A stretch of DNA of 64,000 nt, taken from Isoetes taiwanensis. Taxonomy: Eukaryota > Streptophyta > Lycopodiopsida > Isoetales > Isoetaceae. Shown here piece after piece: positions 1 to 64,000 of this stretch. The notes beneath the pieces were generated by a model that ran no database searches, was not told the DNA's origin, and was given only the letters and a program-made list of their open reading frames with translations. Each line of letters opens with the position of its first letter. The first letter of the stretch is position 1. The position numbers and the translations under genes were made by a program. Where the stretch lies: positions 6,695,710 through 6,759,709 of the forward strand of contig JAJEKV010000063.1 in the NCBI GenBank assembly GCA_021234155.1, written 5' to 3'.

Positions 1-960
1 GAAAATACAAATACTGTTGTCACAAATATAATTAATCCAACTTGAAAACTATGCGACCAAGTGTGGATGCTACCTATATGATCATTTCAGATATAAATTC
101 TTATGAACTTATGAAATACATCTCATAGATTGTAATTATTGGTGATTTTGTCAATCTCATAAGCGTCGCGCTCCGAACCCAAACAATATGGATAGTAACA
201 TGGTACTTTCGTAGGGGAGTCTTTGGTCGACCGGTGGCTATACCATGCGGCCGGGGTATCAAGGGTGATCCCTTTGATAATGCATGCATGAAGGTCGCCG
301 AAAGTCATGAGGCAAGTGAGGGTGTCCAAATGCTCGGAGGTGGAGGCAATTGGGACCTCTCAAGAACTCTAGCGGTGGCGAGACATTGCAAAGGGTCTGT
401 GCTATGCAATCGAATCGCGGCAATACTTATAGCCAAGTAATTATTGATGAAGCCTTTGTAGTAACATTATTGGGCGTACATACGGTAAGTATATCCAATA
501 ATTATTGTGTATAATACCAACAATAATTTTGGTTGGTATAAATATATATCAAACCAATGTTGGCCAACAAATTTGGCCTTAGTCTAACCATGTGGTCTCC
601 TGTTGGTCCTGAGCGTGATTCCATTACGTGCAAGATGAATCACGAAAACTTCAAAAGCGGTCTGCCGGCGAAAATAGCCATGGAAGATTGGATGACCACC
701 GTGAGTCTCAATCCTCGCCATTATCCCGATCCCTTGATGTTATCATCCATCCGATATGGAATAGAGAGCATCAAATGTACATGATAGAAAAGATCTCTGG
801 GGTGGCTGCTGAAAATGACTCAGAAGAGTCCCCCTAGATCAGATTGTTGTAATGTGATAGTCATGTTGTTGTAATCGGATTGTCGTAATACTCTTGCTTT
901 TGTAATTTGTAAGGCAGTTCCACTTGACTTCATGTTCAACTGCTCGCACTGATAGCCTTA
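1..960. other. No recognised gene; weak FCP1-like trace on minus strand
   Basis: Only short open frames are present. On the minus strand around 101-330 one frame reads DSPTKVPCYYPY, which faintly resembles the DDSPxK segment near the end of plant FCP1-like phosphatases such as the one at 54906-55740. The match is too short to call. No other coding signal was recognised. Confidence 0.3.
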
Positions 961-966
961 AGGTTC

Positions 967-988
967 AAATTGGGCGCCCGCCCAATTT
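967..988. repeat. Isolated copy of the 22-bp GC-core palindrome
   Basis: Nine-base arms AAATTGGGC and GCCCAATTT flank the spacer GCCC. It is the same palindrome that forms arrays at 7289-7808, 9601-10088 and 13320-13911. Confidence 0.9.
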
Positions 989-1097
989 CTATGAGGGAAC
1001 TCTTCTAGTGCAGGGAAATTTTCGACATGTATTTATTTTCTTGGTCAATGTACATAAGTTTTTTTCACTCAATTTCATTATAAAAACCTATATAGTG

Positions 1098-1151
1098 AGT
1101 AACAGTGGTGCGAAATTGGGCGCCCGCCCAATTTGCACCCCCGTGCTCACT
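1098..1151. repeat. Palindrome copy inside a longer imperfect dyad
   Basis: The 22-bp palindrome sits at 1113-1134. Symmetry extends outward with GTGAG at the left, CTCAC at the right and GGTGC/GCACC in between. The core with its TGCG and GCACCCC flanks recurs at 5081-5114. Confidence 0.7.
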
Positions 1152-1160
1152 CTAAACACA

Positions 1161-1190
1161 CTAGTAATGGTACCCAGCGTTGCTGGGCAT
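1161..1190 (-). mobile_element. Helitron-type 3' end
   Basis: Read on the minus strand, a 6-bp stem hairpin (CCCAGC, 3-base loop, GCTGGG) is followed by a short spacer and CTAG, with a T just outside. That is the layout of a Helitron 3' end inserted between A and T. The element body would lie to the right. No Rep/helicase frame was seen, so it is non-autonomous or a fragment. Confidence 0.65.
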
Positions 1191-2210
1191 AAGTTGGAAG
1201 TCTGTAAATGTGTTGACTGCAATGAGAAAAGTGTGCCAAGAATATGTTGTAGGATTCATTCGTTCCGGCGTTGACGAAGTATAATTTAACATGCATTCAA
1301 TTGTGGGAGGGTGATGTCTAGATGTTCATCCAATTTCACATCGAATGATGTCATTGAGCCATGTAAATCATTGATTGATTGCTCCAACTGAGCAATGTGT
1401 TAGAGCACATCGCCTGTATAATTTTCTGTAGGTGCCGTAAAACAAAAGCATGATGCTAGTTGATATATATTTTTGGATGCAAAAGCAAATATGTCTTATT
1501 CTAGAGTACCTAAGTTCGTATGTCTTCAATACCTAAGTTGTGTTCGTTGTCGTCTTCCATCTTTTTGGCCTAAAACATAGCTTGGCGCTCTCCGAATGCA
1601 AGGCTTGGAGTGACAAAAGTAAGGGCTCGAAAGGGCTAAAAAAAAATACTGTAGGTGAAAAGGTTAAGAAGGCAATGGCCTTAGAGAGAAAGTTCTTTAA
1701 AAAAAGGCCTTTATCCATGTAATTACACCCTCCTTTCATACGATCCTTGTAGTTGTAGTTAGAGGAAAAGGACATGGCATATGTTGAAATCTAGAAGCAA
1801 CATTTATATGCATATGTTGGAATCTAGAACCAGCATTTCTAAAAATTGTTCCGCTTTAGGATCTTTTAATAATAACCATTATTGACGTTTTGTTAGAACC
1901 AACATTTCTATTCTTAAATGTGTGTCTCTTTGAGCTATTTTATAATTCAACTCTAGCAAATTCTATTGGATATTGTTTAATTGAGGAATTTTAGATTACG
2001 TTGGGCAATGTTTTTCTTTAGTCCAATGATAAGTATAATCTAATGGGTTATTTACATCAAGATAAAAAACGTTTTGAAAAGATAGAAGCGAACTTTCCTT
2101 ATCAAATAGTATTTTTTTCAATGTACAAATGTTCTTTTACTTTTTAAGAACCAGCTACCAGCTTGGAGAACTGAGCCAAAATGTTACCAGAATGGAGAAT
2201 GCACAAAACG
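1191..2210. other. AT-rich stretch without a recognised gene
   Basis: No domain, conserved motif or long frame was recognised. It presumably includes the body of the element whose 3' end is at 1161. Confidence 0.5.
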
Positions 2211-2800
2211 CATTTAAGGTGATGCCAAGCATGGGAATGAAGATGCCTGTCTCAGTTGCAACCAACTGCCATGATTGACACATAATCGAAACATTTGGAA
2301 CTCTGAAATATATCTCCGCCCTATATATCATGTACTGACAATGCTTTTTTTATCTAGAGCATGGGATGTACAATGAAGCTGAAGGTGTCCCGGTCCAGAT
2401 GAAGAAGTGTGGAAGCCAGCCAAATGTTCTGACTTACACCTCCTTAATCCATGCATGCAAGATCGCAGGTATTATGGTCATTTAGTGCATATAATTTGTG
2501 ATCGTTTTTAGATAATCATGCCCGTGTTCAAGATCACATGATCAAGCCAAGTCAGTATTTGAAGAAATGAAGTCAAATGATATTCCAGCAGATACGTTGG
2601 CCTATTGTGCTCGTTTTGAAACCTTTGATGAAGGTAACCAAGCACATTCAACACTTGTGCTTGGCAGGAGGATGAAGGAAGGAGAAGTCAAGTTAAATGA
2701 GACAGCATATGTGGAGCTCTTTCTTGCTTGCAGTGCGTATTGTGTTTCCTTTCTAGTCACCAAGGGAGATAGATACTTTGAGCTATTTCAAGATAAATAA
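2211..2800 (+). pseudogene. P-type PPR protein remnant
   Basis: Three separated blocks translate into PPR-like helices. Around 2211-2275 is KVMPSMGMKMPVSVATN. Around 2358-2470 is MYNEAEGV then QMKKCGSQPNVLTYTSLIHA, a clear PPR signature. Around 2545-2790 is KSVFEEMKSNDIPADTLAY, ending with MKEGEVKLNETAYVELFLAC. Such helical-hairpin repeats bind RNA in organelles in intact proteins. The blocks lie in different frames and no start codon, transit peptide or full repeat tract is present. A GT follows IHACKIAG and an AG precedes the last block, so introns are possible, but fragment or pseudogene is the safer reading. Confidence 0.7.
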
Positions 2801-3646
2801 AAATGTTAACTGAATATCAGTAGTGCATACAGCCAGGCAACAATGGTTTACGTGCAATGATCATCGATCGCTGCATCGCTGCATCAGGCTTGTTATAATG
2901 TGCTGCAAGGTGTCCCTCTGTAGCTGCAGCTGCTAATCCAATAGCATTTGCAATACCTTAGCAAGAAGACATGCAATAAAATTAAAGAGAGAGGAGATAC
3001 TGCACATTGAACAACAAAAAAGAGGACCATCAGTTACTTACCTATTGTGTGTCTCAAAGTTTCCAGGATGTGCTGGCGTGGTGCTTCCCCATTGTCTAAA
3101 TTGTTTTAATTTCTCCATCTAAAATAAACCAGCCAGTGGAAATATAATTAACAAATAGTTCTGCATGTGATGGTGATGAAAAATCAAATGGAAAAAATTT
3201 CTAAGTGAGAACATGCTAAAACATGCAAGACATTTCAACATTAAAACCACAGCAATCCAATATCACCATCGGATATAAGAATTTTTCCTAATTGATCAAC
3301 CAAGAAATAGATACTTACAGAGACACTGTTGTAGTCTGCAAGATGTAATAATGCATACTTGAGCATGCAACCATTACCAAATGACAGGCGGCTCATGTTC
3401 CATCAGCGTCTTCAGATTTAACATAGCCAGACATCATTGTAGTCCAGGTATAAACACACGCTTAATCATTGTGAAATATCAGATATGTATTTACCATTGC
3501 AGTACATATTGATAATGGAATTCACATAAAGGATGCCTGGAATGTTGCAGGCAACTCTGTATAGTAACACTTATATCAGAAAAACACTCTAAAGGCATGT
3601 CCTGCTGTCTCACAGCAAGGGACTGTAGAGTTACGAACCTAGAACA

Positions 3647-3812
3647 ACGCACCCGATCCAGACCCGCTGCTTCTGCTACTATAAATCTACACCAAAGAGG
3701 CCAATTACTGCCTTGTCATAAAAGAACGCCGGACTTCATGCACCGAACCCTAACCATCCCTCAAAAAAATCTACAATGATGATTATCAACATGCTTCTAT
3801 CTAGAAAGCCTA
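3647..3812 (+). repeat. Direct repeat, copy 1
   Basis: A block of about 166 bp starting ACGCACCCGATCCAGACCC recurs at 4262-4428 with only a few differences. The copies are about 615 bp apart and in the same orientation. No termini of a known transposon class were recognised. Confidence 0.85.
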
Positions 3813-4261
3813 TGAATCTTTGGATCTGTGATAAGCCACGTTCAACAAAAAGGGTCAGCCAGAATTCTTACCTATGGTGTCGTTTCTATCTGCTGGAATG
3901 CTAGAGGCAGATTTGGTGCAGACAAAGCCATGGAGTGTGAAGGGAAGGCAGCATTGGATCTTAAAATGAACATGCATATACTCGAGATCATAGTCGTAGC
4001 TATAGCCATAGCCATAAGAATTCCGCCATAGCCAGCAAGCAACCATTGCTCTCCTGAAAACGTCCATGGAAGAGTGCAATTTTGAGATAACCTGCCAACT
4101 TGCTACAATCCAAGTATAATGGATGTTGCTCCAGTCCAATTGCCCCAGAGTTTCCACATGTTCTCCCAGATTTTGCACTGCCCTGTATTTTTGTTGAACG
4201 CAGTAGAACCCAGCTTCATGCTGAACCTAGCTTAATAGAACGCAGGTTCAAATTTTTTTCC

Positions 4262-4428
4262 ACGCACCCGATCCAGACCCACTGCTTCTGCTACTATAAA
4301 TCTACACCAAAGAGGCCAATTACTGCCTTGTCATAAAAGAACGCCAGACTCCATGCACCGAACCCTAACCATCCCTCAAAAAAAATCTACAATGATGATT
4401 ATCAACATGCTTATATCTAGAAAGCCTA
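4262..4428 (+). repeat. Direct repeat, copy 2
   Basis: Near-identical to 3647-3812. It differs by single substitutions and one extra A in a poly-A run. Confidence 0.85.
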
Positions 4429-5020
4429 CGCCATGCCTCTCAAAATCAATGGGACTGACAGGATCCCAGTTCCAAAATCCATAAATCAAAAGCCAAACAA
4501 AGATCTCGAACTGTTGTTTACTGCGGCAGGCACTTCAGTAGAGGTCCAGATGGTTGAGGTCCAGATGGTTGCAGAAATACGTCCACTTCCTATACCCCTT
4601 GCCAGACCAATGCCATAAGCGCCCTAGAGAAAACAACCGGTTTCCACAGTTTGGCATTCCACTGCAAACCCTGTTGCATGCACTTGGCTACTGTGGCTGG
4701 AGGAATCATGGGCAACAGAAATCACGAACAAAAACATGGCAAATTCTCCCTCAAGGGCTTTCCTGTTTTGTAACTCGCTGGCCGATTGTTGCTATACATA
4801 GAAGTGGGTCGAGCAAACAATTTTTATCACCTCTTTCGCGCCTCTCAAGCACCTCCACACAGTAAAAAACCAATTCCGTCCCTGCCATCAAGCTTGGCGA
4901 TGTCGTAAAGGACAATAGAAGCTCCATCGGCCTCTCGTAAGCAAAAAACAGAGTGAGAATTTTTCCTTTAGCTTTTTTTTTTTCAACCGTGAGATGGGCC
5001 AAACAAATAGCAGCCATTGG

Positions 5021-5061
5021 ATCTAGGGCGTGGTCCATTACACAACATTATAATATAAGAT
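5021..5061 (+). repeat. 40-bp dispersed motif (TCTAGGGC...ATAAGAT)
   Basis: The motif starts TCTAGGGCGTGGTCCATTAC and continues through ACATTATAATATAAGAT. Related copies lie at 12790-12830, 21618-21660, 30901-30945, 58792-58836 and 62771-62810. Three of these abut a Helitron-type CTAG end. It is probably a transposon terminus. Confidence 0.6.
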
Positions 5062-5084
5062 ATACACAGAGTGTCAGAGATGCG

Positions 5085-5106
5085 AAATTGGGCGCCCGCC
5101 CAATTT
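5085..5106. repeat. 22-bp palindrome just downstream of the ParB/MTase-like gene
   Basis: Arms AAATTGGGC and GCCCAATTT around GCCC. It lies about 50 bp beyond the stop codon of the minus-strand gene ending at 5157, between that gene and the 40-bp motif at 5021. Confidence 0.9.
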
Positions 5107-5156
5107 GCACCCCTGTGCTAGCAAAACATACTCCTTGTGCTCAAGGGTCCACCCCT

Positions 5157-6043
5157 TCAGCTGACGTTGTTGTGTGAGCAGCTTAAACTTTCTTCCCCCC
5201 CCTGTGCCGCTTGCTTAAGGAGTTCCATCTGAGCGTGGAATTCTTCAGTGGTTAGCGTAGCGTCAGGAGCATCCTTCTCAATTTCCATTTCAACATCATC
5301 CTCCTTCTCATTTTCCTCGTCCTCCTTCTCAACTTCCTCGTCCTCCTTCTCAACTTCCTCGTCCTCCTTCTCGACATCCTTTTCTTGCTCTGATGGTAGC
5401 GGGTCCACAGGTTGAGCTTCTTGTGTCTCCAAGACAACAGAAGGTTCTCCATCCTTGAGGAGTAGCTGCGTAAACGTCGAGCTACCCTCGATCACATCTT
5501 GGGTGCACACTAATGTAGTGCCCGCCAAAGCATTAATGTTATCCTTCTTCTTTCTAAAGAAAGACATGTCCTTTGCTCCAAAACCTGCAACCTTTCTCAA
5601 ATGGTCTGTGAGAGAATCTTTAGACAACCGGAGAGTGGATTGCAACTCTTGCACCGTTTGTGCGGGGAATGGACAAGGAGGTGGAGGAGTGGACACTACA
5701 GCACTTGCCTTGGAGCCGCTTGCTTTCTTTTTACCCTCTGCTATTTTTTGCAATGCACGGGCTCTCGATTTCTTCTCATCCAGCATTACTTCGAGTTGAT
5801 CAAAAATCTGAGTAAGTTTAAGCTGCATATTCTCATCACTCTCAAAGGCAGTGGCTTTATACCCTTCGCACATAGCTGCACGGCTAAAGGATCCTCCAGA
5901 GAAGAAATCAAGGACACTGCATCCCTCAAGCATAAATTTCCGGACAAGGTATGTGCATGTCCTAGAATCTAATTGATGTGGCAAAAGGGCACCCGCGCCT
6001 CCTGCCACACTCTTGTCACCCCAAGGCCGATACAACCAGTATG
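5157..6043 (-). CDS. Exon with MTase motif I and acidic C-terminal tail
   Basis: The longest convincing frame of this gene. From the acceptor at 6044 it reads AYWLYRPWGDKSV, then GALLPHQLDSRTCTYLVRKF in the position of the HPTQKP helix of beta-class methyltransferases. Next comes GCSVLDFFSGGSFSRAAM, matching motif I (VLDPFxGSGTTxxAA), and AFESDEN at the acidic end of strand 2. A Lys/Ala-rich coiled segment, a Pro-rich loop and several near-identical EKEDEEV repeats follow. The stop is near 5157. The usual GxG is replaced by SGG, so catalysis is uncertain. The S-adenosylmethionine-binding fold is inferred from motif order and not proven. Confidence 0.6.
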
Positions 6044-6117
6044 CTGAAGCAAAGTACAACCGTTATAAGTGGCATTGAAAAGAAATAGACGCAGACCCTG
6101 GGTTTAAATCATGTTAC
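6044..6117 (-). other. 74-bp GT-AG intron
   Basis: The donor reads GCAG|GTAACA and the acceptor CTTCAG|CATACTGG on the minus strand. Splicing joins HECAA to AYWLYRPW in frame. This supports eukaryotic origin of the gene. Confidence 0.6.
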
Positions 6118-7194
6118 CTGCTGCGCACTCATGATCGAGGAGGTTCTTCTCTATGTCCTCCACTTCTTTCAAGTGCTGCGGGAACTTCGAATACTCTTGA
6201 GGATGGTCTGCATCGTTGAAGCATAGATTCAGGTCATTCATTGCAGGGGCAGCTGCTTGGTCTCTGGCCACATACATTACAAGAACGAGAGTCTGCAGCT
6301 CGCGAACACGAGAGGAAGGGTTTCTCTTTTTAGGATCATTGTACGCTCCCACCCATACACGACTACCCCCGTCTATAGTCTTCATGAATGGCGGACAAGC
6401 ATTCACTCAAACGATCTGGACTGATAAAGATCGTGATCCAATATAATTGCTGGTCCGTAAGCACACTGATCTGGTCCAAGAACTTCTGGTAATCCTCCAT
6501 GCTCCATTTCTTGATATTTCTGAAATCACATCCAACAAACCGAAAGCGAGGTATTGACCACATCAACTCCACATTCCCGGAGGACCGACACGGTAGCATT
6601 TGAATGATTTTGATCCCTCTTCCACCGGGTCCACGCAGATACTCATTAACCTTCGGGGATAAGAGCCTTTGGAAGGTTAAGCTTTTCCCTCCTTGCGGCT
6701 ATCAACCCAATCACCTACAAGTTGGCGAACATCAACATCAAATTCTCCGTGAATATAGGATGAATTTTTTCTCAAATCGGTCATGTTGTCAACATGAAGC
6801 TTTTTCACATCTTTGAGATATTTAAGGAGTGCACGCCGACATTGCCAATCTTCTTCACTTCGCTTCGCTGCCGGATTTTCATGACACGCCTTCGAAGATA
6901 ATTTTTTGGTGGTCTTTATGTACGTGGTGGCTGTCATAATCTCTGTCAAAAGTCTTTGCAGATCCATTGGATGCATGGACTTTAAAGGTCGGCACTTGTT
7001 ATTCGTGAACATTCTCAGGCGGTCCTTTACCACTATCGTCTCACCCAATTCATCTTTTAGCTGGTCTTCATAGAATAACTGAGCCACTTGTAGGCACATA
7101 TTCCAAGTTTAAATCTCATCCGGTACCACGAAGTAATCGTAGTCTCGCATGCTAAGCTTCTTCAATGTGCCTTTCGCTATATAGCGAGCCAATC
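6118..7194 (-). CDS. Middle exon of the ParB/MTase-like gene
   Basis: Translation runs from LARYIAKGTLKKLSMRDYDY through a Lys-rich helical region into LPKALIPEG, then WSIPRFRFVGCDF, WSMEDYQKFLDQ and ITIFISPDRLSE, and ends in LLDHECAA. The order and spacing match plus-strand 53210-54440, including WYKTCLDM aligned with DYQKFLDQ, so the two are homologous. The region would hold the first half (motif IV side) of the methyltransferase fold, but no DPPY or NPPY was seen. An in-frame TAA at 7109-7111 and the C5 tract at 6366-6370 break the frame. The acceptor is at 7195-7196. Confidence 0.5.
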
Positions 7195-7868
7195 CTGCAC
7201 AGCATAGTAAACTTAGCACATTTGAAATATACAGTCTCAAAATTTAGCAATGCACAAGCTAACATGCAATGCACATGAGGGCCAGCGCAAATTGGGCGCC
7301 CGCCCAATTTCATAGACAAGGAGATGCAATTTAACATGCTATATTCACATGGGGCCAACCCAAATTGGGCGCCCGCCCAATTTCATAGACAAGGAGATGC
7401 AATTTGACATGCTATATTCACATGGGGCCAACCCAAATTGGGCGCCCGCCCAATTTCATAGACAAGGAGATGCAATTTGACATGCTATATTCACATGGGG
7501 CCAACCCAAATTGGGCGCCCGCCCAATTTCATAGCCAAGGAGATGCAATTTAACATGCTATATTCACATGGGGCCAACCCAAATTGAAACCCGCCCAATT
7601 TCATACCCAAGCGGATGCAATTTAACATGCTATATTCACATGGGGCCAACCCAAATTGGGCGCCCGCCCAATTTCATACCCAAGCGGATGCAATTTAACA
7701 TGTGTCATGTAGTATCCTGGCATCTGAAATTGGGCGCCCGCCCAATTTCATAGCCAAGACGCTGCAAGAAACATGGGAGGCCTCCCAAATTGGGCGCCCG
7801 CCCAATTTGATGGCCAAGGGATTTATGAAAAAAAAAACAGACTGCATCCACAATTAGAAATGACTTAC
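7195..7868 (-). other. Intron carrying eight palindromes
   Basis: The donor ATTCA|GTAAGT lies at 7863-7869 and the acceptor TGCAG|GATTGG at 7194-7198 (minus strand). Most of the intron is a tandem array in which each unit holds one 22-bp palindrome (see 7289-7808). The equivalent intron of the paralogue, 52788-53128, also holds palindromes, of a different sequence. Confidence 0.6.
7289..7808. repeat. Regular array of eight palindromes, about 73-bp unit
   Basis: Palindromes begin at 7289, 7362, 7435, 7508, 7581, 7653, 7727 and 7787. Seven keep the form AAATTGGGC-GCCC-GCCCAATTT. The one at 7581 has lost its left GC arm. The spacers are repeats of one sequence (CATAGACAAGGAGATGCAAT and so on), so this is a minisatellite with a palindromic core, not a set of unique spacers. 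Confidence 0.9.
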
Positions 7869-8546
7869 TGAATATGCGCTATCTTGGGATAGTCCACGCT
7901 TTCCTTTCTTCGGCTTTCCATAGAATGCCCATTGATTCCTAAGCTGCTGTATTTGTTCGAAGTAGACATCCTGATGGATAGTATTCTTGGTGATATCGTT
8001 GCTCTCCTGGCTGACCTTCACATATTCAGTAGGAGTGAGGTTCCCTGCCAGCACACGACATTTTCTTTTGGCGTAGAAGAAAAAGATAAGATCTTTCAGA
8101 TGAGCCCTTTCTGCTGGCCATTCCAACGCCTGGTTGACAAGAATTTGGGCAACTGCAGTAGTGTGATTGCCATTTACAATCCAGAATTCTGCATTGTCCA
8201 AATCAGTGGCCTTCTTCCACTTCAGTGCACGTCCAGTGACTGGATCAAAGGGTACAACATCCGCACAAGGTGGATGCATCTGCACATTAATAAATGATTC
8301 ATAGAGTGTATCAACATGTTGCGGGTGATGACCTGCGGGTCATATTTGCGGTGCTTGATGCATTTTGAAGATATCCACCTCTATTTCGAATTCAACACCA
8401 AGAGGATAGATCCTTTCCCCATGCTTAATGTTGATCAATGCGGTTTGGGACAGCTCACGTTTGCTTTCTTGAGTCAACGCCCGCCCGGATGTCGAGCACT
8501 TCACAATTTGCCCCATCGTCTTCACGTGAGCACGTAACCGGTCCAC
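7869..8546 (-). CDS. ParB-like domain exon, module copy 1
   Basis: Read from 8546 downward, the frame gives RIYPLGVEFEIEVDIFKM, then, after one frame adjustment near 8330, NVQMHPPCADVVPFDP, LDNAEFWIVNGNHTTAVAQI, and KRKCRVLAGNLTPTEYVKVS. ParB/Srx-fold domains start with a parameter strand, a helix that selects a partner site, then a strand ending in a G(N/Q)H(R/T/S)xxA motif. The IVNGNHTTAVAQIL segment fits that motif and aligns with VVDGQHSVRAAQVL at 52597-52638. In bacteria this fold binds or cleaves CTP, ATP or DNA. The role here is unknown. Confidence 0.55.
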
Positions 8547-8648
8547 TCCCCCATCGGATGCACCTGATGTTGATGGTGGAGTAGGGTCTCTTCTTTTCTT
8601 AGGCGAGGAAGCTATTGCCTCGTGCCGACTTAACTTTATTCCTTGCTT

Positions 8649-9218
8649 TTACGGTGGGGGACCGCTTTCGGATACCTCCTGCGATCTAATGCTAACGTCC
8701 AGGGCTCGTGATGTTCTTCCCATACCACCAAGAATCAGTTTTGGGAGTTGATGTTTCGATCTTTTCTTCTTAGGAACCTTTTTCGATGACACGGCTGCGG
8801 GTTTCTCTGTCCCCTTCGGTCCGTCACCCTTCTTAGGAACTCCATAGCGTGATCTCAACCACGCGTCGTGTCATAGACCTTTGGTTGGCTCTTCCCATGA
8901 TACTCGTGTAAAGGGCCTTTGATCGATTTTGTTTGTGATCGGTATGCCTTTGTCTAAGCGTATTAAATCCATCTATAATATCTCCCGTTTGGTGAGTCCG
9001 GATCTCTCAAGGCTTTTCGTGAAGAAGGCGGGACCCGACCCTTGGCCCTCGACACGAATGTGAAGCCTCGGGTGATGCTTGCATGCATTAGGCGAGGATT
9101 GTAAGTCCCAAAGGGTAACTGTATCCTTGAAATGACTTATCAAGCCGTCCTCTCGACAACCTCTAACTTCGTTGGCAAACTTCGATTGCTCCACCGGGAC
9201 ATGTCGATTGCTATACAC
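8649..9218 (-). CDS. N-terminal exons of the ParB/MTase-like gene
   Basis: 8649-8858 reads as a basic linker (KPAAVSSKKVPKKKRSKHQL), possibly nuclear-localising. 8973-9218 reads YSNRHVPVEQSKFANEV and then TVTLWDLQSSPNACKHHPRL HIRVEG. The latter parallels CALRLSPGRFKHLTLHVEDC in the other copy (about 51830-51895), so this segment is conserved between copies. Exon borders are not certain. The open frame begins at a GTG just after an in-frame stop, so an acceptor site must lie near 9220 or the frame is broken there. Confidence 0.4.
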
Positions 9219-9600
9219 GCATTCTCATTGTCCTCCGGAGTCCGGGCTTAGCAAAGTGCGGCCGCGGATCCTTGAGGTGATTCGTGCTGGACCCGGGTGG
9301 ATATTGCCTACCTCTATGCACCAAGTAAATTTATCTCGCTACGGCGATCCATTAGTTCGGGGCGACTTCAATACCATTGAACCCGAATTCCCGCCTCTTC
9401 CTTCCTTTGCTTGCGGCAAATGCAATGTACCAGGGAGGGCGGATCCCGGTGCACGCGTCGCGGTTTGTTTAGTTCTTGCCATGGGTCTTTGCATAACATC
9501 ATTCATGAATCCCATTAGTGGTGTGTCAAAAGAATTAAAAAGAGCAATTTGCGAGAAAGGAGGAGATTACAAGACTAACCAAAAGATTGCAAGAGGTCCC

Positions 9601-10088
9601 AAATTGGGCGCCCAATTTTTGAGAAAGCGAAGGAGATTACAAGAAGAGAGAAGCCCGAGGGTCCCAAATTGGGCGCCCGCCCAATTTGCTGTGAGCAAAG
9701 GAGGTTACAAGAAGAGAGAGGCGGAAGGGTCCCAAATTGGGCGCCCAATTTGCTGAGCTTGAGAGGAGGTTACAAGAAGAGAGAGGCCGAGGGGTCCCAA
9801 ATTGGGCGCCAGCCCAATTTGCAGAAAGGAGGAGATTACAAGAAGAGAGAAGCTCGAGGGTCCAAAATTGGGCCCGCCCAATTTGCCAGAGCAGAGGAGG
9901 TTACAAGAAGAGAGAGGCCAGAGGGTCCCAAATTGGGCGCCCGCCCAATTTGCAGAGCAGAGGAGATTACAAGAAGAGAGAAGCAAGAGCAGAGAAATGG
10001 GCGCCCGCCCAATTTGCCCCAGCTTTGGGAGGTTAGAAAGCAGTAAGAAGGTTTAGAGCTTTGATAGATTTGGGCGCCCGCCCGATTT
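9601..10088. repeat. Palindrome array upstream of the ParB/MTase-like gene
   Basis: About eight palindromes at roughly 66-bp spacing (9601, 9666, 9734, 9799, 9865, 9930, 9995, 10068). Arms are AAATTGGGC/GCCCAATTT, and spacers vary from zero to four bases. The unit also repeats GGAGATTACAAGAAGAGAGA. Several open frames across the array are repeat artefacts and not genes. Confidence 0.9.
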
Positions 10089-10365
10089 GCTGATCCAAGG
10101 GACTTATGAAGCCAAGAGGAGACAAATGAGGCGGGCCTTCAAGGTAATTAGAATGATCCAACGGGCCAAAGGGTTATTGGGTGCAGAGGAGACAACTTCT
10201 GAGGTACAAAGTGACAACCAAGCAGAGAGAGGTGCGCGCCATATGATTGGGTGGACTCCTTAAGGCCAGTGGCTTATCTCCTGCACTAATGTAAAGAACT
10301 GAAGTTGAAGAAAAGAGCAGTACCTTTTCCTCCCTTCACGGGTCGACTTTCCATGAAAGCAGTGG

Positions 10366-10565
10366 CACCTGGAAGCTAGCAGTCAGCGCTTGGAAGAAAT
10401 CACTTTGAACACGACAGGCGCCTGGTAGCTCGAAGTTAGCGCTTGGAAGAAATCAATTTGAAAACGATAGGCGCCTGGATGCTTGGAGTAAGCGCTTGGA
10501 AGAAATCAGTGTGAACACGATAGGCGCCTGGATGCTCTGTGTCAGCGCTTCGAAGAAATCGATAT
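10366..10565. repeat. Short tandem repeat with GGCGCC core, four units
   Basis: Units of about 55 bp contain AGCGCTTGGAAGAAATCA and GATAGGCGCCTGGATGCT. Each holds two small palindromes (AGCGCT and GGCGCC). It lies in the region between the divergent genes of module copy 1. Confidence 0.8.
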
Positions 10566-10868
10566 GAACAGGCTCAAAGAATGCGGAATCACGAAAAGGA
10601 ATGGGCGGTTAGGTTTAACTGATGAGTGACAAGTGGCGGCCATGCAAAAGAAGACCCTAAAAAATAGACGTTTTTAAGTAAATATGGACCAAAGGACAGA
10701 ACAATAAAAATAGACAGCTTTGCAATAAATGTGCCCGAAAAAGTAAATGCGCTTTTTTTAAATTGACATACACGTATTGAAATTTAAATTTTAAATTTTG
10801 AATTCTCACGACGCCCGCCCAATTTCAAATTTATAGTACGGTCCGCCTGGTACATTTTCAATTTCAAA

Positions 10869-10900
10869 CTAGTAATGGTACCCAGCCTTGCTGGGCATAA
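10869..10900 (-). mobile_element. Helitron-type 3' end
   Basis: Minus-strand hairpin CCCAGC/GCTGGG (10881-10895), then CTAG (10869-10872), with an A (T on the minus strand) just outside. Its flank is unrelated to those of the other ends, as expected of a true terminus. Confidence 0.6.
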
Positions 10901-10904
10901 ATTA

Positions 10905-12702
10905 GGAACCTTTAATTTCTTTCTTTTTTTATTCTCCCTTTTTTTTTTCTAACCCCGTTCTCCCTCCCTTTGCCTTCCCTTTCCCCTTTCCCTTTTTTTT
11001 CTTTCTCTTTTTCTTATAAGCTTTTTCCCGCTCTTCCCATTTTTCCACTACTCTCTTTCCCTTTCCTTTTCCCCTTCCTCTTCCTTTTCCTTTTCCTTTT
11101 CTCTTTCCCGTTTCTCATGCATTTTTTTCGTTCTCTTTTGCTTACCTTTTCATGTGCCCTTTTCTTCCTTTCCCCACCCTCTTCCTCTTGATCACGTGCC
11201 ATTTTCCCCATCTCTTTTCCCATTTCTCTCTCTTCTTTTCCTCATGCTCTTTTTGCTTTCCCTTCTCCTTTTTCCGCTTCCCTTTTCCTTTCAACTTTCC
11301 ATTCCCTTTTCATACTTTCCCCACCCTTTTGCTTTGCGATGTTCCCTTTTTCCCTTTCCTTTCTCTTTCCCCTTCCTTTACATTTTCCCTTTCCCGTTCC
11401 CTTTCGCTTTTCATATGCCTCTTTCCATTCCCTTTTCTCAACCTTTTTTATGTACCCTTTTTCCTTCTTTCCCCATCTTCATCCCCTTTTTCCCCTTTCC
11501 ACTTTCTCCTTTCTTGTTTCTTTTTTCTTTTCCCTTTCCCATACTCTTTTTCCCTTTCTTTCTTCTATTTCCTCACCCTTTCCCTCTCCCCTTTTTTCTC
11601 GTGCCCTTTTCTCCTTCCTCTTTTCCTATTCCTTGCTCCCTACCCTTTGTCTATTCTAATTTCCCCCCACCTTTTTCCTCATTTTTCCATCCTTTCCCTC
11701 TTCCTTTTTCTCGATGCTCTTTTTGCTTTCCTTTTTCTCTTTCTTCACCCTTTCTCTTTTCCCCTTTTTTCACGCCCTTTCATTTTTTCTCTTTTTCTCG
11801 TTCCCTTTTCCCAAGTTCTCTTTTTCCCTTTTCCCCTCTCTTTTCCTTTTTACTTTTCTTTTTCCCATAGACTTTGCAACCTTTTCTTATTTTCCCTTAC
11901 CTTTTTCTCCTTTTCTCACCTTTACTTCTTACCCTTTTCCGTTCCCTTTCCCCCTCGCCTATTCTATTCCTTTTTCTATTTTCTTTTATCTTTCCATTTT
12001 CCTTTTCTCCTTCTCTTTCCTTTTTCCTCTTACCTTTCCTTTATTCCTTTTCCTTTTTCCCTTTTCCCTTTTCCCTTTTCCCTTTCATCGTTTTTCCTTT
12101 TCCCTTCCCCTCTTCCTTTTCCCTTTTCCCTTTTCCCTTTCATCGTTTTTCCTTTTCCCTTCCCCTCTTCCTTTTCCCTTTCATCGTTTTTCCTTTTCCC
12201 TTCCCTCTTCCTTTTTTCCCTTTTCCCTTTTCCCCCGCTTCCCTTTCATCGTTTTTTTCCTTTTCCTTTTCCCTTTTCCCTTTTCCCTTTTCCCTTTTCC
12301 CTTTTCCTTTTCATCGTTTTCCTTTTCCCTTCCCTTTTCCTTTTCCCTTTTCCCTTTTTCCTTTTCCCTTTCATCATTTTTTCTTTTCCCTTCCCTTTTC
12401 CGTTTCCCTTTTCCCTTTTCCCTTTCATCATTTTTCCTTTTCCCTTTCCCTTTTCCGTTTTCCGTTTTCCCTTTTCCGTTTTCCCTTTTCCCTTTCATCT
12501 TTTTTTCCTTTTCCCTTACCCTTTTCCTTTTCCCTTTTCTCTTTCATAGTTTTCCCTTTTCCCTTTCATCGTTTTTCCTTTTCCCTTCCCCTTTTCCTTT
12601 TCCCTTTTCCCTTTTCCCTTTCATCGTTTTCCTTTTCCCTTCCCCTTCCCCTTCCCCTTTTCCCTTTTCCCTTTTCCTTTTCCTTTTTCCTTTTCCCTTT
12701 CA
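10905..12702 (+). repeat. 1.8-kb pure polypyrimidine tract
   Basis: Almost entirely C and T on the plus strand. The first 1.1 kb is irregular. From about 12050 it becomes a higher-order repeat of CCCTTTT heptamers punctuated roughly every 35-75 bp by TTTCATCG or TTTCATCA. Long mirror-symmetric homopurine-homopyrimidine DNA can form triplex structures. Long open frames here are an artefact of base composition. Confidence 0.95.
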
Positions 12703-12789
12703 TATTGAAGCCATAGTCAAGATGAAATTTTAGTTGAAGACACGCACACATCATCTCCACCATTGGTCAATCAAATCCTCGACCGTCCG

Positions 12790-12830
12790 ATTTAGGGTGC
12801 GGTCCATTACACAACATTATAATATAAGAT
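12790..12830 (+). repeat. 40-bp dispersed motif, second copy
   Basis: Reads TTTAGGGTGCGGTCCATTAC and continues ACAACATTATAATATAAGAT. It matches 5021-5061 closely apart from its first bases. Confidence 0.6.
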
Positions 12831-13319
12831 TAGGGCCCCACCAATATTTGATTTACGTCCCGCCTGCATTTGAATTTGAATTTGAATATATATTGAACTA
12901 TGGTGGGAGAATTGATTTTTGAAATACTCTCGAGGAAGCGGAGCGGCTAAGCCATTTCGTTCTCTCACATTCTTGGGCAAAGAACTTCTTGACGGATGGC
13001 GTGCGATTCACCAAAGGTAGGTTTCTTTCGGTATATACGTTCATTCTTTGCCTGGATTGGTATAGAACATTATTGATGATAAGATTCGACAGATAAAAAG
13101 ATAATTTTGAGAGATGTATGTTCGGTCCCCTCTATATTCTATCTCGGGTAGCATGGAAGCAGGGCCAAATGGGTGCCAAATGGGCGGATAGACCTCCTGA
13201 ATATGTATCATTCACAGGTGCACATGTAGAAAGAGTGGCTATGTTTCATTTATGTATAGCACCTCAAGATTACTAGACCGAGGAGCCAATTTTAGCGACT
13301 AAAAGCAGCAGGGGGGAGG
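12831..13319. other. Non-coding stretch before the third palindrome array
   Basis: No recognised coding segment. It may hold the 5' part of the plus-strand gene that starts to be recognisable at 13974. Confidence 0.4.
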
Positions 13320-13911
13320 AAATTGGGCGGGTGTTCAATTTCAACTCCTCAAAGTTACTAGACCAGGGAGCAAATTGGGCGCTCGCCCAATTTCAGCAGC
13401 TAAGAAACACTGCAACAGGGAGGAAATTGGGCGGCTGCCCAATTTCAACTCCTCAAAGTTACTATACCAGGGAGCAAATTGGGCGCTCGCCCAATTTCAG
13501 CAGCTAAGAAACACTGCAACAGGGTGGAAATAGGGCGGGTGCCCAATTTCAACTCCTCAAAGTTACTATACCAGGGAGCAAATTGGGCGCTCGCCCAATT
13601 TCAGCAGCTAAGAAACACTGCAACAGGGTGGAAATTGGGCGGCTGCCCAATTTCAACTTCTCAAAGTTACTAGACCAGGGAGCAAATTGGGCCAGCCCAA
13701 TTTGACCAGACTAAAACATCAACAGCGGGGGGAAATTGGGCGGCTGCCCAATTTCAACTCCTCGAAGTTACTAGACCAGGGAGCAAATTGGGCGCTCGCC
13801 CAATTTGAGCAGCTAAGAAACACTGCAACAGGGAGGAAATAGGGCGGGTGCCCAATTTCACCTTTCCAATTTACGTAACAACAGGGAGAAAATTGGGCGC
13901 CCGCCCAATTT
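13320..13911. repeat. Array of about twelve palindromes with alternating spacers
   Basis: Arms AAATTGGGC/GCCCAATTT recur about every 50 bp. Spacers alternate between a GCTC type and a GGCT or GGGT type, so the true tandem unit is about 100 bp with two palindromes. The array ends about 60 bp before a good splice acceptor at 13971-13973, placing it in an intron of the plus-strand gene. Confidence 0.9.
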
Positions 13912-13973
13912 CACCATCTAAGGAGCATGTGCTGTAACTTTGCTCTTGAACTGATTCATTTTTTTTGGTGCAG

Positions 13974-16900
13974 GAGGTGTACCTATTCAAAGATGGTCGG
14001 GCAGTTGGCAAAGGGACCATGGGAGCTAGGGAGAGATGCCACTTTAAAGACATCCCAGATGGACTTGTGAGTGTGGGTGTTCTAGCTGTGTTTGAGGGGC
14101 ATCATGTTCTCTCTTGGCCTACTCCAGAAGCAAGTACCTTAGGTGAGGCATTGGGTTCCTTCATTCTCTGGAGGGAAAGTGATGTTCATGACTCGATGTC
14201 GGGGCGTGCGTCGGCGACAAGAAGACGGCCCGAGGGGAAGCAACGAGAGACACCATGTCGCTAACTAGGTACACACTACTGGAGACTGACTGCGAAATTT
14301 ATCACTCTTGTGCTGCCATCCCTGTAGCGAAGGGATTTATATCCTTCACTGGTCCAGACGATGCAGTATGTGACCAGTTCTTGGGTATGAAGACCGTAGG
14401 GGTGTCTGTTACTGGAAGGCTTTCCCCTCCGACAGAGGTGAACTTCCGGTGTCCGGCATGTTTGACAATACCTAAAGCGGGCATGCTTTTGAGGTGGAAT
14501 AATGATCTAGTTAGGGTTTGTGGGGTGAAGGTGTCGGAAATTTTAAGTCTTGGCCCAGATGGAACAAAGATGATCTGACGTCGAGCGGAGGGCAGCTTCG
14601 GAGATTGAAGCATCCGCGATCTGAGAAGCGTAAATACACCTTCCATTCTCGTCGGCCAAAGAAAGCATCAAAGCCTCCAAAGATAGATCGGCTAACAACC
14701 AATGAAGCCATCTTGAGGTATAGGAAGACCATGTGTTGCAAACAGAGATGTTGTGAGAAATTCAGTAGGGATCAAGCTATAAACATCTTGAAAGGATTTC
14801 TTTGCCATGAAATCGAAAGTGATAGCGGGACCACTTTTGTGTATGACATGTTAGGCAACAATATGAAGGGTAGAAGGGTTCATCGACTAGTCTTGCAAGG
14901 CATCGATTAATACGTGAGAGGGCTTGGTACCTTGGTCTTGGGATTTCAAAGTCGGGTATCTGAAGTGGAAGGTAGAATTCGCTCCCCTGCTTTCGAAAGG
15001 CCGAGCATGGCAATTCAGGCACTATGAAAGCACGTGCGGCCACCTTGGCCTCAGAGGCTGTTTTTTCCATGTTTGTGAAGGAAAATTGTGAGTCTTTACC
15101 TCACCATAGCAGGAGGAATGATGATGGGATTCGAGAAAACGTGAGGAAGTTGCCTGCTATGTTTACGAAGACATGCATTCTCGAAGAGGTCAACGCTGAA
15201 GTGATGGCTCTCACAGGCAAGAAGGTATCTGCGACAGGATTTCATAGGACGTGGAGACGTAGCTTCAAGGACGTCAGTATTGCTAAGAAGAATGCATTCT
15301 CCAAGTGTGACACTTGCGAGGTTATCCGCACGAAGCTGCTGAAGACCAAGGATGAGGCTGAGAGGAGAATATTGCATGATCAGAGAAGGGCACATAGACT
15401 AGAGCAGCAATCATGTCGCACCCCATCTTGGTCATGGAGACTGTTATCCCACGGCATCCTCGAGACTTTGTATGTATCATTCACGACAAAATGGATCAGG
15501 CAAAGACTATGATTCCAAAGTTGTTCGATTCCGTGAAGTCCCTTTGGAGACTAGATAAGCTAAAGACTTCATTGGCAGTGCACTTACCCACGCCATGGGA
15601 GAGGGTGCTATGGAAATTTTGCTTTGGATCTGTGGGTCGAGGCGACTCCAACTTCCATGTAGGTTCTTTGAATAGTATTTTGAAAAGGTTGGAGCTGCCT
15701 AATGAGTTTGCGAGGAGGCCATCTTGCCTTTGTCGATCCATCAGTCCCCAGTTGGGCGAGGGCCTTTACGTGACACCACTGCGCTAAGCGTCAAGTTGTC
15801 GGCTTTGTCATGCGGGAAGAGCATCCCGTTGCCATCCCTCAACCTGAGGGACCCTCATTGAAGCGTCTCCCTCGCAAATTCTTTGTTGCAACTAGACAAT
15901 GCATCCGGACAAAACAAAAATAGGTATGTATTCTCGTATCTTTCATACCTTGTATATCCGGGTGTTTTCGAGGAGATTGAGTTAGGGTTTATGATGCCTG
16001 GCCATACACATGGCGATATAGATGCTATGTTTGGAAATTTTCATCTACCTTGAAGAAAGCCGAAGTGCTAACCATGCCCGAGTTGTTGTATGAATTTCAT
16101 ACGTGCAATCTCAACACGCCAGTGCCATATGTTGTTCATAAGGTTCCAGATTGGAAAGGTTTCATAGAAGGGTATATCCCTGATGGGGAAGATAGATTGA
16201 CAGGTCACACTGAGCCTCTGACCTTTTTGTTTGCTATGAATGGTGGCCCGGCTGTCATGTACCATAAGGCTCGTCCTACGTTCGTGGATTGGCTACCTGC
16301 TGGTGGAATAAGAATGTGGAAAGAAGGAGAGGATGGAAAACCCCTAATGCCATCTGGAAATCCGAAGATGCTAGCACCTAAGAGCTCGGTGAAAGACATT
16401 GGTCAGCTCCGAAACAGTATCCATAAGCATATCCTCCATTGGGTCGCATGCTCGACGAACAAGAAGGGCACACCAGAGACGGCCAAATATACAGCACAAT
16501 TTACGGCGACAATTGAATATTGGATGGGACTCTTGGAGCATCTGAGTAACATCACCAACGTGGAAGGTCCTTACGAGGACTTTTGGCCGCGCACTAGGCA
16601 AGATAGACTTGACGTACCTGATGTGGTGGCTGTGGTGGAGCCAATTGCAACCATCACTCCTGCTTATGTTGGTCCATTGAAGGATAAGCCCGTACCAGAA
16701 TTCAATCCTTTCAAGGATTTGAAGAAGGGCATGTTTGTATTGGCGCCCTCTGATGATGTCTTGTGCCCAACATGGCTAGGGTATGCTACAGAAGAACCCC
16801 AAATGGATGATAAGAAAGACAACTTGAGACTATCCGAGGTCACTTGGTGGGAGCTGTCCACAGTAGGGAACCGGTGTTCCCGACCAACTATATCAATTGT

Positions 16901-17086
16901 TGGAAGAAGAGATGGAGGCCGACCAACGCTAGTGACCGCATTGAGATAGAGAGTATCGACTACGGCTTGGAGTCCTTGAATAAGAAGAAGCTACCAAACA
17001 CCGTCAAGATTCCCACACTTGTTGCGAGAAGCATATCGGCACTTGCGGGGATGTATGTTAGTGTTATCGAAGCGTCTCTTTTATAA
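13974..17086 (+). pseudogene. DUF8039/DUF7869-like transposase-type gene, module copy 1
   Basis: After the acceptor GGTGCAG|GAGGTG, the first segment reads EVYLFKDGRAVGKGTM, then HFKDIPDGLVSVGV and LGEALGSFILW, resembling the DUF8039 region of plant transposon proteins. Next come KRKYTFHSRRPKKASKPPK, a Cys pair segment FSKCDTCEVIRTKLLKTKDE (15297-15356), IIHDKMDQAKTMIPKL (15476-15523), LDNASGQNKN, FMMPGHTHGDIDAMFGN (about 15990-16040), then KKAEVLTMPELLYEF through WKKRWRP. The order HDKMDQ...LDN...GHTHxDID is that of DUF7869 proteins, thought to be DDE-type transposases. Frame changes (for example near 16040) and stops indicate decay or sequence error. It aligns with 45122-48010 on the opposite strand. 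Confidence 0.65.
16050..16949 (+). CDS. C-terminal open frame of the DUF7869-like gene
   Basis: Longest intact frame of this gene, about 299 codons. It starts right after the GHTHGDID motif but in another frame. It carries VPDWKGFIEGYIPDGEDRLT, which matches VADWKSFVEGYLLDGKDQLT in the 45870-46433 frame. It continues through FNPFKDLKKGMFVL, matching WDPFEDIKEGYFVL near 45470. The true continuation then switches frame to CWKKRWRPTNASD and KLPNTVKIP (16890-17030), again matched in the other copy. No initiation signal is expected at 16050 because it is an internal fragment. Confidence 0.6.
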   Translation: MKKAEVLTMPELLYEFHTCNLNTPVPYVVHKVPDWKGFIEGYIPDGEDRLTGHTEPLTFLFAMNGGPAVMYHKARPTFVDWLPAGGIRMWKEGEDGKPLMPSGNPKMLAPKSSVKDIGQLRNSIHKHILHWVACSTNKKGTPETAKYTAQFTATIEYWMGLLEHLSNITNVEGPYEDFWPRTRQDRLDVPDVVAVVEPIATITPAYVGPLKDKPVPEFNPFKDLKKGMFVLAPSDDVLCPTWLGYATEEPQMDDKKDNLRLSEVTWWELSTVGNRCSRPTISIVGRRDGGRPTLVTALR

Positions 17087-17139
17087 AAAGTCCACAATTC
17101 AAGGTATTGTCCATATTTAATGAAACTGTGCTTAACCCA

Positions 17140-17884
17140 CAGTATTTTGGACTAAGACTACACACGATTTTGTTTGAAAACGTCATTCATGCTCATCACA
17201 TTTATTTTCGATTTTATTTTGTTGCATTGCGGCAAAAAACATCATGCATGCTCTGTCCTATTATTATTATTTTACATTTTTTGTCGGTTAGAACAGCACG
17301 CCTCATAATCCGTTAATAAAAGCACGACAATGAAATAAAGGACAGCCGAACAGAACAGTTTCATCTGCCGGAAAATGTCTGTCATCCCATCAAAATTTAG
17401 TATGTTATTTTTGCAGTTGTTTGGCTATTCATAAAACAGGTGGCATCAATTGGCAATGCCAGAATGAAAGGAGAGTTTGACATGAAAATTGGCTCTTTAT
17501 GGTTGCCGCATAAATGGAACAGACGATTAGAATTTCGCTGGAAACATCTGATTTGGCGGCAACGAGTCTCCATCTCATACCTCCTCTTGATTTCTTAAAA
17601 TAGACACCATGTGAAATCAACACGCTCCATGTGATTCAGTTATTTTTCCTTCCATTCCAACATAGAAAGTCAAGTACTCCTCCTCAAAGAAAGGATGAAT
17701 AAGTCTAACGATTAGATATACAACATTCCAAGAACTATCTTTAATTGTTGTAACTTATCCATCTATAAAAGCAGTACATGGGCTTCAGAGATCACTAACA
17801 GAGATCACTCTATCTATAAAAAGCGTGCCTTAGGCTCCATCTATAAAAGCAGTACTTGGGCTTCAGAGATCACTACAATTGAAG
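17140..17884 (+). promoter_or_regulatory. Duplicated dirigent promoter region with tandem TATA blocks
   Basis: This 745-bp region is homologous to 27585-28246 upstream of the intact dirigent gene. It holds two copies of a 39-bp block with TATAAAAG followed by CTTCAGAGATCACT (about 17759-17797 and 17838-17876). The intact gene has one. The block duplication may be a promoter change or slippage. Confidence 0.55.
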
Positions 17885-18430
17885 ATGAAGGCTTTACTCG
17901 CATCCGCATTGGTTTTGATTCTCTTGCACTTTGCAAACGCATATACTCATCATGGCCAACTCCAAAGCAAGACATCTAACATGGTGTTCTACATCCATAC
18001 CAAACTTTCAAAACCAAATGAGACCGCCCGAGTCGTGGCTAGCACAGATGGAGACTATGTTACTACTACAAAGTGGGGAACAATTGGAGTAGGTGATATT
18101 CTCTTCTTCTTTACGAGCGATCCTAACACTTCCAAAAGCCATAGGAAGGCTCAAGTCCATGGTTATAATTGCGGGCGTTGTGTACAATCGACTTTCCACA
18201 TGCTCAAGAAATTTTGATCACTGTCATAGAAACCGATCAATACAATGGCACATTTTGTATCAATGGTCGAGGCGTCGCCTATGGTTCCGAGCTACTCGCA
18301 ATCGTCGGCTGAACTGGGACTTTAGAGGCGTGAAAGGTTGGGCCAACTTCACTCATGTGGAAATTAATTCACCAGATTCTGTAACATTTGTTAACGCTAC
18401 TCTTGTATACCCTTTATATTCTTTCTAGTA
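17885..18430 (+). pseudogene. Dirigent protein pseudogene (copy 1)
   Basis: Starts MKALLASALVLILLHFANAY, a signal peptide nearly identical to that of the intact copy at 28247, and stays collinear to the stop TAG at 18428-18430. Compared with the intact copy it has altered sequence at 18105-18125, one extra A in CCAAAAGCC (about 18137), a 3-base insertion near 18295 and a lost G near 18317. The frame is lost in the middle. Flanking DNA is also duplicated, so the locus arose by segmental duplication. A Helitron-like element begins 110 bp past the stop. Confidence 0.85.
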
Positions 18431-18733
18431 CATGTAAGAAGCATCATCTCATCATACACATTGAAGATTATGCTCTACATTTTGAAGATTATGTTCTCAG
18501 AATAAAATTTACTTTGTACTAATATAATATATTGGAGCATGAGATAGGGTTTTTCTAAGTGCAAACACATGGTGTTCATCAATTCGGGAAGGGTCATAAA
18601 CCTTTCAAAGGAGGCAACATGATGCCCATCAAAAAATAGTCCAACAGTCCAACATAACACATTACCACCCCACACATTAATACCCCTCTTTGTGAAGAAT
18701 CGCACGGAAAGCCCGTCGATCGTGGTCTATTTA

Positions 18734-19183
18734 TAACCAACACATAACTACCATTGACATTAATAAATATAACCATTGGAACCAACACATTTAAATTAAA
18801 ATCCCCCTTAAACCCCCTTTGGTTTGGGTGCATATTCACACGGGGGGTAACTCCGGGCATCGAGAGCTGTCGGATTGGCATATTCGCCCCATATTCCTTA
18901 ATCTACACCGTACGTAAAGTTCCTCATTTGTGGGGTATGCAAGTACAAGATTTGCTATACTGTATAACAAGATTCGCAAAATACTATAAGATTTCAACCG
19001 GAATACTATATGGTGTTGATTTAAATGCGTGCAAAATACAATTATGAGGGCTCTCGCTGCCCTACGTCACCCCCCGTGTGAATATGCACCCAAACCAAAG
19101 GGGGTTTAAGGGGGATTTTAATTTAAATGTGTTGGTTCTAATGGTTATATTTATTAATGTCAATGGTAGTTATGTGTTGGTTA
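18734..19183. mobile_element. 450-bp MITE with TTA target duplication
   Basis: Long inverted repeats of about 125 bp begin TAACCAACACATAACTACC at the left and end with its complement at the right. The flanking trinucleotide TTA is duplicated (18731-18733 and 19184-19186). A TTA duplication and no coding capacity fit a PIF/Harbinger-derived MITE, although the termini are not the typical GGG/CCC form. Confidence 0.75.
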
Positions 19184-19186
19184 TTA

Positions 19187-20732
19187 TACTAAAAAAAATT
19201 TTTGGCCCTTCGGGCCATAAAAAAAAACAGACGTGAGAATATAACAGACATGTAGCAATATGTGTAGCAAAGATTATCTACAATTGGGCACCTTGTTTAT
19301 GGAAAACTATTCAAATCTCCGAATCAAATATACAATCTTAATTTATGAAAAAAAAGTAGAGAACATAGTTAATATAATAGGTTCTGTGCATGCAATGTTT
19401 TGCTGTTAAGCATGGCCAACCGGATTAGTATGGTCTTTGATGAAAATCATTACAAAAGCTGGCAGGAGTTGCACAATATGCATCGCTTCAACAGTGGCGA
19501 GCTCTGCCAAACTTCTTCCAAACTTCTTCCATCGCCTCTTCATCCTCTCCTTGCTGCATAAGAAGCTTCTCTTCTTCAAGGATCTATGAATTTCTCTGCT
19601 GGTCAACCAAGATGTTCTATCTACGCACCGTGTACCTTGAAGAAGACTCAGCAACTTCATTCGACCTACAACAAATTATGTAAGTGTTTAGCATGATATC
19701 TAGGCCATGGATTCCTGCCTTCTTGGCTACATAAATTTATAAGCGTCCTCTTCAAGGACCTCCTAATCTGTTCATGATCATGAAAACATTTTAAGCTAAC
19801 TCTATGTGCTCATGGAAAGCAATCCAGCAAGAGGACACAGCTGCTCTTGCTGCTGCCATGAACTTGAAGACAACACTTCCACATGCTATTATCCGAGGTG
19901 CAGTTGGAGAGCTTTGCTGATTTCACAAAGTATTCAGATTATTCAGCTCATAGAGCCTTGCTTCCATTATCCCTAAATCAATTATTGGAAAAATGGCCAA
20001 AAGCATAACTTTGAACTCTATTCTTTGACAACATCCATCGTGAAAGAGTTAAGAGAATCTGTAGAAAACATGCTTCAACCATTGCTGTATATTTAGGAAG
20101 GTATGAATAATGTGAAGAGGGTAAAACAACAGAGGCCTACAGCGTCTACAGCAGATCCAATCAGATCCAATGCATGACTGCAGGTCTGTTACTACGTTTT
20201 TAAAAGATAGGCCATTCTTGGAGGATGAATGATTGCTCTGAGAAGAAACCATGTACCTTCTTACACTGCCGAATTGGAAGCTTCAGGCCACTGCATAAGA
20301 GCATTACTACAACCATGGAAAATCGCTTCGCCGTCCAATCCCTCCATGGTTCTGCCATTGCGAAATTGCCACAGAGCAGCCAGGAAAAATCGCTTCGCCA
20401 TCCAATCCCTCCATGGTTCTGCCATTGCGAAATTGCCACAGAGCAGACGAAGAACAGCAGACGATTTGGGAGGGCACGATTTACCCTAATCATTTTAGGA
20501 GAACCCTAAAGTAAAAGCTCTCGAGCCTTGCATGCCATGTTAGAAATTTTTTATTTTTGAAGGGGATAAACCATTGTCTAAGTGCCATAAAAAATAATGA
20601 AAGCGTATGCGCACTCTAGATGTACGCATTAGTACATCAATTGAAATACACCACAAAATCATAGCAAAACCTTAGTGAAAAGCGTACAAAAATACAAAGG
20701 AAACCCCCTGTTATTATGCTACATATTCTATG
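19187..20732. other. Extra insert inside the Helitron-like element, origin unknown
   Basis: Absent from the two sister elements. It holds a small GGCCC-TTC-GGGCC-like hairpin between A/T runs (about 19200-19232), a minus-strand frame at 19406-19660 with no recognised domain, and the tandem repeat at 20319-20446. Confidence 0.4.
20319..20446 (+). repeat. Tandem duplication, about 66-bp unit
   Basis: Two nearly identical units contain AAATCGCTTCGCC followed by CCTCCATGGTTCTGCCATTG and CACAGAGCAG. Confidence 0.85.
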
Positions 20733-21617
20733 ATATTCTAGCGGTCGAAGATGCAGTGCACTTTAATATTATACTCCAAGACAACATTTATATTTAGCAA
20801 TCCATGCACATTATACCATTGCTACGCACATTATACCATTGCTACGCACAAGAGTAAAGTAAGATTAAAGTAAGATTAACTGCCTTTGTTGTGAAGGTTT
20901 TTGTTAATGGTTTTGCATGGAATTTTGTTAAGTGGTAGCCTTGGTTTTGTTTTTATTTACCCCTTCCCACCTTGATAAGAGGATTAATTACTATTCATTG
21001 TGCAAATGCTAAGGCTAATTCCAACTACAATCCATATTACAATCCACATTAGATCTAACCAAGTTTATGTGGTTAGTCATTAGGACATAATACCTTTTGA
21101 TATAGCAATGAATGGGTCAATGTAAAGTAGGTTGTGCACTATTGCAATACATGATATAGTCACTATCTCTTACAACAAAAGTCATACTTCTAATCCAAAT
21201 GCATCCGATATTGTAGACACTCTTTTGCGCATTACCAAGCATCAATTGCTAACATAAAGCCCACATGACCCATAGAAATATGTCTATCAAGTATAGTCAA
21301 CATAATATTCAAAAGTAGTATCTTCGAGACATTATCCTCATACCCTTCAGGCATTTAAAATTTCGCATAGACATACGATCCCATAATACAAATTTTTATG
21401 AAGGTGGTATTTTTGAGTGACCATTATCATACCCCTCTAATGTTGAAAATCCTTTACAAGTCCTCACTATGTTTCTACTGCGTTTGTTGGTCTTTGATAG
21501 GGATCAAATGTAGCAAAGCAACATGGGGCTTGGTTATTCTCATTTCAGCCAAAACCTTTACAGGCTCCCAATCTATGCTCTCAACTTATGCCCAGCAACG
21601 CTGGGCACCGTTACTAG

Positions 21618-22740
21618 TATTATAATGTTTTAGTGCAAGTAATGGACCACGCCATAAAAACTTCAACGGCCTAGATTTAACAATAAGAGTTGGACGATTC
21701 AGATATTTGTGGAATTCTCACGACCCTAGGGCCAAAGCGCAGAAACAGCCTCGGATTCGGCGAAATCTGACTGTAGAAGCTATGTCATCCAAGTTTATGA
21801 AGATAATTATGATGTTTGCATGCTTTTGATGAAGCTATGGCCAGAGTTGTTTGCAGGATCCAACCAAATAAAAACCGCAGGGCAGGGCTTGGGTATGATC
21901 CAAAGGCACAAGTTAGGTCATCAAATGAGATTACGGTTCAAAGCAATCCTTTGTTGTGCACGATTGAGAAATAGAAATTGGCATGAGGTATACATCATTC
22001 AATGTTAATATTCTTTTGCTTTCTTTCAGTTTACTTTGGTTTCTACAGAGCAATATCCAGATACTTAAAGCTCAAGCACATATGCTTAATTGAATCATTT
22101 TTTCTATAATGACGGTTGTTGGAAGCACAATTGTTGTTGGAAGCACTTAAATCTATACTTCCTGAGACAAAAATAGAGTCACAAGATTGGATGCCATTTC
22201 TATAAAGATCCACATGTACTTGAGATTAGATCAGGCTTGGAAGCATGAACTGTTCATCACATTGAAAGAGAAAACCACATTACTCTTCTCCTCTGTAGGT
22301 TCTGATTGCAAGCAAGCATTTCCTTGTCTACTAACTTAGTTCATCTCTAGAATCTTAGTAGAAAGATATTTTCGACAACCAGCAAGAAACCCACCATAAC
22401 TTCTCTACTTCTTTGCAGGTTAGATCTTTGCTTGCCCACTGTGGAACTATTTAATCTTTTTTAAGTGGCTTCAATCTTCAATGAATGTAGGAGCAGCACA
22501 TATAAGGGCATAGATCTATTCTTCTGCATCATGATTCCAGTAAAGCTATAGAGGCGGTATGATTTTATGTTTCTTTTAGTTGCATTAGTTGTCTCCATAT
22601 ATCTTTCACATTCATGTCTGAAACCAATCTTTTCTTTTTTAAATTTGTGAAAATGATTTAAAGAATATGAGTGGTCTTGGAAAACATTCAACATTCTTGA
22701 AGCCCAGTTATTGTTACAGAGACTTACATTGTTGTTTGCA
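21618..22740 (+). repeat. Left arm of a dispersed inverted duplication
   Basis: Homologous, in reverse orientation, to 61690-62810. Together with the adjoining Helitron-like elements the duplicated block includes about 20735-22740 and 61690-63600. It starts with a copy of the 40-bp motif. A frame of about 77 codons (MLNVFQDHSYSLNHFHKFKK) is conserved in both arms (minus strand here), but its function is unknown and it may be non-coding. Confidence 0.8.
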
Positions 22741-24185
22741 GTGGGCAGCCCTTGGAGCTTGCTGTGATGCCGCTTTGTAGCCCCTGGCACTCGATGGCCC
22801 CTGCCCTATTTCGCAGTACGAGTAGGATTTGCTTTAGATTTTTCAAGTTTTTCTTCCAAGCTTAGGATCTTTGCAAGTTTTTTCTCATGATTTGCTTAGG
22901 AATGTGTTCATTTAATTTTCTCGACTCTTTGGTGGAATTTATGGGTCTTTCCAGCCAATGCCGGGCATTTGCAAAAGCTTGACGAAGTCAGCTGAAAGGT
23001 TCTGGTAGATCTCATGGATTATGTTGCCATGCATTACGCCATCGATGGATCTTCCAAGTTTTTCTTCCAAGCTTAGAATCTCTTAAATTTTTCGTTGTTT
23101 TTAGCTCTGTTTCAACGCATCTATTTCTAAAAATTGAATGCGCCTTTGATATTCTTCTATAAATCTTTTGGTGCAAAGCATAAGCTATTTATGTTCAAAG
23201 GACAAAAGATGATTGTCATACGTCAATGAATATCAATGTTGTCGAATATTTGGCACATCATATATTGACATCCCAATTTGAAACCAAATGTGTTTGAAAC
23301 CAAATGTGTTAGTCATACATTGTGATGTACCACATCTTCAAAAGAAATGCCATGTCATTATAGTGATGCTTCTTCTAAGAAGTTTCAATTTGCCTAGGCA
23401 AATTCTTCATTTTCTATTCCCTCATTTTTCGCCATGTCATCACTCATAGTTGCATCCCACATGCTCATACCATGCCATCATCATTTCTAGTTTCGCATCT
23501 CCTTATTGCTTGCCACTATTGCCTACTTATCTCACTCAAAAAAATTCTCCTTTTCTTTTAATTGGCCTAGTCATTTTCTATCTAATGTGCATAAAATGCT
23601 TAGTCATCATGTCACATACCACATCATCCAAGGGAATGCCATGTCACCATGGACAAATATGCTTTATTTTTAAGTTGAAAAGTTGTCTAGGCAAATTCTT
23701 TGGTTTTCAAGCCCTTCATCTTTTCACACCTCACCACTCATCTTTGCCACCTCACCATACTCATGCCATGTCATCTCCCGTAATTTTTGCAAAGAATGAA
23801 GTTTGCTTGCTGTTTCGAAGCAACCTCAACATTTTTAGTGCCATATCATTGCCATTTCACCTTATGTGCCACTATTCTACTCTGCTTTGCCACTTTGTCC
23901 CAACGAAGCATATTTCAACCACAACCTGCGAAAACATAAGACAGCAAGGCGCATGATGATGTGGCATGCCATTGGTGATATGTCATGTGCATGATGATGT
24001 TGCATGCCATTGATGACATGCCATGCCAAGTAAGCAAGGCCAACTTTTGACTGGCAAAGTTGACTGGTAAACTTGTGAAAATAGAGACTGGCAAAGGAAT
24101 TGCACATTTTGTTAATATAAGTCCTTAAGATCTCAAGAACAAATATTCAATTTCTTACTACAGTTCTTAATATCTAGTTAAACCC
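22741..24185. other. Gene-poor stretch with degenerate internal repeats
   Basis: 23330-23480 and 23616-23780 are diverged copies of one block containing GCCTAGGCAAATTCTT-like text. 23945-24010 repeats CATGATGATGTGGCATGCCA twice. An open frame at 23450-23956 runs through these repeats and shows no domain. Confidence 0.5.
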
Positions 24186-24625
24186 CCCAGCAGATCCCTA
24201 ACTACATCATGAGTCATGGTTTCAGCCTCTGCTAGTTTTGCATTGAGCAAGAATACCTGAAGTAAATGTATGCGTCAGCAAGATCTTTTTTCTTCAGAGT
24301 TCATAAATAATAGAATATAAAACAAGTATAGTACAGGAAGCGTACTACTTTGTCCGGATGATGTCTCAATGCTAGTTTTTGACATGCCTTTTTAATCTCA
24401 ATAACTGTTGAGGATGGCTCAATTCCACTGCAAAAACAACAATTAATAAGGACCATAAACACATCTAAGTTTTGAGGCAAACAGAATTGACTACAATATG
24501 TGCTCCCACCAAAAATGAATTAAGGAAAAGAGACATCACTGAAGAGTATTAGTGGTCAACTGCATCTTCAACTCTTTTTCTGTCTTGGCCAACCGTTCAT
24601 AAGCCCGACCCCAAGTCTTCTTTGC
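24186..24625 (-). pseudogene. J-domain (DnaJ/TPR-type) gene fragment
   Basis: On the minus strand one segment (about 24545-24620) reads AYERLAKTEKELKMQL. The next (about 24333-24428) reads GIEPSSTVIEIKKACQKLAL and RHHPDKV, with the HPD motif that stimulates Hsp70 ATPase. A third (24186-24258) reads VFLLNAKLAEAETMTHDVV after a CAG acceptor. The order resembles the C-terminal end of plant DnaJ proteins preceded by TPR repeats. Only these pieces are present. The upstream repeats are absent, so it may be a captured fragment. The CACTA end at 26202 lies 1.6 kb away. Confidence 0.6.
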
Positions 24626-25865
24626 ATATTGTGAGATTTATTTGAAGTTGTTACATTATTTCCTTTGAGCATTCTTGTTGGCCTTCAAGAAGACTAATCA
24701 AATGCAATGTTAACCATGTCGGCACCATGTCTTGGCCATAATCAATTTTTAACCTAAAGGTTTACGCATGCCCTAAATCGATATCTTGAAGTGACAAAAG
24801 TTTTCAAAGGTTAGAAATACACCAGTATTAGTTTTTATATCCTATAAAGGCAATGGAAACTATTAAACTTTTATCAAGGTCATAAGCTTATGACACAAAG
24901 GCAACGTTCCCATGTGGTTGCCTCACTTGACTTCGAAAAAAAAAAGTCGAAGTCCAGGTCACGCAATACCAACACAACTTAACTTTGCGACGTGGCAAAG
25001 TTTTTTTCTCGAAGCAGAGGATTTTAGAATTTTCAGAAAGGGCAGAGGATTTCTGAAAGCTTCAGTCGACACCTTGATTTCTCTCTAGCCGGTGAACCCT
25101 TCCAGTTTACTGGAAATCTTCACAAGCAATACCGGCTATGGGCGCACCATTCGGGTGGATTCTCCCCGTTTGAGAACCACAATTTTGTGCACGGTCAGGT
25201 CCATGCATGGAGACACGAACTAGAAAGTAAAAGTTAACCCCATCCACGTGACATCTCTTTTAAAGTCAGGTTAGAGTCCTGGTAACGTTGCCTAAATAAT
25301 AACCTACACCAACAACTCTAGGGCTATGCGCAAAATGTCCAAGGCATCAAATTTCCACATATTGCATTCTTTACATGCAATATGCCATTTTCAGTGTCCA
25401 CTACCGGGCCAATTTTTCAAGGTAGATAAAGATAGGTCTTACCAACCTTTAAATATGAACTTAAAGCCATAGTATTAAATTAAGACCACGATCTTCAGAC
25501 CATGCAACCAAGCAAATGCGGCTCCTAGCATAGTATCCATCTAGCAAATCTAGAGGGCAATTTGCCCTAACTTATTTCCAGTATGCCCTACAAGTATTTT
25601 ACTAAACCATAAAATACATTGGGTAGATTCTTAAGTGTCCCATAAACGTATAAATATGGGGTCCGGGTTAGCTCAAACCTACAATACTAGCTAGGGATGG
25701 AAAGTAACCCCCATCCCCCCCTCCCGGAACTAAATCAAGCTTAATTAAATAATACATCATTAGACAGATCGAGGAGCTTTGTAAAACATCAAATTTCATC
25801 TAAAATATACTGTTCAATCAAATGTTATAACTAAAATTATAGTAGCGCCTAGAAAAGCACCATCT
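24626..25865. other. Non-coding stretch, possible body of a CACTA element
   Basis: No recognised domain. It includes an 8-bp hairpin, GACTTCGA/TCGAAGTC around nine A residues, near 24931-24956. No second CACTA end was found. Confidence 0.4.
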
Positions 25866-26202
25866 GACGATTAGTCTGATGCAATATCTGACGAATAGTC
25901 TGACGCAAAATCTGATGATATATCTGACGTTATATCTGACGCATTTTCTGACGATTATTTTGACGCAAATTCTGACGCTTTTTCTGACGATACATATTTG
26001 ACGTATATTCTGACGATTAATGTGACACTTAACCTGACAAAGGCTTCTGACGATTTATGTGACGATATGTCTGACGTAGTATCGTCAGGAAAAGCATCAA
26101 AATAGTAATCGTCAGTACGTTCGTCAGCCTGTACGTCAGGCAAAAATCTCTCTAGACAGTCTGACGATTTTTCTGACAAAAAATGCTCATTCTCTTGTAG
26201 TG
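25866..26202 (-). mobile_element. CACTA (En/Spm) terminus with TGACG subterminal repeats
   Basis: The right edge, read on the minus strand, is CACTACAAGAGAATGAGCA, the diagnostic CACTA start. Inward lie over twenty copies of TCTGACG or TGACG at roughly 13-20-bp intervals. Most are in one orientation, inverting near 26085. Such subterminal repeats are transposase-binding sites in this superfamily. The partner end is not in evidence, so the element is truncated or diverged. Confidence 0.8.
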
Positions 26203-26279
26203 GTTGGATCTAACCGTTGAAGTTATTTTTCACGAATGTAAAATAATACGATACATTCCCAAAGTTGAGCACACAAACA

Positions 26280-26990
26280 ATATTCCAGGTGGTGGTGCTT
26301 TGCTTAAGAAATAGCCTCAAAAAAACCATACTTCCTTAAGAAATAGCTGCGTAAAAACTATGCCACTTTAGAAAACCACACTTCTGTAAAAAAGCAGCCA
26401 CTTAAAAACCACACCTCAAAAAACCATACTTACTTTAAAAAATAGCTATATAAACCACACAAAAAAAAATCATATTTCCTTAAAAATAGCTTCTTAAACA
26501 CACCTAGTTATAAACTACACCACTTCAGAAAACCATACTTCATTTAAAAACAACCACTTAAAAACTACACCCGCTTATAAACCACACTTCAAAAAACCAT
26601 ACTTCTTTAAAAAATAGCTATTTAAAAACTACACCCACTTATAAACGACACCTCAAAAAACAACACCTCGATTAAAAAAAATCATACCACTTCAGAAAAC
26701 CATACTTCCTTAAAAAACAACCACTTAAAAACTATACCTCCTTATAAACCACACTTCAAAAAACTATACTTCCATAAAAAATGACTACTTAAAAACTACA
26801 CCTAGTTATAAACTACACCTCAAAAAACAACACCTTCTTAAAAACAACACCCCCTCAAAAAAATAAGCAACACTTCTTTTAAAAAAACGACACCTCAAAA
26901 AAAGACCACACCTTCAAAAAAAAAAAAACTATAGCTCCATAAAAAAAACACCGCCGCCTCCTTAATAAACCACACCTCCACATAACCACA
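26280..26990. repeat. A/C-rich degenerate tandem repeat
   Basis: Repeated short phrases such as AAAAACCACACCTC, AAAAAACCATACTTCC and TTAAAAAATAGC form an irregular array of about 700 bp, nearly free of G on this strand. Confidence 0.75.
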
Positions 26991-27239
26991 TGTAGATTTT
27001 TTGGAACAACGACATGTGGTCTTTTTGTTACTGTTGTTTTTAGGTGTGGACCCAGAATTGGGGTGGTAGTGCAAGTAGCTGCCCCTCTGCGCCTCAGATC
27101 TGATAAGCTCATCTTCCAAGCTTAAGAAGCGGCCGTAGTGAAGAACCGACCAGAGATGCCCTCAATAGCTTGGTCTACCCTGTTCTTGCCCTGTTTTAAA
27201 CCTACTCCAATAAAAAAAACCATGACACCAAGTAGTATG

Positions 27240-27430
27240 TCCGTCTGCGCCTCTGCGCCTCAGATCCGGTAAGCTCATCTGCAAGGAAAAACTCTACAAG
27301 CTGTCATAGAAAAGTTCTGTGAGCAGTCTCAGGCAATCTCCTCTGCAAAAAAGACTCTATAGGAGAGATGAGCGGCGCCGCTCCGCACAACCCGGACAAA
27401 GTTACAGGCGTAATTTAAAGGTACTGGTCA
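27240..27430. mobile_element. Diverged relative of the TIR element at 37289-37697
   Basis: GCGGCGCCGCTCCG followed by AGGCGTAATTTAAAGGTACT and CATTACAT parallels the right half of 37615-37705. It is too diverged to define ends. Confidence 0.35.
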
Positions 27431-28202
27431 TTACATAGGATAAATATACGGTTTTTGATCGGCCACACATTAACACACCACGCATCTTTGAACATTTTGG
27501 ATCATTTTGGAACAAATCACGGGTCAATAATAACATGGACTAATTTATAAGGTTGCCGAGTCGTGTTGTGTAAATAAGCATTTTGGACTAAAGACTACAC
27601 ACGATTTTGTTTGAAAACGTCATTCATGCTCATCACATTTATTTTCGATTTTATTTTGTTGCATTGCGGCAAAAAACATCATGCATGCTCTGTCCTATTA
27701 TTATTCTATTGTCGGTTAGAACAGCACGCCTCCTAATCCGTTAACAGAAATAAAGGACAGCCGAACAGAACAGTTTCATATGCCGGAAAAATGTCTGTCA
27801 TCCTATCAAAATTCAGTATGTTATTTTGCAGTTTCGTTGGTTATTTTGCCAGAATGAAAGAAGAGTTTGACATGAAAATTGGCTTTATTACTTATGGTTG
27901 GCGTCTGGAACAGATGTTTAGAAATTTCTTGGAAACATCTCTTGGAAGTGTTAAATCGTCAGGTTAAAGGCCGGATTGAATATAATTTATAAGACAGTCA
28001 CGTGATTTGGCGGCAACGAGTCTCCATCTCATACCTCCTTTTTTGATTTCTTAAATATTAGACACCATGTGAAATCAACACGCTCCATGTGATTCAGGTA
28101 TTTCTTCTTCCATTCCAACTACAAAGTCAAGTATCCAACATTCCAAGAACAACATTCCAAGAACTATCTTTAATTGTTGTATCCGTGCACGCAAGCTCCA
28201 TC

Positions 28203-28210
28203 TATAAAAA
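28203..28210 (+). promoter_or_regulatory. TATA box of the intact dirigent gene
   Basis: TATAAAAA lies 37 bp before the ATG at 28247, which implies a very short 5' leader. The same box and spacing occur in the other copies. Confidence 0.6.
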
Positions 28211-28246
28211 GCTGTACTTGGGCTTCAGAGATCACTACAATTGAAG

Positions 28247-28783
28247 ATGAAGGCTTTACTTGCATCCGCATTGGTTTTGATTCTCTTGCATTTTGCAAAG
28301 GCATACAATGCTCATGGCCAACTCCAAAGCAAGACATCTAACATGGTGTTCTACATCCATACCAAACTTTCAAAACCAAATGAGACCGCCCGAGTCGTGG
28401 CTAGCACAGATGGAGACTATGTTACTACTACAAAGTGGGGAACAATTGGAGTAGGTGATATTCTGCTTACTGCGCAGCAGTCTAACACTTCCAAAGCCAT
28501 AGGAAGGCTCAAGTCCATGGTTATAATTGCAGACGTTGTGTACACTGACTTTCCACATGCTCAAGAAATTTTGACTGCTGTCATAGAAACTGATCAATAC
28601 AATGGCACATTTTGTATCAATGGTCGAGACGTCGCCTATGGTTCTGAGCTCGCAATCGTCGGCGGAACTGGGGACTTTAGAGGCGTGAAAGGTTGGGCCA
28701 ACTTCACTCATGTGGAAATTAATTCACCGGATTCTGTAACATTTGTTAACGCTACTCTTGTATACCCTTTATATTCTTTCTAG
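28247..28783 (+). CDS. Dirigent protein (intact copy)
   Basis: A 178-residue secreted dirigent-family protein. Residues 1-20 (MKALLASALVLILLHFAKAY) form a signal peptide. The rest matches the eight-strand dirigent beta-barrel, with VFYIHTKLSKPNETARVV near the start and the hallmark GGTGDFRGVKGWANF near residue 145. Five N-glycosylation sequons (NET, NTS, NGT, NFT, NAT) fit an apoplastic protein. In the family, dirigents steer coupling of phenoxy radicals, for example in lignan formation, or act as cyclases. The specific product here is unknown. The true start is the ATG at 28247. Length and stop fit the family, and this is the only undamaged copy in the window. Confidence 0.92.
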   Translation: MKALLASALVLILLHFAKAYNAHGQLQSKTSNMVFYIHTKLSKPNETARVVASTDGDYVTTTKWGTIGVGDILLTAQQSNTSKAIGRLKSMVIIADVVYTDFPHAQEILTAVIETDQYNGTFCINGRDVAYGSELAIVGGTGDFRGVKGWANFTHVEINSPDSVTFVNATLVYPLYSF

Positions 28784-29587
28784 TACATGTAAGAAGCATC
28801 ATCTCATCATACACATTGAAGATTATGCTCTACATTTTGAAGATTATGTTCTCAGAATAAAATTTACTTTGTACTAATATAATATATTGGAGCATATAAT
28901 GTTTACACATTCCTCTTAATCTAAACATCTCAAATCAGTCCTTATAATTCAGTGGAGGAGGATGAAGGCAATAAAAGTTCTTGAGAAAGCATGATATCGT
29001 TAAGAAACGGCTTCCAACTTGGAAACGATGATTCATGGAATAAAAATATATATGGCAAGTGCATGTATTCAATGATTAATGGCAAGTGCATGTAGATAGA
29101 TGATCAATGGTAAGTGCATGTATTCAAGGTGTTGACGCATATAGGATAGTAGCTATCTGAATCTTTCAGTTTAGACGACACAAAAGAAATAAAAATTGCA
29201 GGGTTATTTGTTTGAGGGATCATGTGTTAACAGCTGAAATCGTCAAGTGCTTACAGCAGGGGAGATTTTCATTTTCTCGGATTGATGGCATCCTAAAACG
29301 CTCAAAAGATTTGAGCAATTCACAAGATGACAAAAGTAGGATCTGAAGCTTGACAGATTGTGGTAGCAGAAGCTCCAGTTTGTTCAGAAAAGGCCGATTT
29401 GCTAAGTTATTTTCATATTGATCTGTTTGTTGCATCCATGATAAGACGGCCCTTGCCGGAACAGGCTTAATCATATTTTATTTTATTTTTTCTACGCAGT
29501 CACGAGACAACCATGACAAAAATATGAGACATTTGGCGGTATGTCACATGGTATTTCCTCTAATATTTGAGCTTTTTTGAGCTAAGT
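28784..29587. other. Non-coding flank of the dirigent gene
   Basis: The first 110 bp are shared with the tails of the other dirigent copies. The rest shows AT-rich DNA with short repeats (GGCAAGTGCATGTA occurs repeatedly, 29050-29130) and no recognised gene. Confidence 0.5.
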
Positions 29588-30742
29588 GTTCCTTTGTTAC
29601 CACAGATGTTACAAAATGAATCTAATGGTTGTTTGAATTGCATGATGAAATCTCACAAAGAGTAGATGTGTTTTTATGGAGTTAGAAACATCATACATTT
29701 TCTTCAAGCAAGGGAGAGAACATGGACTTGAAAAAGAAGAAGACAAAAGGCCCAATGGGCTTCACGTGATATGTAGGTCACATCAATAAATGCATTGTGA
29801 TCATGTCCATCCATTTGCGTATTCAAATATATTCCTAAAGCAACATGCAACATGCCGCAAATGGTCATACAATGGTGGGTTCACAGGTCAATATACCACA
29901 AATAATGACTCTTGTAAATGGCGTCGATGGTCAACCTTAAGGCTACGTTCAAGCGCGTTTGGGGATATTTCAAAACTAATCAGACCAAATTTCTTGAGAG
30001 CCTGACTTCAAAGCAATGTACCAAGGCTTCAAAAATCCCAGGGCATTTCTCAAAAATCAAAGTCCAGCCTAGATAACACGCTTTCTCTTGACAAAAAAAA
30101 CAAGACATATCTTAAGGTTGATGAAAATAGATGTTGAACTTTGGACTTTTGTATCGATGATTTTATTTACAAAAAAATTGAATATACGACATTAGTGCCT
30201 TTGTCCTAGAATAAATATTTCTCAATTTTGGGGTCTTCCAGAGTCGCATTCAATGTTAGGTGGTTGGGGGCAGACCTGAACAAAGCAATGTTGGTGTGGT
30301 GTGTTTTAACTGGATGCTACCATTGTGTCGTGACGTACTTTTGGTTAAATTGCCACACCCACGATCTTGGAGTCAGTGCCTCATTGTGAAAGTGGGCATG
30401 TACGATTATAAAGTTGGTAGGGGAAGGGCCCAGTTCAGCCATATATAGTAGTGGGGTCAGGACCCATCTTGATGTGTTGTAAAGTGTCCCATAAGCTATG
30501 GCTATCTGTGGACGCTAAAATTCCATCATTATCATCACCATCACCTATTATGTTTTTGCAGTTAAAACAACGCTTCTCAGGCTCTGATTGCAGAAATTGC
30601 TTAAACATCACAATTAAAGAAAAAGATGAGTTCCTTAAGAAGGAAACCAAACATGACAGTTCCATCTACCTCAATTTCATCTGTCGGGATATGACGAATT
30701 CATATAAATTCAATGGAGCACACTTAATCCACGTCTTCTATA
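29588..30742 (+). repeat. Inverted duplication, left arm
   Basis: Matches 39180-40143 in reverse orientation. This arm has about 190 bp more, around 29870-30060. A frame conserved in both arms (minus strand here) includes HVHFHNEALTPRSWVWQFNQ and NIALFRSAPNHLTLNATLED. It is broken here and looks like a gene remnant with no family recognised. Confidence 0.75.
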
Positions 30743-30822
30743 TGTGATTCTTTCTTTCTAATTGCAAGACTTTGTTAACCTGGCATGCAAAGCATGGGTG
30801 AAAAGATACAACATACTTTGGA

Positions 30823-30844
30823 TTTTTTTTTTTTTTTTTTTTTT
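30823..30844 (+). repeat. T22 homopolymer
   Basis: A run of 22 T followed by an (AT)n stretch. It could be a poly-A tail of a reverse-inserted retroelement, but no retroelement body was recognised. Confidence 0.6.
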
Positions 30845-30900
30845 ATATATATTTATTTATGAAAGTGATCATCCTGTTTATTTTGTTTGTCACCCGCATA

Positions 30901-30945
30901 ATCTTATATTATAATGTTATTGTGTAAGTGTTGGACCCAGCCCTA
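30901..30945 (-). repeat. 40-bp dispersed motif, reverse orientation
   Basis: Reverse complement of the motif at 5021-5061, with GGGCTGGGTCCAACACTTAC as in 58792-58836. Confidence 0.6.
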
Positions 30946-31269
30946 ATTTGGGCGGCCCAGATTTTACCTTCGATTTGACGGTCGAGATCAAGCCCTCCAT
31001 CGGGGATTTTGCTTCCTCCCCAATTCATTCCAATCCGGGAGGACCAGCTTCGTCACGAATGGGAAGGAGCGGCCCGGTTGGGAATCCTAGGGGAGCTTCT
31101 GTGTGGGCGCCCAGAAGGAGACAATGCAGTTTGGTCTAAAACAATAAACAAACAAAGGGCTTTGGCGACTGTGGCACAGGCGACTGTGGCACAGATCCGG
31201 TAGGACTCATTCTGCTTGGTGATGGTGGCTCAGGCCCGAAGCTGCTAAGAGAGTAATCAGGTGTGTGGT

Positions 31270-32050
31270 CGTTTATGCTCAGAGATCAAACAGATTTTTT
31301 TGACTGTAGGGCTTCCAGATGTTAAATTGCTACAATTTTTGCAGGTTGCGATGTTGCCTGCATTTGAAAGCTTGCCTTCGAATAGGGAGTCTATGGCATA
31401 TTGGGATTGCTTTTGCTCCCAGACAGGCACATGCATCAAGAACTCCAACGAAAGTTATAGCATCAGACGTTATCCTTTCTGATTGCATATGCTCAAAAAC
31501 TAGCAACGCTTCCTTCCCTTGATTATGGTTAGCATATGCAGTGATCAAAGTGTTCCATGATATTACATCCCTCACTGTCATTCTGTCAAATATTCTATGT
31601 GAGTCATGCGGATAACCGAATTTTCCATACATATTAGAAAGAGCATTGCATAGAACGATGTCTTTCTCCAAACCATAAGTCAAAATCAAGCAGTGAAGTT
31701 GTCGACCTTCATCCGGTCTTTGAGATCTTAACACATGCCTCAAGAACCACTAAGAATGTGACCCTATTAGGGATCAAGCCTTGCAGATGCATTTCTCTAA
31801 ATAAATAGAGGGATTCTCTGTTAAGGCCTTGCTGGGCATAATGTCCTGGAAGAACTGCAGACGCCTTTTTCAAAATGCCCATTTTGTGCATATGCAACAA
31901 AGGATTGTATTCCATGAAATAGTATCTCTTTCAGGCATCACATGAAACATCTGTATTGCCTCCTCTGTATAACCGTACTGAATATATGCTGCCATGATTG
32001 TGTTCCAAGATGCTACATTTGGCAACGGCTTTTGTTAAAACAATTGAAGG
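31270..32050 (-). pseudogene. PLS-type PPR pseudogene
   Basis: From 32045 downward it reads KPLPNVASWNTIMAAYIQYG and EEAIQMFHVMPERDTISWN. It continues in another frame with YLFREMHLQGLIPNRVTF, VVLEACVKI, DEGRQLHCLILTYGLEKDI, NALSNMYGKFG, MTVRDVISWNTLITAYANHN and ITFVGVLDACACLG. This alternation of P, L and S repeats marks the plant PLS subfamily, whose intact members edit organelle RNA. There are at least two frame breaks (about 31915 and 31745), and no start or DYW end. It is a decayed fragment. Confidence 0.8.
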
Positions 32051-32086
32051 GCTTCCAAAACATACAGTATTATTTTATTATATAGG

Positions 32087-33345
32087 ATGAACGTTTCGGT
32101 TCGCAACAACTACTATTCAAGGACGGTCTTTAAATCACAAATATCATCATCACGTGGTTATGGCGGATGTATAAAGCGGGAAAGCCCTCAAAGCCCCGAC
32201 ATGGCTAGGATCACCGTAAAAGCCGCTTTTACATTTGATCATGTTGTCCGTGAAAACTATTACACAGAATCCTACACCCAAGACGCTTTAAACAAAACAA
32301 AAAGGCAAGCATACCGCTTCTACTCTTAACATTGTATTATTTTTCAGAATTTTACACTTGATAAAGCAACTTATTGATGATTTCTTTTTACTGAGAGGAC
32401 ATATGGTTTTGCTTATGTTACCCTTGGACTTTTCTCGCTCCATTTTGGTAAGTCTTGGTTCTCATAAAGTCAAACTATTCTCTTGAAGTAGAATTCCCTT
32501 TATTTGCAACATCCGGCTTTAAGAGGTTGTATCTCATAACTTCCAATACATTTTATTTATTTAGGGCAATGTTGTGATAATTTTTTGAAAGGTTGAAAAG
32601 TCTCGCTTATGAATAAATCCTGAAATTTATTTGCCAAGTTAATCATCATTATATTATGTCATCTTTTGCAGCTAATGGTAGCCATAATATCATTTCTAAG
32701 ATTATACCATTGTTATTAGTAAGCAACATTGGTCTTCTTGAGGCCTTTGAAGTTTGTTGTTACGTATACGGTGGGGAATGCTTTTTAATGTGGCTGATTT
32801 GCAATGGTGGAGAATTGCATGTCAGGATATAATAGTTGCATGTTTGCTTATGGTTCAGGTGAGCATCTATTATTATATTACCAACTACAAAATTACATGT
32901 GTTCAACTGATTGATCCATCCCAAATTGTAAGTGATTGTTAGTGGAAAAAATCCACACCATGCTTGGAAATATGGGTGGCTTAGATAAAATGACAAACGG
33001 GGGATGACACCACAAGTTTTCGAGTATTTATTTTCAAGGATAAAATAGGTGAGAGATGTATCAACAACTGCCAATCATTTTGCTCTCATCAATGAAATAG
33101 AATGAGGCTCACATCATTTACACCATTTATGTGCAAGAAGAAGCGCGGGCACAAGAACATCTGAAATATATTTTTAAATGTTCAGTTTTGGAAATCTACA
33201 ATGAATAAATAACTGACCTTCTAGAACGATATTCCACTAATCCACATGTATGATTAGAAGAATAAGGTCTTAAAGCACCATCTAGGATGCCATGCTTGAT
33301 CCCTTCCGCTGCCTTTCTTCTGCTGGCTACCGCCCAATCCCCCTC
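32087..33345. other. No recognised gene
   Basis: Only short frames without domains, such as an 80-codon plus-strand frame at 32087-32329 that may be chance. Confidence 0.4.
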
Positions 33346-34103
33346 ATGGAATAAAATAACGGCTAAACTTAGCCAAATGGCTATTTTGTAGCTTTTTTCC
33401 CAAGAAAAATAGCTAAACTAAATGGGAAAAAAAGCCAAAAAAAATAAAATTTTAGCCCAATTTTTTTGCCGCCCAAGTCAAATTCTAGGTTGAATAGCCA
33501 AACCTCCACCTCCAGACAATCCTGCTAGAACATCGATTAGCTAAATCTAAGAAAGATGGGGCTTGAAAAAATGGATGGATTAGCTTACATGCTGACACCA
33601 AGATATGTAGGAACTTTAAGAAACTACCAACTAGGGTTCAATTTTTTTGTTTTTTAATTTCTTATTCTAGATATGAAGTTGAAGCATTCACAGAGTTGAT
33701 CATATCCAGAGGGAATAATGTACCTTTTCTTTTTAGTTTTGAACGTGTTCATATATGTTATGTCTTTGTTGCTTCTTTGTATCAAGGAGGTTATAACAAT
33801 GACTGTAATTCCGCCAATTATGCCACCACATTATGTTGATTGATATTTATTTTGTCCATATTAAATTACATATGAATTCAATGTCTTTGTCTAAAAGCTT
33901 GGACTTTTTAAAATTAGCATAATGTGATGGCTAATATTTGCCTTCCCATATTTTAGAAGTTTAGCCAAAGCCAAGAAACAGTGATGGAGAAAAATCATCT
34001 AGTTTAGCCAAGTGCTAGAAACGTCAAGCTCCAATTTGAGGGTAGTTTAGCCAAACTTATTTTGGCTACACTAAAATATAAGAGTAGTAATTTATTCCAT
34101 GAT
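33346..34103. mobile_element. Possible small inverted-repeat element
   Basis: ATGGAATAAA occurs at the left edge and, inverted, at the right edge. Just inside are clusters of TTTAGCCAAA/GGCTAAA in both orientations. Termini are short and the target duplication is unclear. Confidence 0.3.
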
Positions 34104-35581
34104 CCCCCTGAAGCTAGCTATGGCTGGAAGAGCAGCATATGATGTTTGCTGGCATCGCTGCAGTCTGTGCTGCAGCATGACTAGATTGAGAAAGAAGGGC
34201 ACTTTTATCTGTGCCATAACTCTTGCCAAGCATGTATATCTCGGAGTTTTAGGGTGGTTTTGGATGTGTAACTTCTTTGGTAGCATTCTGGATGTGCCGA
34301 AACTGCAAGAAACTGCAAGTAACTCAGAGATCTTTGGCCTAATTTCTGCCTAATCCAGGCTTCCAGGCCAAACAATTGATATTTAAGCAGAGCGACTTGC
34401 CATCACCATCAGGTATTTCAACTCCTCCAACACAAGCACAACAGATGTTCAGCACAGCTTTCTGTGCTTCAGAGCTGCATTGTAGAGACAAGTCTGCATT
34501 GTAGAGACAAGTCTAAGTTCACTATTTAGAAAATAATACAAGCAGATGCAGATGCAGGTCTTAAACTCTTCTGAAAGCAGATATGATGATAAAGCAGGTT
34601 GTGTTTCTCCATTCACTCAAGGTACATACTTGCATTCGGCCATTCTTAATCTCTACATTATTTCATACGTTGTAGGCCTTTTGCAAAATGAATTTTTGTA
34701 GTAGATACTTTATGGACTAAAGAGACGGTTCGTCCCACCAACGAAGCTCTGCTATTCGGAAGGATATTATATAGTGCTTTCCTAAAAGGGTAAGTCTGGT
34801 TTAATATAATGCATCAAGGTTCAATTTCAAGCAAGCACATGATGAGATAGCTTGGTTGCAGGTTCCCAAGTCTCAAAAGGGAATACATCCACTACGTAGA
34901 TCAGTACTGACCCAGGGCATGACAGGAAGGCAAACCAAAAGGGGACCTCCTGTTCAAAAATACGAAAATTCTTATTCTCGATTTTCCATGCCTGTAAGCG
35001 AAAGACTATAAGCCACAACTACAACTACAAGCCATGTTCTTTTCCAACTACAACTTTATACTTAAATAATTGTATTTCCATATCCTTTTTTAACAACTAC
35101 AACGATAGGAAAGGATGTCAAACTACAATGATAGTAAAGGATGTTGTGGATAAAAAGACAACCACATGAACAAGGTCACACTAAATAATGCAATAAAGGA
35201 TGTAACTACGTGTGATGTGGATAAAAAGACAACCACATGAACAAGGTCACACTAAATAATGCAATACGTGCAATAAATGCAATGCCTTCAAAGGCTTACA
35301 TGGGTATTGTGCACATTCATACACAAGCAACAAAAATGGAATATATATAGACGTTTGTAGCCAGAAGACATCCATATTCATATACAAGTAGCAAGAAAGA
35401 ACACAATAGAAGGAAAAGTGACTATACGAGATTAGATACACAACATCAATAACTCATAAACATAGCCACTTGCAATCTACAGCTTCCCCAAATGATCCAA
35501 TGACTGAGAAGTTATCATACGCAAATGCACATTCTCAACATTTATAAGTTCCCATATGCCCAGCAACGCTGGGCACCGTTA
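34104..35581. other. Gene-poor stretch with one tandem duplication
   Basis: 35147-35197 and 35217-35267 repeat a roughly 50-bp block (TGGATAAAAAGACAACCACA and so on) at a 70-bp period. No gene was recognised. The Helitron end at 35558-35585 closes an element lying to its left. Confidence 0.5.
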
Positions 35582-35585
35582 CTAG
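35558..35585 (+). mobile_element. Helitron-type 3' end
   Basis: Hairpin GCCCAGC/GCTGGGC (35558-35574), ACCGTTA, CTAG (35582-35585), T outside. Identical in the last 28 bases to 21590-21617 but in unrelated flanking DNA. Confidence 0.65.
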
Positions 35586-36319
35586 TGCAATATTGTTGTT
35601 GATAGGTCTTTATAGCCACATTTACTTCCATCTCTTTTACCTTGTTCTAAACATATGACTTAGCAAATGTAATGGTAGGAATTAAGAAAAGATATATGGC
35701 TGGATTTATCGCCACTAGTGCATTGGCTCCACTATATTTTAACCATGACCAATTCTATAGCTTTTTGCAGGTTTTTGGGGAGAGGGTAATTGCATGAAAG
35801 GGTGGATACGAAAAAGGCCCATATTTTATATTTTCACCATGCATCAGTGATGTCTAACTATGAGATTGTTTCTTCAACTATATGGAAAGACAAGTAATCC
35901 AATGCTCACACACAAACTTCTGCAAAAAATTGTCCTCTTCCTGCCCCTTGAAAGGCATAACAGGAACGATTATGTGTGGAGGGTTTAGAAATCCTTTGTG
36001 TCGACTGTCATCTACCAAGAAAATCATACCATGATATTCAGGAAAGTCATCAAGTACAACCTTTTGTATTGGTTGGATGCTCGCATAACACTGCTCTTGA
36101 CCATATACCTTTAAGAATTTGGTCCGCAATTTTGGGAACAATGCATCCACCATATCCCTAAAGGCATGTCTATTTTGTGGATTTATATGGATTAGGAGGA
36201 ATGTGCAAACAATATGTTTGTTATTTTTATGAATTAAAAAAAAAATATTATATTTTAAAAGTACAAAATAAAAAACATCATCTTCGATGTGTATGACGAG
36301 ATGATGCTTCTTAAATCGA

Positions 36320-36857
36320 CTAGAAAGTATATAATGGATGTACAAGAGTAGCATTAACAAATGTCATAGAATCTGGTGAATTAATTTCCACATGGGTGAA
36401 GTTAGCCCAACCTTTCACTCCCCTAAAGTCCCCAGTTCCACCGACGATTGCAAGCTCAGAACCATAGGCAACGTCTCGGCCATTGATACAGAATGTACCA
36501 TTGTATTGCTCAGTTTCAATCACTGCCGTGAGAATTTCTTGAGCATGTGGAAAATCAGTGTACACAACATCTGCAATTATAACCATGGACTTGAGCCTTC
36601 CTATGGCTTTGGAAGTATTAGATTGCTCTGCAGTAAGCAGAATGTCACCTACTCCAATTGTTCCCCACTTAGTAGTGGTAACATAGTCTCCATCTGTACT
36701 AGCCACAACTCGCGCAGTCTCATTTGGTTTTGAAAGTTTGGTATGGATATAGAAGACATTAGCCTTTGCCTTTGCAAAGGCTAAAGACATGAGCATTATA
36801 TGCCTTTGCAAAGTGCAAGAGAAACAAAACCAATGCGGATGCGAGTAAAGCCTTCAT
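36320..36857 (-). pseudogene. Dirigent gene with broken signal-peptide junction (copy 3)
   Basis: The start at 36857 gives MKALLASALVLFLLHFAKAY, then the 33 bases that follow AHA-type codons in the intact copy are replaced by 34 bases with inverted symmetry (AGCCTTTGCAAAGGC). This shifts the frame. The barrel then stays open to the stop at 36320, with VFYIHTKLSKPNETARVV and GGTGDFRGVKGWANF intact. Translation from an internal ATG (36796 region, MLMSLAFAKAKANV) could give a barrel with a weak leader, so function is not excluded. A TATA box lies at 36894-36900. Confidence 0.8.
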
Positions 36858-36893
36858 CTTTAAATGTACTGATTTGTAAAGCCCGTGTACATC

Positions 36894-36901
36894 TTTTATA
36901 G
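36894..36901 (-). promoter_or_regulatory. TATA box of dirigent copy 3
   Basis: TATAAAAG on the minus strand, 37 bp upstream of the ATG at 36857, the same spacing as in the intact gene. Confidence 0.55.
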
Positions 36902-37140
36902 AAGGAGCTTGGGTGCAAGGATACAACAATGAAGACAGTTCGTAGAATGTTCCATATAATGTAATCGTTGGACTAATTCATCCTTTCCATAAGTAAGAGT
37001 AGACTTTCGAGATGGAATCGAGATGGATGAATTAAGAATATAAAAAGAAAAACTGGGACTTTCAAAGGTTAGTGAGATTATTATATATCATGACTTTGAG
37101 ATTATGAAAATCATCTCGAACTCAAACACTTTAAGTATAA

Positions 37141-37279
37141 GGGAAAATACCCCCCGAGGGTTTTCCCGGGTAATTTTTGGCGGCGCCGCCCGGTGGCGAC
37201 GATTCGGCCTCCTTCGTCGTCGCCACCGTTGGCGCCAGCGCCAAATTGCCCCCTTAAAACCCGAGGGGGTATTTTCCCC
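37141..37279. mobile_element. 139-bp GC-rich foldback element
   Basis: GGGAAAATACCCCC at the left is matched by GGGGGTATTTTCCCC at the right. The symmetry continues inward through GGTGGCGACGA and TCGTCGCCACCG, giving a near-complete hairpin. Confidence 0.7.
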
Positions 37280-37288
37280 GCGCATGCA

Positions 37289-37697
37289 ACGGGACCCTCA
37301 AATTTCGCCGTAAAGAAAAAAATTTGGATCCAAGCTCTTTTACAGGAGGCAGCGATGGTGGAGGTAGTGAATGCATGCCTGTACAAACACGGTTCCGGGC
37401 TTGAGAAATGTAGCAGGAGCTTCAAGAAATGGGGTGAAGGAATGATTTGCCTCCAGTTTTGCACGGCCAGAACACCGAGATCCGATAGTGGCAACTTTTG
37501 CCTCCGGTTTTGCACAAAACCGGCAAATGGCCGGAGTCTCCGAATCTCTCAATCTATTGATTGAAAGCGAGCGGTGAATCTCAATCTCTCGTATTCGGTA
37601 TGGAAATAGCTTGGCGGCGGCGCCGCTCCGTAACTTCCGGAAGCTAATTCCATGTGATAAATTAGACGCAATAGAGGCGTAAATTTGAGGGTCCCGT
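37289..37697. mobile_element. About 410-bp element with terminal inverted repeats
   Basis: ACGGGACCCTCAAATTT at the left is repeated in inverse at 37681-37697. The interior contains GGCGGCGGCGCCGC and no gene. It directly follows the foldback at 37141-37279. No target duplication could be set with confidence. Confidence 0.6.
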
Positions 37698-38454
37698 TCA
37701 TTACTTTGGTTTTATCCTTGCCGCTGTTTTGGATATGGACACATGCATATGAAAGCTATTTAGAAGGGCTTTTTGGGGATGTAAAAATTTGACATGTTTG
37801 TTTCGTAAATCTCTTTGAAAAGCTCTGAAGAAGAAGATGGAGACCCCCATGCGCGATAAAAGGAGACCCCCTCAGGAAGGGGACCATCAGACCCCTCCTC
37901 TTACGCCTACTCTAGTTTTTGGTAGCTATGTCGGAATTGGACAGTTTGGGTTGTGAAACGCAAACAGGTTAGAAATCCAAAAAATCCATTTCTAAACAAT
38001 TCTGAGTTTCACTGTGTCTCCATTTTTATGATCTGCTCTTAACTGCGTGAAACATAGCAACCCCACCCTATGGATGTATCCTCTAGGACGTGTAAAGAAA
38101 TAACATAGTTAGGTTCTCCGAGGAATCGCAAATAGTGCTAAAAGCACGTCTCATTTTCCAAACCTTCTACTTTGGGCACATCTAATGTATCCAAATCCTC
38201 TACTTCAATTAATTTTTCCTTTTTACCTTCTTGGAAACAGAACTATGTGTCTCAAGAATTAGCTTCCTTCCCATACAATAGAGCATTGGAGGTTTTGAAT
38301 CGTATTATTAAGCTATAGCCCTTGCATTTGCCATTTTCATCTCCCCTCTCAACTTTATCACTGAAGCACCTTTGTTATCTCCAAGTATTTGCTTCATATT
38401 TTACGTCTCTGAGCATCCATATTAGAACTTCCAGGTGCATAGCACATTATAAAT

Positions 38455-38925
38455 ATATATGTCAACAAATATCACAGAGTGTGGAGAATTGATTTCAACA
38501 TGCATGAAGTTGACCCAACATTTTACTCCCCTAATATTGGCCATTAATAGAAAATGCTGATTTTTTTCATCCCCCGGGAAAAGATTTCTTTAGCATATGG
38601 AAAATCAGTGTACACATCATCTGCAAATATAATCACGGACTTCAATCTTTCTATTGCTTTGGAATTGTTAATTGCTCTAAAGTAAGTAGTATATCACCTA
38701 CTCCAATTGTTCCCCACTTGGTTGTGGTAACATAATCCATATTTGCATTAGCCACAGCTCGAGCAATCTCATTGAGTTTTGACGAAGGTTTGGTATAGAT
38801 ATAAAATACTATATTAGATGTCTTCGTTTGGGGTTGGCCACGGTCATTAGATGCCTTTGCAGAGTCAAAATCATTGAGGATCTGAGTAGCATTCGTCTTC
38901 AAGTAATTTGATTTCAAAGACCATG
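38455..38925 (-). pseudogene. Degenerate dirigent pseudogene (copy 4)
   Basis: Reads QTKTSNIVFYIYTKPSSKLN and DYVTTTKWGTIGVGDILLTL in one frame. After a frame loss near 38660 it continues LKSVIIFADDVYTDFPYAKE. The GGTGDFRG region is largely deleted. The signal peptide is not recognisable. It is the most diverged copy. Confidence 0.75.
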
Positions 38926-39179
38926 TCCATCGTTTATAGTTGCAAGGATACAACAATTAAGTCAGTTTTGTCTTCTACATAATGTAACCTTAGACTAATT
39001 GATCTATTCTATGCTTAATTCTAGATTTATGGCTTCAAGTGATTACTAAAATTTTCGAGTTCCCTGCTTTTGCTTCTGTTAAAGGGAAATACCAAGTGTG
39101 ATATATACGGCCACATGTCTCAAAGTTATGTCATGGACTGATGCCAAATCTCAAATCTGCGATGGAGACAAATACCTTA

Positions 39180-40143
39180 GGATGTGGATTAAGTGTGCTC
39201 CATTGAATTTTTATGAATTCGTCATATCCCGGCAGATGAAATTGGGGCATATGGAACTGTCATGTTTGGTTTCCTTCTTAAGGAACTCATATTTTTCTTT
39301 AATTGTGATGTTTAAGCAATTTTTGCAATCAGAGTCTGAGAAGCGTTGCTTTAACCATAAAAACATAATAGGTGATGGTGATGATAATGATGGAATTTTA
39401 GTGTCCACAGATAGCCCATAGCTTATGGGATACTTTACAACACATCCAGATGGGTCCTGGCCCCACTTCTATATATGGCTGAAGTGGGCCCTTCCTCCAC
39501 CAACTTTACAATCGTACATGTACACTTTCACAATGAGGCACTGACTCGAAGATCGTGGATGTGGCAATTTAACCAAAAATATGTCACGACACAATGGCAG
39601 CATCCAGTTGGAACACACCACACCAACATTGCTTTGTTCAGGTCTGCCTCCAACCACCTTACATTGAATGCGACTCTGGAAAACCCTGAAATTGAGAAAT
39701 ATTTATTGGACAAAGGCACTAATATAACGTATTCGATTTTTCGTAAATAAAATCATCGATACAAAAGTCCAAAGTTCAACATGTGTATAGGTATTTTTTA
39801 TTAACCTTAAGGTATGTCTTGTATTTTTGTCAAGAGAAAGCATGTTATCTAGGTTGGACTTTATGTTTCATGTTGCTTGAGGAATATATTTGAATAAGCA
39901 AATGGATGGACATGATCACTATAAGGCATTTACTAATGTGACCTACATGTCACGAGAAGCCCAACTGGGCCTTCTATTCTATTCTGTTCTTCCTTTTTTT
40001 CAAGCCCATGTTCTCTCTCTTGCTTGAAGAAAATGTATATGATGTTTCTAACTCCATAAAAGGACATCAACTCTTTGTGAGATTTCATCATGCAATTCAA
40101 ACAATCATTAGATTTATTTTGTAATCCGTGGTAACAAAGGAAG
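39180..40143 (-). repeat. Inverted duplication, right arm
   Basis: Counterpart of 29588-30742. On the plus strand it keeps a 91-codon open frame (39475-39750) whose protein is conserved with the broken frame of the other arm. No family was recognised. Confidence 0.75.
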
Positions 40144-42454
40144 CTTGTCCCCTAGCAGGTGTTCTACGTCCAACATCAACTAAAATATAAACAAAATACG
40201 ATCTTAAGATTTGAAGGCTAGTATACACCATAGACTTTGGATACCATCTAATATGGTAGTTAGACATGTACTATTTCAGAATTTGTGGACATCTAAAAGC
40301 AAAAATGTAGTTTGCATACGGCTTGCATCTTTCAAAAGAAACATTGTATATACCTATAATTGCTCATGTATTTTTAGCCCATGCTATAGACCCTTAGGGG
40401 GGGGGGGGTGCCCATTGGCTGCGCACTTAAGCGCAAAATTCTAATAGCTTTCAGGTACGAACCTCAATGGCTGCACATGCCGCATAGCAACATGCCGAAT
40501 GAGATAGCCTATATTACAAGGCTAGTGACATGCAAAATAGACAAAACCAGTTTAAGATATGAGATGTCAAAGTTAAAGGGGTATTGGTACCACCGTGGTC
40601 ATGGATCGCCCCCATGGAAGGTCTGCAATGAGCACACAAAGACTGAATTGAAAAAAAAAAAACACTTCTATTTTTAAATAATCGTGTTCAAATTTCTTCA
40701 AACAATGTTGGGTTTCATAATAATATCTGAAATCATCATTGGATTTACAGACGTATCACAAAATCTATCATATTACTGTATAATCAAACAACAGACTTAA
40801 AAACTTATAATGTGCTCCGCATCTTAGCTTCTAAATTGGCTCAAGCACTCTAAATTGGCAAAGGCACCACAATCACTCTTACTATTGCACCAAGAAATGT
40901 TGAATCGGATGGCCCATGGTCAGCAGATATAGATATTCGTACTTTGGAAGTGTCTCGACAAAGGATGATGATATTGTCATATCATAATTGTTAGGTGCTA
41001 ATGAAAAACACAGGATCAAAGGAACTTAGCAGAGGACAAAAACCCCTGGGAACAATCACTTAACTATAAACAAGGGTTCTAATTGTTCCTGAGAACTGGC
41101 ATGTTTATCCTTGGCAACTAAGAACTGGTCATCAATCTCCAGGGAACATACCACTTCCAAGCCAGATATCATTGTAGAGCGAAGAATCTTATCGGGATGC
41201 CAATCCTTCTTGGTTAAAATAGAAACAGCCCGAGAAAAAAAACTGCCCTAGGATTCTTTGATAGTATAGTAGTACAAATAAGATAATATCATCCGTGGAG
41301 ACAGACAAATGTTACAAAAGAAGTCATTCCTGGCTTCTCATAGACAATTGAAGACTGCCTCTCCGCAACATGGATCTTCTATTGGAGCTGGAGACAAGTA
41401 CTCCATAGCCTTCTGGTGTAATATGTGGTGGCAGGGGTATTAATTCTGAATTCCTGAAAATGCAAAGCGCTCCCGTTTCGTCTTGTTGCCATAACACTTC
41501 TACCATCAAGCCAGAAGGGTATTCTTCATTTTCTGTATTCTTTTCCATAGTAGCAGAAAAATGTTCTTCCTAACATGCTTGATGTTCTTTTTTGCTACTT
41601 TGCACATAAACCCAGTAGCATACCTTTGGCACAGGATGAGGCTTAGCTATGCACATCTTGCTAAGGTACTTACATTGGAAGCTTGAAAAGTGCTGCCCTT
41701 TGTGCATCAGTTTTGTATAAGCTCCACAACATCTGTGTCAAACCTAAAAAATGTGCCACAAGCAATTGTGCACATATAACTGTCAGATAGTGCAGCTCAA
41801 CCAGATGGTTTCACAACAGTCTCTACTTAGCATTGCAAACGCTAGCAACAAAGGCATAAGATTGCTTATATTGATCAAGGACAAATGTATCGTCATCTTA
41901 AAATGCTCCCTTGAATTTTAAGTCATTTGCCAATTCTTCATTGCCTGTCACGCTAATGTATTGGCTCTTCTTGTCTGAACCATGATCACAAAGATGCTTG
42001 AGAGTAGTAGCACCAAAGTGCCTAAATCTGTTGTGCCTAAATCACAAGTCAGAGTATTAATAAATAATGAAGACAAAACAAACGAAATATAAGCAAATTC
42101 GAGTTTACCAAGGAAATACAATTCGACTGGAAACAAAACCACCACAAAAGGAAGGAGAATTTGAGAGTGTCGAGATTGAATAGAAATAAAGCATTAGATG
42201 CAGAAAGCCTGGCTATGATGGTCACTTACGAGCTATGGTGGTCGTTTACAGGCGCCGCTATGGTGATGCAGAAAGCCTTTGTTGTTTTGTGCGCAGCCGT
42301 AAATGGAACCCTAAATAATCTACGTGGCAACTTCGATAATAGCCAATGGCAATTTTACACATGCTCGACTGGCAACGGCACAGCCAATGGCCACCCTCCC
42401 CTAAACAAATCTCAAATACAAATCTTAAACAAATGCTTTTACCTATAGTATCCG
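40144..42454. other. Gene-poor stretch
   Basis: Contains a G12 run at 40397-40408. A minus-strand frame of 74 codons at 41324-41548 (with EVLWQQDETGALCIFRNSEL) looks protein-like but matches no family I recognise. Confidence 0.4.
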
Positions 42455-42487
42455 GCCCATATGGGCAGATATATGGCCCATATGGGC
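42455..42487. repeat. Twin 12-bp palindromes
   Basis: GCCCATATGGGC occurs at 42455-42466 and again at 42476-42487, with a 21-bp period (two helical turns). Confidence 0.7.
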
Positions 42488-42560
42488 ACAAAAGAACTCT
42501 TGCCAAATTGGCCATTTCTCAATGAATTTGACCCATACAATGCTTGACTTTCTAGGGCCA

Positions 42561-42588
42561 CTAGTAATGGTGCCCAGCGTTGCTGGGC
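42561..42588 (-). mobile_element. Helitron-type 3' end
   Basis: Hairpin at 42572-42588 with CTAG at 42561-42564 on the minus strand, and A just outside on the plus strand. The outer flank CTAGGGCC resembles the start of the 40-bp motif. Confidence 0.6.
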
Positions 42589-44921
42589 ATAAGCTGGGCA
42601 ACTGTTGGTTTGAACATTGTAGTGTACAACTTAAATATAACGGATTAGAAATAGATATTACATACTTGTGATATTGCATAGCTTGTCATTTACATTTCGT
42701 ACGATATTAATTAATTTGCATTTAGTGGATAAAATAATGGAGCATTGGGGTGTTTGTAAACTCAAGATAATGGTAATGGTTTGTTTCCTTGCTTTAGATT
42801 CAAGGTACCATGTAATTTATCATTATATTGTTGAAAGAATTCTTCCGATTGTGGATGTGGATGTGACATCCAAGTTCATACATTTTTTAGACTATGGAAA
42901 ACAACGGTATCCAACTGCATGATCTCATTGAAATAAAAGCCCTCAATCTCAAAATTGCCACGCACTAAGTGGATCCTTCCGAACATCGGGATGTTTACTT
43001 GTTTAAAGCATGTGCTAGATGTTGAATTATCAAGTCCAAATCTAGGTTCTATGACATATTGTTCACGCAAGGATGGCTAGATGCCTGCATGCCCTAGAAC
43101 ATTTATAAAAACTACTTAAGTCCACATCTGGTGCTATGCCATGTTGTTCCTGCAAAAATGGCTATATGCAATAGAAAGCGTAACATTTTTATGCAAAAAA
43201 AAGAGCCAATATTTATCATGTGGCAAAATACCAACATGCAATGAAACATAGTTTTGTGAATTCCTTTATTCATGTAGCTCACATAGTGTTGCAAACCAGG
43301 TCTTAAACAACGGTACTGTTCTACAGATATCCAGCAACACACGCTTTAAATTCAATCAACTAAATCTTCACCTAGTCTAAACTACCCCGGTGAAAATAGT
43401 AGGTGTATCTGGCAACACACGCTTTAAATTCAATCAACTAAATCTTCACCTAGTCTAAACTACCCCGGTGAAAATAGTAGGTGTATCTGGCAACCAGATG
43501 AAGAGATAACATTCAATTTAACATAATTTAGAGAAGAAGAGATTATTAACATAAAGCAACCGGAGAATCTAAGTCAACTTAGAGCCAAAAAGTAGATTTA
43601 GAAATGAAGCTACTGATGTGACATGCCAAAATTGCAAGAAAGTTTGATGCTTGCCAAAAACCCCTTAATCACCTTATCCATCACCTTACACTTGCCCAAA
43701 AACATAAGAAGAAATGCTTAGACATCATATTAAAATCATTTGTTTTTGTAGTGAGAATAATGGAGGTAGCCTTTCTTGAATCTATTTAGCCTTTAGCACT
43801 AAGGAAAGAGTAAGCAACGCAAAAAGAATAGAAGTATAGTTGTCCTTTCAAACTCACAAGCGAGTGACAAAATTCTTTATGTAGGCCAACGGTATCTAGG
43901 ATTTAGATTCAATACTAAAATTCTTATGTCGACCAATAATATCTAGAATTTAGATTCAAAATTAAATGTCAATCCTGATGGCAAGGATCTGCAACAGAAG
44001 AAGACCTACATGGCTGACCAATTGATATTTAGAAAGCTTGCTTTTAATTACTGTATGATCTCCTGAAGATGATATATATATATACCAAAATATAGTAACA
44101 AAAGAACCAATTGCTCCAGTGAAGAAAACAAAATGGACATTTGCATTTGCAGGTTATGTGCAATATACAACTACGATAGTCTCTGCATATCATATCTTGG
44201 TGGTACTATGAAAATTGCTGATTATACTCTTCTCATTCTGTAAATAAAAAAAAGGGTGAAATCCTCCCAGAGAAATATATAGACCTCTTATTGTTCATAT
44301 TGATCTCCTATGCATGTTGTGGTAAATTGCATGAGCAAAAATCCCAGATGCTAATCTGTTCATCAAAACATACTCCACAATCTTCAAAATCATCTGAAAT
44401 CATGTGCATCTAACCTTGTCAAAATCTAGAGGCTTTGTCCAAATGAATGAGCTAATGTGTGTGTCTAAATCCTTAGTAAATTCTGAGGTATATGTGGCAA
44501 ATTCATCCTTCATGACATGCAATATAAAGTACCAATAGCTCCTTTTTCTTCCGAATTGCTTTACCAATCTCTACAATTCACAATCTTGCACACTGCTCTT
44601 GCCATTTGATCGAGTTGAAAATGTATAGGGATCTGGAATGGAAGCTTCTTATTGGATGTAAATGCGCAGATGGGTCTGAGAAAAGATATGCTTCGGCTGA
44701 TCGACAGAAAGGCATGTTCCAGCTTTATAATTAATATAGGTTTGGACAGAACTATCAACATTAAAATGCAGGGGGTGGAATATTTAGGGGTGGAATGTTT
44801 TGGCATTCTTTGGACCTCCTTTACCACGCATTGATCCCTTCTTCCATGGCAGCTGGGCCTCCTGCATTAAGCATACATAATATGAGATCTCTAAATCCAC
44901 TCATGCCTAGCTAGACAACAA
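42589..44921. other. Gene-poor stretch up to the transposon edge
   Basis: The only clear structure is the tandem duplication at 43328-43491. No recognised domain. Confidence 0.5.
43328..43491 (+). repeat. 82-bp perfect tandem duplication
   Basis: Two consecutive copies of a block containing CAACACACGCTTTAAATTCA and CCCCGGTGAAAATAGTAGGT. Confidence 0.85.
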
Positions 44922-45121
44922 CAATAAGTCGTATTTAATTAAAGTGGGACAAATCTTGAATTTTGGGACTCGGACTGAAAATGGGACTCACACACCATAA
45001 AAGAAATTTCTGAATTGATTGCTTGAATAGAATTACACATGACACACATAGAATTGGGTTACTTGTTTTCCTCATAAATTTTACAAACCACTAGTTGAGA
45101 AAGTTTTCAAACTTCTCAATA

Positions 45122-48010
45122 TTATGCACCCTCATACAATGATATAGCATGGAGGTTGCTCATGGCCTTGTCCATCTCCTTTCTTGGGATCTTGTGTGTG
45201 TTGTCTTTTGCAATGTGAGAACTTGGATATGACCATACCACACACTCCACCAATTCCCTCCTTTGAGGGTCAAGATAATTTGGCCTCCACTTCTTCTCCC
45301 AAAGAGTCAGCAGTATTGCTCCTTCAAGTTGCCCTTCTTGTGCCTCCCAATGGGCTCCCAATATTGAATTTGGAATCCGTGACGCAACTCCTCTTCATCG
45401 GGCATAGTGGTGGTGACATCGAGAGTGCCACCCCTAACCATATTGGACAGTCCTCATCATCGCCTTACTAGCACAAAGTATCCTTCCTTGATGTCCTCAA
45501 AGGGATCCCACTCGTGAAGATCAAACCACTTCGGCTTTGAGGCCTTACTTCCCACAAACCACTTGGGACCCAAGTGAGCATTCTTAGACGTGCTTGCACC
45601 TTGAGAACCCTCCCATCTTGACTCGGCAAGAACCCGCTCTTAGCTCCCTCCCACATGGTCGCTTCGGTTTCTAAGCATGTCACAACTTTCTCCCCAAAGA
45701 CTTGATTAGGGAGTCCATTTGATTTTTCTTAAGAGTGGAGGTGTGCTTTCCATTTCAACATCATCCCAAAGGCGTTATGTAATCCTTGATGCCCTTCACC
45801 AGCCATAGAGTCTTTGACTGCCTTGAAGGGAGAGGTAGTGGTTTTGGCTGCCCTTTAGGAATGAGAACTTCACCAAAGCAAAGCACCCCTTTGCCACAAC
45901 TCGATACCTTGTACAGGCATCCACAACTTGTCACCTGGTCTCCACTTATATTGCATGATTGGTATTCCATCCCTAACCCAAAACTTGAATTGAAGTGGCT
46001 TTGTGTGTCCTGTCAACTGGTCCTTGCCATCTAGCAAGTATCCTTCTACAAATGATTTCCAATCTGCAACCTCATCCATCAAGAAAGCCATTGGGTTGGG
46101 GTCAATGCAGCTCTCAAACACATCCATTAGTTCAGGGAGAGTGGTCACGTTTTCTCTCTTGAGCTTGGTGGAGAAAGTTCCAAAGAATCCATCTATATCA
46201 TCATGCGTATGCCCAACCATCATGAATCCCACTTTCACAACTTTGAATACTCCCACTACTGTCAAGTATGACATTGCCCCAAACATCCATCTATTCTTGT
46301 TTTCTTTCCAACAGTTGTCCAACCGAACACATAGCTCCTCGTAGTGATTTCTCAAGTAAGGGAAATCATCCCAAGTCCTCCTTGATTCACTAGACACCTT
46401 GGATGTGAGCTTTTTATCCGCCTTTGGTAACAAAGCGGTTGATCATCCATCAAAGCCTCAAAAATGGGTCTTTGAAGGGGAATACCTCCTCCCTTCTATC
46501 GATCCTTTCTCTAGTGTTCTCAAGCACTTGAAAATAGAGCTCACATGGAAGTTTGGATCATCTCTCCATAGATCAAGCACAAAATGACCATATGTTCCAG
46601 CCCATGACCATGTGTTAATACACCCGCCCGGACTTACTTTCATCCGAAAAAGCGTTTTGACAACGCTTGGGTAAAGGATCTAGCTTTGGCAAGAAAGTCT
46701 TGTGTTGGTCCATCTTATCATGAATTATACACAAAAATTTGTCCTACAGCATCTCGAAAAATGTTCTCCACCGCCAATACAACCGCTCTACATGATATTT
46801 GGTCCCTTTGGTGATCTCGCAAATTGCTCCCTAATTGCCATTCTTTCTTTCTCTATTGCAGTTGATGCAAGTGTATCCTTGAGTTGAATGCAAGTGTTGC
46901 ACTTTGAGAATGGCATGTGTTGTAGGACACTCACGTCCCAGAAGTGAGTGCTCCATAACTTGCTGAAATGTGATTGAGAAAGAGGCCTACCTCCAAAGTA
47001 GTTTCTAGGATGGAGTTGACCTCCTTAAGGCACTCCTTTTGGATATAGTGTTGTGGCAACACTCTTTGCACCACTACGCACACCGTGCTCGCTCACCTTC
47101 GACTTGTGGGGCATAGATTGAGACATGTATCTCACAAAGCTCTCAAGACCTGCAATGGCCTTTAGAGTATTTGCTCTAGGTTTCAAAGTGAGTGCATTAC
47201 CATGTTGGAACAAAGTGTGCCCTTTTCTAACCTGCTCCCCAAAGATTCAGAAAATGAAGACTTGCTCACCCCAAAGAATCCATCTCAATGCTCTCATACA
47301 TACCTTCATTCCCCTCAATTGATATAGCAACCGGCCCCCGTGTTTTCATCATAGCTGGAATTCCTACACAAGGAGTAAATGAAATTAATCCTATCTTTTT
47401 GAAGCTGTCCAATGTATTGGGACCTTATCCAAGACGAGGTCATCCACATTGTAATGCACTTGTGCAATCTAGGTTGCAACACTCTTGTCCCCTAATTGCC
47501 TCCGTGTTTTTTTGGTTGGTGCCATACTTTCCATCCTTTCTAAATATTTGTCACTTCTAGGCCTCTTGGGCACCTTTGGCTGCCTTTTATGAAAGACATA
47601 GCGTCTCTTCCTTGTGATCAAAGGATGCTCATCGACCACCAAATCTTCCACATGGCCTTGGGTGGGCCTTGGGGTGTGTAGTTCAAGAGGGCATTCTAGA
47701 GTATCACCATTCTTGTGTGTAATAAATCTAATTGGCCATCTCAAACCCGAGCTTGGGACTCCGGCAGCCCCGAGCACACAATGCAATCACTAGAGCTTCC
47801 CGGACATGATAGTATCAACTTCGATAAGAAGCTTCACAATGCCAACTCCAAGATGTTCATCTCCCCTCTCATCATTCACACTATCAAATGGATCAACTGC
47901 AGTTATTATGCCCTCTGCAAATACTGCCTGCAGTTTGCAAGGGTGCAACAAAAGGCAACCCATCCTCCTCCATTGGAGCCTAGGGCAATGGCCTCCTTTG
48001 GACTTCCCCT
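45122..48010 (-). pseudogene. DUF7869-like transposase-type gene, module copy 2
   Basis: Collinear with 14255-17086 on the other strand. From about 47990 downward: LQAVFAEGIITAVDPFDSVN, then RRYVFHKRQPKVPKRPRSD (47580-47640), CIIHDKMDQHKTFLPKL (about 46690-46740), DPNFHVSSIF, LDNCWKENKNRWMFGAMSYL, VGFMMVGHTHDDIDGFFG, ADWKSFVEGYLLDGKDQLT, WDPFEDIKEGYFVL and LWEKKWRPNYLDPQ. The three acidic motifs HDKMDQ, LDN and GHTHDDID are candidates for the catalytic triad of a DDE-like transposase. Frame breaks and stops are common between 46640 and 47470, so this copy is probably not autonomous as read. Confidence 0.65.
45870..46433 (-). CDS. Longest intact frame of the DUF7869-like gene, catalytic core
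   Basis: About 187 codons reading RRTWDDFPYLRNHYEELCVR, then RLDNCWKENKNRWMFGAMSY, FKVVKVGFMMVGHTHDDID, and LPELMDVFESCIDPNPM. It carries the second (LDN) and third (GHTHDDID) acidic motifs of the family together in one frame. The corresponding part of the other copy (15880-16240) has GHTHGDID instead and a frame change just after it. The family role as a transposase is inferred from motif arrangement and from the terminal repeats of the element. Confidence 0.65.
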   Translation of the reverse strand: MLPKADKKLTSKVSSESRRTWDDFPYLRNHYEELCVRLDNCWKENKNRWMFGAMSYLTVVGVFKVVKVGFMMVGHTHDDIDGFFGTFSTKLKRENVTTLPELMDVFESCIDPNPMAFLMDEVADWKSFVEGYLLDGKDQLTGHTKPLQFKFWVRDGIPIMQYKWRPGDKLWMPVQGIELWQRGALLW

Positions 48011-48608
48011 CGGCTCCATTTTACTCATCTCACATGCTCCCTGAATGAAAAAGCTCACATTAAAACCATATAGCCCCAAACACCACAAATATGACCATAT
48101 GAACCATATAAAACCATACAAACATATTAAATATAACCATATTAAATCACACAACCATATTAACTAAAATCATATAACCATATTAAAGCATACAACCACA
48201 CGCATTCTAAACCATATGTGAACATTGTAACCATATATACCATTGATACTATTCAACCATTGAAACCTTATTAAATACATAAGACAACATATATAAACAT
48301 ATAACCAACCCTTTCATATCTTGGCATGGCCACGTGGCGCCTCTTCAGAGGTCTGAAAACCGCGGGCCACGTCCAAGAATCCGCGACCGCCACGTCATGG
48401 AGGGCATGGCCCACACGTGACAGAAGTATATTATTGCACTTTTACGAGGTTCGAGGGTGCAGCCAGAATTAACTGCACCCTCTTCCTCTCCCCCCGACCA
48501 TTCTTCCTCCCCTGTTTTCTCTGATCACTCTTCGAGCTCCCTGTTTCCTTAGGCGCCCGCTTTTACCGTCAAAGCGATCGATCAAACCGATTCGATTCCA
48601 GCCATCTT
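48011..48608. promoter_or_regulatory. Shared divergent promoter region with G-boxes
   Basis: About 600 bp between the two gene starts. Two CACGTG G-boxes (48331-48336, 48414-48419) and two further CCACGT cores lie within 100 bp. The part toward the minus-strand gene is AT-rich, with many ACCATAT phrases (48060-48310). G-boxes are bound by plant bZIP and bHLH factors. That they act in both directions here is inference. Confidence 0.45.
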
Positions 48609-48890
48609 ATGACAATGCTTGGTCGACTGGGGGCAGACGCCCAAATTGAAGTTCTCGCCAAGTTCATTGTTCGAGCTTCTGCTTTGAAGAAAGTGAGGCC
48701 CTTTTTAGTGCTGCTTTTTAGTTTTCTGTAAGTCTTTTAGTGCATTTTTTCTTATATTCTGTTGTTAGAGGCTCTTATTAATCCCTGATACAATTTACAG
48801 CCCGACAAATCCTTATTCACGCTTTGTCAACGACTATACCCACATGGAATCGAAGTCGGAAGCCTCCTCCTCATCCAGCAAATCTTCCAG
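48609..48890 (+). CDS. Possible first two exons of the ParB/MTase-like gene
   Basis: ATG at 48609 opens MTMLGRLGADAQIEVLAKFI plus VRASALKK up to a GTGAGG donor at 48693. After an ACAG acceptor, exon 48801-48890 continues in phase as PDKSLFTLCQRLYPHGIEVG and ends at a GTATGT donor. Phase and splice signals are consistent. The link to the downstream exons 2.5 kb away is not proven. A different frame of the second exon (MESKSEASSSSSKSS) is also possible. Confidence 0.4.
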
Positions 48891-49329
48891 GTATGTTTTT
48901 GTAATATCATACCCTTTTTTAATCTCATTTTTCTGTACTGTTCTCCACTTTTCTCTGTACTGTTCTCCACTTTTCTCTGTTTTCTCATTAATCTTAATAA
49001 TCTTTGTATTGTTTTCTGTTTTTTGTTATCTTTTTCTTGCTTGTGGTTGAATTGAATACATTGTACATGCACAAGTGAGAATAGTGGTTATAGTAGCAAG
49101 CAACCGAGAGAGAAATCATCAGAGACTGGTGTTAGGAAGTAAGATATTGCAGAGCATTAACAGAAAATAACTAGGAATGTCTTTCTCCCAAAGAAGAATT
49201 CGAAATAGGAATTGCTTCACAGAATCTCCATTTCTAACTCACAGCAAATCCACTGCAGGAGACATGCAGAAGGGAGTGGCGAGTTGAGAATACTTCAGCT
49301 TGCCAACAGTCAGGAAAGTACAGGCCTTC

Positions 49330-50300
49330 TTCTCGACTCGCGAGTCGAGAACTTCTCGACTTCATGGCGGCAGAAGAGGGAGTGTACACTGGATGCTATG
49401 GCAGGTTGAGGGATTCTCGACTTCATGACCGGGATTGCACAAATACCCAATGTCTTCACATTCTTTAGAACCTGCTTCAGCCTTCTCGACTTCGTGAGTC
49501 GAGAATGTGATACCACTGCCAATGGCTCTTTGTGCGGTCGCGGAGTGCCTCCACCCGGTCGAGCCACTCTCCTTCGAACCATGCTCGCCGAATATTGCGA
49601 AGAGGGGCTCGGGTTCTGGGTGGAGGCCTCGCGGCACAACAACTGAGCTGGCGGCTTTCTCGACTTCGTGAGTCGAGAAAACGCGGAAACTCGATTACTT
49701 TCGAGCTGGCTTTGCAGGCGGTCTCAACCACTCTCCTTCTATCTTCCTCGGACATTCGCGAGGGAAGTGGTTTTGGTAATCTCCGGGCCAACTCTTAGCA
49801 ACCCAATTCTCACGTGTGTGGTGGCGTTGGCCTCTACCCAATCAAAGACCGTCTCCTTTGAACCATCTTAGTAGAATATTGCGAAGGGATGGGCTACGAT
49901 TGGGTGGAGGCCTCGGCGGCTAACCTGAAGTTGCTGGCTGCTTTCTTGACTCCGTGAGTCGAAAGCGCGAGGCTCTAGTGCACTCTAGAGCTGGCTGCGC
50001 GGGCGATCTTAAACACTCTCTTCTATCTTCCTCGGACATTGCGAAGGGAAGTGTTTTTCTTGTCTGGGGCCAACTCTTAGCAACCCAATTCTCCTATGTG
50101 TGGTCGCGAGAATGCATGCATTCCACCGAGCTTCTTTGTATGCATTCTCGGCTCGCATGATGGGGAATGCCTTACCCAACCCGGCACTCCATGTGTACTA
50201 ACGGAGTTACGGATGGTTAAAGGCATTCTCGACTTTTGCGAAAAAGAATGTAGACAGAAACCAAGCATTCTCACTTCGCAAGTCGAGAATCCCGCCCGAC
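49330..50300. repeat. Palindromes of the TTCTCGAC family, upstream cluster
   Basis: A perfect 22-bp palindrome (TTCTCGACTCG followed by its reverse complement) lies at 49330-49351. Variants with a TTCG, TTCGT or CCGT centre lie near 49483, 49657, 49942 and 50268, with half-sites between. This cluster occupies the same place relative to the gene as the 9601-10088 array in module copy 1. Confidence 0.8.
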
Positions 50301-50600
50301 CAATTCTCACAGTATGCGGTAGCGGTGGCCTCGACCCAGTCAGAGTCACTCTCCTTCGAACCATCTTCGTCCGAATAGTGCGAAGGGGAGGGGCTCGGAC
50401 TGGGTGGAGGCCTCTACAACTAATCACAGGGGAAACCCAGAGGAAGCCAAGGCTTGCATTCTCTACAAGTACTGCACTTTCTATTCTCTTTTTTTTAGTC
50501 CCAAGTGCCTCTAGCCTGTCTGAGCCACTCTCCTTCGAACCATCTTCCTCGAATATTGCGAAGAGGAGTGGTTCGGACAGGGTGGAGGCCCCTCCGACTA
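49545..50600. repeat. Four diverged 90-bp foldback repeats
   Basis: Blocks at about 49545-49635, 49828-49920, 50318-50415 and 50505-50600 each begin near GGCCTCNACCC and end near GGGTGGAGGCC. A second inner dyad, CTCTCCTTCGAACCAT opposed to GCGAAGAGGAG, is also present. Each could form a long imperfect hairpin. Intervening DNA (CCAACTCTTAGCAACCCAAT) is repeated too, so this is a larger, decayed tandem array. Confidence 0.75.
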
Positions 50601-51473
50601 ACTACAAGAGGATGCATTTGAACCGCATCTCCTGGGCCTTAGTCCTAGCCTGATCTATGTACAACATTCCAAGTAAACAGTCCATGGAAAAACAGACCTA
50701 TAACGGAACTGTTCTTTACCCCCGATCCAATGTTTCCTTGCCGAGCATCTCTCAACCTAGAGAGTAAATCATCTCGGCTGCGAGAAATGCTGGACAAGGA
50801 AACACTGAATCCGTCGAGCTTATCAGCAGTTCCATTATTTAAACACATACGGCATGTTCTACAAGCGAAATAACATAGGCATCTCTGAAACTCACCTCTT
50901 CACGCAGTAATTCCTTGGGCCACTGTATCACGGATCCCGCAGCCTCACCCAGAGTCTTTGCTTCTTCGTTTGTCTCTTCAAGAGTGTATTCGTGATCTAT
51001 TACTGTATCATCGCTGCGATTCTCGCGTATCCCCTTTCCATGGCGCCGCAGTGTAGAGTTCCGGTGTCTGGCAGCTCCTCTCCGCTTCCTACCTTAGCTC
51101 CGTGCTCATCGATCAATTCAACTGCTTGCAATAGGACGCGCGGTCAGGAAAAACACACATATGCAAGGCGCTATTAGCAGCTTACCGCGTCGCGGCGCCA
51201 TTCCGGAAGTCGCTAACAGTCGATGATCCCCTCCGACCTCGAGTTCCCCAATGCCGCAGGGAAGATAAACTACGCTCCACTCACTTAGTCCCTTGATGTG
51301 ATTCAATTTCGAAATAGTGTTTGGGCGGGCTAAAGCCGACCGTGCTGTACCCTTAGCCCGCTTTTTTTCATAAATGATTGCATGTCCTTAACTTCAAATT
51401 AAAGAACACGCCCGATCTTTTTTACATGCAGTCCTAAAACTCACAACGCGCGGAGGAAACTTAATTTACAGAG
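50601..51473. other. Stretch between the arrays and recognisable exons
   Basis: No recognised coding segment, although small exons could be present. Base composition stays GC-richer than the DNA outside the transposon. Confidence 0.35.
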
Positions 51474-52363
51474 TCGTCCGAAGAGGATGAGAGGGCATAT
51501 AGAAATGACTCCGTCCAAGAAGCGAGGCGCCGGAGGGGATGCTTACGCAAAAAGAAGAAGAAGAAGACAAACACCCCAGGTGAGCTCTGAGGTTTTTCTT
51601 TTGTCGGAATACCTTAACTGATCCATCCGTTCTTCTTGCAGCATTCACCTCGGACTCACTGGTGATCACTGGCCGAACTCCATTCTTCGTCATCGAGGGA
51701 CTGGAGACAGAGCTTCTTGAAACAGCGGCAGATTCTTGGTGGTATGTCGAGGTATCGACAAGTGGGAAGGAGAAAGATCTGTTTACACCAAAGGGACAAG
51801 AAGAGCTCCCGAGACAAGTACAAGAAAATCGGTGTTGTGCTCTCCGTCTCTCGCCCGGTCGATTCAAGCATTTAACACTACATGTCGAGGACTGCCAGAA
51901 GAGTAAGTTCTATCGCACCAAAAAATTAGCAGTTTCAAATTATTCTCACTCTTCCATGAGCAAGGCTAAGGGCACCGAAAAAAGGCCGGCGCCTTTAAAT
52001 TGTCAGAACCTTGGGTGGAAGGATCTGGAAGGGATGAAGGAGGCCGGAACCCTAACATCCAGGGAGCTTGGTATGGAGATTTCCAGAGTCAGGGAAAAAC
52101 TGTTCAATACGGGGAGCTTCACTTCTACTGTGCTGAAGACTCTACAACACTCTGCAGTGGGGAATGTTGTGGTTCATACACAAAAAGTCCACCAAAAACA
52201 AAGATGGGGATGATGACACCACACGGGGAGGAGTCGGATGACGAAGGAGACGAAAGATATGGTCGACTCCCCAAACCTCGATCCGGATGATCGATCGATC
52301 AGGATTTCTCAGAGAGGGGCACAGAAAATGGAGCGTCTAGCTCAGTATTATCCGTTGGGAATA

Positions 52364-52787
52364 TCACACAAGCTGCTGCTGGACATTAGACGGCTGAAGG
52401 TTTGCACGGGAGATGCCGTCTTGTTCAACCACAGGGAATTTAATCCAGCACACATGCTGGAGATTCTGAACCTGATGGTGCGACATCCTGTTGCAGATCC
52501 AATGCCTGCGGATGTCATACCTTTTAGCAGTCGACAATGAGTTGTTCACCGAAGTCCGAGGAAGATCTGAAGGGAAAAGACGTCCGGTTCTGGGTTGTAG
52601 ACGGTCAGCATTCAGTTAGGGCGGCTCAAGTATTGCAGACGGAGAAGGAGGTGCCGCAAAGGATCAAGGATAGATATGCCAAGCGAGAGTGCAGAGTTCT
52701 TTCGGCGGAGACGCGCCCGAACCGAACCGCCAGCGGCGGTAGCCACTGCCCGAACACAATAGCGGCGGAAAGTGCCGCCTACGTAAG
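52364..52787 (+). CDS. ParB-like domain exon, module copy 2
   Basis: Reads ISHKLLLDIRRLKVCTGDAV, FNPAHMLEILNLMV, PMPADVIPFSS, then after a frame change KGKDVRFWVVDGQHSVRAAQ and KRECRVLSAETRPN, ending at an AAG|GTAAAT donor. The strand-helix-strand order with a GQHSVRAA motif suits the ParB/sulfiredoxin fold. It matches the copy at 7869-8546 in motif order, and the DGQHS here is closer to the bacterial DGQHR consensus than the NGNHT there. Function in plants is not known. Confidence 0.55.
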
Positions 52788-53128
52788 GTAAATAACTCTC
52801 GGAATCTTTCCATTTGGACTTCGCGAAGTCGAGAAAGCCCCCATCCTAACATTTGCCGATTATCATCGGGTTTCGACTTCGCGAGTCGAAAGCCCTGAGT
52901 AACACGTAAAGTCAAAGGATGTGGAGCTTTTTCGACTTCGCGAAGTCGAGAAAACCCTTAGCCAAAGGCGTGGGTAATGCAGAAAATCAAAGGATGCGCG
53001 AGCTTTCGACTTCGCGAGTCGAGAAACCCGAGAAGTAAAAGAAAATTAGACATTCAAGGGACTTTCTCGACTCGCGAGTCGAGAAAACCCGGGGCTACTA
53101 TTTACTGTTTATTCCTGGGTGTTTGTAG
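52788..53128 (+). other. Intron with five palindromes of the TTCTCGAC family
   Basis: The donor AAG|GTAAAT is at 52788. The acceptor is TTTGTAG at 53122-53128, with a later alternative near 53166. Palindromes lie near 52816, 52871, 52929, 53003 and 53064 (the last a perfect 22-mer). Centres are TCGCGA, with or without one or two extra bases. Confidence 0.6.
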
Positions 53129-53587
53129 ATACTTTCATGCTCTGACATTGGTACATTGTCTGAATGCAGCCCTTATCCTGACCAGGATCATACACGCTAG
53201 GCAACAAAGGAAAGCATTGGGTTGTCCTCGGCGTCCCTAAAGGAAAACAGGGGCTCCCTGGATAAGTGGAAGACCTTTGAGAAACTATGCAGATATGTTC
53301 TGCTGGAGGGACAGGAAGATGACGAGGGAGAGGAAGAAGAGGAGAAGAAGAAGAGAACACCAAGGAAAGGCAGGGAGTCTCTCTCAGACCAATACGACCT
53401 CATTCTTAGCACTGAGGCGGTCTGGGAGAAATGGACCACATATGGGCTCAATGGACAAGAGGCAAGTCAAGGACAAGAACGGAGAATTTCCAAGCGAGGC
53501 CCGACCCCAAGTTGTTTGACAAGCAGTTCATGAAGAGGATACGGGGGCCTCACGGACAAAGAAACGCTTGACCTACAAGGCAAAATC

Positions 53588-54766
53588 TTGGAGGGAACAA
53601 TCCTGCTGAGGAAGACCAGGAGTTCTAAATTGCAGGACGCAAAGGATTATGCCACAGTCCTAAAGCGACAGCGTGCGTTAGAAGAAGGCATCACGGAGTT
53701 CTGCAACGTTGCATCTAATGAATACCATGATTTTGATTATTACAAGGAAAAGGCTGCCCTTGATGAGGAAGACATGAAGGAATTGAACCGTCTATGTCAA
53801 CCCTACATCAACACCAAGCTGAAGCGTAACGTCAAAACCCTTCCTTTCCCTGAACGTGCTATGGCAATTCGAAAGGAAGCTTGGATTCGGGGTGGTCCCA
53901 TTTAAGGCAGACGATAGCTCCCCCCCATTTCTGGTTACTTTGGGACACAAGGGATTTGGTGGTGCAGGCGGCACTGGACCCGTGGCACTATTTGCCATCA
54001 ATATGATCGAAGACCCCACCCTTTTTTATGACAAAGCTGACATAGAGCAGTGGTACAAGACGTGTCTGGACATGACCGACCTGGATACTTTCAGTTTCCT
54101 TGTCTTTTGCATGCCGGGCAATCAAACAACCGGCTTGTCTCCCAATGGGCAAACCGATATTAACTTCACCAACAAGATCATGCACTCCATATACGAACTT
54201 GATCATGAGTGCAGACTTGGCTTGCCGAAGGCACCAAGCTTTGCCAACATAGTTTTGGTTTTGATTTCAAGATCGGCGGTCGACCTGGATAAGTGGTGGT
54301 CTAGCGAGCATCATTATCTCGACAAGTTCATGATCTCTCAAGAGCAGATGGAACCCCTGGAAGGGGGGGCAGGTTTATGGAGGATGTTCCATCGATGGAC
54401 AAGGTCGGCCAAGGATGGTGCGACCGGTCCTATACATAGAATTCCTATCCGCCAAGAGTTATCAAGTACTTCATAACCAAATTTGGTCGAGGAAGATCAA
54501 ATTGTATGCGAGTGGTACATGAATGGCCTGTTCTCTCAGGGGGCTATGCTGTTTGGAATGAAACCTATATCCGTGGTTGGAAATAAGGACATGGTTGAAA
54601 CCATTCAGTCATACCTGGATCTGCTTCATGAGCATTTCAAGGGGAGGAAGACAAATGGAAGCAGTAAAGACGACGAGGACGAGGGAGACAAACCTGACGG
54701 AGACGAGGATGTCGAAGGATTGGACCAGAATGCTGCCGAAAACATTATTGAAAACCTGAGATTGAG
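53588..54766 (+). CDS. Methyltransferase-like exon, module copy 2
   Basis: Contains LKRQRALEEGITEFCNVASN, GHKGFGGAGGTGPVALFAIN, DIEQWYKTCLDMTDLDTFSF, LGLPKAPSFANIVLVLISRS, and the counterpart of motif I, VCEWYMNGLFSQGAMLFGMK (54505-54564). Aligned without gaps to VLDFFSGGSFSRAAMCEGYK of copy 1, the key Asp is Glu, FSGG is YMNG, and the acidic residue ending strand 2 is lost (AFESDE becomes SVVGNK). The fold is probably kept but S-adenosylmethionine binding is doubtful. Frame breaks lie near 53890 and 54440-54483. Confidence 0.5.
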
Positions 54767-54905
54767 GTGAGTTTACTTTGCTCTAACGGTGTTTCTCGAC
54801 TCGCGAGTCGAGAAAACTCGTTTCCTTTCAATACCTTTTCTTGTCATTCTCGACTCGCGAGTCGAGAAAACTCGTTTCCTTTCTGACAGATGTCATCATT
54901 TCAGG
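54767..54905 (+). other. Intron with two perfect palindromes
   Basis: Donor GAG|GTGAGT at 54767. Perfect 22-bp palindromes lie at 54793-54814 and 54847-54868. The acceptor is TTTCAG at 54900-54905 or GACAG at 54890. It joins the methyltransferase-like and FCP1-like exons. Confidence 0.5.
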
Positions 54906-55740
54906 GAATTCCAGCTCAACGAGTCCGGATCATTGTCAATGGATTCCAACGGTTCACGTCGCGAGGAGAATGAGAATGAAAATCCAGAGCAAGACAGACG
55001 CTCCGCGGCCGGAAAAGAACACGAAAAGTTAATGATCCCATTTGGATCCCGATGAACCGGAAATATGGTCAGAGCCAAACTCCAACTGGGATCCAGCTGG
55101 TCCCACCAAGCTTGTAATATTTGACGTCAATGGAGTATTAGCTGCAGTATACCACGACAAAGACGTCCCCGAGATTAACACCTCGCAGATCCCAGTGAAA
55201 ACAGAGCATAAAATAGTGTATCCGAGGCCCAGAGCTAAGGAAATTATTGATCGTGCCCGCACGGATTCGGTGGGCATATGGTCTTGTATGGCAAAGAAAA
55301 ATATTGTCAATGTTCTTGGTGTTCTCGGCATTTCAGTTTTGAAGTTCAAGTTCGTTTGGGGAAACGAAAGGGTCGAGCATGTGAAGGACCTCGATCCAGC
55401 CATCACAAAGGGAAGCCTATAATGGTGAAAAGGCTGGGCCGGTGTTTATGAGCAATTCCGGGACTTTGGCAAACACAACACGCTGATCATAGACTTACTC
55501 CGCCTACAAGTGCTATCATAACGCAAAAATACAATCATTGCTAAGCCATATCGACGACCAAGAATATGAGACAGATAGGTGGTTGTCCTTCGGACTCTGC
55601 CTCTGTCTTGGCGGAATCCCTCTTTGCCATTCTTGTCGCCCGATGTGCTTACGAACTATCCGAGCCTCACGGCCCGATCCGTAGAGAGCAAGATCATGAA
55701 AGCTATGGACGACAAATACTTTGGTGAACAAGAAGAGTGA
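54906..55740 (+). CDS. FCP1-like HAD-family phosphatase segment
   Basis: After a Ser/Glu-rich leader, it reads PTKLVIFDVNGVLAAVYHD, then IVYPRPRAKEIIDRART and SVGIWSCMAKKNIVNVLGVL. Later come KFVWGNERVEHVKDL and FGKHNTLIID. These match the FCP1/NIF homology fold: motif 1 DxNG, the RP and GIWS segment, and the DD-S-YK region. The catalytic DxDx(T/V) has Asn in place of the second Asp, as in a subset of plant FCP1-like proteins, so activity is uncertain. FCP1-type enzymes dephosphorylate the RNA polymerase II C-terminal domain. Frame changes occur near 55030, 55420 and 55490-55620. It has no counterpart in module copy 1. Confidence 0.7.
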
Positions 55741-55845
55741 CCCCTTTTCGGATAGTCAAATTGTGTGAATATTGTAATCGAACGTGAACACATGTATTGA
55801 CCATTTTGTAATGAATATACTTGTATATTGAGTTTTTAAATGCCT

Positions 55846-56091
55846 TTCTCGACTCACGAGTCGAAAGGCATGCTTGTCGTGTTGATGAAATGCTTGTACA
55901 ATCTATTATGATAATGCTTGTACATTGGGTTTCCTGGGACTTTCTCGACTCGCGAGTCGAGAAAGGCATGCTAGTTGTCTCGTTGACAAAAGCATTTGTA
56001 TGCTTCCGTGTGTGATTGGATGCAACCATATTCTAATGAGAATGGTTGTACTTTGACTTTTATGGGCCTTTCTCATTTCGAAGTCGAGAAA
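55846..56091. repeat. Downstream palindromes of the TTCTCGAC family
   Basis: A variant at 55846-55867, a perfect 22-mer at 55942-55963 and a weaker copy at 56069-56091 lie past the gene stop. A half-site occurs near 56848. Confidence 0.8.
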
Positions 56092-56177
56092 GACACTACT
56101 TCCCACGCCATTGGATGCAGGTTGTATGGAATGAATGTTCTCCGTTGTAATTTGATTTCAACGTTCTTTTCTACGTT

Positions 56178-56700
56178 TTGACTAATGACACCGTAATTGT
56201 TAATCATACTCTCCTTGCTCCAGGTGGTTCAGGCACAGATCCGACACCAGCACAGATCCCGCTCAGGCATCACAGAGACCGCTCCAGGCGGCACGGATCC
56301 CGCTCAAAGGCGGAAGAAATACCGCTTACAGCACGAGATCCGGTCATGCTACACTCTTGCCCTACTTTGGGACAAGGTTGCTTTCGCGAATTGAGAGGTT
56401 GCTTTCGCTACACCACGGGAATAAAGAACGGCCGAAGAACAAAGAGAAAGTCCAGGAAGCTCAAGGCATATTGCAAGCATTGCATAACATCCACGGAGGT
56501 TGGGGAAGGAGCATATTCGATGAAAGGTCATGGGGGCGAGTGGAGAAGTCGTGACGGACCGGCCCGGCGGTAGCTCGAGAGGCACCTCCACGTGAGGCAT
56601 TCCACACTCTTCGGTTGCCCCCAAGGCTTACGAGACGGCATGAAGAAGCGCCACAAGTTAATCCCCCCTAAGGTGGACCACCTACCAAGATGATGTAATC
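56178..56700 (+). other. Basic open frames near the transposon right end
   Basis: Two overlapping frames (56178-56573 and 56357-56554) encode Arg/Lys-rich peptides such as KNGRRTKRKSRKLKAYCKHC, with no recognised domain. The DNA repeats CAGATCCCGCTCAGGC-like phrases, so the frames may reflect repeats. They could be a further exon of the plus-strand gene. Confidence 0.3.
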
Positions 56701-57021
56701 AGAGGAGTGGCGAAGACCGCCATGGTCTCTGCGTCCGATGTAAAATACATTGTATCTGTTCAATTTATTAATAAAAATTCTTTTTCAACTACATCTTTGG
56801 TTTCAAACTTTAATGAATTTCCTTTGTTTCAGTTGCATTGTTTTTGTTCTCGACTCGCGAACCTGGGAAAACTGCAGCACAGCTCGGATTCAGAGTTTTA
56901 TTCAAAAATTCGAATTAAGGATAGTTTTCGGGTCGGGGTGCTACTTTTTATGTAAATTAACCGGGTTCCGAAAAAAAATGGGAATGGAATGAGTCCCACT
57001 TTAATTAAATACGACTTCAAT

Positions 57022-58791
57022 GCAATTCCTTAATAAATCGTAGAAGAAAAAAGAAATCAAATAGTGCAAATAGACAATGGTACCCATCACAATCTGCACC
57101 TAAGAAGCACGATTTGAGTATTGCATCTCTTAGACATAAAATGACAGATCTGAAAAGCACTCCAACTTAGCTACACAACACCTTATCTAAGCAATTATGC
57201 ATGCCCACTAATCTAAATGCCAGCACCTACTGCACTCTCTTCTGCAATTCCATATGCAAGCTATCAACCTATTGTCACTCTACCCAACACCCAAAACATA
57301 CACACAAATCTATCTGTAGCACCTATTACATGCAGATGCCTTCCTGTTATAGACAAAAAGAGAAGCATTTCAAACCTGGTAGAAATCGCTCATGTAATGA
57401 ATCCAGTTGCCATGCTCCATTGCTCAGTTCTGGATTTTGAAGTTCCATATACTGCATTTAGCTCCACATACCAGCATTTAGCATGAGGCTTAGCCAAGTA
57501 GATACCAGATGCAAAACTATAACTCTGGTAAGGAAAAGAGCGGGTCTACACTATCCAAATAAGGATGGAACAATTCACATAAGCCCAGCATCTGTGGAAA
57601 AATAGATAATATTTTAGGCAGAAGTTACAGATGTCTTTTAATGCAACAGGCAACCATTTTTTTTTCTTGCCTACGGAATCAAGCAGAATCCGTTGCTCCA
57701 CGATACCAATGGCAGGGAATAGGCAATCAGAAACTAACAAAGGTTTGTATCTGTATAAAATCACCAGAATCACAAGCTCTGCACCCTCAATATTCTTGCC
57801 ACAGGGAAATATCATTTCGGCCTAGCTAGAATGCTTGCAGGGTGAGGTTTGGACCATATGTCAGCTGATTAGCACTGCAAAAGCACTCTTGCTTCCTCTC
57901 ATGCCAAGAGTCATACTTCCATATTGCATTTATACCAGATAGAATCTCCAGAATCCAAAAGGTTACCTAGAGGTTCTGGTAAATAAGTCCTTTGCAAATT
58001 TGTACTAGTGTGGATGTTGTTTGTTTGCAAAAATGGTGGAGTCGTTATTGAGCTCCTGTGGGGCATAACGATGGCAAATTCTGCAACCTTGGCATTTTGA
58101 GTAATGCTCCATTCCTACAGAAGCAGATACAGATATTTCCGGGGTTATTATGCCTCACTCCCACTGCTGAGACAATCTGCATTGAAACCATCTTCACCTC
58201 CTAAACTCACATTAATGAATAGAAGCCAAATACGAATTGCTACAAACAAAATTGAATCAAGATCAACGATGAATTTGAAACCCTACACAGCAAAACATAC
58301 AGGAAGCAGTAGCGTTGTAACTTCTGGGCCCATTAGAAATGATGGCTCGTTGCAGAAAAGGGTTTGCCCACCAATGAAGCTTCTCCAGCATGGTATAGGT
58401 GCAATTCCAGATAGCGATTCAATACCTGTCTGTTCTAGGATGAAGAACAAAAAAAGGTTAGAAAGAGAACTCTGGAGAATACAGTGGTCGTACCCTAATG
58501 GAAAAAATCACCATAGAATTCGTAACCTTCCAATGGGTAGCAAACAAATTTAACCGGATTTGAGCTATAAAGGCCTGCCAGTCCCCTTGGTGGACTGTGT
58601 TGCAGAATAACCTGCATACTTCTAAGGCCTCATTGAGAGGAAGAACAAACACCTTACAGCTTTGAAAAATAGAAGGCAATAGAGCAATCTGACACAGATC
58701 AAAGATTGGAACGGCAATAGAAAATGCATTTTGGCAAGGTCTAAACTCCTTGTTCATGCCAACGCACTTATCCCTAATCAACAGCCGTTAG
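57022..58791. other. Gene-poor stretch right of the transposon
   Basis: A 149-codon plus-strand frame at 58104-58553 has no recognised domain and ordinary AT-rich composition, so it is probably chance. Nothing else was recognised. Confidence 0.4.
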
Positions 58792-58837
58792 ATCTAGGGC
58801 TGGGTCCAACACTTACGCAATAACATTATAAATAACA

Positions 58838-59924
58838 CTAGTAACGGTGCCTAGCATTGCTGGGCATAAGTTGAGAGCATAGATTGGGAGCCTATAAAGG
58901 TCCGGAATGAGATTAACCAAGCCCCATGTTGCTTTGCTACATTTGACCCCTTTCAAAGACCAACAAACGCAGTAGAACCATAGTGAGGACTTGTAAAGGA
59001 TTTTCAACATTACAGGGGTATGATTATGGTCACTCAAAAAATACCACCTTCGTAAAAATTTGTATTATGGGATCGTATGTCTATGTGAAACCTTAAATGC
59101 CTGAAGGGTATGAGGATAATGTCTCGAAGATACTATTGACTATACTTGATAGACATATTTTTATGGGTCATGTGGGTTTTATGTTGGCAACTGATGCTTG
59201 ATAATGCACAAAAGAGTGTCTACAATATCGGATGACTGTAGACATTATCATTTGGATTAGAAGCATGACTTTTGTTGTAAGAGATAGTGACTATATCATG
59301 TATTGCAATAGTGCGCAACCTACTTTACATTGACCCATTCATTGCTATATCAAAAGGTATTATGATCTCTATATCCTGATGACTAACCACATACACTTGG
59401 TTAGATCTAATGTGGATTGTATATGGATTGTAGTTGGAATTAGCCTTAGCATTTGCACAATGAATAGTAATTAATCCTCTTATCAAGGTGGGAAGGGGTA
59501 AATAAAAACAAAACCAAGGGTACCACTTAACAAAATTCCATGCAAAACCATTAACAAAAACCTTCACAACAAAGGCAGTTAATCTTACTTTAATCTTACT
59601 TTACTCTTGTGCGTAGCAATGGTATAATGTGCGTAGCAATGGTATAATGTGCATGGATTGCTAAATATAAATGTTGTCTTGGAGTATAATATTAAAGTGC
59701 ACTGCATCTTCGACCGCTTGAATATCATAGAAAATAGACCACCTTCGATGGGCGTTCCGTGCGATTCTTCACAAAGAGGGGTATTAATGTGTGGGGTGGT
59801 AATGTGTTATGTTGGACTGTTGGACCATTTTTTGATGGGCATCATGTTGCCTCCTTTAAAAGGGTTATGAACCTTCCCGAATTAATGAACACCATGTGTT
59901 TGCACTTAGAAAAACCCTATCTCA
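58838..59924 (-). mobile_element. 1.09-kb non-autonomous Helitron-like element
   Basis: 3' end: CTAG at 58838-58841 with a slightly mutated hairpin at 58849-58865. 5' end: TGAGATAGGGTTTTTC at 59924 reading leftward. The outer bases are A and T at the two sides, as for Helitron insertion. The interior aligns with 62811-63793 and with the ends of 18540-21617. No protein coding was recognised. Confidence 0.65.
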
Positions 59925-61689
59925 TGCTTGATTTATTTATAAGAAGCAAAGAAGCCGATCAAATGATCACTTATAACTACCTATAACTGCAAAAATAATA
60001 TGGAATCAAAGTATCTCCTTGTATGTTGCATTTCAGTTATAAGCCTATGTATGAGATGTAGAGAAACAGACTCCTGCATCAAGTAACATTAGATAAACTT
60101 CTACTATTTTCATACAATGCATAAATCATCATCCAAGATATAGAAGCATTATTGACATCTAGATCAACCTCTTACCTCACACTACCTGCTAGCATCTAGA
60201 ACTCAAGCTAGATGTCATCACATAGCAAACAGATCTTTTCTGTGCAAAAATTGGAACACGTTACGTCTTCTAACAAAGATGTTCCTGCAAGTTTCTAGAG
60301 CACCAAAGCATGCATGTACTGCTTGTTGCTTCTAATTACAAAGCCACAGAGCCTATCACACAATTAGAATGAATAAATGACTTCTTGTGCGAATAATGAA
60401 ACAAAAGATTTGATATTAGGCTTGCCAAAGAGCTCATATCTATCAGAGAAAAAACCTCGATCATGTTGCATTTGTTGTGGCTGCATTAAAAAATGGTATG
60501 AATGGAACTGATGATTTCAAGAGCCAAGATATTGAGTGTCATTTTGAAAAGTCACGGGAAAACAACTGCAAAGAAACACATCCACTTTTAAGCAACATGA
60601 ACTCCATGAACTTAAATCCTTAGTGGCAAGTACAACTGCAAGTGAGCAAACAGAAAATTATAAACAATGACATAGAGATCAGATGTATGCAACAACCAAA
60701 ACAAAATGAAATAGATCATGTAAAGGAATTTTTAGGAAAAGAACATCAAGCTGTGGCTTACATTTATGATGACTAACCAACAGAAGAATAGTTCTAGCAA
60801 GCATCTTTCTTCTTACCTCCAATAATTGAATGTTTCTCCTCAAGTGCATATGGTTTTTCTGCCATGGAAGTACACATGCATATATGCAAATGTCAAGCAT
60901 GATCACCATTGTTGTATAATTTCAGCTGTAGCTCTATCTCAATCAGAATTCTTATAGATCTTTCATGCTGAAAGGAAGCAGCACACCAACTGTCTATGTT
61001 GTGCAGCTTAAAGGTGATGTTCCGTATCTCTTAACTATAAGAATATCATGATATACCATTGCAAAATCTAATTCCAAATGCATCAGACCCTTAAGTTCAT
61101 GCATTGAATCGTTGAGATCATGATCAATCTTCAAGCCATCATTCAGTGCAGCATTTTTGAAGGGGAGAACTAAGAAACGGAGTAAATAACATTGGAAAAT
61201 GGCAAAGACCCAAGGGGGATTCACTGTAAGTGCCATACAATGTGCCTGAGTGACTTGTAGGGGGGTTTTTTCGACCCAATTCCATACGTATACGTAAGAG
61301 GTAGGGGGGTTTTTTGCCACTACTTGGGGTAAACTTTGTACGGAAGGGGTCGAATTTGCCTTTCAAGAAATCGTATACGGGGGTGTTTTTGATCACCCTA
61401 TGCACGCACATGGCATACCCCCCTTACTATAAGTGAACCCCCCGGGCAAAGACCCTGCCAAAGTTGGATTATGAAATAATGCATCAGTTTGTCAAGAAAA
61501 TTACATATGGAAGATCGCTCTAAAGGCTACGGCATCCAATCCCAAGATTTCTGGCATGTCCAAATACCAAAGGCAGCAATGTGGATCTTATGGATCTGGT
61601 CCCAGCCGAGTCTCGCCATAGCCATATCTGCTTCGAAGGCCTAGTTGATTTTCCCTGATTCAATCCGTTGTAGCTCACCCTGCAAACAA
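59925..61689. other. Gene-poor stretch
   Basis: 61255-61440 is unusual: GTAGGGGGGTTTTTT occurs twice near 61257 and 61303, with a CATACGTATACGTA segment between and runs of C at the right. No gene was recognised. Confidence 0.4.
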
Positions 61690-62810
61690 CAATGTAAGTC
61701 TCTGTAACAATAACTGGGCTTCAAGAATGTTGAATGTTTTCCAAGACCACTCATATTCTTTAAATCATTTTCACAAATTTAAAAAAGAAAAGATTGGTTT
61801 CAGACATGAATGTGAAAGATATATGGAGACAACTAATGCAACTAAAAGAAACATAAAATCATACCGCCTCTATAGCTTTACTGGAATCATGATGCAGAAG
61901 AATAGATCTATGCCCTTATATGTGCTGCTCCTACATTCATTGAAGATTGAAGCCACTTAAAAAAGATTAAATAGTTCCACAGTGGGCAAGCAAAGATCTA
62001 ACCTGCAAAGAAGTAGAGAAGTTATGGTGGGTTTCTTGCTGGTTGTCGAAAATATCTTTCTACTAAGATTCTAGAGATGAACTAAGTTAGTAGACAGGGA
62101 AATGCTTGCTTGCAATCAGAACCTACAGAGGAGAAGAGTAATGTGGTTTTCTCTTTCAATGTGATGAACAGTTCATGCTTCCAAGCCTGATCTAATCTCA
62201 AGTACATGTGGATCTTTATAGAAATGGCATCCAATCTTGTGACTTTATTTTTGCCTCCGGAAGCATAGATTTAAACGTTGTGCTTCCAACAACAATTGTG
62301 CTTCCAACAGCAATCATTATAGAAAAATGATTCAAGTAAGCATGTGCTTGAGCTTTAAGTAACCGGATATTGCTCTGTAGAAACCAAAGTAAACTGAAAG
62401 AAAGCAAAAGAATATTAATATTGAATGATGTATACCTCATGCCAATTTTTATTTCTTAATCGTGCATAGCAAAGGATTGCTTTGAACCGTAATCTCATTT
62501 GATGACCTAACTTGTGCCTTTGGATCATACCCAAGCCCTGCCCTGCGGTTTTTATTTGGTTGGATCCTGCAAACAACTCCGGCCATAGCTTCATCAAAGT
62601 ATGCGAACATCATAATCATCTTCAGAAACTTGGATGACAGAGCCCCTGCTTCTACAGTCAGATTTCGCCGAATCCGAGGCTGTTTCTGCGCTTTGGCCCT
62701 AGGGTCGTGAGAATTCCACAAATATCTGAATCGTCCAACTCTTATTGTTAAATCTAGGCCGTTGAAGTTTTTAGGGCGTGGTCCATTACTTGCACTAAAA
62801 CATTATAATA
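61690..62810 (-). repeat. Right arm of the dispersed inverted duplication
   Basis: Reverse-orientation counterpart of 21618-22740. It keeps the same 77-codon frame (plus strand 61727-61960) and the same flanking 40-bp motif at 62771-62810. Confidence 0.8.
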
Positions 62811-63793
62811 CTAGTAACGGTGCCCAGCGTTGCTGGGCATAAGTTGAGAGCATAGATTGGGAGCCTATAAAGGTTTTGGCCGGAATGAGATTAACCAAGC
62901 CCCATGTTGCTTTGCTACATTTGATCCCTTTCAAAGACCAACAAACGCAGTAGAACCATAGTGAGGACTTGTAAAGGATTTTCAACATTACAGGGGTATG
63001 ATTATGGTCACTCAAAAAATACCACCTTCGTAAAAATTTGTATTATGGGATCGTATGTCTATGTGAAACCTTAAATGCCTGAAGGGTATGAGGATAATGT
63101 CTCGAAGATACTATTGACTATACTTGATAGACATATTTTTATGGGTCATGTGGGCTTTATGTTAGCAATTGATGCTTGGTAATGCGCAAAAGAGTGTCTA
63201 CAATATCAGATGCATTTGGATTAGAAGTATGACTTTTGTTGTAAGAGATAGTGACTATATCATGTATTGCAATAGTGCACAACCTACTTATACATTGACC
63301 CATTCATTGCTATATCAAAAGGTATTATAAATATGGATTGTAGTTGGAATTAGCCTTAGCCTTTACACAATGAATAGTAATTCATCCTCTTATCAAGGTG
63401 GGGAGGGGTAAATAAAAACAAAACCAAAGCTACCACTTACAAAATTCCATGCAAAACCATTAACGAAAACCTTCACAACAAAGGCAATTAATCTTACTTT
63501 ATCTTGTGCGTAACAATGGTATAATGTGCATGGATTGCTAAATATAAATGTTGTCTTGGAGTATAATATTAAAGTGCAATGCATCTTCGACCGCTTGAAT
63601 ATCATAGAAAATAGACCACGATCGACGGGCTTTCCGTGCGATTCTTCACAAAGAGGGGTATTAATGTGTGGGGTGGTAATGTGTTATGTTGGACTATTTT
63701 TTGATGGGCATCATGTTGCCTCCTTTGAAAGGTTTATGACCCTTCCCGAATTGATGAACACCATGTGTTTGCACTTAGAAAAACCCTATCTCA
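62811..63793 (-). mobile_element. 983-bp non-autonomous Helitron-like element
   Basis: 3' end: CTAG at 62811-62814 and hairpin at 62822-62838. 5' end: TGAGATAGGG at 63793 reading leftward. It is the uninterrupted version of the element at 18540-21617, lies in the same relation to a dirigent gene tail (112 bp from the stop), and has the same flank on its other side. One insertion was therefore copied with the locus. Confidence 0.65.
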
Positions 63794-63904
63794 TGCTCCA
63801 ATATATTATATTAGTACAAAGTAAATTTTATTCTGAGAACATAATCTTCAAAATGTAGAGCATAATCTTCAATGTGTATGATGAGATGATGCTTCTTACA
63901 TGTA

Positions 63905-64000
63905 CTAGAAAGAATATAAAGGGTATACAAGAGTAGCGTTAACAAATGTTACAGAATCTGGTGAATTAATTTCCACATGAGTGAAGTTGGCCCAACCTTT
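63905..64000 (-). CDS. Dirigent protein, 3' end only (copy 5, cut by window end)
   Basis: The last 32 codons read KGWANFTHVEINSPDSVTFV and NATLVYPLYSF, then TAG (63905-63907 on the minus strand). They are identical in protein to the intact gene at 28247-28783. Whether the rest is intact cannot be seen. Confidence 0.85.
   Translation of the reverse strand, partial: KGWANFTHVEINSPDSVTFVNATLVYPLYSF

Follow-up and report, generated by a model that had tools for sequence, protein, structure and literature searches.

Two transposons with divergent DUF7869 and ParB-like genes carry element-private inverted repeats in Isoetes taiwanensis

The window analysed here is a 64,000-nt stretch of Isoetes taiwanensis DNA (GCA_021234155.1, contig JAJEKV010000063.1, positions 6,695,710-6,759,709 of the forward strand), and it contains a transposon of 12,092 bp, measured from repeat to repeat, that we call element 1 (Table 1). 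A sequence-only reading had described perfect 25-bp inverted repeats flanked by CAAT, with GGGACT just inside, and all of these features are present. The repeats agree at 25 of 25 positions (chance expectation of such a perfect pair in 64 kb about 4e-6, by simple arithmetic), CAAT lies on both sides, and GGGACT occurs twice inside the left end (44965 and 44983) and once on the right, as AGTCCC at 56992, where it overlaps the terminal repeat. The description of the element as apparently complete holds for its termini but not for its coding part, where at least 18 frameshifts interrupt the transposase gene, and the count of exactly two genes was too simple, as both genes are broken and a third coding-like ORF is present. 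Element 1 is a real transposon with intact structure and decayed genes, and the analysis supports the proposal of a DNA transposon that bears one transposase-like gene and one ParB-like gene.

The minus-strand gene belongs to the DUF7869 family (PF25273, E=1.1e-35) and contains all three motifs attributed to it: HDKMDQ, LDN and GHTHDDID. Frameshift alignment against three relatives gives 18-23 frameshifts and 3-8 stops; this transposase copy is dead, so a recent move, if any, would have required transposase in trans. The predicted structure of a DUF7869 relative shows its best likeness to RNase H-like transposases, with moderate scores, and a DDD catalytic triad sits on the RNase H-like fold of the model. 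Foldseek alone returned no match for the relative's model at E 0.001, with Tn5 on top at 0.023 and chaperonins in the following rows. In a Pfam scan of seven relatives, P0002 gave a weak TNP1/EN/SPM match (E = 0.023, under that family's own cut-off), and three relatives bear the precomputed label PF26133. A scan of prokaryote genome contigs turned up one relative of the transposase, on contig L001, which is binned as cyanobacterial but is probably foreign to that bin; neither an exact long-range inverted repeat of 12 bp nor a family of repeated palindromes with 8-bp arms is present in its 4.3 kb. The literature searched yielded no mention of DUF7869.

Element 1, which sits in a plant nuclear genome, is probably a cut-and-paste DNA transposon of the Sola superfamily and most likely Sola1-like: its DDD residues, 4-bp duplication, terminal repeat length and size fit reported Sola features in a descriptive comparison. 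The accessible text on Sola gives a DDD transposase, a 4-bp duplication, terminal inverted repeats of 11-1124 bp, some elements above 15 kb and an occurrence that includes a moss (PMC10741241); the CAAT duplication, 25-bp ends and 12,092 bp of element 1 fall within this description, whereas most Sola elements measure 2-9 kb. KDZ and EnSpm were set aside, judged by features alone, since Sola accommodates a DDD enzyme together with a 4-bp duplication. The sequence-only reading was wrong in holding that such elements form no described group: Sola1-1_Ec32 of Ectocarpus, a Sola-1 transposon of 21.5 kb, carries opposite its transposase a gene for a predicted 1104-aa ParB/DNA-methyltransferase protein (PMC12477816). 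It shares with element 1 a length above 10 kb and the placement of a ParB-like, DNA-methyltransferase-domain gene on the opposite strand, a likeness by description and not by sequence, but it is larger and comes from a brown alga; its published description, in the accessible text, does not mention private inverted-repeat sites. The same source reports that transposases of giant transposon families are often pseudogenised. Fanzor1-bearing Sola2 elements likewise combine an added gene with 4-bp duplications, but their cargo is Fanzor1 instead of ParB and they belong to amoebozoan slime moulds (PMC3627910, accessible text). Among the matches listed in our literature searches for ParB together with transposons, algae, palindromes or anti-silencing, which lay mostly outside subscription literature, only PMC12477816 concerned a ParB-bearing eukaryotic transposon, the others being judged by title and start of abstract.

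The plus-strand accessory gene contains the GQHSVRAA motif ascribed to it, the element 2 counterpart described below being GNHTTAVA. The defining feature of ParB/sulfiredoxin-like proteins is a G-x-[HR]-[RS] box that lies inside the N-terminal fold of ParB. The gene shows several frame changes and possibly starts further upstream, near 51584. Its ParB piece gave weak matches to phrog_1033 (ParB-like, 0.016), DUF6551 (0.051; a family we take to be ParB-like) and TIGR03187 (DGQHR, 0.07), none of which was seen for the element 2 piece in the same profile scans. The ParB-like parts of the two elements match each other by tblastn at E=1.9e-9, and 0 of 500 shuffles did as well. Searches of protein databases with the ParB gene returned nothing at E 0.001 among 7752 candidates and nothing at 0.1 among 7995; a PDB sequence search, a phage search with the element 2 ParB exon and viral-contig scans were likewise unproductive, and PADLOC gave no match in five pieces.

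For the proposed methyltransferase-like region, a weak resemblance stands in the form of SPPF and a motif-I-like stretch, but searches of Pfam, PHROGs, NCBIfam and PADLOC assigned the element 1 copy to no family at a significant level. Catalytic motif IV of N6-adenine/N4-cytosine DNA methyltransferases ([DNS]PP[YFW]) occurs once in element 1, as SPPF at 53919 in the coding frame, and not in element 2, in a scan of three frames per element with both copies broken; the SAM-binding motif I is degenerate in element 1. When the comparison between elements was restricted post hoc to the motif-I-like stretch, 0 of 500 shuffles did as well, against 26 of 500 for the whole downstream part. The element 2 downstream part (VLDFFSGGSFSRAA) weakly matches the phrog_498 DNA methyltransferase (E=0.015). 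Profile and fold searches thus bore out the DUF7869 family and, moderately, a transposase-like fold of the relative, but gave weak ParB and methyltransferase matches, and both assignments of the accessory gene remain weak, sequence-based ones. A splice-donor-like GTGAGT lies directly before the inverted repeats at 54794 and 54848, and the third ORF, a possible phosphatase fragment, matched no solved structure at E 1 in the PDB sequence search.

The window also contains a second element, a distant relative of element 1 with the same divergent DUF7869/ParB layout, which is new here. Both transposases can be aligned, over most of their length, with one shared set of relatives, and one piece of the element 2 copy matches PF25273 under the cut-off (E=4.3e-4). 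Element 2 reaches to about 17133, its right end aligning locally with the left end of element 1 (score 19; 0 of 2000 shuffles as good); its left end was not found. Neither this element nor the element-specific palindromes figured in the sequence-only reading, and we rate them as more interesting than its claims.

Each element carries a dispersed inverted repeat of its own, TCTCGACT-n-AGTCGAGA in element 1 (13 copies) and AAATTGGGC-n-GCCCAATTT in element 2 (about 30 copies), and the two motifs are unrelated in sequence. Within the 64-kb window, each is repeated only in the noncoding stretches of its own element and is near-absent elsewhere, with 24/25 and 56/57 exact half-sites lying inside the respective element. 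Such element-private inverted repeats in two elements are new here. Hits of the window-wide scan overlap one another and are not independent copies. The element 1 counts leave out 53012 (overlapping a true copy), 50269 (4 mismatches) and 56848 (a mere half-site, with 5 mismatches), as well as outside hits at 8587, 22346 and 62057 (4 mismatches each); those of element 2 leave out five shifted chance matches (7347, 7420, 7493, 7566 and 7638) and an outside hit at 30945 (3 mismatches). The follow-up comparison of repeat copies drew on 26 of 31 element 2 rows; the five left out hid members of the 73-bp array.

Table 1. Features of the two elements, in positions of the 64,000-nt window.
Feature	Position	Strand	Basis or remark
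Element 1, left target-site duplication CAAT	44922..44925	.	sequence
Element 1, left terminal inverted repeat, 25 bp	44926..44950	+	25/25 identity with right end
Element 1, DUF7869 transposase remnant	45125..48050	-	PF25273 E=1.1e-35; tblastn of P0001-P0014; frameshift alignment
Element 1, inverted repeats TCTCGACT-n-AGTCGAGA, 4 copies (49331, 49484, 49658, 49944), between divergent genes	49331..49964	.	
Element 1, ParB-like coding part (FWVVDGQHSVRAAQVL), split across two frames	52217..52722	+	homology to element 2
Element 1, inverted repeats, 5 copies (52813, 52871, 52930, 53004, 53065)	52813..53084	.	presumed intron, ParB part to downstream part
Element 1, downstream coding part, weakly methyltransferase-like, several frame changes	53201..54770	+	SPPF 53919; stretch resembling motif I around 54500
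Element 1, inverted repeats, 2 copies (54794, 54848)	54794..54867	.	after GTGAGT
Coding-like ORF, possible FCP1/NIF phosphatase fragment	55036..55419	+	PF03031 E=0.038, under curated cut-off
Element 1, inverted repeats, 2 copies (55847, 55943)	55847..55962	.	
Element 1, right terminal inverted repeat, 25 bp	56993..57017	-	25/25 identity with left end
Element 1, right target-site duplication CAAT	57018..57021	.	sequence
Element 2, lone inverted repeat 3' of ParB gene	5085..5106	.	two others at 967, 1113
Element 2, downstream coding part, SAM-binding-like motif I (VLDFFSGGSFSRAA)	5157..7194	-	phrog_498
Element 2, presumed intron, GTAAGT ... TGTGCAG, containing 73-bp repeat array	7195..7868	-	
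Element 2, inverted repeats AAATTGGGC-n-GCCCAATTT, 73-bp tandem array and one extra copy	7289..7808	.	
Element 2, ParB-like exon (FWIVNGNHTTAVAQIL), one in-frame stop	7869..8648	-	homology to element 1
Element 2, inverted repeats, 65-bp tandem array between divergent genes and copies just past array	9601..10088	.	
Element 2, inverted repeats, 52/104-bp tandem array directly upstream of transposase	13320..13911	.	
Element 2, DUF7869 transposase remnant	13977..17041	+	12-13 frameshifts, 1 stop; tblastn of relatives
Element 2, right terminal region, resembles element 1 left end; exact end uncertain	17076..17133	-	local alignment

VANDAL elements, which are of Mutator type, offer a further comparison. 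In Arabidopsis, VANDAL21 encodes VANC, whose binding, like the loss of DNA methylation, was shown by experiment (PMC5735166). By the accessible text of that report, the VANDAL21 motif resembles those described here in being short, in recurring within introns and in noncoding DNA between genes and at the termini, often in tandem, and in being private to a family, differing among related families; however, it is non-palindromic (YAGTATTAY), whereas the motifs here are palindromic, and VANC proteins contain DUF1985 and DUF287 and are not ParB-like. Pfam scans of three sets of pieces (8, 6 and 7) returned no match to DUF1985 or DUF287, and given this lack of VANC homology the system here may work like VANC but would not be a VANC. 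VirB is a ParB-family member and, to our knowledge, a bacterial transcription regulator with neither a transposon nor a methyltransferase part. It counteracts transcriptional silencing (PMC10653881, accessible text), and so resembles the role proposed below as a regulator offsetting silencing, but differs in being bacterial and without a transposon.

We favour, at roughly 50%, a reading in which element 1 is of Sola type and its ParB-like protein gathers on the private repeats, where it marks the element's own DNA or counters host silencing. A DDD transposase (DUF7869) would cut at the 25-bp ends and create the 4-bp duplication, and the divergent accessory gene would supply a ParB-like protein whose C-terminal part is possibly methyltransferase-like. 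The ParB-like domain may bind the element-specific inverted repeat in introns, the divergent promoter region and 3' noncoding DNA, which would concentrate the protein on its own element. Once bound, it might mark the element by adenine or N4-cytosine methylation, given an active enzyme, or alternatively hold off host silencing, much as VANC does in Arabidopsis. Protein and sites may also diverge jointly, such that each family would respond to its own protein only. The private palindromes suggest a system whereby such elements recognise their own DNA. We put forward only tentatively the fuller version, a Sola-type self-recognition cassette in which the ParB/methyltransferase-like protein gathers on the private palindromes of introns and promoters and, by methylation or another mark on the element's DNA, lets it escape host silencing. 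This would be a convergent, ParB-based counterpart of VANC in which the specificities of protein and sites co-switch between families.

It is somewhat unlikely that element 1 is just a usual Sola-type transposon that happens to have an accessory gene, its repeats serving as transposase or host-factor sites or as enhancers unrelated to the ParB-like protein. Plant DNA transposons commonly have repeated binding sites near their termini, and the candidate repeats are linked to the ParB-like protein only by binding that we infer. However, the paired copies of element 1 lie 4.4 kb from its left end and more than 1 kb from its right end, and only the unpaired half-site at 56848 comes near an end (about 170 bp from the right), a placement that disfavours terminal transposase-binding repeats; moreover, the transposases of the two elements are alignable over most of their length to a common set of relatives, yet the elements' motifs are unrelated.

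More doubtful still are small selfish or structurally spread hairpins, gathered without function in old noncoding DNA. The repeats are indeed palindromic, their counted copies are noncoding only, and most of those in element 2 stand in tandem arrays, but a mobile hairpin would be expected in the other 34.8 kb too, and the exact half-sites, bar one in each set, stay inside their own elements. The arms are also more conserved than the remainder of the repeat unit, which argues against this explanation. A partition-like system, in which ParB on parS-like sites aids persistence or clustering of an extrachromosomal or replicating form, is highly improbable. A ParB-like motif does accompany palindromic sites, and parS sites are palindromic, but no ParA-like ATPase was recognised (the single match of a six-frame scan of both elements for Walker-A-type patterns lies in low-complexity repeat sequence of element 2), and we know of no extrachromosomal stage of Sola elements. 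RNA hairpins in introns or leaders, acting in splicing or as small RNAs, would explain the complementary arms, the variable loop and the several copies in presumed introns, but are equally far-fetched, as conservation covers arm sequence in addition to pairing, the element 2 sites at 9601 and 9734 have no spacer, and many sites are intergenic.

What ParB-methyltransferase genes do in algal transposons is an open guess in the published account, by its accessible text (PMC12477816), and the private palindromes provide concrete, testable candidate target sequences for that guess, in two families simultaneously. If the favoured self-recognition reading is true, it would add a second, independently evolved form of sequence-specific self-recognition to the transposons of the plant lineage, one assembled from parts of bacterial type, and programmable DNA marking would gain a natural reader/writer pair.

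The terminal structure proposed from sequence alone for element 1, a transposon with a minus-strand DUF7869 transposase remnant and a plus-strand ParB-like gene, was confirmed: its two terminal inverted repeats match exactly, CAAT lies on the outer side of both, and GGGACT repeats are present. The element measures 12,092 bp, and G+C across its interior (44-58 kb) is about 0.41-0.50, as opposed to about 0.35-0.42 in most surrounding DNA. A plant transposon review describes Sola elements as having a DDD transposase, a 4-bp duplication, terminal inverted repeats of 11-1124 bp and sizes mostly of 2-9 kb, with some above 15 kb, and as also occurring in a moss; element 1 fits this description in transposase, duplication, termini and size (PMC10741241). 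A second source describes a ParB/methyltransferase-bearing Sola element, Sola1-1_Ec32 of Ectocarpus, and states that transposase genes are frequently pseudogenised in giant families, which implies mobilisation in trans; element 1 closely matches this description (PMC12477816). This printed parallel overturns the main novelty claim of the sequence-only reading, that the transposon belongs to no described group. The tentative label "Sola1-like" is drawn from the shared features and the parallel, and we conclude that element 1 is a genuine Sola-type transposon, now decayed, that carries an accessory ParB-like gene and is of a kind already described. An ORF within it shows a weak FCP1/NIF phosphatase match and could be an additional exon or a piece of a host gene that the element has captured.

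Transposase relatives also matched a second, distantly related element (element 2), with 12-13 frameshifts and one stop in frameshift alignment. The ParB parts of the two elements are related by tblastn (E = 1.9e-9) and by alignment (score 129; maximum 59 in 500 shuffles). Their downstream parts, weakly methyltransferase-like coding stretches, exhibited no significant likeness over the whole length (score reached by 26 of 500 shuffles); the motif-I stretch alone, a restriction chosen after the fact, gave a score reached by 0 of 500. At its right end, element 2 is similar in sequence to the left terminus of element 1 (alignment score 19, reached by 0 of 2000 shuffles). Its left end was not found within the window and may lie outside; solitary inverted repeats suggest that element 2, or a second fragment, extends far to the left. 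Elsewhere in the window we recognised a PPR-like ORF by eye, and a profile search gave a dirigent-like match for another ORF (PF03018, E = 3.7e-4, short of the curated cut-off), of which further copies exist; these genes point to a land plant as the probable host. A 4.3-kb contig from a cyanobacterial bin (L001) carries at 547-3438 a 963-aa open frame, stop to stop, that by tblastn encodes a relative of the transposase; the contig is probably a eukaryotic contaminant.

Positions in the window of features of the two elements and their surroundings
Feature	Position	Strand or orientation	Remark
Element 1 left terminal repeat	44926-44950		AAGTCGTATTTAATTAAAGTGGGAC
Element 1 right terminal repeat	56993-57017		exact reverse complement
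Element 1 GGGACT repeats	44965, 44983		one more at right end
Element 1 motif-IV-like SPPF	53919		
Element 1 coding-like ORF	55036-55419		
Element 2 transposase match	13977-17041	plus	
Element 2 ParB-like gene	8648-5157	minus	divergent to transposase remnant
Element 2 right end	near 17133		
Repeat just past that end	from 17141		common to 27577-27833
Solitary inverted repeats	967, 1113		left of element 2 genes
Pyrimidine-rich (TTTCCC-type) low-complexity repeats	10900-12750		inside element 2, ~1.8 kb; long meaningless ORFs
Dirigent-like gene copies	17834-18540, 28195-28895, 36264-36951	direct and inverted	small host gene cluster
Long duplicated segments	20726-22741, 58803-63328	inverted	~91-96% identical, ~40 kb apart

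The putative ParB-like status rests on a motif and on weak profile matches: three libraries hit the same stretch of element 1 (E 0.016-0.07), where two PHROGs of unknown function matched better, and no ParB family in the profile libraries matched the element 2 stretch. Protein-database searches found no intact homologue of the gene. Downstream, the possible methyltransferase is supported by a good motif I in element 2 (phrog_498, E = 0.015) and by the one motif-IV-like SPPF of element 1; a pattern scan gave no such motif-IV match in element 2.

Within the window, each element carries a private palindrome: TCTCGACT, 4-6 bases and AGTCGAGA in element 1 (13 copies, both arms exact in 7), and AAATTGGGC, 0-4 bases and GCCCAATTT in element 2 (~30 copies, 25 exact). 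The unequal arm spacing argues for putative half-sites that are flexible or independent. A scan that presupposed no motif (two 9-base arms pairing exactly, 0-8 bases apart) gave 24 matches in element 1, all from a single motif family; 100 random sequences with matched dinucleotide composition had a mean of 0.57 and a maximum of 3. Element 2 gave 55 matches, 54 from one family (random mean 0.75, maximum 4), and the other 34.8 kb of the window gave 6 (2.14, maximum 8). Window-wide, 24 of 25 exact single half-sites of the element 1 motif and 56 of 57 of the element 2 motif lie inside their own element.

Element 1 copies are 91-95% pairwise identical in the arms, a partly circular figure as copies were chosen by arms; their surroundings are 29-30% identical, near the level of unrelated DNA, and because these share nothing beyond the arms the copies are not fragments of a longer repeat. 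In element 2, three tandem arrays built on different units (73, 65 and 52/104 bp) account for most copies, and with units defined by position rather than arm quality, the arms were more conserved than the remainder in all four unit types (p <= 0.0018, column permutation). All counted copies lie outside the annotated coding stretches of the two elements. In both elements, palindromes occur in the region that separates the divergent genes, within the presumed ParB/downstream intron (bounded by GTAAGT and TGTGCAG in element 2, with less clear splice sites in element 1) and past the downstream part.

Unrelated motifs in a similar layout, together with diverged ParB-like proteins, look like a co-evolving protein and site in each family. 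The short motifs to which VANC proteins bind are found in the noncoding DNA (introns, intergenic and terminal parts) of the VANDAL family that encodes each protein; these motifs are frequently tandem repeats and unlike between related families, and VANC proteins cause loss of DNA methylation (PMC5735166; PMC10398659). Both elements share this arrangement of family-specific noncoding motifs, which for VANC is established (same sources). Because of the co-evolution-like pattern in two families and the VANC precedent, we propose that the ParB-like protein would collect on its own element via the private palindromes as putative binding sites, and there may mark or de-silence it, an anti-silencing role we infer from this comparison. 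The passages and listings covered on ParB-bearing transposons do not mention palindromic sites of this kind; what is new and testable is the family-private palindromes, placed in parallel in two elements.
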